60,790 bases of DNA from a bacterium. Its GTDB lineage: Bacteria > Myxococcota_A > UBA9160 > UBA6930. The stretch is from assembly GCA_024228115.1 (NCBI GenBank), contig JAAETT010000073.1, forward strand, positions 1 to 60,790, written 5' to 3'. The translations under genes were made by a program, and so were the position numbers. Under the pieces are notes generated by a model, which had not been told where the DNA came from, made no database searches, and saw nothing but the letters and a program-made list of their open reading frames with translations. This document shows, in pieces, positions 1-60,790 of the stretch. Every line of letters starts with the position of its first letter. Within the stretch, counting starts at the first letter, position 1.

Positions 1-66
1 CACTACCTCGCGGCTCTCGATCGCGAACTCGACACCGATCCGACCGACACCGATTCGCCGTTCTGA
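1..66 (+). CDS. 3' end of an unidentified gene (partial)
   Basis: An open frame enters from the left edge and stops at TGA 64-66. It encodes 21 residues (HYLAALDRELDTDPTDTDSPF), acidic and rich in Asp-Thr, as a flexible C-terminal tail would be. The piece is too short to identify. The following 67-287 holds no gene I can support. It contains a 53-codon ATG frame at 101-262 starting MIRFLRF that lacks a clear ribosome binding site. Confidence 0.35.
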   Translation, partial: HYLAALDRELDTDPTDTDSPF

Positions 67-287
67 CGAGAAACCAGCACTCGCGCGCGACCACGGCTAG
101 ATGATCAGATTTCTACGGTTTCTCGTGATCGCCAACACGATGGCCACCTTGTTCGAGATTTCCATCGCGGGATCGTGGCGCAGTATCGGCCCGGCGCGCC
201 AGTCCCGAGCCAGCATTGGTCCAAGCTGGCACTCTATACCCTGCGCAGTCGTGGTAGCCTGAACCATCCCCGTCCAGAGGTAGGGCC

Positions 288-1088
288 ATGGCGAATCGCC
301 GGGAATCCGCTCTCATCACCGGCGCTTCCGGTGGAATCGGCCTGGAGCTGGCTCACGTGTTTGCCGAGCATGGTTTCGACCTGATCGTCGTGGCCCGGCG
401 CGAGGCTCAGCTCCAGGCATTGGCTGAGTGCTGCCGAAAGGAGCATGGCGTCACGGTCCATGTCCTTCCGACGGATCTGCTCGCACCAGGTGCCTCGGCG
501 AAACTGGTCGAAGAGCTGGAGGAGGCTCGCCTCACGGTCGACGTGCTCGTGAACAACGCGGGTCTGATGGAACAAGGCGCATTCGCGGAGATCGGGCTCG
601 AACCCCAGGAGCGCCTCCTGCAATTGAATGTGGTGGTGCTCACGACACTGATCCGTCGCTTGCTGCCGGGCATGCTCGAGCGAGGCAGGGGCCGCATCCT
701 CAACGTGGCATCGACTTCGTCGTTTCAGCCGGTGCCGTCGATGGCGCTCTACGCAGCCAGCAAGGCGTTCGTGCTCTCACTCTCTGAGTCACTGTCCGAG
801 GAGCTGAAGGAAAGCGGTGTAACGGTCACGGCGCTTTGCCCCGGCATCACGAAGACCGATATGTACGACCGCTCGATGAGTGAGCACGAGATGACCCGCA
901 GCGTGCCGGGCTTCCTTCTTTCCGAGGTCGATGACGTCGCTCGGGAGGGTTATGCCGCCTGCATGGAGGGACGCGCAGTCGTGGTTCCGGGCGTCCCCAA
1001 CCGGTTGTTGGCGAGTGCGGTCCAGCTCTATCCCCGCTGGCTCGTGCGTTCGGTCGGGGGGTTCATCGGTCGGCGCTCGACGAAGTAG
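288..1088 (+). CDS. SDR family oxidoreductase
   Basis: Classical short-chain dehydrogenase of 266 residues. The cofactor loop TGASGGIG lies near residue 12, NNAG near residue 90, and the catalytic Ser and YAASK follow the strand ending NVAST. The closest general type is the DltE/YqjQ-like group acting on lipid-like or unknown alcohols and ketones. The ATG is preceded by AGGTAGGG, a good ribosome binding site. The C-terminus is basic (GRRSTK). The downstream enoyl-CoA hydratase gene faces it. The family assignment is firm and the substrate is unknown. Confidence 0.9.
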   Translation: MANRRESALITGASGGIGLELAHVFAEHGFDLIVVARREAQLQALAECCRKEHGVTVHVLPTDLLAPGASAKLVEELEEARLTVDVLVNNAGLMEQGAFAEIGLEPQERLLQLNVVVLTTLIRRLLPGMLERGRGRILNVASTSSFQPVPSMALYAASKAFVLSLSESLSEELKESGVTVTALCPGITKTDMYDRSMSEHEMTRSVPGFLLSEVDDVAREGYAACMEGRAVVVPGVPNRLLASAVQLYPRWLVRSVGGFIGRRSTK

Positions 1089-1131
1089 CGCGTCGCCTCA
1101 GGAGACGGCGCTTCCGCCGGAATCGAAATCC

Positions 1132-1905
1132 CTATTTCCCGTGGAAGACCGGTGTGCGCTTCTCGAAGAAGGCCATCATGGCCTCTCGCGTGTCCTTCGA
1201 AGCGCCTGTCACGCTCTGCGCCATGGCTTCGGCATGCAGGGCTTCGGACAGGCTGCCTGTCATGGCGCTGGTGAGCATGCGTTTGGAGAGTTGCAGCGCC
1301 AGAGGCGGGCCTTCGGCCAGCCGGTTTGCCCAGTCGTCGACGAACGCGTCCAGTTCCGCATCCGGTACCACGCGATTGACGATGCCGATCCGCTCCGCCT
1401 CTTCTGCACTGAGCATCTCGGCGAGCAGCGCGAGTTCCTTCGCTTTGTGCAGGCCGACGAGCCTGGGGAGCAACCACGAGCCGCCCAGATCGAGGGCGAG
1501 GCCGCGGCGCGCAAAGATCTCGCAAAAACGCGCGCTTTCGCCCGCCACGATCAGGTCGCAACCGAGAGCGAGATTCAGGCCGGCACCTACGGCAACCCCG
1601 TTCACCTTTGCGATGACAGGCTTGGGAATCTCGTGCAGGGCGAGCCCGACCCAGCCGTAGTACTGCATGCGATCGAGTTGATGCCAGTCGGCGTCTCCGT
1701 CCGGCGTAAGGTCCGCTCCCGCGCAGAACGCGCCCTCGGCCCCAGTCAGCACCATCACGCGGTCATCCTTGCTTTCTGCGACCTCGCGAAACGTCTCGCC
1801 GAGCTCGGCCCACATCGGCATGGAGATGGCATTCTTCTTCTCGGGGCGATTGAGGGTGACGGTGACGATCCCGTCCCCATTGCGTTCGACGATCAGCGTT
1901 TCCAA
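1132..1905 (-). CDS. enoyl-CoA hydratase/isomerase family protein
   Basis: Crotonase-fold protein of 257 residues if started at the TTG at 1905. That start has a perfect AGGAGG six bases upstream and gives METLIVERNG, the usual crotonase N-terminus; an upstream ATG at 1929 would add eight residues. Visible motifs are LNRPEKKNA, the oxyanion-hole segment GAFCAGADL, and GGSWLLPRLVG, where the second-half helix carries the catalytic acids in this family. It probably hydrates or isomerises an unsaturated acyl-CoA in beta-oxidation. The closing stretch ending EKRTPVFHGK is typical. The acyl substrate cannot be read from the sequence. Confidence 0.9.
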   Translation of the reverse strand: METLIVERNGDGIVTVTLNRPEKKNAISMPMWAELGETFREVAESKDDRVMVLTGAEGAFCAGADLTPDGDADWHQLDRMQYYGWVGLALHEIPKPVIAKVNGVAVGAGLNLALGCDLIVAGESARFCEIFARRGLALDLGGSWLLPRLVGLHKAKELALLAEMLSAEEAERIGIVNRVVPDAELDAFVDDWANRLAEGPPLALQLSKRMLTSAMTGSLSEALHAEAMAQSVTGASKDTREAMMAFFEKRTPVFHGK

Positions 1906-1967
1906 AGGGATCCTCCTACGGCCTTCCATGATCGCACGAGCGCGCCGCGCGCAACAGGGAGCTCCGA

Positions 1968-2441
1968 TCAGTCGTAACGGGAGCCTTCATGCCTCAGCCA
2001 GCCGTCTGCATGACGGCCGGCCGGGTCGTGATGGGTCCAGTGGACGACTCCGCCTCGTTCATTCCATTCGTACTCGCCCTTGAACAGGACGACATCGCCG
2101 CGGCGAAGATCCGGAATGCGAGGCGCGAGATCGATGTTGTGGGCGATCAAAACCGTCTGGCCTGAATCGAGTGCGAGCAGGAAACGCTGATGCCGCGAAC
2201 CCTTGTTGTCGTCTCGGAGCACCTTTTCCACCCGGCCTTCGCCGATCACCAGGATGTCGCTTCGGCCGGCACGGAAGGCATCGCCGATTACGTCGTAGGC
2301 GTCCATGCTGCGGCCAGGCGGCTCTGGGGAGGAACCCAGAACGCCGGAATCCCCCTGCGGCGTGCAACCCTGGGTGCGGTAGTAGGCTCCCAGGATCAAC
2401 AACAACAGGAAGACCGGGCGCAAATTGCGCAAGAGCTTCAT
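1968..2441 (-). CDS. DUF3465 domain-containing protein
   Basis: A 157-residue protein with one hydrophobic N-terminal segment (about residues 9-22), then a periplasmic domain. The domain carries the hallmark strings of DUF3465: LLALDSGQTVLIAHNIDLAP, RRGDVVLFKGEYEWN and VVHWTHHDPAGRH. The family is a small predicted OB-fold-like domain without a known reaction. The ATG at 2441 overlaps the TGA of the upstream SDR (ATGA), so the two are translationally coupled. An ATG four codons earlier is less likely. Confidence 0.82.
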   Translation of the reverse strand: MKLLRNLRPVFLLLLILGAYYRTQGCTPQGDSGVLGSSPEPPGRSMDAYDVIGDAFRAGRSDILVIGEGRVEKVLRDDNKGSRHQRFLLALDSGQTVLIAHNIDLAPRIPDLRRGDVVLFKGEYEWNERGGVVHWTHHDPAGRHADGWLRHEGSRYD

Positions 2442-3181
2442 CGGGTCTCCCACTCATTCGGCAGGCTGATGAGAACGTCAGCTGGCTGGCCAGATTCTCC
2501 GAACGCCAGCTCCAACAGCCGTTCAGCAATGAAGGCCGGCGTGTTGTAGCGGCCGTCGCGCTTCATCGCGAGGAACCTCGGCAGGTCGGGGAAGTCGGCT
2601 TCATCCGTGCTCCGAATCAAGGCCTGCATGTCGGTATCGATGACGCCCGGAGCCACCGAGAATGCACGAAGACCGTGGGCCCGCTCTTCGAGATCGATGC
2701 ATTCCGTCAAACGATCGACGGCGGCTTTGGCCGCGCAGTAGACGGACCAACCGGAGTAGGGCTTGCGGGCGGCACCCGAGGAGATGTTGACGAGGGTGCC
2801 GCCTCCTTCCCTCTCCCGAGCATGGCGAACGAAGGCCTGACAGCAGGCGAGGAGACCGAGCAGGTTGATCTCGACGTGGGTGTGCGCTTCCTCGAGATCG
2901 ACATCGCGCAACGGCGCGATGGGCGCGAGAACGCCCGCGTTGTTGATCCAGAGATCGATGCTCCCAAAGCGCGCAGCAGCATCCTTCGTGAAGCGGGCGA
3001 CGGCGTCGGTGTCGCGCACGTCGAATTCGGCCGACAGGACGCGTTCGCTGCTCGGCAGGATGGGAGCCGAGCGCGAACACAACGCCAGCCGAGCGCCCTC
3101 CGCGTGCAGCGCCTCGGCAAGGCCCGCTCCCAGGCCGCGGCTGGCTCCGGTGATCACGATGGTTCGCTCGGCGGCATCCAT
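2438..3181 (-). CDS. SDR family oxidoreductase
   Basis: Short-chain dehydrogenase of 247 residues. TGASRGLGAG sits near residue 12 for NAD(P) binding, NNAG near residue 90, then NISSG and the catalytic YCAAK. A dinucleotide-specificity Arg is seen after the second strand (LCSRS). The start lies only 17 bases from the divergent methyltransferase start, so their promoters must overlap the opposite genes. Its stop overlaps the DUF3465 start. The substrate is unknown. Confidence 0.9.
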   Translation of the reverse strand: MDAAERTIVITGASRGLGAGLAEALHAEGARLALCSRSAPILPSSERVLSAEFDVRDTDAVARFTKDAAARFGSIDLWINNAGVLAPIAPLRDVDLEEAHTHVEINLLGLLACCQAFVRHAREREGGGTLVNISSGAARKPYSGWSVYCAAKAAVDRLTECIDLEERAHGLRAFSVAPGVIDTDMQALIRSTDEADFPDLPRFLAMKRDGRYNTPAFIAERLLELAFGESGQPADVLISLPNEWETR

Positions 3182-3198
3182 GGGTCTACTCTAGCCGA

Positions 3199-3987
3199 GT
3201 GGAGCAGGCGGATCGGAACCGGCGGGGCGCGACGTTCGACCAGGTCGCGGCGCTCTACGATGAAGTCCGACCGGGCTATCCGGAAGCGCTCGTGGAGCGT
3301 GTGCTTCAACTGGCGGGCCTTTCCGAGCCAGGGCGAATTCTCGAGATCGGCTGCGGTCCGGCCAAAGCAACACTTCCCTTCGCACGACGCGGCCATCGGA
3401 TGGTCTGCCTCGAGCCTGGCGCTGAGCTTGCCGCCCTCGCCCGCGAGCGCACGAAGGCATTTCCAGCAGTCGAGATCGAGGAATCCCGGTTCGAAGACTA
3501 CGATCTTCCCGCGGAACCCTTCGACCTGTTGATCGCAGCCCAGTCCTGGCATTGGGTCGATCCGGAGCGAGGCGATACGAAAGCCGCGCAAGCCCTTCGG
3601 CCGGACGGCTTGATCGCGCTCTTCTGGAATCGCCCGCTGCCCGCTGAGAGCGCGCTTCACGAGGCTCTCGCCGCGGTCTATCGGGCGGAGGCACCGCAGC
3701 TCGAGAAGGTCGTCGCGGTAGGCGGCGAGGCGGCGACGCGCGAGCCGATCGACGAGCGGATCACGCGAACGAAGGCCTTCGGGCCCGCTCAGATCGAGAA
3801 CTTCCCGTGGCGTCAGGAGTATGGGACCGAGCAGTATCTCAAGCTGATGCAGACGCAATCCGGCCACCTCCTGCTGCCGGAGGCCAGTCGGCAGCGGCTC
3901 TGGGATGGGCTGGCGCGAGCAATCGAAGAGGCCGGCGGAAGGATCGCGGTCGATTACGAGGCGGTCTTGATCACGGCGAGACGTTGA
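3199..3987 (+). CDS. class I SAM-dependent methyltransferase
   Basis: A 262-residue methyltransferase of the Methyltransf_11 type. The N-terminal FDQVAALYDEVRPGYP is the usual lead-in. Motif I is ILEIGCGPAKAT (about residues 48-59), and the acidic end of strand 2 is VCLEPG. FDLLIAAQSWHWVDPE is the post-II/III segment typical of the ubiE/tam-like group. It starts at GTG without a strong ribosome binding site. The next gene starts two bases after its stop, so they form an operon. The methyl acceptor is unknown. Confidence 0.88.
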   Translation: MEQADRNRRGATFDQVAALYDEVRPGYPEALVERVLQLAGLSEPGRILEIGCGPAKATLPFARRGHRMVCLEPGAELAALARERTKAFPAVEIEESRFEDYDLPAEPFDLLIAAQSWHWVDPERGDTKAAQALRPDGLIALFWNRPLPAESALHEALAAVYRAEAPQLEKVVAVGGEAATREPIDERITRTKAFGPAQIENFPWRQEYGTEQYLKLMQTQSGHLLLPEASRQRLWDGLARAIEEAGGRIAVDYEAVLITARR

Positions 3988-3989
3988 AG

Positions 3990-4904
3990 ATGGGCGACGT
4001 GGCCGTTCTCGGCGTCGGCGCCATTGGGGGTGTGGCAGCGGCCCATCTCTGCGCCGCCGGTCGGTCGGTGGCCATGTTCAGTCGCAGCGCCCACGACGGT
4101 CCGGTAGCGGTGCAGACGCCATCGGGCCCACTGACGGCCTCTGGGCCGATTCTTGGTGCGGGCCGTGCGGTCGCCGCTCCTTCGGATCGCCCTTTTTCCT
4201 GGATCCTCCTCGCGACCAAGGCTCATCAAACCGGGGACGTGGGGCCATGGCTGCAGGGGATGATCGGCGCGAGAACGCGGGTGGCTGTCCTGCAGAACGG
4301 GGTCGAGCAGCGCGAGCGGGTCTCACCTTTCGTTGGCAACGCCCAGGTGCTTCCGGTGGTCGTCGATTGCCCTGCCGAGCGGCCGGCTCCGGGGTACATC
4401 CTTCAGCGCGGGCCCTTTCGGCTGGTCGTTGCCGACGACATGCTCGGGGAGGAGTTTGCAGGCTTGCTCGAGGGTTCTCCAGCCATCGTCGAGCGATCCG
4501 CCGATTTCGTCACCGCGCTCTGGCGCAAGCTATGCTTGAACGCCAGCTCCGGGGCGGTCACGGCGCTGACCGGTCGTGGGATGGGAGCCTTCCGCCAGTC
4601 CACGAACGCGGCCTGGGGTCGGGCCCTGGCAGCGGAAGCCATCCTGGTCGCGCGCGCCGAAGGTGCCAAGCTCGACCCGAAGCTTGCCGACGAGCTGATC
4701 GCGGCCTTTGCCGCCACGAATCCCGAACAACCAACTTCGATTCTATTGGATCGCCTGGCCGGAAGGCCTCTCGAGCACGACGCGCGAAATGCTGTCGTGG
4801 TTCGCATCGGCGCACGCCACGGAATTCCGACGCCGGTCAGCTCCGCCGCCGCGACCCTCCTCGCTGCGCTTTCCGACCGCCTGGAAGAGCGGCCTGCTCG
4901 CTAA
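3990..4904 (+). CDS. 2-dehydropantoate 2-reductase family protein
   Basis: A 304-residue ketopantoate reductase (PanE/ApbA) fold. The N-terminal Rossmann motif is VAVLGVGAIGGVAAAHLC, followed by KAHQTGDV and VLQNGVEQRERV. The C-terminal helical domain starts at LWRKLCLNASSGAVTALTGR, containing the Lys and Asn expected near the substrate. In panE these reduce ketopantoate with NADPH for pantothenate synthesis, but many paralogs act elsewhere. The ATG at 3990 follows the methyltransferase stop directly. The last 60 bases are part of a 61-bp duplication (second copy at 5184). It overlaps the opposing DUF6116 gene by four bases. Confidence 0.82.
   Translation: MGDVAVLGVGAIGGVAAAHLCAAGRSVAMFSRSAHDGPVAVQTPSGPLTASGPILGAGRAVAAPSDRPFSWILLATKAHQTGDVGPWLQGMIGARTRVAVLQNGVEQRERVSPFVGNAQVLPVVVDCPAERPAPGYILQRGPFRLVVADDMLGEEFAGLLEGSPAIVERSADFVTALWRKLCLNASSGAVTALTGRGMGAFRQSTNAAWGRALAAEAILVARAEGAKLDPKLADELIAAFAATNPEQPTSILLDRLAGRPLEHDARNAVVVRIGARHGIPTPVSSAAATLLAALSDRLEERPAR
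4827..4887 (+). repeat. 61-bp direct duplication, copy 1
   Basis: These 61 bases recur at 5184-5244 with four mismatches; the first 37 are identical. Copy 1 encodes the C-terminus of the ketopantoate-reductase-like protein ([20 protein letters not shown]). It is probably the original, because it lies in a conserved frame. Confidence 0.85.
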
Positions 4905-5110
4905 ACCTCGTCCGCTTCGCCCCGCTTCCGGTAGGCCCCTAGGAACAAGGTGCCGAGCGCCAAGAGCGCCTCGTCCACGAATGGGAGGGCATCCGGAATG
5001 ATCAGGTCGAGCACGAAGATGCCGGCCATGAGAAAGAAGAGCTGCGGATAACGAAGACGACGGGCAAACCGTACGATAAGAGCTCCTACACCGAGCCGTC
5101 CAGCCGACAT
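4901..5110 (-). CDS. DUF6116-like small membrane protein
   Basis: A 69-residue protein with a basic N-terminus (RFARRLRYPQLF) and one or two hydrophobic segments (LFFLMAGIFVLDLIIP and ALLALGTLFLGAY), ending RKRGEADEV. The pattern of FARRLRYPQLF, DLIIPD and PFVDE matches what I recall of DUF6116, a short inner-membrane protein family of unknown role. It converges on the preceding gene with a four-base overlap of stop codons and lies between the two copies of the 61-bp duplication. Confidence 0.7.
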   Translation of the reverse strand: MSAGRLGVGALIVRFARRLRYPQLFFLMAGIFVLDLIIPDALPFVDEALLALGTLFLGAYRKRGEADEV

Positions 5111-5183
5111 GCTTCCAGCCTACCATGATTCCAGTACCGAGAGCGGGCCTGGCAGAGGTGGCCAGGCCGGAAGGCAAGGGAAC

Positions 5184-5244
5184 CCGACGCCGGTCAGCTC
5201 CGCCGCCGCGACCCTCCTCGTCGGGCTTTCCGACCGCCTAGAAG
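5184..5244 (+). repeat. 61-bp direct duplication, copy 2
   Basis: Second copy of 4827-4887 (57 of 61 bases equal), 357 bases downstream in the same direction. On the minus strand it contains the stop and last codons of the GIY-YIG gene, so the tail of that protein (about [14 protein letters not shown]) derives from duplicated antisense sequence. Confidence 0.85.
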
Positions 5245-5472
5245 CGCGAGCTTCCGAGCGCGCGGGAAGCGCTTGATTTCGGCCTCCCGCTTCGAAGCCT
5301 CGGAACGCCCCGCGCACGCCTCCCGGTACACCATCTTCACCGGCAACCGCCCTCGCGTGTACCGCGCGCCCTTGCCTTGCTGGTGCGTTTCGAGCCGTCG
5401 GGTGAGATTGTTGGTGATTCCGGTATACAACGAACCGTCGCCGCAGCGCAGGATGTAGACCCACCAGTCCAC
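5194..5472 (-). CDS. GIY-YIG nuclease family protein
   Basis: A 92-residue single-domain GIY-YIG protein of the UPF0213/YhbQ type. Key positions are [20 protein letters not shown] (the GIY and YIG equivalents are VYI and YTG), [20 protein letters not shown] with the catalytic Arg, and [17 protein letters not shown] with the metal-binding Glu. Free-standing members are thought to act on DNA, but their role is poorly known. The start is taken at GTG 5472, 11 bases from the divergent LOG gene start; no ATG lies at the right place. Its 3' end lies in the 61-bp duplication. Confidence 0.82.
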
Positions 5473-5483
5473 TGGCGCGCAGC

Positions 5484-6089
5484 ATGACACAGCGGGAGGG
5501 TTCCAGCATTTCAGCGCTCCGTCGCATCTGTGTGTTCTGTGGCTCGAGCCGCGGTTCCGAGCCGGGCTACGCGGACGCAGCCCGCCTTCTCGGCGAGGCG
5601 CTCGTGCGCCGCGGCCTGGGCCTCGTGTATGGCGGGGGCTGTGTCGGCTTGATGGGGATCGTCGCGGATACGGTTCTCGAGGGCGGCGGCGAGGTCGTCG
5701 GCGTGATTCCGCGTTCCCTGGCGCGGAAGGAGGTCGCCCACGAGGGGCTGACGGAGCTTCTCGTGGTCGAGAGCATGTTCGAGCGCAAGCAGCTGATGAT
5801 GGAGCGGGCGGATGCCTTCGTGAGCCTGCCCGGCGGCGTGGGCACGCTGGATGAACTCTTCGAAGTCCTGACGTGGGTGCAGCTCGGCGAGTTGGCAAAG
5901 CCGTCGGGGCTGCTCGAAGTGGATGGCTTCTACGCTGGGCTCGCCGGTTTCCTCGACGGGCTGGTCGAGAGGCGATTCCTGCGCCCGGAGCATCGCGGTC
6001 TGCTGCTTCATGCCGAGGAGCCGGACGCTCTGCTCGACCAGCTTGCGGCGTGGGAACCTCCGGCGATCGAGAAGTGGATCGACCGGTGA
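5484..6089 (+). CDS. LOG family protein (TIGR00730, Rossmann fold)
   Basis: A 201-residue LOG/TIGR00730 protein. [15 protein letters not shown] forms the first nucleotide loop, [10 protein letters not shown] follows, and [12 protein letters not shown] (around residue 115) is the family signature with the catalytic Glu. Upstream of it, [12 protein letters not shown] carries the conserved Arg. Homologs release the base from nucleoside 5'-monophosphates (cytokinin riboside 5'-monophosphate phosphoribohydrolase; PpnN-like proteins). The length is normal. Its stop overlaps the GTG start of the HAD gene (GTGA), so the two are cotranslated and may act on the same nucleotide pool. Confidence 0.93.
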
Positions 6090-6805
6090 GAACGAGGCCG
6101 CCCCGCGCACTGCTGCTCGATCTCGACGACACCATCCTCGTCTACGGGCCGCTGGCCGACGATGTCTGGAAGAGCGTGACGGACCATTTTGCTCCGCAGC
6201 TCGGGCTCGATGCCGAAATACTGCTTGCAGCAGTGGGCGAGGCAGCCGGCCGCTACTGGGCCCCGCCCGAGCGCAGTCGCCTGGGGCGGCATGATCTGCG
6301 CGGGGCGCGGCGCACGATCTGCCTGTGGGCCCTTCAGGCGCTCGGGCTGCCTCAGCCTGAACGCGGTGCGGCGATGGCGGATGCCTTTCACGACGAGCGC
6401 GAAGCCCGGGTGGAGCCGCTTCCGGGCGCCATGGACGCGCTCGAGCACTTCCGCACGCGAGGCATCCCCCTCGTGATGGTGACCAACGGTGGCCCGGAGC
6501 TGCAGCGCAGGAAGATCGAGCGGTTCCGGCTCGGCGCTTTCTTCGAGGCCATCCTGGTCGAGGGCGAGCTGGGTTTCGGCAAGCCGGATCCAAGGGTCTA
6601 CGGACAGGCTCTCGCGGAAGTGGATGTGGCACCAGGCGAGGCCTGGATGGTGGGCGACAATCTGACCGCCGATATCCAGGGAGCCCAATCGGCGGGTTTG
6701 CACGCCTGCTGGGTCGATGCTCCAGGTAAGGGCAGTGCCCAGATGAGCCGAATTCGGCCCACTGCGACCATCCAGGCTCTTGCAGAGCTGATGGACTGGG
6801 TCTAG
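6086..6805 (+). CDS. HAD family hydrolase
   Basis: A 239-residue haloacid dehalogenase-like hydrolase. Motif I is [10 protein letters not shown] with the nucleophile and acid Asp, motif II is VMVTNGG, the motif III Lys is in FGKPDPRVY, and motif IV is [14 protein letters not shown] helical cap lies between motifs I and II, making it subfamily I, similar to YjjG/pyrimidine 5'-nucleotidases or phosphoglycolate phosphatase-like enzymes. The start is the GTG inside the LOG stop. Together with LOG it may clear unwanted nucleotides; the exact substrate is not visible. Confidence 0.9.
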
Positions 6806-6812
6806 AATCCCC

Positions 6813-6849
6813 AAAATCCGAAACAGATTCGGATTTTGATTCGGATTTT
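6813..6849. promoter_or_regulatory. Three half-site operator array upstream of TetR gene (or terminator)
   Basis: A perfect 10-bp inverted repeat, AAAATCCGAA / TTCGGATTTT with a 5-base spacer, occupies 6813-6837. The right half-site is repeated directly at 6840-6849. This lies 51 bases before the TetR start and in an AT-rich spot, so autoregulation by that TetR is likely. The first pair could instead fold as a short terminator for the HAD gene. Confidence 0.55.
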
Positions 6850-6899
6850 CCTCCACAGATCGCGACGTCCCATCGCTGAATCTGATCGAAGGGGAAGCC

Positions 6900-7559
6900 A
6901 TGGCCCGATCCACAGCCCAGCCGCTCCAGAGCGTCAGCCGCCCGAAACAGGCGAGAAGCGAGCGAACCCTCCAGAGCATTCTCGAGGCAGCGGAAGAATT
7001 GATCGAGGAGAAGGGCCTGGCGGATTCCTCGATCCCCGAGATCGTGCGTCGCGCCGGCTCTTCGGTCGGCGGGTTCTACGCCCGTTTCAAGGACAAGAAC
7101 GAACTCTTGAGCGCGATCGAGGAGCGCTTCTTCCGCAGCATGTCAGCACTCGTCGACCAGCTGGCGGATGGTCAGCGCTGGACGGACACGGGCCTGCCGG
7201 AGATCGTGCAGGTCTGCGCATCCGAGTTGGTGCGCATCGCCCGGGAGCGCCGCAACCTGATCGCCGCGTTCCTGCAGCGGGTCACCGATGACCCGGACAC
7301 CCGCGCCGATGCCCTGCGTTTCCGCGCAAGCGTTTCCGAGCGCATCGGTCGGCTCGTGCTCTCGCGCTCCGAGCGCATCACCCATCCCCAGCCCGAGGTC
7401 GCGGTCGATCTCGGTGTCCAGTTTGCGTTCGCCCTCATGCTCCATCTGGTGCTGATGGGCGAAGTGCGTGCCGCAGGTCGTGTGCTCTCCGATCAAGAGC
7501 TTGCGACAGAGATATCCAGGAACTTCCTTTGTTATGTCGCGCCCCAGGAGTCCTCATGA
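6900..7559 (+). CDS. TetR/AcrR family transcriptional regulator
   Basis: A 219-residue regulator. Residues 20-66 form the TetR DNA-binding domain: RSERTLQSILEAAEELIEEKG, SIPEIVRRAGSSVGGFYARF, KDKNELLSAIEERF. The ligand-binding domain is unassigned. The start has GAAGGGGAAG upstream. Its stop overlaps the start of the ferritin-like gene (ATGA), so the regulator is probably encoded in the operon it controls through the half-sites at 6813-6849. The ligand is unknown. Confidence 0.93.
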   Translation: MARSTAQPLQSVSRPKQARSERTLQSILEAAEELIEEKGLADSSIPEIVRRAGSSVGGFYARFKDKNELLSAIEERFFRSMSALVDQLADGQRWTDTGLPEIVQVCASELVRIARERRNLIAAFLQRVTDDPDTRADALRFRASVSERIGRLVLSRSERITHPQPEVAVDLGVQFAFALMLHLVLMGEVRAAGRVLSDQELATEISRNFLCYVAPQESS

Positions 7560-8677
7560 AATACGAGCAGAAGAACCCCGTCCCGATCCCTCCCACCGGA
7601 AAATTCCAGGACGTCAAAGCCACGGTCAACACCGTCTTCGATTGGGAATACTCGCTGCGCAAGCAGAACCTTCTCAATCTCTTCGAGAAGGGTAAGGCCC
7701 TCGATTGGAACGCATCGGAGCTCGATTGGAGCACCGAGGTCAGCATCGAGCGGATGATGGCGGAGCGGTCGGCTGCCGGCGCGGCTGACGTGATGAACAA
7801 CGTCATGAACCCGCCGAAGAAGATGTCCGACGAGGAAATGATCGAGCTGCAGCTCAACATGAACGGGTTCATGCTCTCGCAATTCCTCCACGGCGAGCAG
7901 GGTGCACTACTCGCAACGGCGAAGATCGTGCAAACCGTCCCCTGGGAAGAGGCGAAATTCTATGCCGCCAACCAGGTGATGGATGAGGCGCGCCACGTCG
8001 AGGTCTACCACCGCTACCTCACCGAGAAGTTGGGGCTCTCCTACGAAGTGAATCCCAGCCTGCAAACGCTGCTCAGCGACATCATCACCGATTCGCGCTG
8101 GGATGTGACGTTCCTCGGCATGCAGATCATGGTCGAGGGATTGGCGCTCGCCGCCTTCGGGATGATGCGCATGATGATGGCCGGGGAGCCGCTGATCCAG
8201 GACATCACCACCCGGATCATGGCGGACGAATCCCGGCACGTGGCCTTCGGCGTCATGGCCCTCGACAAGCTCTACACGGAAGAGATGAGCGGGAACGAGC
8301 TTCGCGAGCGCGAGGAGTTCGTGATCGAGGCGACCCACCTGCTTCGCGAGCGCCTGCTCATGACGCAGGTCTTCGAGCGGCTTGGATGGGATGTGCCGCT
8401 GTGGACCGAGTGGGCCAAGGAGATGCCCTTCATGGTCGGCTTCCGGCAGATGACCTTCTCGAAGATCGTGCCCAACCTGAAACGCCTGGGTCTCCTCACG
8501 CCGCGGGTGCGGGCTGCCTACGAAAAGATGGATCTGCTGCGCTTCGAGCACATGAAGGATTCGGTCGAAGAGCCCGAGCCGACTCCTCCGACCGAGCTGG
8601 TGCAGATCCTGATGCAGTTCCTGGCCGAGGGACCCAAGGATGCGGGCGGTGTCGTCCAGGGGGCGGCGGCTCGCTGA
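7556..8677 (+). CDS. Ferritin-like diiron protein (oxygenase-like)
   Basis: A 373-residue protein with the two carboxylate/EXXH pairs of a four-helix diiron site: Glu in HGEQGALL (about residue 113) with DEARHVEVYH (about 144), and Glu in MVEGLAL (about 192) with DESRHVAFG (about 225). This places it among ferritin-like/ribonucleotide-reductase-R2-like oxidases and AurF-type N-oxygenases, with non-haem diiron centres that activate O2. Similar genes beside TetR regulators are common in lipid-degrading bacteria. The substrate is unknown. The C-terminus (EPEPTPPTELVQ) is flexible. Confidence 0.85.
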   Translation: MKYEQKNPVPIPPTGKFQDVKATVNTVFDWEYSLRKQNLLNLFEKGKALDWNASELDWSTEVSIERMMAERSAAGAADVMNNVMNPPKKMSDEEMIELQLNMNGFMLSQFLHGEQGALLATAKIVQTVPWEEAKFYAANQVMDEARHVEVYHRYLTEKLGLSYEVNPSLQTLLSDIITDSRWDVTFLGMQIMVEGLALAAFGMMRMMMAGEPLIQDITTRIMADESRHVAFGVMALDKLYTEEMSGNELREREEFVIEATHLLRERLLMTQVFERLGWDVPLWTEWAKEMPFMVGFRQMTFSKIVPNLKRLGLLTPRVRAAYEKMDLLRFEHMKDSVEEPEPTPPTELVQILMQFLAEGPKDAGGVVQGAAAR

Positions 8678-8740
8678 GCCCCTTGCGGAGACCACCTTCA
8701 ACCCTCCAAACTCCCCTGTCGAACAGCGGGGGCGTGGGAA

Positions 8741-9880
8741 ATGAAGAAAATCCGAATCGCGATCGTGGGTGTGGGAAATTGCGCCAGCTCATTGGTGCAG
8801 GGAATTCACCACTATGGAACTCAGGGGCCCAATGATCTCATTGGGCTGATGCACCCGGAGATCGGCGGCTTCCGGCCGTGCGATGTCGAAATCGTGGCGG
8901 CTTTCGACGTTGACGGGCGCAAGGTCGGGCGGGACGTCAGTGAAGCGATCTTCGCCGAGCCCAATTGCACCCAGGTGTTCGCGCCGGAGGTTCCGAAGGC
9001 GGGCGTTCCGGTACGCATGGGCCAAATCCTGGACGGCGTTTCGGGGCATATGGGTGAGCAGCCTACAGCTCGGACGTTCCAGGTTGCCGACGCCATGGAA
9101 GCCGATCAGGCCGAGGTGGTTCGCGTGCTCCAGGAAGGCAGGGCGGAGGTGGTGGTGAACTACCTGCCCGTCGGCTCGGAGCTGGCGGCCCGCTTCTATG
9201 CCGAATGCGCGCTCCAGGCCGGCGCCGGCTTCGTGAATTGCATCCCCGTCTTCATCGCCAGCGATCCGGCCTGGGCCGAACGCTTCGAGGAGCGTGGGCT
9301 TCCGATCGTCGGTGACGATATCAAGGCGCAGCTCGGTGCGACGATCACCCATCGTATGTTGACGGAGCTCTTTGCGCGGCGGGGTGTGAAGCTCGAGCGG
9401 ACGTACCAGTTGAACACCGGCGGCAACACGGACTTCCTGAACATGCTGAACCGCGACCGCCTTGCCTCGAAGAAGGAATCGAAGACCGAGGCCGTGCAGT
9501 CCGTCGCCGCAGAGCGGATCGCCGACGAGAACATCCACGTTGGCCCCAGCGACTATGTGCCCTGGCAGAACGACAACAAGGTCTGCTTCCTCCGCATGGA
9601 GGGCAAGCTCTTCGGTGACGTCCCGATGAACCTCGAGCTACGTCTCTCCGTCGAGGATTCCCCGAACTCCGCAGGCGTCGCCATCGACGCCATCCGCTGC
9701 TGCAAGCTCGCCCTCGACCGGGGCCAAGGCGGAATCCTCCCCGCCCCAAGCGCAGCCTTCATGAAGCACCCCCCGCAGCAACTCCCCGACGAAGAAGCCC
9801 ACCGCCAACTCGAAACCTTCATAAGTCAACAAGCGGGGACGGAGTTTACAATTGACTCTTCGGAGAAAAGTCAATTGTAA
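8741..9880 (+). CDS. ino1: Myo-inositol-1-phosphate synthase, mycobacterial type
   Basis: A 379-residue inositol-3-phosphate synthase. VAIVGVGNCASSLVQG-like sequence at residues 6-20 binds NAD. Further family strings are YLPVGSE, NCIPVFIASDPAW, VGDDIKAQLGATITHR, LNTGGNTDFLNM and SPNSAGVAIDAIR. It isomerises glucose 6-phosphate to inositol phosphate. It resembles Mycobacterium Ino1 rather than the eukaryotic long form. Mycobacterial proteins end soon after the equivalent of QLETFI. Here a further 18 residues (SQQAGTEFTIDSSEKSQL) are read through the palindrome at 9824-9902, with the stop inside its right arm. Product could feed inositol lipids or compatible solutes. Confidence 0.93.
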   Translation: MKKIRIAIVGVGNCASSLVQGIHHYGTQGPNDLIGLMHPEIGGFRPCDVEIVAAFDVDGRKVGRDVSEAIFAEPNCTQVFAPEVPKAGVPVRMGQILDGVSGHMGEQPTARTFQVADAMEADQAEVVRVLQEGRAEVVVNYLPVGSELAARFYAECALQAGAGFVNCIPVFIASDPAWAERFEERGLPIVGDDIKAQLGATITHRMLTELFARRGVKLERTYQLNTGGNTDFLNMLNRDRLASKKESKTEAVQSVAAERIADENIHVGPSDYVPWQNDNKVCFLRMEGKLFGDVPMNLELRLSVEDSPNSAGVAIDAIRCCKLALDRGQGGILPAPSAAFMKHPPQQLPDEEAHRQLETFISQQAGTEFTIDSSEKSQL

Positions 9881-9902
9881 ACTCCGTCCCCGCTTGTTGA
9901 CT
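9824..9902. repeat. Large perfect palindrome (REP-like element, type 1)
   Basis: Two perfect 34-base arms (9824-9857 and 9869-9902) around an 11-base loop. The arm contains AGTCAACAAGCGGGGACGG followed by AGTTTACAATTGACT. It sits between the convergent ino1 and mfd genes, forms the last 18 codons and stop of ino1, and touches the mfd stop (9902-9904). It could act as a bidirectional terminator. A close relative is at 25598-25684. Confidence 0.9.
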
Positions 9903-12900
9903 CATGAGGGGTGGGTCAGCTGGTCGAGGAGCCAGTGGGTTCGGGGGAAGAGTGCGGCCGGGGTCTTGTCGGGGGCGTTGGTGCGGATGCGGTGGTCGGG
10001 GAGGACTTCGATCTCGGGATCGTTGGTGTTCATCCACTCGACTAGCCTTGCCGGATCGACCTGGCTGGTTTCGGCGGCGGTGAGTACGAGGGCGCCGCGC
10101 TCGATCTCGATCTTCATGACACCGATTTCGCGGGCGCGGACTTTCAACTCGATGACCTGAACCAGATGCTCGGCTTCCTCGGGGAGCGGGCCAAAGCGGT
10201 CGAGGAGCTCCTCCCGCAAGCGGCGAGCCTCATCGAGGTCGGGCGCGCTGGCGAGGCGCTTGTAGAGAACCAGACGTTGGCTGACGTCCGCGACGTACGT
10301 TTCGGGTAGGCGCGCGGCCACGGGAAGGCGGATTTCCGGGTCGATGGCCAGGTGTTTGCCGCTGCCGCGCAGCTCGGCGATCGATTCTTCGAGAAGCTCC
10401 ATGTAGGTCTCGTAGCCGACCGCTCCCAGGTTTCCCGATTGTTCTCCGCCCAAAAGGTTTCCGGCACCTCGAATTTCGAGGTCCATGTTGGCGAGACGGA
10501 AGCCACTACCGAGTTCGGTGAGATCCTGAATCGCCTCGAGCCGGCGGGTCGCGTCGGGCGTGAGGGCTGCTTCGCCCGGGATGAGCAGGTAGGCGTAGGC
10601 GCGTTTCCGGCTCCGCCCGACCCGCCCGCGGAGCTGGTAGAGCTGGGCGAGCCCGAGGGCGTCTGCTCTGTCGATCAGCATGGTGTTGGCGCGGGGGATG
10701 TCCAGCCCGCTCTCGACGATGGTCGTGCACAGAAGCACATCATGGTCCCCGTGCATGAAGGCCAGCATTCGATCTTCGAGTTTGCGTTCCGGCATCTGGC
10801 CATGAGCCACGAGAATCTTCACCTCCGGGACGAGCCGTTCGAGGAATTCTGCCAACGCCCCGATCGTGCGCACCCGGTTGTGCACGAAGAAGACCTGCCC
10901 TCCGCGTCGAATCTCGCGCAGGATCGCTTCTCGGATCAGCGATTTTTCGAAACGACATACCTGGGTTCGAATTGCCAGGCGATCCGCAGGCGGCGTCTGG
11001 ATGACAGAAAGATCCCGCAGCCCGCTGAAGGCCATCTGCAGGGTTCGCGGGATCGGGGTGGCGGTGAGCGTCAGCACGTCGACCGTCTTCTTCAGCTCCT
11101 TGATGCGTTCCTTATGGGCGACACCGAAACGATGCTCTTCATCCACGACCAGCAGCCCGAGATCCCGGAACGACACGTGCTTCTGCAATAGCCGGTGGGT
11201 GCCGATCACGATGTCGACGCTGCCTTCGGCCAGTCCCTCCATCACCTCCCTGGCCTGCTTCGGGCTGCGAAAACGGGAGAGGCTCTCGACCCGGGCGCCG
11301 GTGCCGCGGAACCGTTCTTCGAAGGTCTCGGCGTGCTGTTGGCACAGGACGGTCGTGGGGACGAGAACGGCCGCCTGTTTCCCAGCCATCACGACCTGGA
11401 ACGCGGCCCGGCATGCCACCTCGGTCTTGCCATAGCCCACGTCGCCGCAGACCAATCGATCCATCGGGCGATCGCGCACCAGATCCACGAGGACGTCCTC
11501 GATGGCAGCGGCCTGGTCCGGCGTTTCCTCGAAGGGGAAGACCGCCTCGAATTCTTCCAGTGCGCGGTTCCTTCCTGGAAACGAGATGCCGGGAGCCAGT
11601 TCCCGTTCGGCATGCACGTCGAGCAGCTGCTTCGCCATGTTGCGCATCGAGCGCTTGACCGTTCGCTTGGTCTTCTCCCAGGTCGTCCCGCCGAGTTTGT
11701 CGATCTTCGGGGCGCCCCCTTCAGAGCCGACATAGCGTTGGACGAGGTTGAGACGATGGACGGGTACGAACAGGCGATCCCCGTCGTCGTACTCGATGCG
11801 AAGGAATTCGTCGGAGAGCCGGCCGAGCTCGAGCATCACGAGGCCCCGGTAGATGCCGATGCCATGCTCCGCGTGGACGAGGAAATCTCCCGCGGTGAGT
11901 TGGCCGAGCGCCTCCACCGCTGCGCCTTCGCGCCAGCTTCCGGGCCGGCGACGCTTCTCTCGGGGGCCGAAGAGTTCGTCCTCGGTGGCAACGGCGAGGC
12001 CTTCATCCGGGAGCACGAAACCTTCGCTAGCGGCGCCGATTCGTACCTCGACTTCTCCGGCGGCCGACCACCTCCAGAGGGGAGCCCGCTCCCGGACGAG
12101 GCGCGAGGGAACTCCGTACTCACCGAGCAAGGTGTGCAGGCGATCCGCGCCTGAAAGCGCGCTGGCCGAGAGTACGACACGAAGGCCCCTGTCCGACCAG
12201 AGGGCCAGGGTCTCGACGAGCGGGCGGAGCGCATCGCCTGCGCCCGGGTCGGCTCGGGTCGCGCGCAATGCGGTGCCCAAGTCATCCTGGGAGGAAGAGC
12301 GCAAGGTGAGTGCGGGTTCGCCGGCCTCCACCTCCAGACGTTCCAGGGTGATGGGCTCACGCCTCTCGATCTCCGCCTGCACGGCGTCGAAGCCCAGAGC
12401 AAGCTCGTCGGGCATGCAGACGACGCGCTCGCCGTTCTGTGCTCCCTCCCAGTTCTCGAGGCGTTCGGTATCCGCATGCAACAGGGCGTCACGCCCCGCC
12501 GCGGGCTCATCGACCACGACGAGGGTGTCATCCGGCAGGGCGTCGAAGACGGTCTCCAGGCCGGGTTGAAGCAGCGGGGCCATCGCTTCGACGCCCGGCG
12601 GCAGGCTTCCGCGGAGCAGGGCGTCGAGTAGTTCATCGAGTTTCCGAACGCTGATGCCCTGTTTTGCACCGCGTTCGCGGATGGCGTCACTCCGTTCGAC
12701 GACGAGCTCGCGATCGCCCAGGATCTCACGGGCGGGCGCTGCGATCAGGCGTTCGAGGCGCGCTTCGGAGCGTTGACTGGCCGGGTCGAATTCGCGCAAG
12801 GATTCGACTTCGTCGCCTAGCAACTCGATCCTCACCGGACGTGAGCGCTGCGGCGGAAAGACATCTACGAGGCCTCCCCGTACGGCGACCTCTCCTCGCT

Positions 12901-13462
12901 CCTCGACCAGGGGCTGGCGGGTGTAGCCTGCGGAAACGAGGGTGGCGACGAGTTCGTCCCGGTCGATCCATGCGCCTACGTCCAGACGGACGGAGCGGGC
13001 GCGCACCACATCCCGGGCGGGGACGCGGCCAGTGAGTGCTGCCCAGGGCGCCACGATGATCGTCCCGGGTTCGTCCTCAGCTGGATCGGCCAGGCGGAAC
13101 AAGATGTCGAGGCGCTGGGCCACGACGAAGGGTTGAGGCGAAAAGCGATCGTAGGGGGGCGTGTCGGGATGCGGGAAGGTCCGCACGCGCCCCCCTTCTT
13201 CGGCAGTCGTTTCACCCAGAGCCGACGCCAGATCCTGCGCCACGCGGTCCGTTTCTTTCGCGCCGGCCGTGACCACGAGGACGGTGCGTGAGCCCGCGGC
13301 CTGGACCAGGCGCGCGAGCACCGCGGCACGCGCTCCACCGCGGAGCCCCATGAGCCGCCGGGGTCCGACGCCCCTAGCCAGCCTCTCGGCCAGCGGCTGC
13401 AGATCGCCTTCGGCCACCCTCGAAACTTCCTCCTGAGAAGCGGCTTGCAACAGCCGCCACAC
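9902..13462 (-). CDS. mfd: Transcription-repair coupling factor
   Basis: A 1186-residue Mfd, normal length. The N-terminal UvrB-like part has FPHPDTPPYDRFSPQP and RGGLVDVFPP. The RNA-polymerase-interacting (CarD-like) domain begins at GDFLVHAEHGIGIYRGL (about residue 526). The RecG-like translocase has Walker A CGDVGYGKTE (about 674), DEEH (about 770), LTATPIPRTL, and the C-terminal helicase strings VHNRVRTI and QLRGRVGRS. The C-terminal TRCF domain follows from about 1030. It removes RNA polymerase stalled at lesions and recruits UvrA. The stop abuts the palindrome at 9824-9902; the start lies 60 bases after the glycosyltransferase gene. Confidence 0.98.
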   Translation of the reverse strand: MWRLLQAASQEEVSRVAEGDLQPLAERLARGVGPRRLMGLRGGARAAVLARLVQAAGSRTVLVVTAGAKETDRVAQDLASALGETTAEEGGRVRTFPHPDTPPYDRFSPQPFVVAQRLDILFRLADPAEDEPGTIIVAPWAALTGRVPARDVVRARSVRLDVGAWIDRDELVATLVSAGYTRQPLVEERGEVAVRGGLVDVFPPQRSRPVRIELLGDEVESLREFDPASQRSEARLERLIAAPAREILGDRELVVERSDAIRERGAKQGISVRKLDELLDALLRGSLPPGVEAMAPLLQPGLETVFDALPDDTLVVVDEPAAGRDALLHADTERLENWEGAQNGERVVCMPDELALGFDAVQAEIERREPITLERLEVEAGEPALTLRSSSQDDLGTALRATRADPGAGDALRPLVETLALWSDRGLRVVLSASALSGADRLHTLLGEYGVPSRLVRERAPLWRWSAAGEVEVRIGAASEGFVLPDEGLAVATEDELFGPREKRRRPGSWREGAAVEALGQLTAGDFLVHAEHGIGIYRGLVMLELGRLSDEFLRIEYDDGDRLFVPVHRLNLVQRYVGSEGGAPKIDKLGGTTWEKTKRTVKRSMRNMAKQLLDVHAERELAPGISFPGRNRALEEFEAVFPFEETPDQAAAIEDVLVDLVRDRPMDRLVCGDVGYGKTEVACRAAFQVVMAGKQAAVLVPTTVLCQQHAETFEERFRGTGARVESLSRFRSPKQAREVMEGLAEGSVDIVIGTHRLLQKHVSFRDLGLLVVDEEHRFGVAHKERIKELKKTVDVLTLTATPIPRTLQMAFSGLRDLSVIQTPPADRLAIRTQVCRFEKSLIREAILREIRRGGQVFFVHNRVRTIGALAEFLERLVPEVKILVAHGQMPERKLEDRMLAFMHGDHDVLLCTTIVESGLDIPRANTMLIDRADALGLAQLYQLRGRVGRSRKRAYAYLLIPGEAALTPDATRRLEAIQDLTELGSGFRLANMDLEIRGAGNLLGGEQSGNLGAVGYETYMELLEESIAELRGSGKHLAIDPEIRLPVAARLPETYVADVSQRLVLYKRLASAPDLDEARRLREELLDRFGPLPEEAEHLVQVIELKVRAREIGVMKIEIERGALVLTAAETSQVDPARLVEWMNTNDPEIEVLPDHRIRTNAPDKTPAALFPRTHWLLDQLTHPS

Positions 13463-13522
13463 GCACGACGCCCGCTCCCCGCGCGAGGCGGGGGCGGGTC
13501 CTTCAAACGTTCCGCGCCGAGC

Positions 13523-14677
13523 TTAGCGGTCCGGAGTGGGGACGTTCTTTCCGCTGTTTCCGTTGTTTCGTGAAACAACGGAAACAGCGGAAAGAACGTC
13601 CCCACTCTTGCTCTGGAGCGTCAAGGTGGCCCGCGCGTTCTCGCCCAGGCGGGTGCGGAGTCGGGTGTTCGCCCAGAGGCCGCGGAGCGCTGCGGCCAGA
13701 TCCCGGCCGTCACTGCCCTGGGGGAGTAGCCAGGCGGATCGGTCGTGGGCGAGGCCGTCGACGACGCCCTCCACGGCCACGATCGGCCGAGCGGCCTCCA
13801 TCGCCTGCAGCGCCTTGATCGGGAACCCGCCCACCGCCCGCCGAGGGATGACGACGATCCGGGCAGCGAAGATCAGCTGGCGGAGGGTTTCGGGGTCTTC
13901 GACCCCGAGCGTGAGAATATTCGAGAGCACGCCGCCTCGATCGTCGTGGGCCGCAGCCACGACGGGCCCGAGATCGAAATGCTCCGCGGCGGCGTCGAGC
14001 AGGGCCAGGTTCTGGTACCGGTCCAGATTGCCTGGGTAGAGAACGAAACCCTCGACCTCGAGCCCGAAGCGGTTGCAGGCTCTCGCAATGTCCTCGGGTT
14101 CCGGAGGCTGCTCCGGCCCGCCGCCGAGGACGATTCGCGCGATCTCGCCATGGACGAAGGGCGCGAGCCGGGCCTCGGCCGCACGGCTCAGCACGACGAC
14201 AGAGTCGGATGCCGAAGCCAGACCGCGATCGATTCGTGCCCCGAGGGCTCGACCGAACTTCGCAGCGGCTTGCGGCAGATAGCTTTCGAGCTCTTCTTCC
14301 CAGAGCGTGTGCGCCATGTACACGACGGGCCGCCGCAGCCAACGACGAACGCAGAGGGTGGTCGCCGCAGCCTCCGCGTTGTGGGCGAGGATGGCGTCGA
14401 ACCTCCTGCGTCGGTGTTCACGCAGGAGCCGCGCACCGAGCGCGATATCCGCGATGAGCTTGGCCGGCTGCAATCCCGAACGCAGGCTGCGCGGCGAGAG
14501 GCCTGCGGGAACCGGGATCACGTCGAGATCGCCGATGGAGCGCCCGTCTCCCGTGCCATACGTGAAGAGCGTCACCTCGGCCCCCGCACGTTGCAGCTCG
14601 CGCGCTTGCTCGGCCACATAACGTTGGGAACCCTGAAGGGTCGGGAAAGGTGCGGCCAGGACGAGGGCGAGGCGCAA
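13523..14677 (-). CDS. Glycosyltransferase family 4-like protein with palindrome-derived tail
   Basis: A 384-residue GT-B glycosyltransferase. The N-terminal LALVLAAPFPTLQGSQRYVAEQA is the sugar-acceptor domain glycine-rich loop. The C-terminal half has YPGNLDRYQNLALLDAA and GFPIKALQAMEAARPIVAVEGV, matching the donor-binding E-x7-E region. I place the start at TTG 14677, just after the GT2 stop, because no ATG or GTG fits; an ATG at 14770 would overlap GT2 by 88 bases. The last 27 residues (from SGDVLSAVSVVSRNNG onward) are encoded through the palindrome at 13535-13606. It is part of the polysaccharide cluster. Confidence 0.85.
   Translation of the reverse strand: MRLALVLAAPFPTLQGSQRYVAEQARELQRAGAEVTLFTYGTGDGRSIGDLDVIPVPAGLSPRSLRSGLQPAKLIADIALGARLLREHRRRRFDAILAHNAEAAATTLCVRRWLRRPVVYMAHTLWEEELESYLPQAAAKFGRALGARIDRGLASASDSVVVLSRAAEARLAPFVHGEIARIVLGGGPEQPPEPEDIARACNRFGLEVEGFVLYPGNLDRYQNLALLDAAAEHFDLGPVVAAAHDDRGGVLSNILTLGVEDPETLRQLIFAARIVVIPRRAVGGFPIKALQAMEAARPIVAVEGVVDGLAHDRSAWLLPQGSDGRDLAAALRGLWANTRLRTRLGENARATLTLQSKSGDVLSAVSVVSRNNGNSGKNVPTPDR
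13535..13606. repeat. Large perfect palindrome (REP-like element, type 2)
   Basis: Two perfect 35-base arms (13535-13569, 13572-13606) with a 2-base centre. The arm begins AGTGGGGACGTTCTTTCCGC and continues TGTTTCCGTTGTTTC. It shares the outer GGGGACG core with the palindromes at 9824 and 25598 but is otherwise different. It lies inside the 3' end of the glycosyltransferase frame and upstream of mfd. Confidence 0.9.
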
Positions 14678-14682
14678 TGGCT

Positions 14683-15420
14683 TCAGGGCTTGGCGCGGGT
14701 TGGAGTCGCCGTGGCGTCTGGAGCGCGCAGCTCGCGGTACAATGTGGCCAGCTCCACGCCAGCTCGCCACACGACTCTCGGGTGGGCCCCGGATTGCTGC
14801 CCTCGTTGACGGGGCCGATGACTGACCGGAACCTGGTGGATGCGGAAACCCGCATGTCGGGCGCGTACCAGGATTTCCGTGTTGATGAAGGCGCCGATCG
14901 AAGCAATCGGAATCGCGTCGATGACCTCACGGCGGAAGAGCTTGAACGCGCAGTCGATGTCGCGCACCGGAAGATCGAAGAGCCCCCGTACGAGCAGGCC
15001 CCAGCCTCCAGCCAACAGACGTCGCCCCCACGGATCCCGGCGCGGCGTGCGGACACCGGCAACGATGTCGAAGGTGTCCGTATGCCCGAGCAGGCGGTGC
15101 AGTTCGTTCAGGTCGAACTGCAGATCGGCATCGCTGAAGAAGACCCAACGCCCCCGGGCAGCACGCAGGCCGGAGCGCAGCGCCGCACCGTAGCCCCGGT
15201 TCGAAGGATGGGTGACGAGGCGGATCTCCGGATGCTCCTGCTCGAGGCTGGCGACCATCGCGCGGCTCTCGTCACGGCTGCCGTCATCCACCACCACGAT
15301 CTCGAACGGACCCGAGAGCTGCTTCCCCAGGTCGAGCGCAGCGTGGAGGAGCGCTTCGACATTGTCCTGCTCGTTCCACACGGGAAAGACCATGGAGAGT
15401 TCGGGCACGGGCCGCGGCAT
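14683..15420 (-). CDS. Glycosyltransferase family 2 (polyprenyl-phosphate sugar synthase-like)
   Basis: A 245-residue GT-A enzyme of the dolichol-phosphate mannosyltransferase/DPM1-like group. LSMVFPVWNEQDNVEALL starts the fold, EIVVVDDGSRDES holds the nucleotide-sugar-binding Asp, FFSDADLQFD (about residue 95) is the DxD metal site, and DIDCAFKLFRREV matches the acceptor loop. There is no C-terminal membrane segment. It probably charges a lipid carrier with a sugar for the cell-surface polysaccharide made by the neighbouring glycosyltransferases. Confidence 0.92.
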   Translation of the reverse strand: MPRPVPELSMVFPVWNEQDNVEALLHAALDLGKQLSGPFEIVVVDDGSRDESRAMVASLEQEHPEIRLVTHPSNRGYGAALRSGLRAARGRWVFFSDADLQFDLNELHRLLGHTDTFDIVAGVRTPRRDPWGRRLLAGGWGLLVRGLFDLPVRDIDCAFKLFRREVIDAIPIASIGAFINTEILVRARHAGFRIHQVPVSHRPRQRGQQSGAHPRVVWRAGVELATLYRELRAPDATATPTRAKP

Positions 15421-15429
15421 GGATCCAGC

Positions 15430-16659
15430 CTACCCCCAGGCGCCTGTGGCGGCGAGCAGCTCTTTCAACTGTTCCCCGTTTCGCCGAGCATCGTGTAGCG
15501 TGCGCACCCGCTCCCGCCCCTCGGCACCCATGCTGGGAAGCCGCGAGCGTTCTTCCTGCGCAACGACCAACGCCCGCGCCAACTCGTCGAAGCATCCCGT
15601 TGTGAACAGCCAGCCATCCTGCTCTTCGCGTACCAGTTCAGGGATTCCGGACAGCCGCGGTGCGATGACCGGCGTGCCGGTTGCGAGGGCCTCCATCAAT
15701 GTGACGGGCAGGCCTTCCATCAGACTCGAGAGCACCAACAGATCGGCCTCGAGCAGCTCCTTGCGCAACTCCGAACCACCGCGGGCCCCGGGAAGCGCCA
15801 CGTGGGCTTCGAGGCCCAATGTGCGCACGCGCTGTTCGAGGGCGGCCCGCTCCGGACCTTCCCCGATGAGCCGCAGCTCCGCGTCCAGGCCGAGCTCCCG
15901 CGCCTCGGCCAGGGCGTCGAGCAAGCCCGAATGCCCCTTCTCCGGTGCGAGCCGTCCGACACAAACGAGTTTCAAGGGGCCATCAGGGGACGAAGATGGT
16001 GCCGAAGCCTCGAAAGCCTCCTCGTCGAGGCCGCAGCGCACGACGTGGATTCGTTCCGCCAGCTTGCCCCCTGTGATCTCCAAGGCCTGCTGCCGGCCGT
16101 GCTCGGAAACACAAACGACGAGGCGCGCGAGCTCGAACTTCTCGCGCAGCCGCTGACCCTTGGGATCGCCGAAATCCGAGAGGCCGTGCAGGGTCAGGCT
16201 CCAGCCGATACCGAGCTGCACGCTGGTCAAAAGGCCCACCGTGCCACCGGCGTTCGCAAATTGGGAGTGGATATGCCGGACGCCGCGTCGCCGCAGTTCG
16301 GCGGCCAGGTAGAGGGCCTCGACCAGATAGAAAACGCATCAGACCAGACCGCGGACGCCCGGCCCGCGATGGCTGAAACCCAGGCGAGTGGTCGCCATCG
16401 TACGTGCGGGCTGCTGGACGATTGCACGAAGCACTGCGCCCACCACCGCGAATGGGTGCACCGGTTGCACATAGAAAGTTCGCTGGCGCTCCTCCCGGTC
16501 GATCTCGACCAGGAGTTCTTCATCCCCGGGCGTGCGCAGGCTCGCCGTTTCTACGTGGACACCGAGGGCCCGCAACGCTTCGACTTCGCGCCGGATGAAC
16601 GTGTGGGAGATCGCTGGATAGCGACTCACCAGGACGCAGAGCGGCGATGTTTCGCTCAT
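15430..16659 (-). pseudogene. Glycosyltransferase family 4, interrupted by an in-frame TGA
   Basis: One reading frame runs from ATG 16659 (overlapping the deacetylase stop as ATGA) to a stop at 15430, 409 codons in all. TGA at 16339-16341 interrupts it after residue 106. The N-terminal part (LVSRYPAISHTFIRREVEAL) and the sequence right after the stop (CVFYLVEALYLAAELRRRG, HIHSQFANAG) join as a normal GT4 acceptor domain. The donor domain follows (CVGRLAPEKGH, SSLMEGLPVTLMEALATGTPVIA). A single CGA or TGG to TGA change explains it. Residual translation could start at GTG 16239 (269 residues), which would lack most of the acceptor domain. The event is real decay, a strain variant or a sequencing error. 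Confidence 0.85.
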
Positions 16660-17660
16660 CCCGGTGCTCCTGGAAGGCGCGAGAGGCGCCAAGCCAGCAC
16701 GGTCTGCTTGAGCTCGCCGCGGCGATTGGAATTCAGTGGCCCTTGAATGTCGAAGCGCCGCAGTTCGAAACAATCGGCATTCGCGTCGTTCGGTCCCGGC
16801 TGGGTCGTGACCGCATTCTGATAGCCCGCGTTCTTCAATTCGCGCAGTGTCGCGTCGTCGTACTCGCCCGTCGGGAAGCAGAAGCTCGTGATGGGCTCGT
16901 TCAATTCTTCTTTCAGCAGAAGACGGGATGCAGCGACCTCGCGGTGCTGATCGGCGCCGAGATCTTCACGCAGCACACTATGACTCATCGAGTGGGAGCC
17001 AATCTCATGCCCTTCCTGGGCGAGTTGTCGCAGCTCGCTCCAGTTCATCGGCTGCTCCCAGAACGGGAAGTTCATCTCGCCAGCGAGCTTTCCAAGGCGG
17101 GCGATGAGGGCGCCACGATCCTGCTCGGAGAGCTTCTTCGCGTGCTGGACCACCGCGTGCGGAAGGGCAGCGTCTCCAAGTTCGGGAAGTTCTTCCCGCA
17201 CGGCACCCGTTGCGTCCTGTTCTTCGAGGCGGCGCACGATCCAGGCCAGCGCATCGTGCCAAAGCGGTTTCGTGTCTTCGACGCAGCCTGCCGGAACATA
17301 GAAAGTGGCGGGAACATGAGTGGCGCGAAGCGCCGAGAGCGCATGCAGGAAGCCATCCTTGCGTCCGTCATCGAAGCTGACGGCAAGCAGAGGGCGGGCG
17401 GGACGCTCGCCCGAGAAGAACCGTTCGGTGGCCTGGGAAACCGTGAGACAGGTGTAGTGATCGGCGAAGAAATCCAGGCAGCCGCGCAGCAGCGCGGGAG
17501 TGACTGCGAGGTGGGGAAGCGGGGAGTCATTCGGATCGGGCAGCACACGATGAAACGTGATGATCGTGAGCTGATCCGCCGCAGTCCGCCCCGGCCGCGA
17601 CAAACGCAGGTGCCACAAGAGCTGCGCGCCGAGATCGCGTACGTGGTGTCGGAGGGCCAC
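16656..17660 (-). CDS. Polysaccharide deacetylase family protein
   Basis: A 334-residue carbohydrate esterase family 4 (NodB) protein. LTIITFHRVLP leads the domain, LLAVSFDDGRKD holds the catalytic base and metal Asp, and HEIGSHSMSHSVL holds the two metal His. FCFPTGEYDD matches the motif-3 Arg/Pro region in a variant form. It lacks a clear signal peptide, so the enzyme may be cytoplasmic or membrane-attached. It likely removes acetyl groups from a sugar polymer or precursor made by the adjacent glycosyltransferases. It starts four bases after the phosphatase-like gene. Confidence 0.9.
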   Translation of the reverse strand: MALRHHVRDLGAQLLWHLRLSRPGRTAADQLTIITFHRVLPDPNDSPLPHLAVTPALLRGCLDFFADHYTCLTVSQATERFFSGERPARPLLAVSFDDGRKDGFLHALSALRATHVPATFYVPAGCVEDTKPLWHDALAWIVRRLEEQDATGAVREELPELGDAALPHAVVQHAKKLSEQDRGALIARLGKLAGEMNFPFWEQPMNWSELRQLAQEGHEIGSHSMSHSVLREDLGADQHREVAASRLLLKEELNEPITSFCFPTGEYDDATLRELKNAGYQNAVTTQPGPNDANADCFELRRFDIQGPLNSNRRGELKQTVLAWRLSRLPGAPG

Positions 17661-17664
17661 TTGG

Positions 17665-19299
17665 TTACTCCAGGTAGCCGAGCTTGCGGAGGCGCGCCGC
17701 TACGATGGCGTCTTCCTCCTCGCTGTAGGCGCGAGGCGCGGGAGAGTCGCCGCCTTCACTCGCGCCCGGGGTGACGCCGACCGCCCGAAGCAACGTATGG
17801 GCGACGCGAGGCATGGCCGCCGGAACGCCGAGTCCGGTAGGGCCTATCCAAACACCGTCGGGCCGGTGGACCCCGTTCATGCCTCGTCCGCGCCCGCCGG
17901 CGAGTTCGTGAGCGTCGAGCTCGCGAATGGCCGGCGGAGCCGTCGCCCACGGGGTTTGAACGAGAGAGAGGCCATAGCCCTGATCCTGGGCGAGCTCGAC
18001 GACGATGTCCGGTGCACGGTCGACGAAGGGGCCGTGGTAGACGTCATCGCGGGGTCGTGCCCGGGCCACGACTGGCTCCCCGCTCGGGAGCTTCCAATCG
18101 AGCAGCGCGTCGACCACCTCCCGGCGCACTCGCTCCGCATCTCCTGCATCGATGCTTCCGTGCTCCTCCCTGCCGCGAAGGTTGAGCCACACTCCGGGCT
18201 GGGTGTTCGCCTCCTCCGAGAAGGCCGCGGTTCGCGTCCAATCGAAACCACCAAAGCGGGCGGCGCTCTCGATGCGCGCCGCGGCCGGCCGAACCCGTCG
18301 GAAAACGGCCTGGGCCGCCCCCGGCGGAAGCAGGCGCAAGGCGGTGTCTCTCGCACTCCGGGCAAGACGCGCCGCCGCGGCGCCGCCCCCCGAGCGTACG
18401 AGCAGGCCGCAGGCTTCGAGGTATCGATTCAAGTGCACCACATTCCGCCCCGCTCCCCCGGTGCCGTGGTCCGAAACGATCACGCAGGCCGCGTCCGGCC
18501 CCATCGCGTCGCTCAGCTCGCCGCAAGCCGCATCGAGGGCTTCGTAGACGGCAGCCACGGCTCCGAACCGTTTTGCGCTGGCTGAAGGGTCGTGCCTTGG
18601 AGAGTTCGGGTCGTGGTCGCGCCAGAAGTGATGGGCCACCGTATCGCTTTCGGAGTAGATCACGTTGACGAGTGCTGGCGAAGCATTCTGTTCGTGGAGC
18701 TGTCGCAAGGCTTCCAAAGCGAAATCCGTCTTGCGTCGCACACGGCCTAACAAGACGTCGACGGCATGCTCATGCCAAGCCTCTTCATCCCCTTCCGCGC
18801 CTTCGTCCAGGTCCGGGCGCATCCAGGGGCCGGTGCGGGAGACCACGGAGCGGTAGAGAGAAGGATCACTCGCAGACGAGGCGTCGGTCCCCGTCGAGAC
18901 GGGAGCGTCGAAGCCGCAGACCAGCAATCCATTGACCTTCTCGGGCGGGAAAGTGGCGGGCATGCCGAGGGCCAGCACCGAACCACCGGCGTCGCTCACC
19001 TGACGGTAGAGGCTATGCCCGTTTCGATCGGTCGCGTTGGTGAAACGCAGCCGATAGCGCCCGGGGAGCTTCTGGGTGAAGTCGAACATCCCGTGCTCGC
19101 CGGGTGTGAGACCGGTGAGGAAGCTGCTCCAGGAGGGAAACGTCATGGGCGGCACAGTGCTCGGCAGCGGCACGGCCTGGCCGTCTTCCATCCAGCGGGC
19201 CAGGTTCGGAAGGCGGCCCGCCGCAACCAGCGGATGGATCACGTCGAAGGTCGCCCCGTCGAGACCGAGCACGAGGAGAGGGCGCAGGGAAGCGTTCAT
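17665..19299 (-). CDS. Alkaline phosphatase-superfamily protein (type I phosphodiesterase/NPP-like)
   Basis: A 544-residue protein. VLGLDGATFDVI gives the first metal-binding Asp. PPMTFPSWSSFLTGLTPGEH has the catalytic Thr/Ser (about residue 52) in the usual PTxTxPxxxSxxTG-like context. DTVAHHFWRDHD and VIVSDHGTGG supply further metal ligands, and RGRGMNGVHRPDGVW the last His. Proteins of this type next to polysaccharide genes often hydrolyse or transfer sugar phosphates or phosphodiesters. No signal peptide is evident. The gene lies between the dehydrogenase and deacetylase genes in one transcription direction. Confidence 0.88.
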   Translation of the reverse strand: MNASLRPLLVLGLDGATFDVIHPLVAAGRLPNLARWMEDGQAVPLPSTVPPMTFPSWSSFLTGLTPGEHGMFDFTQKLPGRYRLRFTNATDRNGHSLYRQVSDAGGSVLALGMPATFPPEKVNGLLVCGFDAPVSTGTDASSASDPSLYRSVVSRTGPWMRPDLDEGAEGDEEAWHEHAVDVLLGRVRRKTDFALEALRQLHEQNASPALVNVIYSESDTVAHHFWRDHDPNSPRHDPSASAKRFGAVAAVYEALDAACGELSDAMGPDAACVIVSDHGTGGAGRNVVHLNRYLEACGLLVRSGGGAAAARLARSARDTALRLLPPGAAQAVFRRVRPAAARIESAARFGGFDWTRTAAFSEEANTQPGVWLNLRGREEHGSIDAGDAERVRREVVDALLDWKLPSGEPVVARARPRDDVYHGPFVDRAPDIVVELAQDQGYGLSLVQTPWATAPPAIRELDAHELAGGRGRGMNGVHRPDGVWIGPTGLGVPAAMPRVAHTLLRAVGVTPGASEGGDSPAPRAYSEEEDAIVAARLRKLGYLE

Positions 19300-19308
19300 C
19301 GGTGTCGG

Positions 19309-20334
19309 CTACTCGAGACGTTCGATCACGGCGCGGGTGATCTCGTCCGTGCCGGCACGGCCGCCGAGATCGCCAGGGTGGTTGCCCGGCTCAGCGAGGG
19401 CCTGGAACACCGCCCGCTCGATGGCCGTGGCTGCGTCGTCTTCGCCGATGTGCCGCAGCATCATCACCGCAGAGAGGATCACGGCCGTCGGGTTGGCGAG
19501 GCGTCTGCCGGCGATGTCCGGCGCGCTGCCGTGCACGGCTTCGAAGACCGCGATGTCCTCTCCGATGTTCGCGCCGGGCACGACGCCGAGGCCGCCGACG
19601 AGCCCCGCGCATAGATCCGACAGGATGTCGCCGTACAGGTTCTCGAGCAGCAGTACCTGGAACTGGCCCGGATCCCTCACCAGCTGCATCGCGCAATTGT
19701 CCACGATGATCTCGCGGTGCTTGATCTCCGGGTACCCCTTCGCCACCCGCCGAGCGCACTCGAGGAAGAGCCCATCCGAGAGCTTCAGGATGTTGGCTTT
19801 GTGGACGGTGCATACCTCGCTGCGGCCTTCACGCTGGGCCAGCTGGAAGGCGTACTCGGCGATGCGCAGGGAGGCGGCCTCGGTCACGATCTTCAGGCTC
19901 TCGACGATGCCCGGCGCCACCTGATGCTCGAGCCCGGAATAGAGGCCCTCGGTGTTCTCCCGCACCACGACCAGATCGACCCCATCGAAGGGGCTCGCCA
20001 CGCCATGCAGGTTCTTGACCGGCCGAACCGAAGCGAACAGGCTGAGGGACTGCCGGAGGGTGACGTTGGCGCTCCGGAAACCACCACCCACAGGGGTACC
20101 GATCGGGCCCTTCAGGGCGACGCGGGTCTTCCGGATCGAATCCAGGACACCCTCGGGGACCGGGGTGCCGTATTTCTGGACCACCTCGGCCCCGGCCTCG
20201 ACCGGTTCCCATTCAATGGCGACTCCGGCCGCCTCCAGCACCTGGACGGCTGCTCCGGTCACTTCAGGGCCGATTCCGTCGCCCTGGATCAAGGTGGCCC
20301 GGTGGATTCTGGCCCCGCTGGGAGTGGTCGACAC
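19309..20334 (-). CDS. Isocitrate/isopropylmalate dehydrogenase family, NAD-isocitrate dehydrogenase type
   Basis: A 341-residue beta-decarboxylating dehydrogenase. ATLIQGDGIGPEVTGAA begins the fold, LRQSLSLFASVRPVKNL and VVRENTEGLYSGLEH bind isocitrate (Arg, Tyr), DNCAMQLVRDP and NLYGDILSDLCAGLVGGLG supply the metal Asp residues, and EAVHGSAPDIAG and NPTAVILSAVMMLRH bind NAD. The substrate loop resembles NAD-dependent isocitrate dehydrogenases more than LeuB. It forms alpha-ketoglutarate in the TCA cycle. Its start overlaps the predicted rplC promoter on the other strand. Confidence 0.88.
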   Translation of the reverse strand: MSTTPSGARIHRATLIQGDGIGPEVTGAAVQVLEAAGVAIEWEPVEAGAEVVQKYGTPVPEGVLDSIRKTRVALKGPIGTPVGGGFRSANVTLRQSLSLFASVRPVKNLHGVASPFDGVDLVVVRENTEGLYSGLEHQVAPGIVESLKIVTEAASLRIAEYAFQLAQREGRSEVCTVHKANILKLSDGLFLECARRVAKGYPEIKHREIIVDNCAMQLVRDPGQFQVLLLENLYGDILSDLCAGLVGGLGVVPGANIGEDIAVFEAVHGSAPDIAGRRLANPTAVILSAVMMLRHIGEDDAATAIERAVFQALAEPGNHPGDLGGRAGTDEITRAVIERLE

Positions 20335-20356
20335 GATCCTGGCTTCCTCCTATCAT
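20328..20356 (+). promoter_or_regulatory. Predicted promoter of rplC
   Basis: TCGACA (20328-20333) and TATCAT (20351-20356) are each one base from the sigma70 consensus and are 17 bases apart. Transcription would start near 20363, so the leader would contain only the hairpin at 20368-20409 before rplC. The -35 box overlaps the start codon region of the divergent dehydrogenase gene. Confidence 0.55.
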
Positions 20357-20367
20357 CCGCCGCCTTC

Positions 20368-20409
20368 GGCCCCGGGAGCCCAATCGTCGGCTCCCCGGCC
20401 CTCTTTTTT
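20368..20409 (+). terminator. Intrinsic-terminator-like hairpin in the rplC leader (possible attenuator)
   Basis: The stem is GGCC, two unpaired C, then GGGAGCC; an 8-base loop (CAATCGTC); then GGCTCCC, one C, GGCC. CTCTTTTTT follows at 20401-20409. The rplC start is 14 bases after the T run. As the hairpin lies after the predicted promoter it would attenuate rplC; it may otherwise only stop incoming transcription. Confidence 0.65.
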
Positions 20410-20422
20410 CGGGAGTCTGAAC

Positions 20423-21067
20423 GTGGCTATCGAGCTTCTATGCCGCAAGATCGGCATGACGCGGATCTTTTCTGAGAGCGGAGAGTGTATCCCGGTGACC
20501 GTCCTCGAGGCGGGTCCGAATACAGTCGTCCAGAAGAAGACCCCCGAGAAGGACGGCTACTCCGCCCTCCAGCTCGGCTTCGGGGAGCGCCGCCGGGTGA
20601 CCCTCCAGAAGCCTCGCCTCGGTCACTTCGAGAAGGCCGGTGTAGCACCCAAGCGCTACCTGAAGGAATGCCGGGTTTCCGAGGAGGAGCTGGGCAATTT
20701 CGACGTCGGAGCCGAGATCAATGCTGAGCTGTTCGAGGTCGGCCAGAAGGTCGATGTGATCGGCACCAGCAAGGGCCGCGGCAACACAGGTGTGGTCAAG
20801 CGCCACAACTTCAAGGTCAACCGCAAGACGCACGGAACCCACGAAGGCACCCGCCGACCGGGCTCCATCGGCGCTGGCGCCTACCCCGGCAAGGTGATCA
20901 AGGGCAAGCAGATGTACGGCCAGGCCGGCAACGAGAAGGTCACGACCCGCAACGTCGAGGTGGTCGAGGTCGATACCGACAAGAATCTCGTCCTTGTTCG
21001 CGGCGGTGTCCCCGGCCACAACAACGCCCTGCTCCGTCTCCGCCCGGCTTCCGCTCCCAAGCGGTAG
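20423..21067 (+). CDS. rplC: 50S ribosomal protein L3
   Basis: A 214-residue L3, normal length. GTG start with GGGAG upstream. It begins LCRKIGMTRIFSESG. The family signature is present (VGQKVDVIGTSKGRGNTGVVKRHNF), followed by HEGTRRPGSIGAGAYPGK, the loop that reaches the peptidyl-transferase centre, and QMYGQAGNEKVTTRN. The Gln methylated by PrmB in enterobacteria is Ala here. L3 binds 23S rRNA early in 50S assembly. It normally heads the S10 operon with rplD. Here it stands alone, with an isocitrate dehydrogenase gene on one side and rlmE on the other. Confidence 0.95.
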   Translation: MAIELLCRKIGMTRIFSESGECIPVTVLEAGPNTVVQKKTPEKDGYSALQLGFGERRRVTLQKPRLGHFEKAGVAPKRYLKECRVSEEELGNFDVGAEINAELFEVGQKVDVIGTSKGRGNTGVVKRHNFKVNRKTHGTHEGTRRPGSIGAGAYPGKVIKGKQMYGQAGNEKVTTRNVEVVEVDTDKNLVLVRGGVPGHNNALLRLRPASAPKR

Positions 21068-21117
21068 GGAAGGGCCAGGCAAGCTGGCCACCGATCGCCC
21101 TGGCCCGAGGTTCCGCC

Positions 21118-21708
21118 ATGGCGCGTTATGACCGGAAGGACAGCTACCACCAGCGCGCCAAGCGCGAGGGGTATCGGTCGCGAGCAGCGTACAAGTTGCT
21201 CGAGCTGCAGGAGGCCCAGCGGGTGCTGCGGCCCGGGCAGCGCGTCGTGGATCTCGGCTGCTGGCCCGGAGGCTGGCTGCAGGTGGCGGCAGGGATCGTA
21301 GGGCCGAAGGGCCGCGTGGTCGGAGTCGATCTGGCCGAGATGGACCCGCTCACAGAGCTGGCGAACGTGTTCGCATTCACCGGGGATATCACCCAACCCA
21401 CCGTTCTCGAAAGGATTCTCGAGGAACTGGGTGGGCCCGCCGACGTGCTGCTCTCCGATGCCGCACCCAAGCTCACCGGCATACGGGCGACGGATCGGGC
21501 ACGCGAAGAGCTGCTGCTCGAGGCCGTCGAGGGCGCCATCCCCACCCTCCTCGCACCAGCAGGCACCCTGCTGGTGAAGCTCCTCGATTGCCCTGAGGCC
21601 CAGGCTTTCCAAAAGCGAATGCGTTCGCAATTTGGCAGCGTGAAGGTTCTCAAGCCGAAGGCGAGCAGGAAGGGAACGACCGAGAAGTACCTGCTCGGCC
21701 GTTCCTAG
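21118..21708 (+). CDS. rlmE: 23S rRNA (uridine-2'-O-)methyltransferase
   Basis: A 196-residue RlmE/FtsJ protein. The K-D-K-E catalytic set is visible as K26 (RAAYKLLE), D114 (LLSDAAPKLTG), K154 (LLVKLLD) and E189 (GTTEKYLL). The SAM loop is DLGCWPGGW, slightly unlike the usual DLGAAPGGW. It 2'-O-methylates U2552 in the A-loop of 23S rRNA, a late 50S assembly step. It lies 50 bases after rplC in the same direction, so both ribosome genes are probably transcribed together. Its stop is four bases from the opposing GH5 gene stop. Confidence 0.94.
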   Translation: MARYDRKDSYHQRAKREGYRSRAAYKLLELQEAQRVLRPGQRVVDLGCWPGGWLQVAAGIVGPKGRVVGVDLAEMDPLTELANVFAFTGDITQPTVLERILEELGGPADVLLSDAAPKLTGIRATDRAREELLLEAVEGAIPTLLAPAGTLLVKLLDCPEAQAFQKRMRSQFGSVKVLKPKASRKGTTEKYLLGRS

Positions 21709-21712
21709 TCCT

Positions 21713-23332
21713 TCAGGGTGTACTCCAGGCCCACGGCGGCTTGGTCCTCCGGGACGCTTGGGCCCTCTTCGGTCTCGGGGTCGGTCTCGGAAACTCGCAG
21801 GTCTCCAGCACCCCAGGCGGAGGCATCAGCGGCTTCGGCCCCGCGGCGGGGCTGACGATCACCGCTCGCAGCCTGGATTGGGGAGCGGCGCAGAGCGTGA
21901 TCAGTTCGCTCTCCGCGTCCCAGGCCGCATACCATCTGCCATGGCTCACCCGGAGGTCGAAGCCTTCCGGGAAATGGCGGCCCTGGGGGACGTAGATCTC
22001 GGTAGGTCCGGTAACCCCGGGCCGGCTCTTGTACATGAGGATCATCATCCGGGTCGCGGGGTCGTAGTCGACCTGGGTCGGATAGCCGGCGATCCGGCGC
22101 GGATAGGCGCGGGTGAGGATGTCGGCCGGCGGCTTCTCATTGCCGTTGCCGTCCACGATGCCCCAGCCACCCGGGGTGTGATCCCAGTAGGCCCAGCCGC
22201 TGGTCACGCGGTCGGCCATGCGCATGACGTCGTTCAGGTAGCGGTCGACGCCGATCGTGCCCTGTCCCGTGCCCCACTCGCCGATCATCAGCGGGGCCTT
22301 CTGGGCGTTGATCTCGGTGCTGCGGGATTCGGCCCAGAACTCCACGCTTCGATCGAAATCCGGGTACTCGCCACTGGTATCCACGATCAGCGAATAGTAG
22401 TGGGGGAAGTAGACCAGGTGATCGTCGCCGGCACGTGGGTCGTCGAGGATGCCGATTCGGGAGGGGTAGCCGTCATTGGGTCCCCAGGCTCGGGGCTCGT
22501 AGAAGATCCACCCCTCCTGGTCCACGCTTCGCACCATGTTGATGAAACGCTGCAGAAATTCCTGATAGACGCCCTGGTCGAAGTCATCGGCTGAAAATGC
22601 ATCCGGTTGGGCCAGTCCGGAGCCAGGCCAGGGCTCGTTCATCGGGTCGTAGCCCAGTACGGCGGGGTGATCCTTGAAGCGTTTCACCACATGCAACCAG
22701 GCATCCAGGTAGTGCTGCTGGACCCAGCCGGTAGGGCCGTCGTAGTCCCAGAAATTGTCGAACGCGCGGGTGACGGCCGCGGTGAAGTATTTCAGGAACC
22801 AGTTGCCCGGGAGGTTGGGGAAGGGTTCACCGTCGGTCAGCATCGACCAGGCCGGGTGGCCGTTGCCGCTCATTTGGCGGCCGTCCGAATCGACCGGGCC
22901 ATACACGTCCTGATGCATGTCGAGCACGACGAAGATGCCCGCTTCGTGATGCCAATCGAGACGTTCCTCGACCCGGTCGAGATACGCTTCGTCGTACACA
23001 CCGCGCTGGGGCTCGATGCCGTCCCAGGTGATCAGGAAGCGCGAGAAGTTGAAGCCCCAATCGCGGGTCAGCCGAGCCACCTCGTCCCGATCGACCCACG
23101 GCATGCGCTCGGGATCGAATTTGGTATCGCCGCTCACGTTCATGCCGTGCAGGATCAACGCGCGGCCCTGGTCGTCCGTGATGAAGCGGGGCTCGGCAGG
23201 AGCAGGCGCTGCAGGGCTGCACTGGGTTCCTAGGCCCGAGGTGATCGCGAGGAGAGCCAGGCAGCCTGTGATCGCCATCGTTCGTCGCCGAGCGGACCGA
23301 GAGGTGAGGCTTCGAGAATTCAGGGGGCGCAT
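21713..23332 (-). CDS. GH5 endoglycoceramidase-like glycoside hydrolase, secreted
   Basis: A 539-residue cellulase-family (GH5) enzyme. An Arg-rich N-terminus and hydrophobic stretch ([15 protein letters not shown]) ending near a Cys suggest export, possibly as a lipoprotein. The catalytic domain has [39 protein letters not shown], the acid/base in [10 protein letters not shown] (about residue 232) and the nucleophile in LMIGEWGTG (about 352). These match endoglycoceramidase-type GH5 enzymes, which cleave the glucosyl bond of glycolipids; related fungal enzymes cleave steryl glucosides. A C-terminal beta-sandwich follows, and the tail is Pro/Arg rich. The substrate is inferred only. Confidence 0.87.
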
Positions 23333-23414
23333 CGCTGTCTCCGGTTCTGCGGAAATGCGGGGCTATTTTCCCACTGTCATGGCCAATCTGCAATCGAGTG
23401 AGAGCCCTGGCGCT

Positions 23415-23591
23415 AGCGCTCTCGATGAACGAACAGGTATTGATCACCGCGACGTCGGCGGATTCCAGCTCCTCGGCCAGGGCGTAGCCCTGGGTCGCCA
23501 GGCTCCCCAGCATGACCTCCGTATCGAGGAGGTTCTTGGGGCATCCCAGGGAATGGAAGAAGACCGTTGCTTTGGGGCCGTCCGTGGACAT
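23415..23591 (-). pseudogene. rimO: 5' remnant of rimO (ribosomal protein S12 methylthiotransferase)
   Basis: The first 59 codons match the N-terminal UPF0004 domain of Rim[21 protein letters not shown], then [15 protein letters not shown], including two of the three iron-sulfur Cys. After SA the frame continues with sequence unlike RimO, and the radical-SAM and TRAM domains are absent. The complete protein would need about 440 residues. The fragment lies between the GH5 gene start and the divergent VOC gene and probably marks an old deletion or rearrangement. Confidence 0.75.
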
Positions 23592-23684
23592 GAGGGGCCG
23601 AAGGGTACCCGACTCCGCTGCTCGCCGACCCTCCCGGGGGCGCGTATGATCCCTGGTTCCGCATTCCCAATCCCGGAGGCACCC

Positions 23685-24167
23685 GTGTCCGATCGTCCGT
23701 TCCAGGTTCTCGGTATCCAACAAATCGCCGTCGGCGGCCTCGACAAGCTGGCGCTGCGCAAGCTCTGGGTCGAGACCCTGGGCCTCACTCTCACCGGTGA
23801 CTTCCAGAGCGAGTCCGAGAACGTCGATGAAGACATCGCGGTTTGTGGCAGCGGCCCATTCGAGGTGGAAGTGGACTTGATGCAGCCGATCGATCCGGAG
23901 AGGCGGCCGAAGGTTCACGAGCCGGCACTCAATCACGTGGGCCTCTGGATCGACGATCTTCACGCCGCCGTCGCATGGCTCGAAGCCAAGGGGATGCGTT
24001 TCGCGCCGGGGGGCATCCGGCGTGGCGCCACGGGCCACGAGATCTGCTTCGTCCATCCCAAGGGCAACGCGGATTCGCCGATCGGCGGCGAAGGTGTGCT
24101 GATCGAACTCGTGCAGGCGCCGCCCGAGGTCGTGAAGGCATTCGAGACGATCGCAGCCGCGGGTTGA
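23685..24167 (+). CDS. VOC family protein (glyoxalase/methylmalonyl-CoA epimerase-like)
   Basis: A 160-residue vicinal-oxygen-chelate protein. [24 protein letters not shown] is the first beta-alpha-beta-beta-beta module and [25 protein letters not shown] the second, with the usual metal residues (His in LNHVG, Glu in LIELVQ). The first His position is Gln (IQQIAV), so metal binding may be altered. It starts at GTG with CGGAGG eight bases upstream. Possible roles are methylmalonyl-CoA epimerase or lyase. The next gene starts two bases after its stop. Confidence 0.82.
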
Positions 24168-24169
24168 GG

Positions 24170-25600
24170 ATGACCTGGGCTCGGTTTGCGCTCGCGCTGG
24201 CGGCTTTCGGCTGGTTGGCCTGCACTGAGCCTCCCGCGCCACAGGTGGCGGACGGGCGCGAAGCCGAACTTCTCGAAGCGTTGGTTTCAGAAGAGGAGGC
24301 CGTTCAGGAGGCGGCACTCGCTGAGATCGAGGCCGCGGGGGATACGCGTTTCGTAGCCCCGCTGATCGAGCTGATGCGCATCAGCCAGCTCGGCATCGCT
24401 GGACGCGTGGCCTACAACCAGCGGGTCATTTCCCTGGAGCGGCTCTCGGGCAAGGAGCTGGGTGGCGATTGGTTTGGCTGGGCCGAGTGGTACGGAAGTA
24501 CCGACCTGACCGAGCTGCCCGGTTTCGCCAGCTGGAAGGGACGGCTTCTCTCACCGCTAGAGCCGCGCTACGCGGAGATCCTGACGGATGATGCACCCAC
24601 CACGATTCGCGTGGCGGAGATCGATTGGGGTGGTGTGCGGATCGATGGCATCCCGCCGCTCGAGCACCCGAAGCACGTTTCCGTGGCCGGCGCCGAACAC
24701 ATGAAGGATGGCGAGCCCGTCTTCGGTGTCGCGGCCGGTGGTGCGAGCCGGGCCTATCCGCTTCGCATTCTCGATTGGCACGAGCTTGCCAACGATACGC
24801 TCGGCGGAATCCCGATTTCGCTCGCCTACTGCACGCTATGTGGTTCGGGGATCGCCTACGACGGCCGTGTGCCTGGGATGAAGGAGCCGCTGCGCTTCGG
24901 CACGAGCGGCCTCCTGCATCGCAGCAACAAGCTGATGTACGACAGGCAGACCACGACCTTGTGGAATCAGCTCACAGGACGCCCGGTCTTCGGTGAACTC
25001 GCTGGGCGACAAGGCCTCGAGTTGGCGCTGCTTCCCGCGGTGGTGATCACCTGGGGCGAGTGGAAACTCCGCAATCCCGATACGACCGTGCTCACCCTGG
25101 ATACAGGCTTCGACCGTCCCTACCAGCCCGGCGAGCCTTACGGCGGTTACTTCGCCTCACGGGACAAGCTCTTTCCCGTCTTTCTGAACCGCGACGAGTT
25201 GGCCACCAAGGATCGCGTCTTCGGCCTGGTTCACGACGGCCAGGCAAAGGCCTGGAAGCTTGCCGATCTCGTCGAAGCCCAGGTAACCAATGGCGAGATC
25301 GCTGGACAACGAATCGTGCTCGTTGCAATCAGTGGTCGTATCGAGGTCGAGGGATTCGACGACCGGGCCGGGCCGGTGCGCTACGACGCCGGCGGGGCGG
25401 TTCGAGTGTACGCAACAACCGAAGCCGGCTTTCGTCTCGGTCCTGACAACGAGAGCCTCCTCGATGGCGAAGGCCAACGCTGGCAGATCACCGAAGAGGC
25501 GCTCATCGGACCCGGCGGAGCGAACGCCCCCCGCCGCCCGGGAACACTCGCCTACTGGTTCGCCTGGCAAGCCTTCCATCCCGAGACCGCACTGCCCTGA
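24170..25600 (+). CDS. DUF3179 domain-containing lipoprotein
   Basis: A 476-residue protein. A lipoprotein signal is seen in ALAAFGWLACTEPP (Cys near residue 18). A HEAT-like acidic helical stretch follows (AELLEALVSEEEAVQEAALAEIEAAG), then DUF3179 with its typical strings: HPKHVSVAGAEHMKDGEPVFG, AYPLRILDWHELAND, SLAYCTLCGSGIAYDG, FGTSGLLHRSNKLMYDRQT and LWNQLTGRPVFG. The family is extracytoplasmic, with conserved His/Cys, and has no known reaction. The stop codon is the first three bases of the palindrome 25598-25684. Confidence 0.9.
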   Translation: MTWARFALALAAFGWLACTEPPAPQVADGREAELLEALVSEEEAVQEAALAEIEAAGDTRFVAPLIELMRISQLGIAGRVAYNQRVISLERLSGKELGGDWFGWAEWYGSTDLTELPGFASWKGRLLSPLEPRYAEILTDDAPTTIRVAEIDWGGVRIDGIPPLEHPKHVSVAGAEHMKDGEPVFGVAAGGASRAYPLRILDWHELANDTLGGIPISLAYCTLCGSGIAYDGRVPGMKEPLRFGTSGLLHRSNKLMYDRQTTTLWNQLTGRPVFGELAGRQGLELALLPAVVITWGEWKLRNPDTTVLTLDTGFDRPYQPGEPYGGYFASRDKLFPVFLNRDELATKDRVFGLVHDGQAKAWKLADLVEAQVTNGEIAGQRIVLVAISGRIEVEGFDDRAGPVRYDAGGAVRVYATTEAGFRLGPDNESLLDGEGQRWQITEEALIGPGGANAPRRPGTLAYWFAWQAFHPETALP

Positions 25601-25684
25601 AGTCAACACCGGGGACGGGGTATACAATTGACTTGTTGCGGAGCAACAAGTCAATTGTAAACCCCGTCCCCGCTGTTGACTTCA
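25598..25684. repeat. Large palindrome (REP-like element, type 1), shared stop codons
   Basis: Arms of 42 bases (25598-25639, 25643-25684) with two mismatches and a 3-base loop. The arm contains AGTCAACA, GGGGACGGGG and TACAATTGACT, so it is the same family as 9824-9902. Its outer three bases on each side, TGA and TCA, are the stop codons of the two convergent genes (DUF3179 and DUF58). Confidence 0.9.
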
Positions 25685-26986
25685 GAGGAGGCCGGCGGAT
25701 TTGACGTCGAGGTAGCCGTTCACGAGGGCGATCGGGAGTTTCTCCGGGGTCGTGTCGAGGAGCAGGGCGCCTCCGGTTTCGAGGGCCCGGTGCGCCTGGC
25801 GTCGGCGGTGCAGATAGTGGTGGATGGCAGAGACGCGAGTTGCGTCTTCGAGGTTCTGCACCGGGTCTTCGAGGCGTGCGTCGAGGACGGTCTCGCGCAG
25901 GCTCGCCAACATCACGAGGTGGCGTCGCGCCATCAGCTTCATTGCCGCGCTGAGTTCACTGCCGTCTTCGTCACGCAGGTTGGAAATCCAGACGATCAGG
26001 CTGCGCTTGCGGATCCGGCCCATCAACTGCGCCGCAGTACTGAGGTGGTCCGAGGCGCGCGGCTGGGCATGAAGATCGAACGCACCATCGAGGAGCGCAC
26101 CGAGCTGGCCCCTGCCCTTGCGTGGAGCCAGCCAGCGCTGCTCGCCCCCCAGGGTCGAAAACCCGACGGCATCGCCCTGGCGAAGTGCCACGTGGGCGAC
26201 CAGAAGGGCGGCATCCAGGGCGGCATCGAGATGGGAAAGCTCGCCGTCCTGCGCGCGCATCCGGCGCCCACAATCCAGGACCAGGATGATCTGTTGGTCT
26301 CGCTCGTCCTGGTACTCCCGGGAGATCGCGCGCTGGAAACGGCTCGTGGCCTTCCAGTCGACCTGCCGCAGTGGATCCCCCGGGCGGTACTCGCGAAGTT
26401 GCTGGAACTCGAGGCCGGCACCCCGCCTGGGCCGTCGCCGAACGCCGAGCTGGCTCGTACGATGCTCGGTGGCGAGAAGCTCGTAGTGGCGCACGGCATC
26501 GAAATTGGGGTAGATGCGCACGCGCGTATCAACCTTCGGGCGGTGGACGCGATCGAAGAGATGCAAGGGCGAGGCGATGCGCATCTCCGTCGGGCCGAAA
26601 TGGGCCGTGCCACGTGAAACGGGCCGAACGCGATAGTCGAAGACCGCCTCTTCTCCGGCCGGGATCACGAACGAGCGCGGGAAGTCGTCGGTTTCCAGCT
26701 CGACGGGAACATGGTCGAAGAGCTCGATCTGAAGCGCACGCCGATGACGATTGGCGAGGCGCAGCACGATATCCGCGTGAGCCTGCATCGAGAGGACATT
26801 CGGTGCGTCGCGGGTCACGTGAGGTGCAGGTGTCCACCAGGCGAGCAGGGCGTCGCCCAGGAAGACGGCCAACCCGAGGACGCCAAGAACCACCCAAAGA
26901 GGTTCCACAACCGGTACGAATGCCAGGATTCCACCGAGTGCCGTCCATGCAGCGAGTGCGACGAGTGCGCGAAAGCTGGGGATCAT
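25682..26986 (-). CDS. DUF58 domain-containing protein
   Basis: A 434-residue protein. Two N-terminal membrane segments (ALVALAAWTALGGILAF and LWVVLGVLGLAVFLGDALL) precede a beta-rich region. The DUF58 signature is EFQQLREYRPGDPLRQVDWKATSR, and a VWA-like domain begins IILVLDCGRRM. DUF58 proteins work with MoxR ATPases, probably as substrates or adaptors in assembling or metallating secreted proteins. It starts inside the MoxR stop (ATGA) and closes the operon. Its own stop is part of the palindrome. Confidence 0.93.
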   Translation of the reverse strand: MIPSFRALVALAAWTALGGILAFVPVVEPLWVVLGVLGLAVFLGDALLAWWTPAPHVTRDAPNVLSMQAHADIVLRLANRHRRALQIELFDHVPVELETDDFPRSFVIPAGEEAVFDYRVRPVSRGTAHFGPTEMRIASPLHLFDRVHRPKVDTRVRIYPNFDAVRHYELLATEHRTSQLGVRRRPRRGAGLEFQQLREYRPGDPLRQVDWKATSRFQRAISREYQDERDQQIILVLDCGRRMRAQDGELSHLDAALDAALLVAHVALRQGDAVGFSTLGGEQRWLAPRKGRGQLGALLDGAFDLHAQPRASDHLSTAAQLMGRIRKRSLIVWISNLRDEDGSELSAAMKLMARRHLVMLASLRETVLDARLEDPVQNLEDATRVSAIHHYLHRRRQAHRALETGGALLLDTTPEKLPIALVNGYLDVKSAGLL

Positions 26987-27957
26987 TCTCGCGGCGCCTC
27001 CACCTCCGCGAGGATGTCATTGATCACATCGTCCGTAGAGCGGCCCTCGAGATCGGCACTGGCTTCCAATTGCACACGGTGGCGCAGAGCAGCAGGAGCG
27101 ATGTTCTTGATGTCATCCGGCGTGACGAAGGCACGGTCCTCGAGCAACGCATGGGCGCGAGCTGCGCGCACCAACGCGAGAGCGCCACGGGGGCCGGCGC
27201 CCATCGCAAGGCCCGAACGTGCGCGTGTGGCACGGGTGATCCGCACGGCGTACCCGACCACGCTTTCGTCTACGTAGATGCCCGCCGTCGCTTCCTGGAT
27301 CTTCACGATGTCCGCAGGCGTCGCGATCGCTTCTACGTCGTCCAGCGCGAAGGCGTCGCCGACCCGCCCGCCGGTTACATGTTGGGTGAGCTCGACCTCT
27401 TCGCTCTCGCTCGGGTAGCCGACCCGGATCTTGAGCAGGAAGCGGTCGAGCTGCGCCTCGGGAAGCGGGTAGGTTCCTTCCATCTCGACCGGGTTCTGGG
27501 TCGCAAGCACGACGAAAGGTGCAGGAAGCGCCAGGGAATCGCCTTCGATCGTTACCTGACGTTCCTGCATCGCCTCGAGCAAGGCGGCCTGGGTCTTTGC
27601 CGGCGAGCGATTGATTTCATCCGCCAGGAAGAGATGGGTGAAGATCGGACCGCGCCGCAGCTTCATGTCGCCGGTGCGGGCCTCGTAGAGCATATGTCCC
27701 ACGATGTCCGCGGGCATCAGATCCGGTGTGAACTGTACACGCGATGTCTCGCCCTGGAACGCCCGGGCAAGCGCACGGGCCAACAAGGTCTTGCCGATTC
27801 CGGGAACGCCTTCGAGAAGCGCGTGCCCGCCCGCGGCGACGGTGATCAGAACCTCGTCTACGACCTGGTGCTGGCCGACGATCGCGTTTCCGATCTGCCT
27901 GCGAAGCTGGCCTAGCAGATTGGCTGCATCCTGTGTTGCATCGGGAGTTGAACTCAT
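26983..27957 (-). CDS. MoxR family AAA+ ATPase
   Basis: A 324-residue MoxR/RavA-type ATPase. Walker A is LEGVPGIGKTLLARALA, Walker B LFLADEINRSPAKTQAALLEAMQE, sensor 1 FVVLATQNPVEMEGTYPLPEAQLDRF, then sensor 2 in GAGPRGALALVRAARAHALL. These chaperone-like ATPases help mature enzyme complexes together with VWA and DUF58 partners. It overlaps both neighbours by four bases, so stoichiometric production is likely. Confidence 0.96.
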   Translation of the reverse strand: MSSTPDATQDAANLLGQLRRQIGNAIVGQHQVVDEVLITVAAGGHALLEGVPGIGKTLLARALARAFQGETSRVQFTPDLMPADIVGHMLYEARTGDMKLRRGPIFTHLFLADEINRSPAKTQAALLEAMQERQVTIEGDSLALPAPFVVLATQNPVEMEGTYPLPEAQLDRFLLKIRVGYPSESEEVELTQHVTGGRVGDAFALDDVEAIATPADIVKIQEATAGIYVDESVVGYAVRITRATRARSGLAMGAGPRGALALVRAARAHALLEDRAFVTPDDIKNIAPAALRHRVQLEASADLEGRSTDDVINDILAEVEAPRE

Positions 27958-29186
27958 AGCGTGTGTCGAATCCTCTCGAGGGTTGCAATCGTCTGGGTGA
28001 ACACCATGCGGCCGGATGTTACGTCCTCCCCGCGCAGCGCCTTGGTGACTTCGGCCGTGCGCAGGGCAGCGGATTCCGCGAGATGCTCGTCCAGCTCATC
28101 CGATCGCATCCGCAGCCATCCAGGCCGGCGCGCACGTAGCTCATCACCAAGGGCGTCGCGGGCAGCCTCGACCAACACGTCGCGCCTTCCCCGCGCCAGC
28201 AGGTGCCCACCGGCTTCGATGTGCTCGAGCAGGCTTCTACGAACCGGAGGTTTCTCGAGGATCAACGGGCCGAAACGCCGGCCTGCCCGCCATGCCCACG
28301 CGAGCAGCCAGACGCATCCTGCCACGAGGGCCGCCCAGCCGTGCTTGCGAACCAGGCTCAGGAAACCGGGCCAGTTCTCGACGGGGAGGATCCAGACGAG
28401 CTGCGGTCCTCGGCCTTTTCGGAGCAGAAGTCGCAACGCCACCTCGGCGTGGTCGGCATTTCCGAGGCCGTCGTTCTTCATCAGATAGTCGTCTGTCACG
28501 ACCGTGACGAAGCCGCGGCCGTGACGAATGCGAATGAGGTGCGCGCCTGTCTCTCCCTGGACGACCGCGATGGTCTCGACATCCGGCGCTTCGAGCCAGA
28601 AATCCCGGTCGAAGTAGACGGTATGCGGATCCTTCCCGCTGTCGAAGGAGAGTTCGACCTCGTCCCATCTCACTTCGGGCCAGGCGTTCTGCATGGAATC
28701 CGGAGCCGCCGCGCCCACCTCCTCCTCGTCCGGCTCGGAAGCCTCGACAGACGACTCGTCCTCCTCGCCCGGCATGAAGGTTGCGAACTGCCGGACGCCA
28801 AGGGGGTCGAGGAGGAAATCCGGACGCCTGTTTTCGTCTTCCCAGAGTGTCCATGTCGTCACCCAGAGGTGGCCCCCGGCATCGACCCAGCGAAGGAGGC
28901 GTTCGGAGCGCTCCTTGCCAAGCGAGAGCCGCCTGGCCGGATAGAAAATCGTCGCGCCGATCTCAGGGAGGGCACCCGAGAATTCGCTGGGCCCCTCGAG
29001 AACCTTCACCTCGTGCCCCATGCGCTCGAGGAGACGTTGCCAGGCCAGATAGGGATTGCGCTTCGCTTCCGCACTCGAGCTCCGGTACCTGGCTTCTGTC
29101 CGGCGCTCGAAACATGTGAAGAAGAGGCCCGTGGTCGCGACGCAACCCAAAGCGACGACGAGCCATGTCCAACGATTCTGGGTCAC
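27954..29186 (-). CDS. DUF4350 domain-containing membrane protein
   Basis: A 410-residue protein with an N-terminal membrane anchor (WTWLVVALGCVATTGLFF), an extracytoplasmic domain and a second membrane segment near WAALVAGCVWLLAWAW. The soluble part starts with NPYLAWQRLLERMGHEVKVLEGP and ends with a GATase-like fold (DYLMKNDGLGNADHAEVALRLL), as in DUF4350. The start is the GTG overlapping the DUF4129 stop (GTGA). Such proteins are constant partners of MoxR operons, with unknown function. Confidence 0.85.
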   Translation of the reverse strand: MTQNRWTWLVVALGCVATTGLFFTCFERRTEARYRSSSAEAKRNPYLAWQRLLERMGHEVKVLEGPSEFSGALPEIGATIFYPARRLSLGKERSERLLRWVDAGGHLWVTTWTLWEDENRRPDFLLDPLGVRQFATFMPGEEDESSVEASEPDEEEVGAAAPDSMQNAWPEVRWDEVELSFDSGKDPHTVYFDRDFWLEAPDVETIAVVQGETGAHLIRIRHGRGFVTVVTDDYLMKNDGLGNADHAEVALRLLLRKGRGPQLVWILPVENWPGFLSLVRKHGWAALVAGCVWLLAWAWRAGRRFGPLILEKPPVRRSLLEHIEAGGHLLARGRRDVLVEAARDALGDELRARRPGWLRMRSDELDEHLAESAALRTAEVTKALRGEDVTSGRMVFTQTIATLERIRHTL

Positions 29187-30673
29187 GACGCCGGCTCCAG
29201 GAGTCGTGGTGCCCAGCGGCGGCAGAGGTCGGCGAAGGCGTCGGCTCCAATCGTTGCTCGCGCATAACGTGAGAGGATCCAAGCTTCATTCAAGGCAGTG
29301 AAATCGTCGACGAGCGGCGAATCGGATGTTCCCTGGACGATGCGCACACAATCCCCTTCGGTGGCGCTGTCCGGGATCCTCAGCTCACGTCGTTCGATCA
29401 AGAGGATCAACGCGGCGCGATACAAGAGGCTGATCGCCCGCGTCGTTTCCCCACGCGCAAAGGCCTCACGGGCTGCACCGATGACATCCGCGGGAAGGGT
29501 CTTCGGGTCGAGGTCGAGGCCGAACAGGGCGACGGGCGCACTCCGGTCGAGGGTGGGTCGTTCCCACGGAGGCTCCCGCGCCACCCGGGCCACGAGCAGG
29601 ATGAGGCCTACCGCGAGGCCTACCCACAACAGAATCTCTACCAACCCCGCAACGATCTCGCCGAACGCGTCGCCAAAGGCCCACTCTGGCATCTCGGTAT
29701 CCGAGTCCCACTCGAACTCCCGAAGCCTCCAACGCTCGACATCTTCCCAGTGTCCGAATGCTTCGTCTGCCAGGATTTCGATGCTGCACGCACCCGCAGT
29801 CGTCGAATCCTCGGGGACACAAACTGGTTCCGCCCGAGCGATCGAAGCGAAGGAAAACACCAGCAGAAACGCCAGCGCAGCGAAACCGCGCCGGACCTCA
29901 TTGTCAGGGCTGCGTTGCTTCTCGCGCCCGGATCGCTTTGCCAATCGGCGCAATGCGATTTCGATGTCCCAACCTTCGAGCCACATCCTCCGGTTCACAT
30001 ACAGGCCGAATCCCCCGGCGATCAGCAACGGCTCGACCGCGCTCGTACCGGCCAGGTACAAGCACGCAATCAAAAGCCCCCCAGCGGTCGTGTCGCCTTC
30101 GAACCAGTTCTCGAACAACAACGAGACCTGCTCGGTCAACGCTTCAGGTGCCAGCCACAAGACGAACATCAGGAAGGCGACGATCAAGGCAAGGTTGACA
30201 TGAGCTGCGATGGAATGGAGAGAGGCCGCGGGGCCAAGCTCGGCGCGAGTGAGGACCCGTGTCCGTTCTCGTCTTGCGTCCCCACTCAAACCCTCGAGTT
30301 GAAGAACGGGAAGCGCATAGCAACGGTTCGGGCTGAAGCGGAGCAGTGTGAGGGACGCGAAGACACCGTTCTGAAGGATCTGGGGAATCGCCCGCAAGGT
30401 TGCAACAGGGGAAGGAGGGTCGGCGAAGAGCGCCTTCCCAAGTACGTGCAGAACGACACGACCCGCCACGGGCCGCAGCCACCACAGGAGTAGGAGCGTC
30501 CACCACGGGTGGCCGCGGAGAGCGATGATGAGAGCCGACGCGATCGGAATGACGATCAGGAACCAGGCGCCCCAGATGGGCCGCCACCAGGTGCGCGCCA
30601 TCGCGAAGCCGAGGTCGATGGCCTCCCAGCCCGAGCGGGGGTGTGCTGCGATGCGAAGCTCTTCAGCTTGCAC
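29183..30673 (-). CDS. DUF4129 domain-containing membrane protein
   Basis: A 496-residue protein with at least five hydrophobic segments: two near residues 30-70, others around ALIVAFLMFVLWLAP, GGLLIACLYLAGTSAVEPLLIAGGF and LVEILLWVGLAVGLILLVA. The cytoplasmic C-terminal DUF4129 begins near LPADVIGAAREAFARGETTRAISLLYRAAL. DUF4129 often occurs in transglutaminase-like or MoxR operons. Its GTG start overlaps the SpoIIM-like stop by 11 bases. Confidence 0.82.
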   Translation of the reverse strand: MQAEELRIAAHPRSGWEAIDLGFAMARTWWRPIWGAWFLIVIPIASALIIALRGHPWWTLLLLWWLRPVAGRVVLHVLGKALFADPPSPVATLRAIPQILQNGVFASLTLLRFSPNRCYALPVLQLEGLSGDARRERTRVLTRAELGPAASLHSIAAHVNLALIVAFLMFVLWLAPEALTEQVSLLFENWFEGDTTAGGLLIACLYLAGTSAVEPLLIAGGFGLYVNRRMWLEGWDIEIALRRLAKRSGREKQRSPDNEVRRGFAALAFLLVFSFASIARAEPVCVPEDSTTAGACSIEILADEAFGHWEDVERWRLREFEWDSDTEMPEWAFGDAFGEIVAGLVEILLWVGLAVGLILLVARVAREPPWERPTLDRSAPVALFGLDLDPKTLPADVIGAAREAFARGETTRAISLLYRAALILLIERRELRIPDSATEGDCVRIVQGTSDSPLVDDFTALNEAWILSRYARATIGADAFADLCRRWAPRLLEPAS

Positions 30674-31622
30674 GTCTGGGCCCCGCGAAGAGCAATGAAG
30701 CCAGGACGAAGACCCAAAGGCCCGTTCCTACCGCGTAGAGCAGGGGCGTCGGCCAGACATCGTGGTTCGATGACCAGAAAGCCTCGATGACGGCGGCGAT
30801 GACCAACATGGCGGTTCCGCCGTAGAGGAGGGGAAGAACTCCTCGAGCCGCCGTGCGCAGGGCGTCGCCGCGTTTTCGACGTCCCGGAACGGTGACGGCA
30901 AGCCCGATCCGCAGGCCGCACATACCGCATACGACGATCGCGTTGAGTTCGAAGGCGCCGTGGCCGATCACGAAAGGCCAGAAGGTCTCGCCGTATCCGA
31001 TGTTCACGATATGACCGGCGACGCCCCCCAGCAGCACGCCGTTGAATCCGACCAGGAAGATGCTGCCAAGGCCGAACAGGATGCCGCTCGCAAAACAACG
31101 GAAGCCGATCGAGACGTTGTTGCTGATGTAGTGCCCGAAAGCCGCGAGATCACCGGAGGTTTCCCGTGGCGCCCCCATATGAGGGGCGTCCGGGTCGTAC
31201 ATCTGCTCGATGTTGGTGGCCGTTTCTGCGCCGGCCACCGAGTAGACGACGTCCGGGTTGATTCGGACCGCGACGTAGCTGATGGCACCAGTCCCATAGA
31301 AGAGCAATGCGGTGGCGGCCAGGAGTTTCCATTCCCGGCGAAGCGCTGCGGGAAACGCGAGCAGGCCTTCGAGCCAGCGCAATCCCTTCTGGGGGCGCGC
31401 GCCGTACAGTTGCTGGTGGCCGCGCATCGCGAACCCTTCGAGGCGCCCGACCAGGCCGGTCCCGAACCCCCGCTCCCGTGCGAGAGCCAGATCCTGACAG
31501 ATCGCGCGGTACGCTCCCGCGAAATCCGCGGCCGCGGGCTCGCGGGCTTCGAGCCCAAGCAAGGCAGTCTCGAATGCGTGCCAACGTTCCTCGCGCTCGC
31601 GCACAAAGGCCTCTTGCTTCAC
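30663..31622 (-). CDS. Stage II sporulation protein M-like membrane protein
   Basis: A 319-residue SpoIIM-family membrane protein. A charged cytoplasmic N-terminal region (about 90 residues) is followed by segments around LLAATALLFYGTGAIS, GHYISNNVSIGFRCFASGILFGLGSIFLVGFNGVLLG and FVIGHGAFELNAIVVCGMCGLRIG, the last two being the signature with conserved Asn and Glu. The name comes from sporulation, but in non-sporulating bacteria these proteins occur in MoxR-type operons. The role is unknown. Confidence 0.9.
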   Translation of the reverse strand: MKQEAFVREREERWHAFETALLGLEAREPAAADFAGAYRAICQDLALARERGFGTGLVGRLEGFAMRGHQQLYGARPQKGLRWLEGLLAFPAALRREWKLLAATALLFYGTGAISYVAVRINPDVVYSVAGAETATNIEQMYDPDAPHMGAPRETSGDLAAFGHYISNNVSIGFRCFASGILFGLGSIFLVGFNGVLLGGVAGHIVNIGYGETFWPFVIGHGAFELNAIVVCGMCGLRIGLAVTVPGRRKRGDALRTAARGVLPLLYGGTAMLVIAAVIEAFWSSNHDVWPTPLLYAVGTGLWVFVLASLLFAGPRRAS

Positions 31623-32311
31623 CGCCCCGACCCTTCTCGCCCCAGGAGATGGGCCGCAATCCCCTCTAGATCCATGCGGGTTCCGCCAAGCGGGGTCGCA
31701 AGACCGGCCAGTTCATCGGCCCTCGCCGCGGAGAGACTGGGGGCGCGCTCGGCGAAGGCGATCACGGCGCGTTCTTCTTCGGCGTCGAGCGCGATCGGCG
31801 GAGGAAACGGCGCGGCATCTGCATGAACCCGGTCCGGAAGGCCTTCATGACGGGTGTGGACGACGAGGGATCCGGCCGCCAGATCTCCGAGACGCCGGAA
31901 GTTCCGATCGCATAGCATGGATACGATTCCGAAACCGTAGGCCACGGGCAGGAAGTCGGCTGCGATCAGCAGGTTCCGGAGCAGCGAGGCTGGCAAGCGG
32001 ATGGGTGTTCCATCGAGATGAACGACTCGGAGGCCCAGACCGGCCTTCCCGGGTGTCCGACCTCCCCAGAGCACTTCGAAGGCGACGGGGTAGAACCACT
32101 CCGTGGCGAAGACGACGAGCAACGTAGGGCCGACGGCAGCGTCCCCGAGCCAGAGGAAGAAACCCAACGCGGCGGCGGAGTAGATGACGCTCCGGATCGA
32201 TGCATCCACGAGGAACGCCAGCCCCCGTGGTACCAGCCCAGCTACGGACAGAGCAAGCTCGATCCCTTCCGGTGTTTCGACCCGGAAGCGGGTGTCTACG
32301 GGGCTGTTCAG
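31619..32311 (-). CDS. RDD family membrane protein
   Basis: A 230-residue RDD-domain protein. GLAFLVDASIRSVIYSAAALGFFL is the first membrane helix, with Asp in place of the usual RxxDD. GRTPGKAGLGLRVVHLDG is the conserved motif between helices, and SMLCDRNFRRLGDLAAGSLVV the closing motif. The cytoplasmic tail is acidic. No ATG, GTG or TTG lies at a suitable place. The likely start is CTG 32311, which overlaps the upstream stop (CTGA), consistent with coupled translation. Confident about the family, not about the start. Confidence 0.85.
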   Translation of the reverse strand: MNSPVDTRFRVETPEGIELALSVAGLVPRGLAFLVDASIRSVIYSAAALGFFLWLGDAAVGPTLLVVFATEWFYPVAFEVLWGGRTPGKAGLGLRVVHLDGTPIRLPASLLRNLLIAADFLPVAYGFGIVSMLCDRNFRRLGDLAAGSLVVHTRHEGLPDRVHADAAPFPPPIALDAEEERAVIAFAERAPSLSAARADELAGLATPLGGTRMDLEGIAAHLLGREGSGR

Positions 32312-33090
32312 CGCGCGACCTCGGGGCGGCCGGCCACTTGACGATAGGCAGAGACCCAGATCAAGTATCCGATCATCGTCGCGGGAGACATGAGGACGAC
32401 GGCAAGAATGCCACCGAGGACCAGAATGACGCCGGAGTCGCTGGCGATTGCAGGGATGAACAAAGCAATGATCGGGACGAGCGGAACCATGTAGATGGCT
32501 CCCATCACGAACAGCAATCCGATCAACTTCCATTTCACGGGCCCGGTCATCGTCCACGAACGGCGGATGGCTTCGGTGGGCGCCGCCGATTGCTCGACCC
32601 AGATGAAGAATGCGAAATAGAATCGCACCAACACGAAGGCCCAGATGAGATTGACGAGCTGTCCGGCGACCGTAAGCCCCGTCGATTCGGTCAACATCCC
32701 GAGGAAGACCGGGATCTGCCCGACGTAGGAGAGCAATGCCATCAGGAAGAAGAAGAGCAGGCCACTGCCGAGTGTCGTTCCGTAGTTTCGGAAGCCAGCC
32801 CACAGATCGTCGAAATTGGCCCGGCCGTCGTGGACGGCGAGCAGGAACGCGCCAACTCCATAGAACAGGACCGGCCAGACGAGGAAGATCCCGATCACCG
32901 TGACCGCCGCGCCCACCAGCATGAGCGTGGCGGCGATGCCAACCCCCAACCAGAGGGGAAAGCTGGCCCAGGTGCCGGACCAGGCGTCGGAGACGCATTG
33001 GCCGATCTGGAAGTCTCCGGTTCCATCCATCGTGCCGCTCGAGGCTGTCTCCACATCTGCGGACGGCGGTGCGTAGGGATTCTCGGACAT
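32308..33090 (-). CDS. Multi-pass membrane protein heading the MoxR operon
   Basis: A 260-residue protein. It starts MSENPYAPPSADVE, an N-terminal string seen in many predicted membrane proteins of unknown function. Five or six hydrophobic segments follow, around ASFPLWLGVGIAATLMLVGA, IGIFLVWPVLFYGVGAFLLAV, LGSGLLFFFLMALLSYVG, LIGLLFVMGAIYMVPLVPII and VLGGILAVVLMSPATMIGYL. I do not recognise a specific function. It is the first gene of the operon running down to the DUF58 gene. Confidence 0.8.
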   Translation of the reverse strand: MSENPYAPPSADVETASSGTMDGTGDFQIGQCVSDAWSGTWASFPLWLGVGIAATLMLVGAAVTVIGIFLVWPVLFYGVGAFLLAVHDGRANFDDLWAGFRNYGTTLGSGLLFFFLMALLSYVGQIPVFLGMLTESTGLTVAGQLVNLIWAFVLVRFYFAFFIWVEQSAAPTEAIRRSWTMTGPVKWKLIGLLFVMGAIYMVPLVPIIALFIPAIASDSGVILVLGGILAVVLMSPATMIGYLIWVSAYRQVAGRPEVAR

Positions 33091-33171
33091 GCGGGTTCCT
33101 CCTCGGCCTCTTCTACCCGATGCGATCGGTCGTAGGGTCCATCCTCTTGAATGGTGCGACGCTCGGAACTG

Positions 33172-33759
33172 CTAGGCGAGGAATAGCGTGCAGAGGGCAC
33201 GAAGGTCAGTGCGTCGATCCCACTGCGATTCGGCCGCCATCAGGTAGCCGAACACGCTGGTCAGGCAGAGAAATGCGGCGCGGGCCGGCTGGAGGCCGGC
33301 GCGAAGTTCTCCTCGCTCTCCGCCTCTCTCGAATTGGTCAGTGAGCTCGTGAACGAACGGGAAGGGCTGCTCGTCGAGCAAGCGGTCGCCGGGTCTTCGG
33401 GCGTGGGCGCGAGTCATGTCACGGGCGAGCTCGGCATCTCCGATGCTCTCGAACGCATCGACCAGGGCATCGGGGAGGGCATGCAGGACTTCGGTGAGGG
33501 AGTTGCACGGCCGCAATCGGTCGATGATTTCCAGCTCCTTGCGCCATCGGAGTTCGAGAAGCACATGCTCCTTGCTCGGGAAATGGAAATAGAAGCTGGG
33601 GCGGGAGACGCCCGCGATTCGAGCAATCTCGGCAACGCTGGCGCTTCCAAAGCCAACGCGAACGAACTCGGCGAGGGCCGCCTCGTAGAGCGCTGCGCGG
33701 CTTTCCTGGCGGCGCCGCTCTCGAGACCCGACGCGAACGAAAGGCGAGGAGGCGCTCAC
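33172..33759 (-). CDS. TetR family transcriptional regulator, coupled to P450
   Basis: A 195-residue TetR regulator. RRQESRAALYEAALAEFVRVG, SVAEIARIAGVSRPSFYFHF and PSKEHVLLELRW form the DNA-binding domain (residues 11-57). The start is the GTG in the P450 stop (GTGA). The longer upstream frame is not needed. Cotranscription with P450 and the palindromes between the P450 and desaturase genes suggest it controls both. KstR of mycobacteria is also TetR-type, but orthology cannot be claimed from sequence alone. Confidence 0.92.
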   Translation of the reverse strand: MSASSPFVRVGSRERRRQESRAALYEAALAEFVRVGFGSASVAEIARIAGVSRPSFYFHFPSKEHVLLELRWRKELEIIDRLRPCNSLTEVLHALPDALVDAFESIGDAELARDMTRAHARRPGDRLLDEQPFPFVHELTDQFERGGERGELRAGLQPARAAFLCLTSVFGYLMAAESQWDRRTDLRALCTLFLA

Positions 33760-34973
33760 GGAGCGAGCATCACCGGCAGGTGCTGGAGGCCTTGCATCAA
33801 GCTCGAGTGAAGCGGCGTTGCGGGTGCCGTGGGCTCGAAGCGGGGCCAACGAGCGAGCAGCTCCTCGAACATCACACGCGCCTCGAGGCGGGCAAGCGGA
33901 GCACCGAGACAAAGGTGCTCGCCAAAGCCAAAGGCGATGTGACGCCGGGCATCGGCCCGGCGGATGTCGAAAGCCTCTGCATCGTCGCCGAAGACTTCCT
34001 CGTCCCTGTTCGCCGATGCATAGAAGAGCGCCACATAGTCGCCCTCACGGATCTTCTGGCCACGAAGCTCGGTGTCCTCGTTCACATGGCGAACGAAGCT
34101 GCGGACGGGAGACACCCAGCGCAGCATCTCCTCGACCGCATTCGGTATCAGCGAAGCGTCGGACGCCAGCGCATCGCGTTGATCTGGGTGCTGTGCGAGT
34201 GCGAGTGCGCCCCCCGAGATGAGATTTCGGGTGGTCTCGTTGCCCGCCACGAGTAGCGTGACGCAGAACATCCCCATCTCCGCGTCGGTGAGCCGCCGCC
34301 CGTCGATCTCGGAGGCCAGGAGGTGCGAAACCAGATCGTCTCGCGGCTCTCTCCGGCGTTCCGTGATGACTCCGCCGAGGTACGTGATCAACTCGCCCAT
34401 CACCCGCACATTGGCGGCAACCGTTTCGCCGCCACCCAGTTCGACCACTGCGTCGGACCAGCGCTTGAACTGGTCGGCGTCTTCAGGCGGCACACCCAGG
34501 AGCACGGCGATCACCTGCATGGGTAGAGGTACGGCGATCCGATCGACGAGATCGATCGGGCCGGCGGGGTCGATGGCGTCGAGAGATTGGCGGGCGACTT
34601 CGCGAATCCACGGCTCCATCCTCGCAACGCGCTGGGTCGTGAACTCGCCAATCACCAGCTTGCGGTGGATGTTGTGGGCCGGCGGGTCCATGCGGATGAT
34701 GGCCGGCGCGGCCCCGCCGCTCGCGTTGCCGAGGAGCTTCCCCCGGCGGGAAGGCAAGGCCTCGAAGAGCTGCGTGCCGCGTGCCGAGGAGAAGAGCCGC
34801 GGGTGGCGGGACACGTACTGGATGTCCGCATGGCGAGTTACGCAGAAGAAGCCGCCCGCCTCATGCCAGTGCACCGGGTCGTTGGCTCGGAGCTCCCGAA
34901 ACGCCGCGTGGGGATCGCCCCGGTACCAGTCTGCGTCTTCCGGGTGGAATGAGGGCGGGTGGTAGGGGCGCAT
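33756..34973 (-). CDS. Cytochrome P450
   Basis: A 405-residue soluble bacterial P450. The I-helix oxygen-activation motif is LLVAGNETTRNL, the ExxR motif EEMLRWVSPV, and the haem loop FGFGEHLCLGAPLARLE with the axial Cys. The layout and AGNETTRN resemble the CYP124/125/142 group, which oxidise methyl-branched lipids and the cholesterol side chain. The start at ATG 34973 has GGAGA upstream; a TTG at 35027 would place the N-terminus inside the operator region. The redox partners are not in the window. Confidence 0.95.
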   Translation of the reverse strand: MRPYHPPSFHPEDADWYRGDPHAAFRELRANDPVHWHEAGGFFCVTRHADIQYVSRHPRLFSSARGTQLFEALPSRRGKLLGNASGGAAPAIIRMDPPAHNIHRKLVIGEFTTQRVARMEPWIREVARQSLDAIDPAGPIDLVDRIAVPLPMQVIAVLLGVPPEDADQFKRWSDAVVELGGGETVAANVRVMGELITYLGGVITERRREPRDDLVSHLLASEIDGRRLTDAEMGMFCVTLLVAGNETTRNLISGGALALAQHPDQRDALASDASLIPNAVEEMLRWVSPVRSFVRHVNEDTELRGQKIREGDYVALFYASANRDEEVFGDDAEAFDIRRADARRHIAFGFGEHLCLGAPLARLEARVMFEELLARWPRFEPTAPATPLHSSLMQGLQHLPVMLAP

Positions 34974-35014
34974 CAACGGGTCTCCAGATGGCCATTGGAC
35001 GTTAGATTGCTTGC

Positions 35015-35055
35015 TGACATACGTCAATCAACATCGACAACTGTCAACATATGAC
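35015..35055. promoter_or_regulatory. Candidate operator between P450 and desaturase genes
   Basis: An AT-rich stretch holds TGAC-ATAC-GTCA (35015-35026) and GTCA-ACATA-TGAC (35043-35055), two short inverted repeats, plus two CAACAT copies. On the minus strand TTGACA (35047-35042) could be a -35 box. It lies between the divergent TetR-linked P450 gene and the desaturase gene, where a TetR repressor site would be expected. Confidence 0.45.
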
Positions 35056-35128
35056 CTGCCCCAGGCGGTCTTCTGGCGGGTTGGAGCCCCGGTTGCTTGA
35101 ATACGCGCGCACCGATGAAAGGAACCCC

Positions 35129-35944
35129 ATGGCGCTCGAGATCCTGCGAGACCCGCGGCTCGCTGAAGTGGAATGGAGGGATCTCTGCGATCTCGGCAAG
35201 ATCGAGGTGGCCTACGAGGTTGTGATCTACGTGCCCTGGCTGCTGGCGTCCTTCGTGTTCGCCCATTGGGGGACGACCTGGCATCTGGCCTGGTTCGTTC
35301 CGGCGCTGGCCAGCTCGTTCGTCTTCTTCCTCTGCGGGCTACGCCAGGTCCACAACGCCTTCCACTACGCCGTGGGTGTCACTCCGAAGACCAACGAGTG
35401 GCTGATGTTCGTGCTTTCCCCCCTGATGATGAGCTCCATGCATGCGGTGCAGTGGAACCACCTTCGTCATCATCGGCACTGCATGGACGACAACGATGTC
35501 GAAGCCATGAGCGCGCGCATGCCGGGCTGGAAGGCATTGGCCACCGGTCCCCAGTTTCCGATTCGGCTCCATCACGCGGCACTCACTCTCGGGAAGCCGA
35601 AGATCAAGAAGTGGATCTATGCGGAGCTCGCGGTCGTTGCCACGATGGTAATCGCGACGTTCTTCATTCTCGATTTTTCGTGGCTGAAGTATCACGTCAT
35701 GGCCATGGCTGTCGGCCAATGCTTCTCGGCATTCTTTGCCGTATGGACGGTGCACCACGGTTGCGATCGCACCCACTACATCGCGCGGACGCTGCGCAAC
35801 GACGTCAAATCGTTCGTCAGTTACAACATGTTCTATCACATGGAGCATCACCTCTTCCCGGCGGTGCCCACGTGTCACCTGCCGGAGCTTTCGAAGCGCC
35901 TGGACGTCGTGGCGCCGGAGCTGCGCAGCAAGATCGTCTGGTGA
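35129..35944 (+). CDS. Fatty acid desaturase family protein
   Basis: A 271-residue membrane desaturase or hydroxylase with three His boxes: HNAFHY (about residue 75), HLRHHRH (about 110) and HMEHH (about 237), the last followed by LFPAVP. Hydrophobic segments near YEVVIYVPWLLASFVF, LAWFVPALASSFVFFLCG and VVATMVIATFFILDFS place it in the membrane. It introduces double bonds or hydroxyls with O2 through a diiron site. The ATG at 35129 has AAAGGA upstream. The next gene overlaps its stop (GTGA). Confidence 0.9.
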   Translation: MALEILRDPRLAEVEWRDLCDLGKIEVAYEVVIYVPWLLASFVFAHWGTTWHLAWFVPALASSFVFFLCGLRQVHNAFHYAVGVTPKTNEWLMFVLSPLMMSSMHAVQWNHLRHHRHCMDDNDVEAMSARMPGWKALATGPQFPIRLHHAALTLGKPKIKKWIYAELAVVATMVIATFFILDFSWLKYHVMAMAVGQCFSAFFAVWTVHHGCDRTHYIARTLRNDVKSFVSYNMFYHMEHHLFPAVPTCHLPELSKRLDVVAPELRSKIVW

Positions 35945-36735
35945 AGCGGATCGCGCTCGCCGCGATTCTGCTGACGGCGGCACTGGTGCTGGTGGGCCAT
36001 TCCATCGACGCCATGCGTCCTCTGCGGCAGCTTCCTCTGTGGTCCGGGATTCAGCTCGCCTCGATCGGCGGGCTGTCGCTAGGCGCCGCGATGTTCCGCC
36101 GGCTTTCGCCGAGGTCGGGAAGCCTGTTGTTGTTCCTGGTGGCGGGCATCCTGGCTTGGCGCCTCGCCTACTTCCCGATCATGGTCTTCTCCGGGCATGT
36201 GGCGAGCATCGGCGAATGGCTGCTGCTCGCGTTCGGTCTCCCCGTCGTGATCTACCCGACTTTCTTGCTTTCGATCGCTGGAATTCATGCAGCCGCCGGT
36301 GCCGCGGCCGGCCTGGTGCTCTGGTCGCCGCACGGCCGCATCCGGATGGCCGCCGCACTGGCCTTCCTGGTAGCGACCAGCGTCTCGTTCAATCAGTTGC
36401 AGGATTTCAGCTGGCTTCCGGATTCGGTGACACGGATCGACACGGCGATTCCGCCCATGCAGAACGAAAGCGGGAATCCCTATCTTCCTGCCTTCATGGG
36501 CGGGGGCTACCTGCCAAATCAGCGGGTCGTGCTGTTGGCCGCGGGTCTGACCTACGAGACGATTCCCCCCTCACCCTGGGCGACGACGGTGAAGGCCGTA
36601 CTCGAGGGTCTGTTTCATGCGGATCCCTTCGCGTCGACGGCTGCCCGGGTTCGCGAACACTACCTGGCCTATCATGCTTCCCACGCCCAGATCGGCTGTC
36701 GCGATCTGGCCGCATGCCCACCTGACGCACCTTGA
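35941..36735 (+). CDS. Membrane protein of unknown function
   Basis: A 264-residue protein with five to six hydrophobic segments in the first 160 residues (for example ALAAILLTAALVLVGH, SLLLFLVAGILAWRLAYFPI and WLLLAFGLPVVIYPTFLLSIAG). A soluble C-terminal part has a Pro-rich region and Cys residues (QIGCRDLAACPPDAP). No family recognised. It starts at the GTG in the desaturase stop, and its own stop overlaps the next start (TTGA), so it is part of the desaturase operon. Confidence 0.75.
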   Translation: MKRIALAAILLTAALVLVGHSIDAMRPLRQLPLWSGIQLASIGGLSLGAAMFRRLSPRSGSLLLFLVAGILAWRLAYFPIMVFSGHVASIGEWLLLAFGLPVVIYPTFLLSIAGIHAAAGAAAGLVLWSPHGRIRMAAALAFLVATSVSFNQLQDFSWLPDSVTRIDTAIPPMQNESGNPYLPAFMGGGYLPNQRVVLLAAGLTYETIPPSPWATTVKAVLEGLFHADPFASTAARVREHYLAYHASHAQIGCRDLAACPPDAP

Positions 36736-37778
36736 GCAAGACGATCGTTGTCGTCGGAGCGACCGGCGAGATGGGCACTCGGGTGTGTCGGTTGATTCGG
36801 CGCCTGGCACCCACGGCTCTCCTGGTTGGAACCAATCGAAGCGGAAAGGGGCATGCGGAGTTCCCCATCCATCAGCTCGATCTGGCCGATCGCGAGGGCA
36901 TGGCCGCGCTGCTCACGACCGCAGACCTCGTGATCAATGCGGTCGGTCCGTTTACGTACGACCCGGCCGCGCTCGTCCACGCGGCTATCTCGTCACGATG
37001 TCATTATGCGGATCTGTCCGAACGGCTGGAATTTGTCGAGAGGGTTCGGGAGGTCGGCGAGCAGAGGGCGGCGGCGAAAGCCGGTGTCCTCGTCATTCCG
37101 GGCTGCTCCACCGTGCCGGGCCTGGTGGATGCGTTGGCGCAACGCTGGCAGGGCGATTCCGGGGTCGCTGGGCTGCGGGTCTTCCTCTCGATGGGTTCCA
37201 GGAACCCGGTCACGCGTGCATTGCTCGCAAGCCTGCTGCTGCCGATCGGGCGCAAGGGGCCGGGCGGTCGCTGGTTCGGCAAGCTCTTGACCCATGAAGT
37301 CCTGGATGGACGCGAGCTGCACTTCGGATCCTACCCGGCGGCCTTTTCGAATGGTCAGGTCCGGGTCGGGCAGCGATTCCTGCCGATTCGCTTTCATATG
37401 GGCTTCGATCGTCGTGCACTGAATCGCATGCTGGCCTTCGCAGCACCGGCGCTCGGCCGCTTCGGGCCTCGTTGGGTCGAGCGGGGTGCAAGCATCGCAC
37501 TTCCCTTTGCGAAGCTTGCGCGCAACCTGGGAACCGAGCGAGGTATTCTCAGCGTGGTTGCGGACGATGCGGACGGACGCGAGCGAGGTCGCACCGAGGT
37601 CATCGCCGAAACGGCTGGGTTGGATATCCCCGCACTACCCGCAGTCTGGTTGGCGCAGGCCCTGGTCCGTGAGGGCTGGGCCGCAGCGCCCGGCGTACGC
37701 AGCCTGGCTCGCGTCCTCGACGCCCAGCAGGCGGCCGTCGCGCTGGTCGAGGCCGGCTACACCGTCGAGATACGCTAG
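36732..37778 (+). CDS. Saccharopine dehydrogenase-like NAD(P)-binding oxidoreductase
   Basis: A 348-residue protein. VVVGATGEMGTRVCRL is the Rossmann loop, and DLVINAVGPFTYDPAALVHAAI with YADLSERLEFV matches the saccharopine-dehydrogenase-like group (which includes trans-acting enoyl reductases and SCCPDH-like lipid-droplet proteins). A start at TTG, inside the upstream stop, is required. The preceding desaturase suggests a lipid substrate. This is inference. Confidence 0.82.
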   Translation: MSKTIVVVGATGEMGTRVCRLIRRLAPTALLVGTNRSGKGHAEFPIHQLDLADREGMAALLTTADLVINAVGPFTYDPAALVHAAISSRCHYADLSERLEFVERVREVGEQRAAAKAGVLVIPGCSTVPGLVDALAQRWQGDSGVAGLRVFLSMGSRNPVTRALLASLLLPIGRKGPGGRWFGKLLTHEVLDGRELHFGSYPAAFSNGQVRVGQRFLPIRFHMGFDRRALNRMLAFAAPALGRFGPRWVERGASIALPFAKLARNLGTERGILSVVADDADGRERGRTEVIAETAGLDIPALPAVWLAQALVREGWAAAPGVRSLARVLDAQQAAVALVEAGYTVEIR

Positions 37779-37907
37779 GCGTGCCAGCTTCGAAGGCTTC
37801 AGCCGATTTCGATGGTGCCCGTCTCGTCGTCTTCCATGGCTTCGAGGGATCGACCTCGATCGACTCGTCGAGATCGGTTTCGCCTACCCGGCGAGCGTAG
37901 CTTGGGT

Positions 37908-38387
37908 CTACTCGCCGCAGTCCTTTTCGGATTCGGGGGCGCGAAGGGCTGGTGCACCATCGGCTACCGCTTCTTGCACGACGTCGAGCCCCCGGTCGAT
38001 GGCTTCCTTGACCTGTGCCGTCACGCCACCGCGATGGTATTCCTCGACCAAGAGGTTTTCGATTCGATCGAAGACATCATCGGCGCGTAGCGCTGCGCCC
38101 TCGCCGTCTTCGTTCTCCTCGGTGGCAAGCCCGCGCCGGCCGCGTGCCTGCTTTCCGAACAGGTCCACGAACTCGTCGAACTCGTCACCGATCTTCAGGA
38201 TCTCGTGGAAGTATCGCTCGGGGCGCGAGGGCGACAGCATCAGGCCCGCGACGCCGGCGATCAGGGCAGCAGGAATCAAGGCCAGATCCCGAAGGGCCTC
38301 CAGGCTGGCCTTCGAGACGAAGACGAGGAGATCGCGGATCAACTTCCAGCGGTTCGTGCGGGAGTCTTCGGGGGTCGGGGTGGGCAT
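37908..38387 (-). CDS. Hypothetical protein with one membrane segment
   Basis: A 159-residue protein not recognised. A hydrophobic segment (ALRDLALIPAALIAGVAGLML) about residues 33-53 is followed by an acidic, helical C-terminal part (IENLLVEEYHRGGVTAQVKEAIDRGLDVVQEA). The N-terminus is basic. It is convergent with the preceding gene across 129 bases that hold nothing I recognise. Confidence 0.65.
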   Translation of the reverse strand: MPTPTPEDSRTNRWKLIRDLLVFVSKASLEALRDLALIPAALIAGVAGLMLSPSRPERYFHEILKIGDEFDEFVDLFGKQARGRRGLATEENEDGEGAALRADDVFDRIENLLVEEYHRGGVTAQVKEAIDRGLDVVQEAVADGAPALRAPESEKDCGE

Positions 38388-38435
38388 CTCAGTAGGCAGT
38401 CTACCACCGGGTGCCCGCTCCGTTCGCGCGTCCTC

Positions 38436-38924
38436 CTAGAGGAGTTCCGCCGCAGGGGCGGGTTTCCACTGGGCCCAGGCCAGCCGCCACGTCCCCGCCT
38501 CTGCTTCCTCGAGGTCGACGTCGATCTGATAGACGTTGCCATGCAGGGAGAGGGCGTTGCCGGCGTCGCGGGTGCCTCCGATTCCCGCAATGAGCGTGAC
38601 CTCCGCGTTCCCCGGCGAGACGACCAGGATGTCGCGCACGCGCAGGACGATATGCCGGTTGCCGTTCCGCATGACCTGGAAGGCGACGAAGGCGCCGAGC
38701 GCCTGCTTGTCGTGGCCATGGGCATCGCTGTAATGCTCGGCCACGAACTCCTTGAACCCGCCGACGTCTCCGTCTTCGGCAGCGGCCTCGAGCGACGCGA
38801 GGGTTCGGCGTATCTGGGCTTCCGGGGTTTCCACTTCTGCGCTGCAACTCGCGAGCAGGAGCAGGCCGACGCCAAGCCAGGCGAAAGCGGTGAGATTGCC
38901 GATCGAGATGTGACCATCCTGCAC
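38436..38924 (-). CDS. Hypothetical lipoprotein, possibly NTF2/DUF4864-like
   Basis: The mature part has TLASLEAAAEDGDVGGFKEFVAEHYSD, which fits the N-terminal helix of NTF2-like domains, then beta strands. A lipobox-like LLLLASCSAE lies near residue 30. I place the start at GTG 38924 so the signal is N-terminal; an ATG at 39020 would add 32 residues ahead of it. A protein of about 162 residues, exported. The assignment to a named family is uncertain. Confidence 0.65.
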   Translation of the reverse strand: MQDGHISIGNLTAFAWLGVGLLLLASCSAEVETPEAQIRRTLASLEAAAEDGDVGGFKEFVAEHYSDAHGHDKQALGAFVAFQVMRNGNRHIVLRVRDILVVSPGNAEVTLIAGIGGTRDAGNALSLHGNVYQIDVDLEEAEAGTWRLAWAQWKPAPAAELL

Positions 38925-39131
38925 GGTTGGAGCCCCTGGCGGTTCTTCGGCCTGACGCACGAAAAGAGGAAGCGAGGATCCAAACCAGCTCGCATTTCGG
39001 AAATATGGGGCTAAATCCACCTACCCATCAGAGCTGAACACCCAGGAGCACAATCGGGAGTTCTGAGTGAGAGAAGCCACAGAAATCACTACTAAGTGGA
39101 AAGATCTACTCATCGATAAGGCAAAACACCT

Positions 39132-41960
39132 ATGTGTTTCGTCCATCGGTGCTTCCTTGTCGTCTTGCTCCTTTCGGCCCCCCGCCTGGTGGCGGCCCAG
39201 GTATGTGCAGGTGGTCCCCCCGACCCGAACGTCACAGGCCCCAGCGGCTCGTTGAACGTGAGCGGCGGAAGCTGCGTCTACGTCAGCCCGACCGGCGCCG
39301 TGACGGGCCGCGTCCGTACGTCGGGCACGTACACGGTGACCAACGACGGACAGATCAACAATCCGGGCAGCCAGGGGATCCTGGATACCTCGAGCGACAC
39401 CATCGTTTCGAACCGCGGCAGCATCGACGCCCGCGATGGGATCGTGGTCCGGGATCGAGCAACGATCACGAACACAGGGACGTTGCGGGCTACGCGCTTC
39501 GGACTTCGCGGGCGAAATGATGCCAGCATCGTGAACCGAGGCTTCATCGATGCCGGCACGTACGGGATTCTGTCGAACAACCGATCCTTCGTACGAAACG
39601 ACGGAACGCGTCGATCCGGGCGATACGGGATACGGGTTCTGGACGACAGCAGCGTCCTCCATCGGGGATCCATCGACGCGGGCCGCTACGGCATCTACGC
39701 ACGCCGGCGCAGCCAGGTGGACGCGTCCGGGAGCATTCGCTCCGGCTGGGATGGCATCCGCCTCCTCGATGACGGCGTTGTTACGAATGCTGCGAGCATC
39801 GATTCAGGCCGACGCGGTATCTATGTCCGCAACCGGGGTTCGGTGGTCAATACGGGCCGGGTCGATTCCGTACTTCGAGGAATCGAAGGGCGCGATGATG
39901 CGAACCTGGTGAACAAGGGGATCGCCAGATCGAGCACCCGGGAAGGAATCTACGCTCGCCACCGTGCCAACATCGTGAATCGAGGTACAGCGGAGGGCAC
40001 GATCGGAATACGGATCAACGGTGTCGACGGAAGCATCACCAACTCGGGACGTGTCGTTGGCACTTCCGGTACGGCGATCCGCTTCCGCAACGGCACCAAC
40101 CAACTCACCCTCGAGACGGGTTCGAAGATCTTCGGCGACATCCAGGGAGGCACCGGTACGGATTCGGTCTTCCTCGAGGGAAGTGGAGGCTACGCCGGGA
40201 GGTTTCTGGCATTCGAATCCTTGACACGTCGCGGCCGGGGCCTTTGGACCCTGCGCGGCATGTCGACGATCGGTGGGCCTGCGTTGATCTCCGGCGGCAC
40301 ACTTCAGGTCGATGGCGTGCTGGATGCTGCGACATTCGCCGTGGGATCCGGTGGGACGCTAGGCGGACGCGGAACGGTAGTTCCGGATGTGATCGTCCGC
40401 GGAACCGTTGGCCCCGGGGCTGCGGGTGGAATCGGTACGTTGCGTACGCGCGGCAATGTGACCTTTCATCGCAGCAGCCGTCTCGCGATCGACGTCACGC
40501 CGGATTCCGCCGATCGACTCCGGATTGGAGGGAAGGCAACACTTCGGGGTGGCACGATCGTCGTCAACCAGGACAGCGGGACGTTTCGTGACGGGAAGCG
40601 ATACGACATCCTGACGACGGGCGGTGGCCGAACGGGTCGATTCGCGACCACGGTGACGAGTGGCTCTCCCGTCCTGCGGTTCGAGACGCTCTATCCGAAG
40701 GGCCGAGTCCAATTGCGAGTCGAGCGGCTTCCTTATGCATCGCTGCCGACCCTGACACCCAATCAGAGCCGTGTCGCAGGCGCTCTCGATCATGCCGTCG
40801 CTGCGGGTTCCAGCCCCGCTGCGAGCACACTCACATCGTCCCTCGATTTTCTCCAGGAGAATGAAATCGCAGCGGCGCTGACCTCGATGGATCCGGAGAC
40901 CTTCGATGTCTATCCCCAGCTTGCCGATCACATGGCAGAGTTGCGTTTCGATACGATCGAACGCCGCCTGCGAGCTGCTGCGGGGGGGCCGGCCCGCCTG
41001 GGATTCCAGCCCGCGGAACCGATTCCTTCCTCACCAGTGACCGAGGCTCCCGAACCCGGCGAAACCCTGCCCGCCGTATCCTCACCGCATCCGAAGCCGT
41101 CTTCCCCAGATTCGAACAGGCCGACACTCTGGGCGTACGGGCTCGGCGTTTCCGGAGAGAAACCGGGCGCCACCGATGTTGCTGGCTACGATTTCGACGG
41201 CGCTGGAACGATGCTGGGGGCCGATCTGCTGCTCTCAGAGCATTTTCGGATGGGCCTTGCGGGCAGCTGGCAAGAGACCGACGTCGCATCCGACCGCCCG
41301 GGTAGTGCCGGTGAAATCCTCGGTCGTGGCTTGTCACTCTATGCGACGATCGAAAGCGACGGGCCGCTCTTCGCCGATGTGATGGTTCAGCAGCTATGGA
41401 ATCGTTACGAAAGTGAACGTCGGGTTGCCTTCGCCGACGTGCAGCGTCGCGCGACGTCAGATCACGATGGCCGTGTATTCGCCGCTTAGGCGAGCACCGG
41501 ATTGCGCTTCGAGTGGAAGAGGCTCTCCTGGGAACCGAAGCTCGGAGTTCGTTATGCAAGGCTCTCTCAGGACGGGTTCGAAGAAGAGGGTGCGGGTGCC
41601 TTCAACCTCGCCGTGGATGGTCGCTCCAGCGATGGCTTGGAGAGCTTCGTGGGGCTTCGTCTTGCCACAGGCTTTCGTCTCCTGGACGAGCGCCTCGAAG
41701 TGGCACCGGAAATCCACGGCGAGTGGGCACAGCAGTGGCTGAGTGACGACCGCCGGATCGGCGCCTCGCTCCCTGGCCTGGCCCAGTCGTCCTTCCATGT
41801 TCGAGGCGACGGTCGTGCAGGACAGGAATGGTCGACGGGGATCGGCCTCGTGGCCCACTGGAACGAGCGGCTCCGCTTCGAGCTCCAGTACGATTTTCAC
41901 CGTGGGCGTGACGAGTTTCGCAGCCATGCCCTGGTCGGCGGCTTGGAGTGGCAGTTCTAG
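39132..41960 (+). pseudogene. Autotransporter outer membrane protein, interrupted by an in-frame TAG
   Basis: A 942-codon frame with an internal TAG at 41487-41489. A signal peptide (FLVVLLLSAPRLVAAQ) is followed by about 250 residues of 21-residue beta-helix repeats, then an autotransporter-associated repeat region (GTLGGRGTVVPDVIVRGTVGPGA), a Pro-rich linker and the C-terminal beta-barrel. The barrel's last strands lie after the TAG and end in EWQF, with the terminal Phe needed for assembly by BamA. Without read-through or reversion the 785-residue product lacks the final strands and should fail to insert. CAG to TAG is the simplest change. Both halves keep the same frame and normal autotransporter sequence, so the gene is recent decay or a sequencing error. 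Confidence 0.87.
39330..40091 (+). repeat. Twelve tandem 20-23-residue coding repeats
   Basis: Residues 67-320 of the autotransporter passenger divide into rungs such as ASIVNRGFIDAGTYGILSNN-R and SSVLHRGSIDAGRYGIYARR-R. Most have 21 residues, with hydrophobic, Asn and Gly positions repeated (x-x-V-x-N-x-G ... G-I). The last residue alternates Asp and Arg along eleven successive rungs, ending Asn. Confidence 0.85.
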
Positions 41961-42023
41961 TCCCGCCCACCTTCGCCTCCGCAGTGCGCTGAAGTAGCAT
42001 GGGGCCTCGCCAAGGAGGACTCC

Positions 42024-42383
42024 ATGGATTCCGCTCTCGCCAGCATTCCCCTGCTGGGTGCTCTCGCGGCCGTGCTGCTCGGGGCCGTCGGTCTGCTGCG
42101 CCCTCTCGTGCTGGCTGAGGCCACCGGCCTTGCGACCAGCGGGCTCCATGGCATGAGTGAGCTGCGGGCCGTATTCGGGGGCAACCTCGGATCCATCGGC
42201 CTCGTGTGTCTCATCACCCGGGAGCCGGCGGCGTTTCTGGTCGGCGCGGCGGCCTTCATGGGCGGCGGTGTCGCCAAGCTGATCTCCCTGGCCATCGACC
42301 GGCCCGAACCGGGTAAGGTCGTGCCCGGGCTGATTCTCGATTTCGTGGTGGGTACGGCACTACTCACCGGGCACCTGGGCTGA
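42024..42383 (+). CDS. DUF4345-like small membrane protein
   Basis: A 119-residue protein with four hydrophobic segments. The middle string SELRAVFGGNLGSIGLVCLI matches the DUF4345 signature (acidic residue, RAxxGG). It has no known function. ATG follows AGGAGGA with good spacing. The fucosidase gene starts five bases after its stop. Confidence 0.72.
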   Translation: MDSALASIPLLGALAAVLLGAVGLLRPLVLAEATGLATSGLHGMSELRAVFGGNLGSIGLVCLITREPAAFLVGAAAFMGGGVAKLISLAIDRPEPGKVVPGLILDFVVGTALLTGHLG

Positions 42384-42387
42384 GCCC

Positions 42388-43839
42388 GTGGCGTACGCTC
42401 CGACTCTCGAAAGCCTGCGCACGCACCAGGTTCCCGAGTGGTTTCACGACGCAAAGCTCGGGATCTTCATCCACTGGAGTGTTTCATCCGTGCCGGCCTT
42501 CGCGCCCCGAAGCGCGGGTATCGATGAAATCTTCGCCGGCGAAACGGACCAGACCGAATCGCCTTACTCCGAGTGGTATTGGAACTCCCTGAAGCTTCCG
42601 GGCTCAGCCGTGCAACGGCACCACCAGGAAACCTACGGCGATCTTCCGTACGAGAGTTTCGCGGACGACTACCGCAAAGGCCTCGAGCAATGGGAACCCG
42701 CAGCGTGGGCGGAACACTTCCGGGCAGCTGGGGCGCGCTACATCGTCCTGGTGACCAAGCATCACGACGGCTTCTGTTTGTGGCCAAGCGACGTCGCTCA
42801 TCCGAATCCGAAGTGGAAGGGATGGAATACCGGGCGGGATGTCGTCGGCGAGCTGGCTTCTGCCGTTCGCGAGGCGGGCATGCGCTACGGCGTCTACTAC
42901 TCCGGTGGCCTCGATTGGACCTTCGATGATCGCCCCCTCGAAGGCCTCGTCGATGTGTTTGCGGGAATGCCTGGCGGCGCCTACCCGGAATATGCCGCCG
43001 CTCAGGTGCGTGAGCTGATCGAGCGGGTGGCCCCAGATGTTCTCTGGAACGACATCACCTGGCCGGACTACCCGGCTGAACTCTGGAGGCTGCTCGCCCA
43101 CTACTACAACGCAGTGCCCGAGGGCGTCATCAACGATCGCTGGCTGACGCGGAGTTGGCTGATCCCGCTGATACGTCTTCGGCCGGTGACCCGGTTGCTC
43201 GAAGCCCTGCTCGTGCGTCAGATCAAGAAGAGCGGCGGCTCCATCGCGCCGCCATCCCCGCCGATGTGCGACTACCGCACACCCGAATACGCTTCGTTCC
43301 CCGACATCCAGAAAAAGAAATGGGAATGCGTGCGGGGGATGGACAAGAGCTTCGGTTACAACCATACGTCGTTGCCCGAAGATTTCGTGTCCAAGGAGGA
43401 TCTGATTCACTCACTGATCGACATCGTGAGCAAGAACGGGAACCTGCTGCTGAACGTCGGGCCACGGGGCAGGGATGCCCAGATTCCCGAGCTGCAGATG
43501 GAACGTCTTCGCTGGCTAGGCGAATTTCTCGCGCAGAATGCCGAAGGAATCTACGACACCCGCCCGTGGACCCGGGCGGAAGGGAAGACCCGGGAGGGAA
43601 TTCCCGTGCGCTTCACCCGCAAGGGAAAGACGGTCTACGCTTTCCTGCTTGGCCGGCCGGACGGGGAGAGCGTGACCTTCATGGATCTGCCCGTGCCCGC
43701 GGGCGCGTCGCTGCATTGGTTGGGTGCGCCGACGCTCCCCGGAGTCGAACGATTGGGTGCCGACACGAAAGTGCCCCTGCCGGAAGCGAGGCCGGGGGAG
43801 GTTGCCCGAGCGCTGGCGATCGAGGGCGTGCCAGACTGA
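42388..43839 (+). CDS. Alpha-L-fucosidase (GH29)
   Basis: A 483-residue GH29 enzyme without a signal peptide. Strings typical of the family are WFHDAKLGIFIHWS, YIVLVTKHHDGFCLWPS, YYSGGLDWTF, the nucleophile in VLWNDITWP (about residue 221) and GNLLLNVGPRGRDAQIP. It removes alpha-linked L-fucose from glycans. The start is GTG 42388. The GH5 and autotransporter genes in the same window also point to use of host or algal glycans, but this is inference. Confidence 0.93.
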   Translation: MAYAPTLESLRTHQVPEWFHDAKLGIFIHWSVSSVPAFAPRSAGIDEIFAGETDQTESPYSEWYWNSLKLPGSAVQRHHQETYGDLPYESFADDYRKGLEQWEPAAWAEHFRAAGARYIVLVTKHHDGFCLWPSDVAHPNPKWKGWNTGRDVVGELASAVREAGMRYGVYYSGGLDWTFDDRPLEGLVDVFAGMPGGAYPEYAAAQVRELIERVAPDVLWNDITWPDYPAELWRLLAHYYNAVPEGVINDRWLTRSWLIPLIRLRPVTRLLEALLVRQIKKSGGSIAPPSPPMCDYRTPEYASFPDIQKKKWECVRGMDKSFGYNHTSLPEDFVSKEDLIHSLIDIVSKNGNLLLNVGPRGRDAQIPELQMERLRWLGEFLAQNAEGIYDTRPWTRAEGKTREGIPVRFTRKGKTVYAFLLGRPDGESVTFMDLPVPAGASLHWLGAPTLPGVERLGADTKVPLPEARPGEVARALAIEGVPD

Positions 43840-43856
43840 ACTCTCGTGCCAGGAGA

Positions 43857-44221
43857 TCAGCTCCTGTTCCGTGACCTCGCCCCCCGCCTCTTCTTTCCGG
43901 TCTTTGCTCGCAGGGCTGCTGCTCGCGCATCGGCCGCCCAGATCGCCAGCTCTCGTCCGTCTTCATCACCTCCGCCGGTACCTGGAAGTAGGGCATCATC
44001 GCCTTGCCGTTGCCACGCATCTGGGCGAGGCCCCGGCTCACGAACGCTTCCCGGTTCCCATCATCGACGCGCAGGTAGAAGCGGCCCTCTCCAGTGAGGA
44101 TCGCGCAGAACACCTCTTCCACGTAGACGCCGACTCCGCCAAACATGCGCTTTGCCTGGATATCGCCGGCTTCGCCGAGTTGGTCGATCACGAATTCCTG
44201 GAACTCGCTGAGCTTGTTCAC
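43857..44221 (-). pseudogene. TfoX N-terminal domain protein, frameshifted near its end
   Basis: The frame from GTG 44221 encodes EFQEFVIDQLGEAGDIQAKRMFGGVGVYVEEVFCAIL and continues through GNGKAMMPYFQVPAEVMKTD, a normal TfoX/Sxy N-terminal domain. Near 43955 the frame is lost. A one-base shift restores ELAIWAADARAAALRAKTGK and a basic tail ending at TGA 43857-43859, exactly what TfoX proteins have. In the unshifted frame the sequence runs antisense into the fucosidase gene to 43679. A one-base insertion or deletion, or a sequencing error, explains it. TfoX proteins regulate natural competence or are of unknown role. Confidence 0.78.
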
Positions 44222-44353
44222 CCCGGCAGCCTGGCTTCCGAATGCCAAGGGCTACGACGGCCCCTCGGGGGGATTTCCGAAGCCGTCCGGGCCAGCCGGC
44301 GAACCTCCTGAGGTAGTCATGAAGTTGAGGATCAGGCTGCCTTTCTAGAATCG

Positions 44354-45229
44354 ATGCGTTCCTGGGTTCTTCCGCTGCCGGCTCCTCCGGGGAGTGCACG
44401 TGTTTCCTTGCTCTCGCGCACGATCGACGCGCCTCTCGCGATGATTCTCCTGGCCGTCCTTCTATCGAGGGCCCAGCGGATCGCCGTTCGCGTGCCCGGA
44501 GCTTCAGGTGTTGAGTCTCTCGGCGACGTGCATCAGGTTGGGAAAGAGGCACGCTTCATCTCGGAGAAGTTTGCCGCCAGGGGCCGCATTCATGCAGAGC
44601 TCGCTCACGAGATCGGCAAGCCCCTGGGTGTGCTCGAGGTGCTTGCCTGCAAGCTTCGCGACGGGTCCATCGAGCCCGAGCGTCAGGCTGATGCGCACGC
44701 GTCGATGGCCCGTCTGGCGGGCCAGCTACGGGAACTCGTTCGGAGTGTGCTCGAGCAGGACCAGGAACCCGTCGCTTCGGATCCAGTCCATCTCGCAGAT
44801 TTGATCGAGAACGCACGACGCGAGGTCGAAGACGTGCACGGATCGGGCCGGGTCGTGGTCCATCCCTTGCCGCGCCTGCCTCATCTACCGATCGGTTCGG
44901 AACGCCTCGGCCGCGTCCTCGTCAATCTTCTCGACAACGCAATCGAAGCCGTCGACGACCTTCGGCCGGTCGAGCTGCGTGTTCTCTGCGTCAATCACAC
45001 GCTTCATCTCGAAGTCCGGGATGAGGGTGCCGGAATTCCCGGCGAGCACCTGCATCGCGTGATGGATCCGTTCGTGAGCTTTCGACACGGGGGCTCCGGG
45101 CTGGGCCTTTGGATCTCGCGGAAGATCGTCGCGGAGTTGGGCGGAAGTCTCGAGATCGAATCCGAGTCGGGCTGGGGAACGATTGCACGAGTCCGGATCC
45201 AATTCGCCGAGGCTGAGGCCGCGGCATGA
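44354..45229 (+). CDS. Sensor histidine kinase
   Basis: A 291-residue kinase. A short hydrophobic stretch (APLAMILLAVLLSRAQ) near residue 30 may anchor it. The H-box is AELAHEIGKPLGVLEV (about residue 83), the N-box NLLDNAIEA, G1 RDEGAGIP and G2 GGSGLGLWISRK. No PAS or sensor domain is evident, so the signal input is unclear. It overlaps the response regulator start by four bases. The precise start is uncertain because the only -10-like box (TAGAAT) lies just before the ATG. Confidence 0.9.
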   Translation: MRSWVLPLPAPPGSARVSLLSRTIDAPLAMILLAVLLSRAQRIAVRVPGASGVESLGDVHQVGKEARFISEKFAARGRIHAELAHEIGKPLGVLEVLACKLRDGSIEPERQADAHASMARLAGQLRELVRSVLEQDQEPVASDPVHLADLIENARREVEDVHGSGRVVVHPLPRLPHLPIGSERLGRVLVNLLDNAIEAVDDLRPVELRVLCVNHTLHLEVRDEGAGIPGEHLHRVMDPFVSFRHGGSGLGLWISRKIVAELGGSLEIESESGWGTIARVRIQFAEAEAAA

Positions 45230-46443
45230 ATCAGGTGATTTCGGTCCTGGTCGTGGACGATTGCCCCGAAGCGCTGGACTTGATTGCGGGAGAGTTCGCA
45301 ACGCCGGATTTTTCAGTGACGCGAGCTGCGGATGGGGCTGAGGCATGGCTCGCCTATCAACAGGAGAACCCGGACGTCATCGTCAGCGATGTGCGAATGC
45401 CCGAAGCTGACGGTTTCGACCTGCTCCGAAATATCCGATCCGCATCGAGCGTTCCCCTCGTGTTGTTGACGGCCTACGCGGAGGTTTCAGCGGCGGTTTC
45501 CGCGTTGCGAAGCGGGGCCGATGACTACCTTCGCTTTCCCGAAGATCTCGAAAGGCTTGAACCTCTTGTTCGCGGGCTCGTTCGGCGCAGGGGGCTGGCT
45601 CCGGGCGACGAGGCCGAGAGACTCTTGACGGGCCACTCGCGGGAGCTGGACGAGGTGCGCCAGGCCATCCGGATCCTGGCGCCGGTGGATGCGCCCGTAT
45701 TCGTAACGGGAGAAAAGGGGGTGGGGAGAGCCCGGATCGCGGAGGCGTTGCACTCTCTCTCGGGTTCCAGACATCCACTTCTAAGGGTCGACAAGGAAAC
45801 ACAGGGGCTCCCGGATGGACACGGAGCGATATTGCTATGCGACATCGATGCGTTTCCGGTTCCCGAGCAACGCCGTTGGTTCACCGAACTACACAGGATC
45901 CGGGGCCAGAGTTCCGATTTTTCCCGGATCTTGGCGACCGGGAGAGAGGGTGCCGGCACCGCGCAGGATGGGACCAGCCTCGATGCGCGTCTCTACAAGG
46001 AACTCAACACGCTTCGTATTCGTGTTCCAGCCCTGCGTGAACGGCCAGCCGACATCGAGGCCCTGGCTCACGAGTTGATGGCAGAAGCCGCTCAGAGCAT
46101 GGGCATCGAAGGCCATCGGCTCTCGGACGAGGCGATCCAAGCCCTCCTGGGGCAACCCTGGCCAGGGAACATCCGCGAGCTCAAGAACGTGCTGGAAAAA
46201 GCGCTGGCCTATGCCGGGGGGCGAGTCGTCTCTGGAGCGGCGATCCGGGAAGCCATCCGGGCGGTCGTCTGTCAGCAGCATGAAGGCCTCTTGCAGCGCC
46301 GGGCCGCACGGCATGCGGCAGAGCGAGACGAACTGGTCGATCTGCTCGATCAGTGTGGCGGAAACATGGCGGAGATGGCACGGCGTCTCGGGATGACACG
46401 GGGCGCCGTGGCCTATCGATTGAAGAAGCACGGGTTGGCCTAG
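45226..46443 (+). CDS. NtrC-family-like response regulator lacking GAFTGA and Walker Lys
   Basis: A 405-residue protein: receiver (residues 6-115), degenerate AAA+ domain (about 135-330) and Fis-type helix-turn-helix at the end (NMAEMARRLGMTRGAVAYRLKKHG). The receiver keeps D11, D12, D55 and T82, but the conserved Lys is Phe104 (DDYLRFPED). Walker A is GEKGVGRARIA, with Lys replaced by Arg. The usual ELFGHExGAFTGA block is missing and Walker B is LLCDID. PWPGNIRELKNVLEKAL is retained. It therefore probably does not activate sigma54 polymerase and may act as a DNA-binding repressor or sigma70 regulator, as proteins such as TyrR do. Confidence 0.88.
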   Translation: MNQVISVLVVDDCPEALDLIAGEFATPDFSVTRAADGAEAWLAYQQENPDVIVSDVRMPEADGFDLLRNIRSASSVPLVLLTAYAEVSAAVSALRSGADDYLRFPEDLERLEPLVRGLVRRRGLAPGDEAERLLTGHSRELDEVRQAIRILAPVDAPVFVTGEKGVGRARIAEALHSLSGSRHPLLRVDKETQGLPDGHGAILLCDIDAFPVPEQRRWFTELHRIRGQSSDFSRILATGREGAGTAQDGTSLDARLYKELNTLRIRVPALRERPADIEALAHELMAEAAQSMGIEGHRLSDEAIQALLGQPWPGNIRELKNVLEKALAYAGGRVVSGAAIREAIRAVVCQQHEGLLQRRAARHAAERDELVDLLDQCGGNMAEMARRLGMTRGAVAYRLKKHGLA

Positions 46444-46638
46444 TGTTCCGAGCAGTGCCGCTTTGGCGTTTTCTGTCGGAATCGGTGGCTTTCGAACCTT
46501 CCAGGGGACGCCATCAGCAGATTAGGCTCACCCGCATGACACGGCTGACGTCGTTTCGCATGCGACATACGGGATCAACCTGTCCCGTCGTTCTCTTGAT
46601 GGCAGGTTTCGCAGGGCCCGATGACAAGGAGTACGGAA

Positions 46639-47547
46639 ATGTCTCAGATCTCAGGTGAGCGAAGGCCGCCGAGTCCGCCCATGCGATCGTTTGGTGCTTC
46701 GTGTGGCTCGCATGAGCTCTTCGATCCCCTGGCGGGAGAGAGTCCGGCCATCGCGCGTGTGCGCGAGTGGCTGCGCGGCCTGGCCGCCCTGCGTGCACCC
46801 GTCTTGCTGCTCGGGGAGCCCGGAACCGGATGCCGAGCAGCCGCAAGGCGACTGCACTCCATGGGGCCGGAGCCCGATGCAGCGTTCGTCGTTGTAGCCG
46901 TAGAAAATGGTGATCCGGAAACGATTCCACTCCGCGGAACGATCCATCTGCTCGGGCTCGAGCGGTTGGCGCCCGACGGGCAGAAGCGGTGGCGCCGGTT
47001 CGTGGAGTCTTCCTCCAACGGGGCCCGCCTGATCGGTTCGGCGGACCCTCTGTTCCCGGATCAGATCGCTCGCGGTGAGTTCGATGCGGATCTTGGGCAG
47101 GCGCTGCAGCGCTTCGAGGTGCGTCTACCCGCCCTCCGGAACCGTCGGGCGGATCTTCCCGGGCTGACGGCAGGGATTCTCACATCGATCGGTCACGAAC
47201 TGGGTCGGTCGGATCGGCAGCTCACCCCGGGTGCTCTTCGTCGCCTGGCCCACGAGCGATGGCCGGGCAACTTGAACGAGTTGCGGCGCGTCATCGAGCG
47301 CCTGGTGGCGTATTCAGAGCATCCGCAGATCGGCCTGCCGGAGGTGGAAGCCGTGCTCGAAGAACTCCGCCCCTCCGTTGCTGATCTGCGCGCGCACCGC
47401 GAGCTGGAAGAGCGGGAAATGCTGATCCGAAACCTCCAGGAGACCGGCGGAAACGTCACGAATACCGCTGAGCGGATGCAGCGCAGCCGCGCGGCCATCT
47501 ACCGGCTGGTCGAGAAACATGGAATCGCGTTGCGGCGTGAGGGCTGA
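46639..47547 (+). CDS. Degenerate NtrC-like AAA+/Fis regulator without receiver
   Basis: A 302-residue protein with an excellent ribosome binding site (AAGGAG nine bases before the ATG). There is no receiver domain. Walker A is LLLGEPGTGCRAAAR, with Cys in place of Lys. GAFTGA is absent. Sensor and linker motifs (RLPALRNRRADLPGL, RWPGNLNELRRVIERLV) and the Fis-type helix-turn-helix (GGNVTNTAERMQRSRAAIYRLVEKHG) remain. It looks like a truncated paralog of the upstream response regulator, placed 195 bases downstream, and may modulate the same promoters by mixed oligomers. This is inference. Confidence 0.85.
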   Translation: MSQISGERRPPSPPMRSFGASCGSHELFDPLAGESPAIARVREWLRGLAALRAPVLLLGEPGTGCRAAARRLHSMGPEPDAAFVVVAVENGDPETIPLRGTIHLLGLERLAPDGQKRWRRFVESSSNGARLIGSADPLFPDQIARGEFDADLGQALQRFEVRLPALRNRRADLPGLTAGILTSIGHELGRSDRQLTPGALRRLAHERWPGNLNELRRVIERLVAYSEHPQIGLPEVEAVLEELRPSVADLRAHRELEEREMLIRNLQETGGNVTNTAERMQRSRAAIYRLVEKHGIALRREG

Positions 47548-47734
47548 CTAGCAGCGCCGCGTACGCGGGCGCCCCGTTTCCCCAGAGCCCCTTGCTCCGG
47601 TTCAGCCTGATCCGGCAGTTCTGCCGCCGATCGATCGGACGCATCAGCCCCTGGTCGACACGAATGGCCGCCAGGTGGCCGATGGCTCGGAAGGCACTGG
47701 GAATCCCCGGCTGTCGGGCCCTTGCGCCCAAAAC

Positions 47735-47748
47735 TAGAACATGTTTCA
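47735..47748. promoter_or_regulatory. KstR-like operator candidate before the steroid operon
   Basis: TAGAACATGTTTCA fits TnnAACnnGTTnnA, the mycobacterial KstR consensus, around the perfect palindrome AACATGTT. It lies in an AT-rich spot 60 bases before the first acyl-CoA dehydrogenase start. The rest of 47548-47808 shows no gene I can support. A degenerate 14-base match can occur by chance. Confidence 0.45.
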
Positions 47749-47808
47749 ATTCTGCCCTCGAGGCTCCTCCGGCTGGATGGGGCTAACCGCGAGAGGCTGT
47801 CTTCCCCC

Positions 47809-48990
47809 ATGCACATCGATTTCACCCCCGAGCAGAAGGCCCTGCGCCAGGAGCTGCGGGCCTATTACGCCGGTCTTCTGCAAGGTGATCTGCGCCGGCG
47901 GCTGGATGAAGAATGGGACCTGCTCGGTGGGCCGGCGTTTCGTGAGGCCATGGGGCGGATGGGGAAGGACGGTTGGCTGGTGATCGGTTGGCCCGAAGAA
48001 TGGGGTGGCCAGGGCCGCGGGCATATCGAGCAATTCATCTTCTGGGATGAGACGTATCGCGCGCGCGCTCCGCTTCCGCTGATCACCGTCAACACGGTCG
48101 GGCCGATGCTGATGCAGCACGGTACGAAGGAGCAGCAGGACGCGCTGCTGCCGAAGATCCGCGACGGTGAGTTGATGGTTTCGATCGGCTACACGGAGCC
48201 GAATGCGGGGACCGATCTTGCGTCGTTGCAGACACGCGCCGTTAGGGATGGCGACGAGTGGGTGATCAACGGGCAGAAGGTCTACACGACCCACGCCCAC
48301 GATGCGGACTACGTATGGTTGGCCTGTCGCACGGATCCGGATGCACCGAAGCACAAGGGCATCTCGATCATCCTCGTGCCGACCACCGATCCCGGTTACA
48401 CGGCGACGCCGATCGAAACGATCGGTGGTGAGATCACCTACGCAACGTTCTACGAGAACATCCGCGTGCCTGTCTCGAATACGATCGGGCCTGAGAACGG
48501 CGGCTGGGGGTTGATCACCGGGCAGCTCAACCTGGAGCGCATCACCCTCGCCATGCCGGCCAGCCTCGACCGGCTGTTCGATGAGGTGTGGGCCTGGACG
48601 GAGAAGACGGAACGCCCGGGCGGTGGACGCATGCTCGACGAGCCGTGGGTGCAGCAGAGCCTGGCGAAGGTCTATGCCGAGGTCGAAGCGCTCAAGGTGA
48701 TGAACTGGCGTTCTGCCTGGCTGATCGATCAGGGAACACCAGGAATGGCGGAATCCTCGGCGGTCAAGGCCTTCGGCACCGAGATGGTGATCGATTGTTA
48801 CCGGTTGTTGCAAGAGATCACGGGCCAGGCTGGAATCGTGCGGCGCGGGGAAGGTGGAGCACTCTTCGGCGGGTTGCTCGAAAGCGCCTATCGAATGGCG
48901 ATGGTGAATACCTTCGGCGGCGGTGTGAACGAAGTGCAACGCGACATCATCGCGGCGGCCGGCCTCCAGATGCCCCGCGCCCGGCGTTAG
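47809..48990 (+). CDS. Acyl-CoA dehydrogenase, ChsE2/FadE29-like
   Basis: A 393-residue acyl-CoA dehydrogenase that closely resembles Mycobacterium FadE29 (ChsE2): IDFTPEQKALRQELR, GWPEEWGGQG, IGYTEPNAGTDLASL, NGQKVYTTHAHDADY, WLACRTDP, KHKGISIIL and the closing FGGGVNEVQRDIIAAAGL. ChsE2 pairs with ChsE1 to dehydrogenate the three-carbon steroid side-chain CoA thioester, using FAD. The pairing with the gene at 49990 supports this. The start is ATG 47809; a longer reading upstream is not needed. Confidence 0.9.
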   Translation: MHIDFTPEQKALRQELRAYYAGLLQGDLRRRLDEEWDLLGGPAFREAMGRMGKDGWLVIGWPEEWGGQGRGHIEQFIFWDETYRARAPLPLITVNTVGPMLMQHGTKEQQDALLPKIRDGELMVSIGYTEPNAGTDLASLQTRAVRDGDEWVINGQKVYTTHAHDADYVWLACRTDPDAPKHKGISIILVPTTDPGYTATPIETIGGEITYATFYENIRVPVSNTIGPENGGWGLITGQLNLERITLAMPASLDRLFDEVWAWTEKTERPGGGRMLDEPWVQQSLAKVYAEVEALKVMNWRSAWLIDQGTPGMAESSAVKAFGTEMVIDCYRLLQEITGQAGIVRRGEGGALFGGLLESAYRMAMVNTFGGGVNEVQRDIIAAAGLQMPRARR

Positions 48991-49008
48991 TCAGAAGGGA
49001 GAGACGAA

Positions 49009-49986
49009 ATGCCTCTGACCCCCGACCAGAAGAAAGAACTCGAAGCGAAGCTGAACGAGTTCGTGGGCAAGCCGATCGGTCCGCCCAAGACCGGCCGCGA
49101 TGCGGTGAACGAACCGATGATCCGGGCGTGGTGTGACGCGATGGGCGATACGAACGCCGCGTATCTCGAACCCAGTGCCGCAAAGGACTCGTGCCATGAA
49201 GGGATCGTCGCGCCGCCGACGATGCTCCAGGCATGGACGATGGACGGCTTCGAGATGCACGAGGGCTACGACGAGCCGACCAACGGTGTGCAGCGCATCC
49301 ACAAATTGCTGACGGATCATGGCTACACATCCGTCGTCGCGACGAATACCGAACAGGGATACACACGCTACCTGGAGCCGGGCGACGAAGTGACCGAGGA
49401 GACCGTGATCGAATCGGTTTCCGAAGAAAAGGCCACGGCGCTCGGAATCGGTTACTTCATCGACACGCGGTCGCGCTACACGGACCAGAACGGCGATGAA
49501 ATCGGCTGGCTGACGTTCCGCGTGCTCAAGTTCATCCCCGCTCAGCAGGCTGCGGCGGCCGATTCAGGCGAGACGGCAGCGGCCGCTGCGCCCGCGCGGA
49601 TCAAGGCGCCGATGGGCCACGACAATGCTCCATGGTGGAACGAAGTCGAGGCCGGGAAGATTCCCATCCAGACATGCAACCAATGCGGCAAGCTCTTTCA
49701 TCCGCCGCGCCCGATGTGCGGCGAGTGCGGTGCGATGGACATGGGTTACATCGCGGCCTCCGGGAAGGGCACGGTGCATACCTACACGGTGATGCACCAT
49801 CCCCAGTTCCCCGGCTATGACTTCCCGATCCTCGCAGTACTCATCGATCTGGAGGAAGGCACCCGGATCGTGTCGAATCTGCTCGGCTGCAAGCCCGAAG
49901 ACGTGCACATCGGAATGGCGGTCCAGGGCGCGGTAGAAGAGGGCGACGATGGCCTGAAGCTGCCCGTCTTCCGCCCGGCGGCCTGA
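49009..49986 (+). CDS. ChsH2-like MaoC-DUF35 hydratase subunit
   Basis: A 325-residue fusion: a MaoC/FAS1-like hot-dog domain (residues 1-180, with VNEPMIRAWCDAMGDTN and EGIVAPPTMLQAW), an Ala-rich linker, and a C-terminal DUF35 zinc ribbon and OB fold (CNQCGKLFHPPRPMCGECG near residue 223). This architecture is that of mycobacterial ChsH2. With ChsH1 it hydrates the unsaturated side-chain CoA ester, and its DUF35 domain also binds the aldolase Ltp2. ACAD genes lie on both sides. Confidence 0.9.
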   Translation: MPLTPDQKKELEAKLNEFVGKPIGPPKTGRDAVNEPMIRAWCDAMGDTNAAYLEPSAAKDSCHEGIVAPPTMLQAWTMDGFEMHEGYDEPTNGVQRIHKLLTDHGYTSVVATNTEQGYTRYLEPGDEVTEETVIESVSEEKATALGIGYFIDTRSRYTDQNGDEIGWLTFRVLKFIPAQQAAAADSGETAAAAAPARIKAPMGHDNAPWWNEVEAGKIPIQTCNQCGKLFHPPRPMCGECGAMDMGYIAASGKGTVHTYTVMHHPQFPGYDFPILAVLIDLEEGTRIVSNLLGCKPEDVHIGMAVQGAVEEGDDGLKLPVFRPAA

Positions 49987-49989
49987 ACC

Positions 49990-51135
49990 TTGGAGTTCAC
50001 GTTCACCGAAGAGCAGGAGACGGTTCGCGAGTTGGCTCGCGAGATCCTCGAGAAGGAAGCGTCCACGGATCGCGTCAAGCAGGCGTCGGCTAGCGAGTCT
50101 GCACAGGACGATGAGCTCTGGGCGAAACTGGCGGAGGCCAACCTGCTCGGTATCGCCATCCCCGAAGCCCACGGCGGCATGGGGATGGGATTCCTCGAAC
50201 TCTGCTGTCTGCTCGAAGAAGTGGGCCGGGTCGTTGCGCCGGTTCCTGCACTGGAGACGTTGGTGCTCGGTGCGTTGCCCATCGTTTCCTACGGCACCGC
50301 GGCGCAGCAGGCGGAGTGGTTGCCGCGCATCGCGGCCGGCAAGGCGCAGCTGGGCGCGGCCCTGCTCGACGCGGATTCGGCCGAGGTGGCAGCCCCGGCC
50401 ACGATCGCTCGAGCCGAGGGAGTCGATTTCGTTCTCGAAGGGCGCAAGTGCTTCGTGTCAGCCGCCTCCAGAGCTGATCGCATACTCGTGCCGGCTCGGT
50501 TGGAAGGAGCGGACGGCAAAGTCGCGATCTTCCTCGTCGATCCGAACGGACCGGGCGTGAAACTGTCCGGAAGTCGAATCTCGACCGGCGCCCTGCTCTT
50601 CGAGATGGAGCTCTCGGGCGTGAGAGTCGATGCAGACGAACGCCTCGGCGGTGAGGAAGCCGACGGTGAGAAGATCTTGACCTGGCTCCACGAGAGAGCG
50701 CTCGTCGCTACGGCGGCCATCCAGATTGGCGTTTCCGAACAGGCACTCGATATCACCGCCGGCTACACGCGCGAGCGCGAGCAATTCGGTGTTCCGATCG
50801 GAACCTTCCAGGCCGTCCAACACCGGGCTGCGGATTGTTTCATCGACGTGGAGGCCCTGCGTTGGTGCACCTGGCGAGCCGCATGGAAGCTCGCCGACGG
50901 TCAGCCGGCAGCACGCGATGCGGCGGTCGCGAAATACTGGGCCTCGGAAGCCGGTTCGAGGGTGGCCAAGGCCAGCGTCCATCTTCACGGCGGCATCGGC
51001 TCGGATGTGGACTACCCGATTCAGCGATATTTCCTGTGGGCGCGGGCCTTGGAGCTTCAACTCGGCTCGGCATCGCCGCAGCTCGCGTGGCTCGGTAGCG
51101 ATCTCGCCAGGACGAGACTGGAGGAATCCGTATGA
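49990..51135 (+). CDS. Acyl-CoA dehydrogenase, ChsE1/FadE28-like
   Basis: A 381-residue acyl-CoA dehydrogenase-like protein. It resembles FadE28 (ChsE1) in its divergent N-terminus, VGRVVAPVPALETLVLGALP, KQFGKP-like EREQFGVPIGTFQAVQHRAAD and the closing HLHGGIGSDVDYPIQRYF. It starts at TTG 49990, three bases after the previous stop. It should form the partner subunit of the 47809 gene product, as these ACADs are heterotetramers in steroid degradation. Confidence 0.88.
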   Translation: MEFTFTEEQETVRELAREILEKEASTDRVKQASASESAQDDELWAKLAEANLLGIAIPEAHGGMGMGFLELCCLLEEVGRVVAPVPALETLVLGALPIVSYGTAAQQAEWLPRIAAGKAQLGAALLDADSAEVAAPATIARAEGVDFVLEGRKCFVSAASRADRILVPARLEGADGKVAIFLVDPNGPGVKLSGSRISTGALLFEMELSGVRVDADERLGGEEADGEKILTWLHERALVATAAIQIGVSEQALDITAGYTREREQFGVPIGTFQAVQHRAADCFIDVEALRWCTWRAAWKLADGQPAARDAAVAKYWASEAGSRVAKASVHLHGGIGSDVDYPIQRYFLWARALELQLGSASPQLAWLGSDLARTRLEESV

Positions 51136-51551
51136 CGACTTCCCTCTCCCTTTCGGACGTCGGTGTGGGTGACGAGCTCCCCGCGCTGGACGTCCCGCTC
51201 ACGACGGCGGTCATCGTGGGCGGCGCGATCGCCTCCCGGGATTTCACGCCGGTCCACCACGATCGTTCAGCGGCCAATGCCCAGGGCCTGAATGACGTCT
51301 TCATGAACATCCTGACGACGAATGGCTACGTCGGGCGGTACGTCACGGATTGGGCGGGCGTCGATGCATGCATCAGAGGCCTGGCAATCAAGCTCGGCAC
51401 ACCCAACGTCGCAGGGGACACGATGAAGATGCGCGGCAAGGTGGTGGAGAAGGGGGACGACGGAACGATCGTCGTGGAAGTCGTTGGAAAGAACTCGTGG
51501 GGCAACCACGTTGAGGGCAAGGTGACCGTGGCCCTGCCTGCGGGAGCTTGA
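51132..51551 (+). CDS. ChsH1-like MaoC hydratase subunit
   Basis: A 139-residue single hot-dog domain protein of the MaoC-like type. FTPVHHDRSAANAQGLNDVFMN carries the hydratase Asp/His pair typical of R-hydratases. It matches ChsH1, the partner that supplies the active site in the ChsH1-ChsH2 enoyl-CoA hydratase of steroid side-chain degradation. Start ATG 51132 overlaps the upstream stop, and its stop overlaps the Ltp2-like start. Confidence 0.88.
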   Translation: MTTSLSLSDVGVGDELPALDVPLTTAVIVGGAIASRDFTPVHHDRSAANAQGLNDVFMNILTTNGYVGRYVTDWAGVDACIRGLAIKLGTPNVAGDTMKMRGKVVEKGDDGTIVVEVVGKNSWGNHVEGKVTVALPAGA

Positions 51552-52729
51552 GCATGGCGGGCACTCTTCACAATCAGGCCGCCATCGTGGGAATCGGCGA
51601 GACGAAGTACACGAAGAACTCCGGCGTTTCGGAGCTGGCATTGGCATCCGAGGCCGTCCGAAAGGCGATTCTCGATGCCGGCCTCCAGCCGAAAGATATC
51701 GACGGTCTCACCACCTTCATCCTCGATACCAACGATGAGGTCGAGGTGGCGCGTTCGGTAGGCTGCGGAGACATCACGTTCTTCAGCAAGATCGGCTACG
51801 GAGGTGGTGCAGCCATCGGCATCATCCACCAGGCGGTCATGGCCGTGGCGACCGGTGCGGCGAACTATGTCGTTGCCTATCGCGCGCTGAATGGACGATC
51901 GGGCCAGCGTTATAGCGATGGCGTCTCCGGGGACATCGTCACGACGGATCTCATCCACTGGAGCTGGTACATGCCATGGGGCCTGCTCACGCCGGCCAGC
52001 TGGGTGGCGATGTTCACCCAGCGCTACATGCATGATTTTGGAGCCAAGCCCGAAGATCTCGCCGAGGTGGCGATCGCCACGCGGGACCATGCGGTGAAGA
52101 ACCCCGCCGCGTTCTTTCATGAGCGTCCCCTCACGATGGACGAGTACATGAACGCGCGCTGGATCTGTGAGCCGTTGCGGCTCTACGATTGCTGCCAGGA
52201 AACCGATGGCGGCTGCGCCGTGGTCATCACGACCCCCGAGCGTGCGAAGGATCTGGCCCAGCCGGCGGCCGTCATCCGCGGCGTTGCCCAGGCCTCCGGC
52301 GACGACCAGGAACAGATGACGAGTTTCTATCGGCCGCAGATCTCCAACATCCCGGAGATGGAGCTGGTGGCAAAGCAGATGTACGGAATGGCGGGCCTCG
52401 GACCGGATGACATCGATGCGGCCATCATCTACGACGCCTTCACCTCGATCGTCTTGATGCAGCTCGAGAGCTTCGGTTTCTGCGGGCCCGGCGAGGCCAA
52501 GGATTTCGTGAAGGATGGCGCGCTGCGCGCAGATGGCGGCCGCCTGCCCACCAATACCCACGGTGGTCAGCTTTCCGAGGCCTACATCCATGGCGTCAAT
52601 GGCATCGTCGAAGGCACGCGCCTGATTCGTGGGACATCGACGAATCAGCCCGCCAAGAACGATCACGTGTTGGTGACTTCAGGAGTCGGAGTCCCCACGG
52701 CCGCAATGATCCTCGGCCAGCAGAGCTGA
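51548..52729 (+). CDS. Ltp2-like thiolase-fold steroid aldolase
   Basis: A 393-residue thiolase-superfamily protein very similar to mycobacterial Ltp2: QAAIVGIGETKYTKNSG, DGLTTFILDTNDEVEVAR, ITFFSKIGYGGGAA, ICEPLRLYDCCQETDGG, FGFCGPGEAKDFV and PTNTHGGQLSEAYIHG. Ltp2 is not a thiolase. With the ChsH2 DUF35 domain it cleaves the 17-hydroxy side-chain CoA by retro-aldol reaction, releasing propionyl-CoA and a 17-ketosteroid. Gene order beside ChsH1 supports the assignment. Confidence 0.92.
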   Translation: MSMAGTLHNQAAIVGIGETKYTKNSGVSELALASEAVRKAILDAGLQPKDIDGLTTFILDTNDEVEVARSVGCGDITFFSKIGYGGGAAIGIIHQAVMAVATGAANYVVAYRALNGRSGQRYSDGVSGDIVTTDLIHWSWYMPWGLLTPASWVAMFTQRYMHDFGAKPEDLAEVAIATRDHAVKNPAAFFHERPLTMDEYMNARWICEPLRLYDCCQETDGGCAVVITTPERAKDLAQPAAVIRGVAQASGDDQEQMTSFYRPQISNIPEMELVAKQMYGMAGLGPDDIDAAIIYDAFTSIVLMQLESFGFCGPGEAKDFVKDGALRADGGRLPTNTHGGQLSEAYIHGVNGIVEGTRLIRGTSTNQPAKNDHVLVTSGVGVPTAAMILGQQS

Positions 52730-52747
52730 GAAAAGGAGGTACTGCAG

Positions 52748-53929
52748 ATGCCGGAAGCCGTGATCGTCGAGGCGCTCCGCACGCCGATTGGCCGCGGAAA
52801 GATGGGCAAGGGTGATCTCTCGGGGCTGCATGCGGCCCAGTTGTTGGGGAAGGTGCAGCGTGGCCTGATCGACAAAGCGGGCATCGAGCCTGGCGACGTG
52901 GACCAGGTCATCGGCGGATGCGTCACCCAGGCGGGTGAGCAATCGAACAACATTGCCCGCCATGCCTGGCTTTCGATTTCGCCCGACGACTACTCGACCG
53001 CCGGCACCACGATCGACGTGCAATGTGGTTCGGGTCAGCAGGCGAACAACCTGGTGAGCGCCCTGGTCAAGACCGGTTCGATCGACATCGGCATTGCCTG
53101 TGGCGTCGAATTGATGAGCCATGTGGGCCTGGGCATGAACGTGATGAACGGCCCCGGTTTCTTTCTCCCCGAGGACTTTCCCTGGGAGGAGCCGATGTCC
53201 CAATTCATCGGTGTCGAACTCATCGCGGAGAAGTTCGGAATCACCCGGGACGAAACGGATGCTCTCGGCCTGCGCAGCCAGACCCTCGCCAAGCAGGCCT
53301 GGGACGAGGGACGTTTCGATCGGGAGATTCTTCCCGTCGAAGCTCCGGTGCTAGGTGATGATGGTGCGCCGACCGGTGAGATGAAACAGGTCAGCCGAGA
53401 TCAAGGCCTGCGCGACACGACCCTCGAAGGCCTCGCGGCCTTGAAGCCAGTCCAAGAGGGCGGTGTCCACACGGCGGGAACCTCTTCCCAGGTATCGGAC
53501 GGCGCAGCGGGCCTTCTCTACATGACCGCGGAACGCGCGAAGGAGTTGGGGCTTCGGCCGCGGGCGCGGATCGTCCATGAGGTGGTCACTGGTTGCGACC
53601 CGTCGACCCTCCTGGAGGGACCGATCGATGCAACGCACAAGATCCTGAAGCGCTCCGGGGTCTCGCTCACGGATATCGATCTCTTCGAATGCAACGAAGC
53701 GTTCGCGGGCGTGATGCTTGCGTGGCTGAAGAGCTTCCCCCAGATCGACGCGGACAAGGTCAACGTGAACGGTGGAGCGATCGCATTGGGCCACCCTGTC
53801 GGATGCACGGGTTCTCGTTTGCTGGTCACGGCCCTTCATGAGCTGGAACGTCAGGACAAGAGCACGGCCTTCATCACCATGTGCTGCGGCTCCGCTGTCG
53901 GTACCGCCACGATCATCGAGCGCATCTAA
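52748..53929 (+). CDS. FadA5-like thiolase
   Basis: A 393-residue thiolase. VIVEALRTPIGR and TTIDVQCGSGQQANNL hold the nucleophilic Cys, NVNGGAIALGHPVGCTGSRL the catalytic His and GHP motif, and MCCGSAVGTATIIERI the second Cys region. Near-identical wording to mycobacterial FadA5 (GGCVTQAGEQSNNIARHAWL, EGGVHTAGTSSQVSDGAA) suggests steroid side-chain thiolysis. The start has a strong AAAGGAGGT seven bases upstream, indicating high translation. Confidence 0.93.
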   Translation: MPEAVIVEALRTPIGRGKMGKGDLSGLHAAQLLGKVQRGLIDKAGIEPGDVDQVIGGCVTQAGEQSNNIARHAWLSISPDDYSTAGTTIDVQCGSGQQANNLVSALVKTGSIDIGIACGVELMSHVGLGMNVMNGPGFFLPEDFPWEEPMSQFIGVELIAEKFGITRDETDALGLRSQTLAKQAWDEGRFDREILPVEAPVLGDDGAPTGEMKQVSRDQGLRDTTLEGLAALKPVQEGGVHTAGTSSQVSDGAAGLLYMTAERAKELGLRPRARIVHEVVTGCDPSTLLEGPIDATHKILKRSGVSLTDIDLFECNEAFAGVMLAWLKSFPQIDADKVNVNGGAIALGHPVGCTGSRLLVTALHELERQDKSTAFITMCCGSAVGTATIIERI

Positions 53930-53965
53930 GAAAACGAACGGGTCAACAACGAACGGGAGAGTGAG

Positions 53966-54886
53966 ATGGGAATTCTCGACGGGAAAGTCGCCATCGTGAC
54001 GGGCGCAGGCCAGGGCCTCGGACGGATCGAAGCCCTGGAGCTGGCGCGTCATGGCGCCAGCGTGGTCGTCAACGATCTCGGTACCCAGGCCGATGGCTCG
54101 GGCACGAGTGAAGAGCCGGCCCAGGCCGTGGTCCAGGAAATCGAAGCCCTCGGCGCCAAGGCGGTCGCGGCTTTCGGCGATGTCGCCAACTGGGAGGACG
54201 CCGAACGCGTCGTTCGCACGGCCGTCGATACCTTCGGCGATCTGAACATCATGGTGAACAATGCGGGCTTCTCCCGCGACGGCATGATCGTGAAGATGAC
54301 CGAAGAAATGTGGGACTCGGTGATCCGGGTTCACATGAAGGGCCACTTCGCGATGATCCGGCACACCATGGCCTACTGGCGTGAGAAGTCGAAAGCCGAA
54401 GGGGGGGATCCGCTCTACGGACGACTCATCAGCACGGCATCGGATTCCTTCTTGATGGGCAACGTGGGCCAGCCCAACTACGCCGCGGCCAAGGCCGGGA
54501 TCACCTATCTCACGATGTCCGCGGCGCGTGAATGCCAGCGCTTCGGCGCGACAGCGAATGTCGTGCTTCCCCGGGCCCGAACGCGGATGACCATGAGCGG
54601 GCCGTGGGCCGGGATCTTCGGAAAGCCCGAGGAAGGCTTCGATACCTTCGCTCCAGAGCACATCGGGCCGCTCATCGCATGGATCGCGTCGCCTCAGGCC
54701 GCACACGTCTCCGGCCAGGTCTTGCAACTCTGGGGCAAGCACATTCGTGTCTACGAGCGCCCCCAGGCGGCGCTCGATCACGAGAATGAAGCCCCGTGGA
54801 GCGTCGACGAACTGGACAAGGTGCTCGGTAGCTTCTTCGAGGGGAAGAAACCCGTCGAGGATGGCTTCGCGCTGCCCATGGCGTAA
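53966..54886 (+). CDS. SDR family oxidoreductase, 3-hydroxyacyl-CoA/17beta-HSD type
   Basis: A 306-residue SDR. VTGAGQGLGR is the cofactor loop, NNAGFSRDG the active-site lead, and STASDSF followed by YAAAK are the catalytic Ser, Tyr and Lys. It resembles peroxisomal multifunctional enzyme type 2/17beta-HSD4-like and mycobacterial ChsB1-type dehydrogenases, which oxidise 3-hydroxyacyl-CoA side chains. The insertion AYWREKSKAEGGDPLYGR is typical of the group. The function follows from gene context. Confidence 0.85.
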   Translation: MGILDGKVAIVTGAGQGLGRIEALELARHGASVVVNDLGTQADGSGTSEEPAQAVVQEIEALGAKAVAAFGDVANWEDAERVVRTAVDTFGDLNIMVNNAGFSRDGMIVKMTEEMWDSVIRVHMKGHFAMIRHTMAYWREKSKAEGGDPLYGRLISTASDSFLMGNVGQPNYAAAKAGITYLTMSAARECQRFGATANVVLPRARTRMTMSGPWAGIFGKPEEGFDTFAPEHIGPLIAWIASPQAAHVSGQVLQLWGKHIRVYERPQAALDHENEAPWSVDELDKVLGSFFEGKKPVEDGFALPMA

Positions 54887-54890
54887 GACC

Positions 54891-55916
54891 GTGCGCGTCT
54901 ACGCGTCGGTGGACGATATCCACCTGCCGCTTGCCGACTACCCGGCTCATGCGCAGCGCGCAGAACGTCTGGGCTTCGATGGCTTGATCATCCCCGAAGC
55001 GGTGAACGACGCCATTCTGGGTTCGCTCCTGGCATTGGAACACACGGAACGGATCCATGTGCTCACCGGCGTCGTGGTCGCGTTCGCGCGCAGCCCGATG
55101 CTCCTGGCCCAGGATGCCTGGAGTCTCGCCAGGATGAGTGGGGGTCGTTTCGGTATCGGTCTCGGCCCCCAGGTCCGGGGCAATGTCGAAAAACGCTTCG
55201 GCATGCCCTGGTCGGCGCCGGCCGCGCGCATGCGCGACTACGTCGGGGCCCTGCGCGCCATCTTCGAGTGTTGGCAGAACGGTACGCCGCTCCGCTACGA
55301 GAGCGAGAGCTACACGCTGACCAGGATGCAACCCTTCTTCAGTCCTGGCCCGATCGACCACCCGGACCTCCCGATCATGTTGGGTGCGATCGGGCCCAAG
55401 ATGACCACTGTGGCGGGAGAGGTCGCCAACAAGGTCATCGCACATCCCACGAACTCGAGCCCTGGCTATCTACGCGACGTCATGGGAAGCATGCTCGAAG
55501 GGGGCGCGCACGCTGGGGACCGAGATGTCGGCGAGATCGAGGTCATCGCGAATCCGATGACGGCCACGGGGCCGGACATGGCGGCTGTCTCCGCGGAGCG
55601 TGAGGCCGCTCGCGAGATCCTGGCGTTCACCTACTCGACGCCTGCCTACTGGGCCACGCTCGAGCACCACGGCTGGGGCGAGGTCGGGCGCACGCTGCTC
55701 GAGAAGACGCGCAAGGGCGACTGGGCCGGAATGTCCAGCTTGATCAACGACGAGATGCTCGATGTGCTGGTGCCGTCCGCAGCCTATGACGACATCGCCG
55801 GGGAACTGGCGAGCCGCTACGCCGGCGTGGCTTCCGCGATCAGCCTCCGTATGCCGAAGGATCCCGATGACGACGGGCGCTACGGGGAGGTCGTCGCTGC
55901 CCTGCGCTCCAGCTAG
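54891..55916 (+). CDS. LLM class flavin/F420-dependent oxidoreductase
   Basis: A 341-residue luciferase-like monooxygenase-fold protein (TIM barrel). It starts at GTG 54891, just after the SDR stop, giving RVYASVDDIHLPLADYPAHAQRAE. It keeps family strings such as DGLIIPEAVNDA, GRFGIGLGPQVRGNVEKRFG and LPIMLGAIGPKM. It resembles the MSMEG_2256-type F420-dependent group. Whether the host makes F420 cannot be seen. It is likely part of the steroid or lipid operon. Confidence 0.85.
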   Translation: MRVYASVDDIHLPLADYPAHAQRAERLGFDGLIIPEAVNDAILGSLLALEHTERIHVLTGVVVAFARSPMLLAQDAWSLARMSGGRFGIGLGPQVRGNVEKRFGMPWSAPAARMRDYVGALRAIFECWQNGTPLRYESESYTLTRMQPFFSPGPIDHPDLPIMLGAIGPKMTTVAGEVANKVIAHPTNSSPGYLRDVMGSMLEGGAHAGDRDVGEIEVIANPMTATGPDMAAVSAEREAAREILAFTYSTPAYWATLEHHGWGEVGRTLLEKTRKGDWAGMSSLINDEMLDVLVPSAAYDDIAGELASRYAGVASAISLRMPKDPDDDGRYGEVVAALRSS

Positions 55917-56028
55917 CTCCCGCTCGAGACCGGAGGCGGAAGCCTGGAATGCTTCGAGGCTCAGCGCCCCTGATTCCCGGCGGCTCCGGGGCGGGCTACC
56001 CTCCCGTTCCCCCTTCGCGGAGAAACCC

Positions 56029-57240
56029 ATGGGCAGCTGGCTTCGTCACCATTTCTCTCGGCGTCCGCATTGGATGAATGCACTGATGCTGTTCTGCGCC
56101 TTCATGGCGCTGGTCTACATGCCATGGGATCTCTTCATCAAGCCGATCGCGGCGGACGAGGAAGTCTGGTTCGGCGTGCGTTTTCATGGGCTCTGGGCAA
56201 AAGCCCTGGAGATTCCCCATTGGTTCGTCTACGCGGCCGGCATGATCGGCTTCTGGCGATTGCATTCCTGGATGTGGCCCTGGGCGGCCGTCTACGCGGG
56301 CCAGGTCGTCGTTTCGATGCTGATCTGGCCGATGCTGTACACGGAAGCCGAAGGCGCGTGGGTCGTCGGGCTGCTTGCGGGTGCGTTCTTCATGCTTCCG
56401 ACGATCGCCCTGTGGAACGCGCGGGAGCTCTTCCAGGGCGAGACGAGTGGGCCACTGAGTGAGCGCTACGGCGGATGGGCGATCATCACCGGTGCTTCCG
56501 CTGGAATCGGTGCCGAGTTTGCCAGGGCGTTGGCCCGCGAAGGGTTTTCCTGTGTGCTCGCGGCTCGTCGGGAAGATCGCCTCAAGGAACTCGCCGAACA
56601 GCTCACACGCGAGCACGGCGTAGACGTCCGCACGGTTCCGGTCGATCTCGCTACCGCAACCGGTGTCGAATTGTTGCTCTCGCAGGTCGCCGATCTCGAG
56701 ATCGGCATGCTCGTGAACAACGCGGGTGTGGGTTATTCCGGCCGCTTCGACAAACAGGATCGGGATCGGCTGGCCCAGATGGTTCAGCTCAACTGTGCGG
56801 CGCCCGTCGCGCTGACGGCAGAGCTGCTTCCGGGAATGCGCGAGCGGGGGCGGGGCGCCGTGATCTTCACCGGGTCGGTCGCCGGTTCTCAGCCGCTCCC
56901 GCTGCATGCGCTCTACAGCGCAACGAAGAGCTTCGACAATCTGCTGGCGGAAGGCTTGTGGGGAGAGCTGCGCGGTACCGGAGTCGACGTGCTCGCGCTG
57001 CTGCCCGGCTCGACCGAGAGCGAGTTCATGGAGGTGGCGGGCGAGATCCCGCACGCCGGAGAGCCCGCCGCCCACGTGGTCGAGGTGGCGCTCGATGCGC
57101 TCGGCCATCAACCCTCTGTCATTTCGGGTTGGTTCAACTGGCTGCGGGCGAACGCAGCATTCCGGATCATGCCGCGCAGTTGGTTGGCGATGGTCGCGAA
57201 GGACGTCATGGAGAAGCAGACGCCGGAGGACATGCGCTAG
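56029..57240 (+). CDS. SDR fused to N-terminal four-helix membrane domain
   Basis: A 403-residue protein. Residues 1-135 form about four hydrophobic segments (ALMLFCAFMALVYMPWD, WFVYAAGMIGFWRL, WAAVYAGQVVVSMLIWPM and VVGLLAGAFFMLPTIALW). Residues 148-390 form a classical SDR: ITGASAGIGAEFA, NNAGVGYSG, TGSVAGS and YSATK. It resembles 17beta-HSD12/3-ketoacyl reductases with an added membrane domain, which would place catalysis at the membrane on a hydrophobic substrate. ATG 56029 is the first good start; a cysteine-rich or lipid-binding site is not visible. Confidence 0.85.
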   Translation: MGSWLRHHFSRRPHWMNALMLFCAFMALVYMPWDLFIKPIAADEEVWFGVRFHGLWAKALEIPHWFVYAAGMIGFWRLHSWMWPWAAVYAGQVVVSMLIWPMLYTEAEGAWVVGLLAGAFFMLPTIALWNARELFQGETSGPLSERYGGWAIITGASAGIGAEFARALAREGFSCVLAARREDRLKELAEQLTREHGVDVRTVPVDLATATGVELLLSQVADLEIGMLVNNAGVGYSGRFDKQDRDRLAQMVQLNCAAPVALTAELLPGMRERGRGAVIFTGSVAGSQPLPLHALYSATKSFDNLLAEGLWGELRGTGVDVLALLPGSTESEFMEVAGEIPHAGEPAAHVVEVALDALGHQPSVISGWFNWLRANAAFRIMPRSWLAMVAKDVMEKQTPEDMR

Positions 57241-57348
57241 CCCCTGCTGAAATCCCTATCCGTTTGTTGGCCTTCTTCGAGGCCGAGAAGGCGGCGGGGC
57301 TGCACGAGTACACCTGAACTCTGGACTCCGGCAAACAGGGAGAGCGAC

Positions 57349-58407
57349 ATGATTCATCGCGTCATTCAGTGGGCCACGGGCGGCGTGGGCCGTGCGGCCA
57401 TCCAGGGCATTGCCGAGCACCCGGAGCTCGAACTCGTCGGCTGCTGGGTTCACAGCAAAGACAAGGCCGGACTGGATGCGGGTGAGATCAGCGGCGGAAA
57501 ACACATGGGCATCGCCAGCACTGGCGACATCGAGGAGATCCTCGCCCTGAAAGCCGACTGCGTGCTCTATAGCCCCCTGCTTCCCGATACCGAAGAGGTG
57601 GCGCGCATCCTCGCGTCCGGCAAGAACGTAGTGACCCCCCTCGGCTGGTTCTATCCATTCCGAGATACCGATTGCGAGGCCATCCGAGCTGCCTGCGAAC
57701 GAGGCAACTCCACCCTGCACGGTACGGGCATCCACCCAGGTGGCATTACCGAGCGCCTACCGCTCACCATCTCCGCCTTTTCAAGCGCCATTACCTACGT
57801 GCGCGCGGAGGAGTTCTCGGACATTCGCACCTACGACGCCCCGTTTGTGGTGGGCGAAGTCATGCTATTCGGAAAGACTCCGCAAGACGCCAAAGCCAGC
57901 CCCATGCTGGGCCTCCTCGGCAGGGGATTCTGCCAGTCGATCGACATGGTCGCCGACGCCACGGGCATGAAACTGGATGCGGAGAAACGCGCAACCCACG
58001 AGATGGCGGTGGCAACGGCCCCCATCGAATCGCCCATCGGTGCCATACAACCGGGACACGTCGCGGCCCAGCGCTTCACCTGGGAGGGATTGGTGCGGGG
58101 CGAGGCGGTGATCAGAGTGCGAGTGAACTGGCTCATGGGGGAGGAGAATCTCGATCCGTGCTGGCGCTTCGGCCCAAAACGCGAGCGTTTCGAGGTAGAG
58201 GTCCAGGGCGACCCGTCGGTAAGCGTCGACTTCCACGGCCTCCATCCCGAATCCGTAGAGGCCGGCCTGAAACGAAACCCCGGCGTTGTCGCCACCGCCC
58301 ACCACTGCGTCAATGCCATCCCCTACGTATGTCGCGCGGAAGCCGGAATCTCCACCTATCTCGACCTCCCCCTGGTCACGGGTCGCGCAGCCTCGGCTCT
58401 ACGCTGA
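57349..58407 (+). CDS. Dihydrodipicolinate reductase-like NAD(P)-binding protein
   Basis: A 352-residue protein. The N-terminal Rossmann motif VIQWATGGVGRAAIQGI, with HPELELVGCWVHSKDKAGLDAGE, matches the dihydrodipicolinate reductase N-terminal family that includes 2,4-diaminopentanoate dehydrogenase-like proteins. Genes of this type are common near steroid and lipid degradation operons in mycobacteria. It starts with ATG after GGGAGAG. The C-terminal part (HCVNAIPYVCRAEAGISTYLDLP) is family-typical. The substrate is unknown. Confidence 0.82.
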   Translation: MIHRVIQWATGGVGRAAIQGIAEHPELELVGCWVHSKDKAGLDAGEISGGKHMGIASTGDIEEILALKADCVLYSPLLPDTEEVARILASGKNVVTPLGWFYPFRDTDCEAIRAACERGNSTLHGTGIHPGGITERLPLTISAFSSAITYVRAEEFSDIRTYDAPFVVGEVMLFGKTPQDAKASPMLGLLGRGFCQSIDMVADATGMKLDAEKRATHEMAVATAPIESPIGAIQPGHVAAQRFTWEGLVRGEAVIRVRVNWLMGEENLDPCWRFGPKRERFEVEVQGDPSVSVDFHGLHPESVEAGLKRNPGVVATAHHCVNAIPYVCRAEAGISTYLDLPLVTGRAASALR

Positions 58408-58418
58408 CAGGCATCCGA

Positions 58419-58441
58419 GCGTCGCTCTTCGCGAGCGATGC
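58419..58441. terminator. Hairpin after the steroid-associated operon
   Basis: GCGTCGCTC, loop TTCGC, GAGCGATGC form a 9-bp stem with one wobble pair, 12 bases after the previous stop. No T run follows, so a rho-independent terminator is uncertain. The remaining 58442-58617 holds nothing recognised. Confidence 0.3.
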
Positions 58442-58617
58442 CAGCAACGAGAGGACAGGAGTTCCAACAGGGGATTTTTGTCCGATAAGGGGTGCCTTGC
58501 CAAGTAGAACGTACACCCGACGCGGGAGATCGAGGACGGATCGCCAACAGTGCAAGCCCAGTGGGACCTGGGTGAACCCCTCTGCTCGCCCTGTAGAGGC
58601 AGACTTCGTTCGGAGGT

Positions 58618-60666
58618 TCAACTCCTTCGGCGGCGCTGGCGCCAGAGGAATTGGAGAGGTGTCAGCAGCAGGGCGACCTCGAATCCGAGGCCGCAGATCC
58701 GCGCCTTCTCGCTGTTGCGCAGGGGAATGGTGCATTCGGGATCGGGGAGCCCCCCCCCGAGACCACCGTCCCAATCGATCTTTCCGTCACCGTCACCGTC
58801 ACCGTCATCGTCGAGGTCGTTGTCGCACCGGGTGCCTTCCAGGTTCCCCTGTGGAGCGAAGCAGCCCGGGTCCAGGGGGTAGTCGGCGACTCCATCGCTG
58901 TCGTTGTCCACGCCATCGTCGCAGACCAGAGATACCGCGCGCTCGGAGACGTCCGTCGCATCGTCGCATCCGGGATCGTCCGGGTAGTCCGCGAGTCCGT
59001 CACCATCGTTGTCGATACCGTCGCCGCAGGCCGGTCCCTTCACGATCCGGAACCGGTCCCGGACGGTACTCGCGTCGTCGATGAAAGTGGCGTCGAGTTG
59101 GTGGCCGTCTACGTCGACCACCAGGGAGCCGAGTTCGTTGAGTGAGATCTCCATTATGGGGTGGTTCAGCGATCCCCCGCTGATCTTCGACGAGCTTCCC
59201 ACCACCGCGTAGACCGCGCCTTCGCCCGGTGCCATTCCCAGCGTCGCCTTCTGATAGGCGCCATCGCCGCTCGGATCGCCGTCCCCCCCGTCGATGAGAC
59301 ACTCCCCGCCGGCGCACTCACTCGAGAGACCGTAGTGGCCATCGATCAGCATCGAACGTTCGTAGGAGTGGCTATGACCGGTGAGCTGCAGGTCGACGCC
59401 GTAGTACTCGAGCACCGGGAGGAAGTGCTCCCTCATGTCGCACATTCGCCCGCCGGAGTCGCTGCAGCTGTCCGAGTTGTGCGAACCCCTGGTATAGGGC
59501 GGGTGGTGCCAGAATGCGATCACGAAGTCCCTGTCCGTCGCGGCCAGGTCCGCGCAGAGCCACTGGTACATAGCGCCACCCTCCCCGGGTGGGCAGATGT
59601 TCGTCTCGGGGTTGGCGGGGGCCGACCGATCGGTGTCGTGAGAATCGAGAGAGACGAAGTGGATGTTGCCGTAGTCGAAGGAGTAATAGGCCTCCGTGAG
59701 GCTCGCGACGCCGCCGGCCTCTCCCAGGATCGGCATGCTGAAGGAGTCGTAATACGGGCCGGATTCGGTGGGTGAGTCGGACGAGTAGAACTCGTGGTTG
59801 CCCGGCGTGGGCCAGATCACCGTGTTGCGCATCACCTCGGGGTATACGTCGAAGAATCCCGCCGTGTACTCCTCGTCCGTCCCGCTGTCGTAGGCGTTGT
59901 CTCCGAGCAGCAGCCAGACATCGGCGAAGTTGCCGCCTGCGAAATTGAGGTACGCGTCGCGCACATTTCCCGCGTCCGTGCACCCCTGAGCGGAGACGGC
60001 GCACTCGCCAGAGTCACCGATCACCCACACGCGGACCGATGGGCGCGTTCCCGGCGTCGGCTGGGTCCTGAAATAGTGATCAGAATCGTCCCCCGCCCAA
60101 GTCTCGGTGGTCGTTCCCACGGAGTAGTAGTATGTGGTTCCCGGGAGCAGCCCCGAGATCACGACCTCGTGTTCGGTAGTAGGCGTGGGATTGGTGACGG
60201 AACTGGTGAGACTTCCTGGGGCCGGGCCGTAGGCGACGTGGCTTCCGAGAGGGAGGGTGGTCCGCCATCGCACCACGACGCTGCTGGTCGTGCTGTTGTG
60301 GAGATAGGGCGCTCGCGCCAGTGGGGGGACAGCGGGTCCCGTTTGCAAATCCAGGTCGAAGCTGATGTCGGAGCTGGTGGCATTCGCCTGGTGGATCTCG
60401 ACGGCCAGAACGTTGTCGCCGGGGACGAGAAACGAGGCGGGTACCCCCTGTTGGTTGAAACTGGTCTCTCCGGAGCCCCCTACGGCGCTGGAGGCATGGC
60501 TGAGGTGGTTGATCGTCCCGGTCGGCATGTTGGAGCGGAACACCTCGGTGCCGTTCAGGTAGGCGACGGCACCGTCATCGCGCTGCACCGAGAGAATCAG
60601 TCCGTCGATGGAGCCGGGGTCGGCGACGCTGAACACGTGGCGGAAATAGCTGGTGTAGACGCTCAC
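58618..60666 (-). CDS. Metallophosphoesterase with Ca-binding repeats and C-terminal sorting signal, 5' truncated
   Basis: A 682-residue protein starting at GTG 60666, with a TGA just before it in the same frame. It has no signal peptide. The first residues (TSYFRHVFSVADPGSIDGLILSV, RDDGAVAYLNGTEVFRSNMP) are the middle of a beta-sandwich domain normally preceded by about 60 more residues. A fibronectin-like domain and a purple-acid-phosphatase-type catalytic domain follow (LLLGDNAYDSG, TPGNHEFYS, AFWHHPPYTRG, LTGHSHSYERS). Next are Asp-rich DxDxDG repeats (CDDGVDNDSDGVADYPLDPGC). The end is CGLGFEVALLLTPLQFLWRQRRRRS: Cys-Gly, hydrophobic stretch and Arg cluster, a sorting signal. Confidence 0.85.
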   Translation of the reverse strand: MSVYTSYFRHVFSVADPGSIDGLILSVQRDDGAVAYLNGTEVFRSNMPTGTINHLSHASSAVGGSGETSFNQQGVPASFLVPGDNVLAVEIHQANATSSDISFDLDLQTGPAVPPLARAPYLHNSTTSSVVVRWRTTLPLGSHVAYGPAPGSLTSSVTNPTPTTEHEVVISGLLPGTTYYYSVGTTTETWAGDDSDHYFRTQPTPGTRPSVRVWVIGDSGECAVSAQGCTDAGNVRDAYLNFAGGNFADVWLLLGDNAYDSGTDEEYTAGFFDVYPEVMRNTVIWPTPGNHEFYSSDSPTESGPYYDSFSMPILGEAGGVASLTEAYYSFDYGNIHFVSLDSHDTDRSAPANPETNICPPGEGGAMYQWLCADLAATDRDFVIAFWHHPPYTRGSHNSDSCSDSGGRMCDMREHFLPVLEYYGVDLQLTGHSHSYERSMLIDGHYGLSSECAGGECLIDGGDGDPSGDGAYQKATLGMAPGEGAVYAVVGSSSKISGGSLNHPIMEISLNELGSLVVDVDGHQLDATFIDDASTVRDRFRIVKGPACGDGIDNDGDGLADYPDDPGCDDATDVSERAVSLVCDDGVDNDSDGVADYPLDPGCFAPQGNLEGTRCDNDLDDDGDGDGDGKIDWDGGLGGGLPDPECTIPLRNSEKARICGLGFEVALLLTPLQFLWRQRRRRS

Positions 60667-60790
60667 TCAGAAGCGTAGAAATCTGATCATTTGGCCGGGG
60701 GGCGACGCAGCCCGCCGTTCCGGATTCCGATTCAGATCTTCCGGGTCGAAAGGTCCTTGACCCAGGGCGAACGCCCTCCCGGCTCGACCG

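Follow-up and report, generated by a model that had tools for sequence, protein, structure and literature searches.

An igr-type operon, probably for sterol side chains, in an uncultured Myxococcota-assigned lineage, with a probable link to oxygen-independent sterol activation and ring opening

The igr-type side-chain degradation set that an earlier note had claimed for positions 47809-53929 was borne out and is confirmed as an igr-type operon in a non-actinobacterial, uncultured lineage. Together with genes elsewhere in the genome, it appears to belong to a sterol catabolic system of the KstR/igr type, coupled to a route of activation and ring opening that probably needs no oxygen, a reading drawn from sequence comparison to which we assign a probability of roughly 0.7. 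The window, that is, the whole stretch of 60,790 nucleotides analysed (NCBI GenBank GCA_024228115.1, contig JAAETT010000073.1, positions 1-60,790, forward strand), belongs to the GTDB lineage Myxococcota_A; UBA9160; UBA6930, and the genomes compared represent uncultured lineages throughout. The six core ORFs lie on one strand and are spaced, in order, by gaps of 18 bp and 3 bp, two 4-bp overlaps and a further gap of 18 bp. The features of the locus are:

47735..47748, no strand: KstR-type operator TAGAACATGTTTCA (fits TNNAACNNGTTNNA), 61 bp before the ChsE2 ATG
47809..48990, + strand: ChsE2/FadE29-type acyl-CoA dehydrogenase subunit (domain models, PDB matches)
49009..49986, + strand: ChsH2-type MaoC-DUF35 fusion, hydratase partner and Ltp2 docking domain (4wnb/4w78 and 6ok1_B)
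49990..51135, + strand: ChsE1/FadE28-type acyl-CoA dehydrogenase subunit (Tcur3481, 4x28_D)
51132..51551, + strand: ChsH1-type MaoC hydratase subunit (4wnb_B; RDFxxVHHDR stretch of Mtb ChsH1 retained)
51548..52729, + strand: Ltp2-type retro-aldolase (domain model, PDB match, tree, active-site residues)
52748..53929, + strand: FadA5-type steroid 3-ketoacyl-CoA thiolase (4ubv, NF005889; CGSGQQ, GHP and MC motifs retained)
53966..54886, + strand: SDR, PRK07791/PRK07792-like, the conserved gene that closes the core operon (domain model, synteny)
54885..55916 (start codon approximate), + strand: F420-dependent LLM-class oxidoreductase (TIGR03617, 328.5 > 278.15)
56032..57240, + strand: membrane-anchored SDR, less certainly a member, kept downstream of the operon in the nearest relatives (domain model, synteny)

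In a PDB search, the steroid-specific counterpart was the best solved-structure match for all six core proteins, by a wide margin. ChsE2 scored 429 bits to Tcur3483 and 420 to 4x28_A (next unrelated match, 132), ChsE1 272 bits to Tcur3481 and 216 to 4x28_D (next, 156), ChsH1 107 bits to 4wnb_B (next, 40), Ltp2 501 bits to 6ok1_A (next, 179), and FadA5 465 bits to 4ubv (next, 249), with which its catalytic Cys, His and Cys motifs align. ChsH2 matched 4wnb/4w78 over its MaoC part (119 bits) and 6ok1_B over its DUF35 part (111 bits), and also the domain models FAS1_DH_region, zf-ChsH2 and OB_ChsH2_C. Family models gave the same assignments, with 598 bits for Ltp2 against NF005892/PRK07855 (cut-off 469) and 588 bits for FadA5 against NF005889, 'steroid 3-ketoacyl-CoA thiolase' (NCBIfam equivalog cut-off 515). 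The conserved strings quoted in the earlier note were all found in the ORFs, and the non-steroid best matches that it had named as grounds for refutation did not occur, the best being steroid ChsE, ChsH, Ltp2 and FadA5 proteins rather than generic ones.

Most of the roughly 20 related genomes repeat the order ChsE2-ChsH2-ChsE1-ChsH1-Ltp2-FadA5-SDR, so the arrangement is not due to chance. Conserved order also supports the suggested extension of the operon to the SDR and LLM genes after 53966, the LLM gene directly following the SDR gene in relatives L012, L013 and L018 as well; for the membrane SDR, the downstream position is kept in the nearest relatives but membership is less certain. The P450 and TetR genes (33172-34973), also suggested as an extension, were not supported as part of it: the nearest P450 (33756-35027) resembles CYP119-type models, is separated from the operon by 13 kb and lacks a syntenic counterpart in the related loci. 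Of the genes examined from 44 to 58 kb none encodes a P450, and the operon contains no Cyp125.

Placement of Ltp2 in the steroid clade, a further check that had been proposed, was upheld by a maximum-likelihood tree, in which the Myxococcota-clade Ltp2 proteins (20 sequences, support 99/98) form the sister group of the classical Ltp2 clade including TcLtp2 (8 sequences, 99/95), with joint support of 100/99. Equivalents of the catalytic Tyr294 and Tyr344 of TcLtp2 are retained, and the oxyanion-hole His296 is replaced by Ala (YDAF, not YDHF) in all 20 clade sequences, always together with Gly341 to Ser. Because replacement of His296 in TcLtp2 lowered efficiency 14-fold, the clade Ltp2 is likely to be altered, not inactive. 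Of 80 genomes sampled from the window's order, 68 have an orthologue, and outside the window's class no orthologue was detected among the genomes sampled.

The box before ChsE2 suggests how the operon may be regulated. Its consensus, TNNAACNNGTTNNA, agrees with the KstR motif (PMC1995591), its chance expectation is 0.155 per 60.8 kb window, and it recurs upstream of ChsE2, within 222 bp, in 11 of 13 orthologous operons of relatives. The same box stands in the window's own genome (G000) at C572:335, in the promoter of a TetR gene at 358-1005 of that contig whose sole NCBIfam match is KstR (NF033703, E 2e-31, although its 109 bits fall below the cut-off of 280) and whose operon encodes homologues of Ltp3 (PRK07937, 537 > 419) and Ltp4 (PRK08313, 657 > 514) and two DUF35 proteins, and again at C238:2470, between acyl-CoA dehydrogenase genes forming a FadE26/27-like pair. 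We infer that this KstR-like repressor binds these boxes, probably controlling the side-chain operon through the operator at 47735, and that it would likewise control its own Ltp3/Ltp4/FadE operon and the FadE26/27-like pair. Genome-wide enrichment of the box was not seen (11 sites in the own genome vs 10 in the control), and a second match in the window, at 35822, was rejected as lying inside a desaturase-like coding sequence. A search for a sigma-54 (-24/-12) promoter serving the conserved upstream activator genes gave nothing above background.

The genome scan for sterol ring genes that the earlier note had recommended recovered a KstD and a full HIP operon but not the 9,10-seco dioxygenase HsaC. 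The KstD has AcmB of Sterolibacterium denitrificans (7P18) as its best PDB match (576 bits vs 294 for Rhodococcus KstD) and retains Tyr118, Tyr363 and Tyr536, while scoring below the NCBIfam equivalog cut-off (616 < 789). The HIP operon, for the last two rings (C/D), lies elsewhere in the genome as ipdABC-echA20-fadE-fadE-fadA6 with an ipdF-type SDR; its IpdA reaches 351 bits to 6co6 (next match, 91), the IpdC, EchA20, FadA6 and IpdF types follow, and IpdA occurs in 15 of 17 genomes. No KstR2 box was found before the ipd operon, where a different palindrome, AACGATACGTATCGTT, is conserved.

The own genome also carries complete operons for molybdenum (Mo) hydroxylases of the ethylbenzene/steroid-C25-dehydrogenase (EBDH/S25DH) type, with alpha, beta and gamma subunits and a chaperone (beta 529 > 480.7; chaperone 159 > 152.3; gamma, EB_dh); there are five alphas, with EbdA as best PDB match, and 8 of the 17 related genomes lack full-length S25DH-like alphas. 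An AtcABC-like Mo/FAD/FeS trio of the xanthine-oxidase family is located at C135, 48-52 kb. Published atcA primers fit this trio with 1 and 4 mismatches and a 1173 bp product, and across the xanthine-oxidase-family Mo enzymes they fit with 0-2 and 4-5 mismatches and a product of the same size, better than in six controls. This family's enzyme and AcmB-type KstD share one distribution: the same 10 of 17 genomes have both, and the other seven have neither. The putative S25DH and AtcA identities are drawn from family membership, subunit composition, primer sites and gene context; a sterol substrate and independence of oxygen are likewise putative, and the modules point away from an aerobic 9,10-seco route.

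The proteins suggest the following pathway. Side-chain hydroxylation would most likely be performed by the EBDH/S25DH-type Mo hydroxylases; FadA5 would then thiolyse the C24 3-ketoacyl-CoA, ChsE1-ChsE2 would desaturate the resulting C22 steroid-CoA with its propanoyl side chain, ChsH1-ChsH2 would add water at C17, and Ltp2, docked on the ChsH2 DUF35 domain, would release propionyl-CoA to leave a 17-ketosteroid. This product would feed the AcmB-type KstD and the HIP operon, with the A-ring most likely opened by the AtcABC-like enzyme in a 2,3-seco-like, oxygen-independent route instead of by KshA/HsaC.

The most serious alternative, which we regard as improbable though by no means negligible, is aerobic sterol degradation, in which the igr chemistry would be kept, the rings would be opened with oxygen by Rieske proteins resembling KshA together with a ring-cleaving dioxygenase that escaped recognition, and the Mo enzymes would act on other hydrocarbons. 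All 17 genomes do encode KshA-like Rieske proteins, with 82-150 bits to KshA_C, and one in the own genome has KshA as its nearest PDB match (130 bits); however, both own genes adjoin amidohydrolase-like genes and also match the SdmA sterol C4-demethylase model, and KshA_C matches were rejected as proof of an aerobic route. A role of the Mo enzymes on other hydrocarbons would suit the C471 alpha, which groups with EbdA and shares 51% identity with it, and the P450 genes near the operon in relatives L015 and L020 would also fit aerobic metabolism. HsaC/TesB, the extradiol dioxygenase, argues otherwise: none was convincing in 16 of 17 genomes, one closed chromosome included, and the own genome gave only 23 bits with the HsaC model, compared to 295 bits for the positive control in G003 (a candidate at C326, with 23 bits, was rejected as closer to HpaD). 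G003 itself favours the aerobic explanation, with three HsaC-like proteins, one of them on a 72349-bp contig, the same size as its igr contig. Against it stand the anaerobic AcmB type of the KstD and its perfect co-occurrence with the AtcA-like enzyme.

Two other explanations concern the substrate, and both appear very unlikely. In a C30 hopanoic acyl-CoA, as in the C22 steroid acyl-CoA, a five-membered ring carries a CH(CH3)-CO group, and by this analogy the same enzymes could yield trisnorhopan-21-one and propionyl-CoA, a use with which the clade-wide alteration of the Ltp2 active site would be compatible; yet the same genome holds a steroid-specific KstD and a HIP operon, and the side-chain operon is tied to a sterol-type regulon by its KstR box and the KstR-like repressor. 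Slightly less probable still is a different aldol cleavage, as may be the case in Novosphingobium sp. ES2-1, where the ChsE2-ChsH2-ChsE1-ChsH1-Ltp2 set on plasmid NZ_CP063448.1 has extradiol-dioxygenase-like (VOC) and indolepyruvate oxidoreductase genes in its neighbourhood. No FadA5 gene adjoins that set, whereas FadA5 is the fixed next gene here, in a KstR-type regulon that contains side-chain genes.

A sterol system with probably oxygen-independent steps in this lineage would widen the known distribution. The oxygen-free sterol route is based on a few denitrifying Proteobacteria. Published surveys confine 9,10-seco steroid degradation to Actinobacteria and Proteobacteria (PMC5790920). The present order would be a third lineage: the side-chain module is a feature of the order as a whole, its operator agrees with the KstR box of mycobacteria although the phyla differ, and roughly half of the genomes examined pair the module with oxygen-independent ones. 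More tentatively, and at slightly under even odds, an entire uncultured Myxococcota-assigned class may mineralise sterols without oxygenases, combining a KstR-controlled, mycobacterium-like side-chain module with a rebuilt Ltp2 oxyanion hole and many Sterolibacterium-like Mo hydroxylases, AcmB-type KstD, AtcABC-like ring opening and HIP degradation. A whole overlooked bacterial class may thus digest sterols; if true, it would constitute a large uncultured sterol sink in low-oxygen habitats, supply many new Mo steroid hydroxylase candidates, affect the reading of sterol biomarkers and open the origin of the KstR/igr system to phylogenetic testing.

Among known systems, the M. tuberculosis igr operon (Rv3540c-Rv3545c) and KstR regulon share with this lineage orthologues of ChsE1, ChsE2, ChsH1, ChsH2 and Ltp2, as well as FadA5, a KstR-type operator, a KstR-like TetR with its own box, and Ltp3/Ltp4 and FadE26/27-like genes under the box, whereas here the phylum differs, Cyp125 is missing from the operon, FadA5 and an SDR lie inside it, Ltp2 reads YDAF instead of YDHF, and HsaC is lacking. 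S. denitrificans (AcmB, S25DH1-4, S26DH, AtcABC) provides in AcmB the closest solved structure to the KstD, and the present genome resembles it in several complete Mo hydroxylase operons of the type II DMSO-reductase family, a candidate AtcABC-like enzyme of the xanthine-oxidase family and a HIP operon; it differs in that the oxygen-free route is only inferred here, the host is not a denitrifying betaproteobacterium, and a KstR-type regulon is combined with these modules. The proteobacterial bile-acid enzymes (Shy, Sal; Comamonas testosteroni Ltp2 and ChsH1/H2) follow the same logic of a MaoC-DUF35 hydratase and a thiolase-fold aldolase, and Sal, which cleaves C5 side chains with Tyr302/Cys304, forms a separate clade (PMC12329534). 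The igr-like plasmid sets of Novosphingobium sp. ES2-1 and Vibrio alfacsensis have the same genes in similar order, but their Ltp2 proteins are 51-55% identical, carry YDHF and are encoded without an adjacent FadA5.

The six ORFs at 47809-53929 were examined singly and in order by sequence reading, domain models and comparison with solved structures, the last two of which bore out every gene call of the earlier note (ChsE2, ChsH2, ChsE1, ChsH1, Ltp2 and FadA5). In the structure comparison, steroid-enzyme matches exceeded the next relative by a wide margin for ChsE2 (429/420 vs 132 bits), ChsE1 (272/216 vs 156), ChsH1 (107 vs 40), Ltp2 (501 vs 179) and FadA5 (465 vs 249), and ChsH2 scored 119 bits to the hydratase domain of Mtb ChsH2 and, over its second half, 111 bits to the DUF35 domain of T. 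curvata ChsH2, from a structure co-crystallised with Ltp2. Intergenic spacings of 18, 3, -4, -4 and 18 bp make a single transcript for the six genes likely, and an SDR gene (53966) and an LLM gene (54885) follow closely downstream.

A box 5' of ChsE2, TAGAACATGTTTCA at 47735-47748, fits the KstR motif TNNAACNNGTTNNA (PMC1995591), and mycobacterial KstR sites such as ACTAGAACATGTTACA are nearly identical to this string. The box lies ≤222 bp from the start codon in 11/13 orthologous operons despite divergent flanking DNA, with a chance expectation of 0.155 per 60.8 kb. The full pattern was not enriched across the genome (11 sites vs 10 in the control), but its close variants TAGAAC(A/G)(C/T)GTTTCA are found at three sites, one preceding ChsE2, one preceding a TetR gene on contig C572 and one separating a divergent pair of ACAD genes on contig C238. 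This TetR, whose sole NCBIfam match is KstR (E 2e-31, below the cut-off), heads an operon that also encodes an ACAD, a pair of DUF35 proteins and homologues of Ltp3 (537, cut-off 419) and Ltp4 (657, cut-off 514). An EchA19-like gene lies close by, and the same TetR operon and box were found in two relatives. We put at roughly 0.9 the probability that the window's operon represents a side-chain module of KstR/igr type with a steroid C22-CoA as its substrate.

Directly 5' of the operon (44354-47547) lie genes for a histidine kinase, a response regulator of the sigma-54 type and one more sigma-54 activator, all of them also kept at this place in three compared loci (L012, L013, L028). A purple-acid-phosphatase-like metallophosphoesterase occupies the contig end (58618-60666, minus strand).

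The ML tree of 47 sequences placed the Ltp2s of this clade (n = 20, support 99/98) beside the classical Ltp2 clade including TcLtp2 (99/95), with a joint node of 100/99. Equivalents of the TcLtp2 catalytic residues Tyr294 and Tyr344 (PMC12329534) are conserved in 20/20 clade members, which carry YDAF vs YDHF in 8/8 classical ones. Positions 296 (His/Ala) and 341 (Gly/Ser), the latter three residues ahead of Tyr344, are absolute in both groups and among those separating them cleanly; in our reading, Ser341 or backbone groups would substitute for His296 in the oxyanion hole. YDHF is retained in the second Ltp2 copy of compared locus L027 and in a paralogue on the genome's own contig C688, where a second igr-like set lies close to the contig end.

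The host genome (6.4 Mb, 700 contigs, 97% complete), in which the window is contig C73, has as its nearest named relatives metagenome-assembled genomes labelled Deltaproteobacteria or Myxococcota, one labelled Candidatus Binatia, and the closed chromosome CP070734.1, and most of these conserve the order ChsE2-ChsH2-ChsE1-ChsH1-Ltp2-FadA5-SDR. Among 379 genomes sampled from the phylum, 72 carry an Ltp2 orthologue (68/80 listed for the order, 4/11 others listed for the class, none outside the class), a distribution close to a lineage trait rather than scattered acquisition. All genomes are assemblies of uncultured organisms, and beyond the window the start of each gene was set by a simple ORF caller.

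Features outside the window
Contig C135, 26590-28245: KstD of AcmB type, best PDB match 7P18
Locus L010, 1114-3330: KshA/SdmA-like Rieske oxygenase and amidohydrolase-like protein
Locus L011, 247-2442: a second such pair
Locus L108 (contig C471), 7654-10596: Mo alpha subunit with beta and gamma genes, 51% identity to EbdA
Locus L064 (contig C688), 599-9562: ACAD, ACAD, FabK/IpdC-like, MaoC, MaoC, Ltp2-like with YDHF

Of the ring-degradation genes that the earlier note proposed to seek elsewhere in the genome, KstD was located on C135; it scored 576 bits to 7P18, the AcmB of Sterolibacterium denitrificans, which degrades cholesterol anaerobically (PMC9736390), vs 294 for Rhodococcus KstD, and conserves the three AcmB active-site tyrosines. 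HIP pathway genes for rings C and D lie on contig C353 (ipdA-ipdB-ipdC-echA20-fadE-fadE-fadA6 and an ipdF-like SDR); IpdA, at 351 bits to 6co6 vs 91 for the next match, occurs in 15 of the 17 genomes checked. The organism probably degrades sterols via HIP. A conserved palindrome 5' of ipdA, AACGATACGTATCGTT (L140, 12490-12745; L143, 4639-4900), differs from the mycobacterial KstR2 box; the HIP operon probably has here a different operator of TetR type.

HsaC, sought likewise, was absent (23 bits at best in the own genome), and 16/17 genomes, closed chromosome included, gave no convincing match; genome G003 served as internal positive (295 bits). G003 (loci L015, L039, L051, L058) has three HsaC-like proteins, lacks S25DH-like alphas and AcmB-type KstD, and could represent an aerobic, 9,10-seco form of the lineage. 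KshA_C-family proteins occur in 17/17 genomes, so a route using an oxygenase may operate; the two in the own genome, each adjoining an amidohydrolase-like gene, seem to stand midway from KshA to SdmA.

Full-length S25DH-like Mo copies occur in 9/17 genomes (about ten in the closed chromosome), and a candidate AtcABC-like trio of the xanthine-oxidase family adjoins Mo hydroxylase genes. Steroid C25 dehydrogenase falls in the subclass of the own Mo hydroxylases, and S. denitrificans has eight paralogues of that subclass (PMC6016249). The trio's large subunit occurs in exactly 10/17 genomes, the same ten that carry AcmB-type KstD (1 chance in 19,448 if independent, a figure that ignores kinship), and the two share one contig in five. 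Against the gene of this subunit, the degenerate primers published for atcA (PMC5554518) show 0-2 mismatches for the reverse primer and 4-5 for the forward one, and they give a 1173 bp product, the reported size; only one of six controls yields a product of that size, with 3 and 7 mismatches. On these sequence comparisons, we lean slightly towards activation and ring opening being oxygen-independent. Not every Mo hydroxylase need be steroid-active, because the C471 alpha groups with EbdA, possibly as an alkylbenzene or other hydrocarbon hydroxylase, and the C135 and C10 alphas (32-37% identity) lie on other branches.

The new part is the combination, in one hybrid, of a regulon like that of Mycobacterium with a ring route like that of Sterolibacterium, of which the open-licence papers searched contained no report in Myxococcota. 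Earlier surveys placed 9,10-seco degraders solely in Actinobacteria and Proteobacteria (PMC5790920), and a BLAST remark noted delta24-desaturase relatives in Deltaproteobacteria (PMC11061730). Igr-like sets were also seen on a plasmid of the fish-associated Vibrio alfacsensis (L037; ChsH2-ACAD-ChsH1-Ltp2 and many ACADs) and on a conjugative plasmid of Novosphingobium sp. ES2-1 (L036; five genes, near VOC-family and indolepyruvate oxidoreductase genes).
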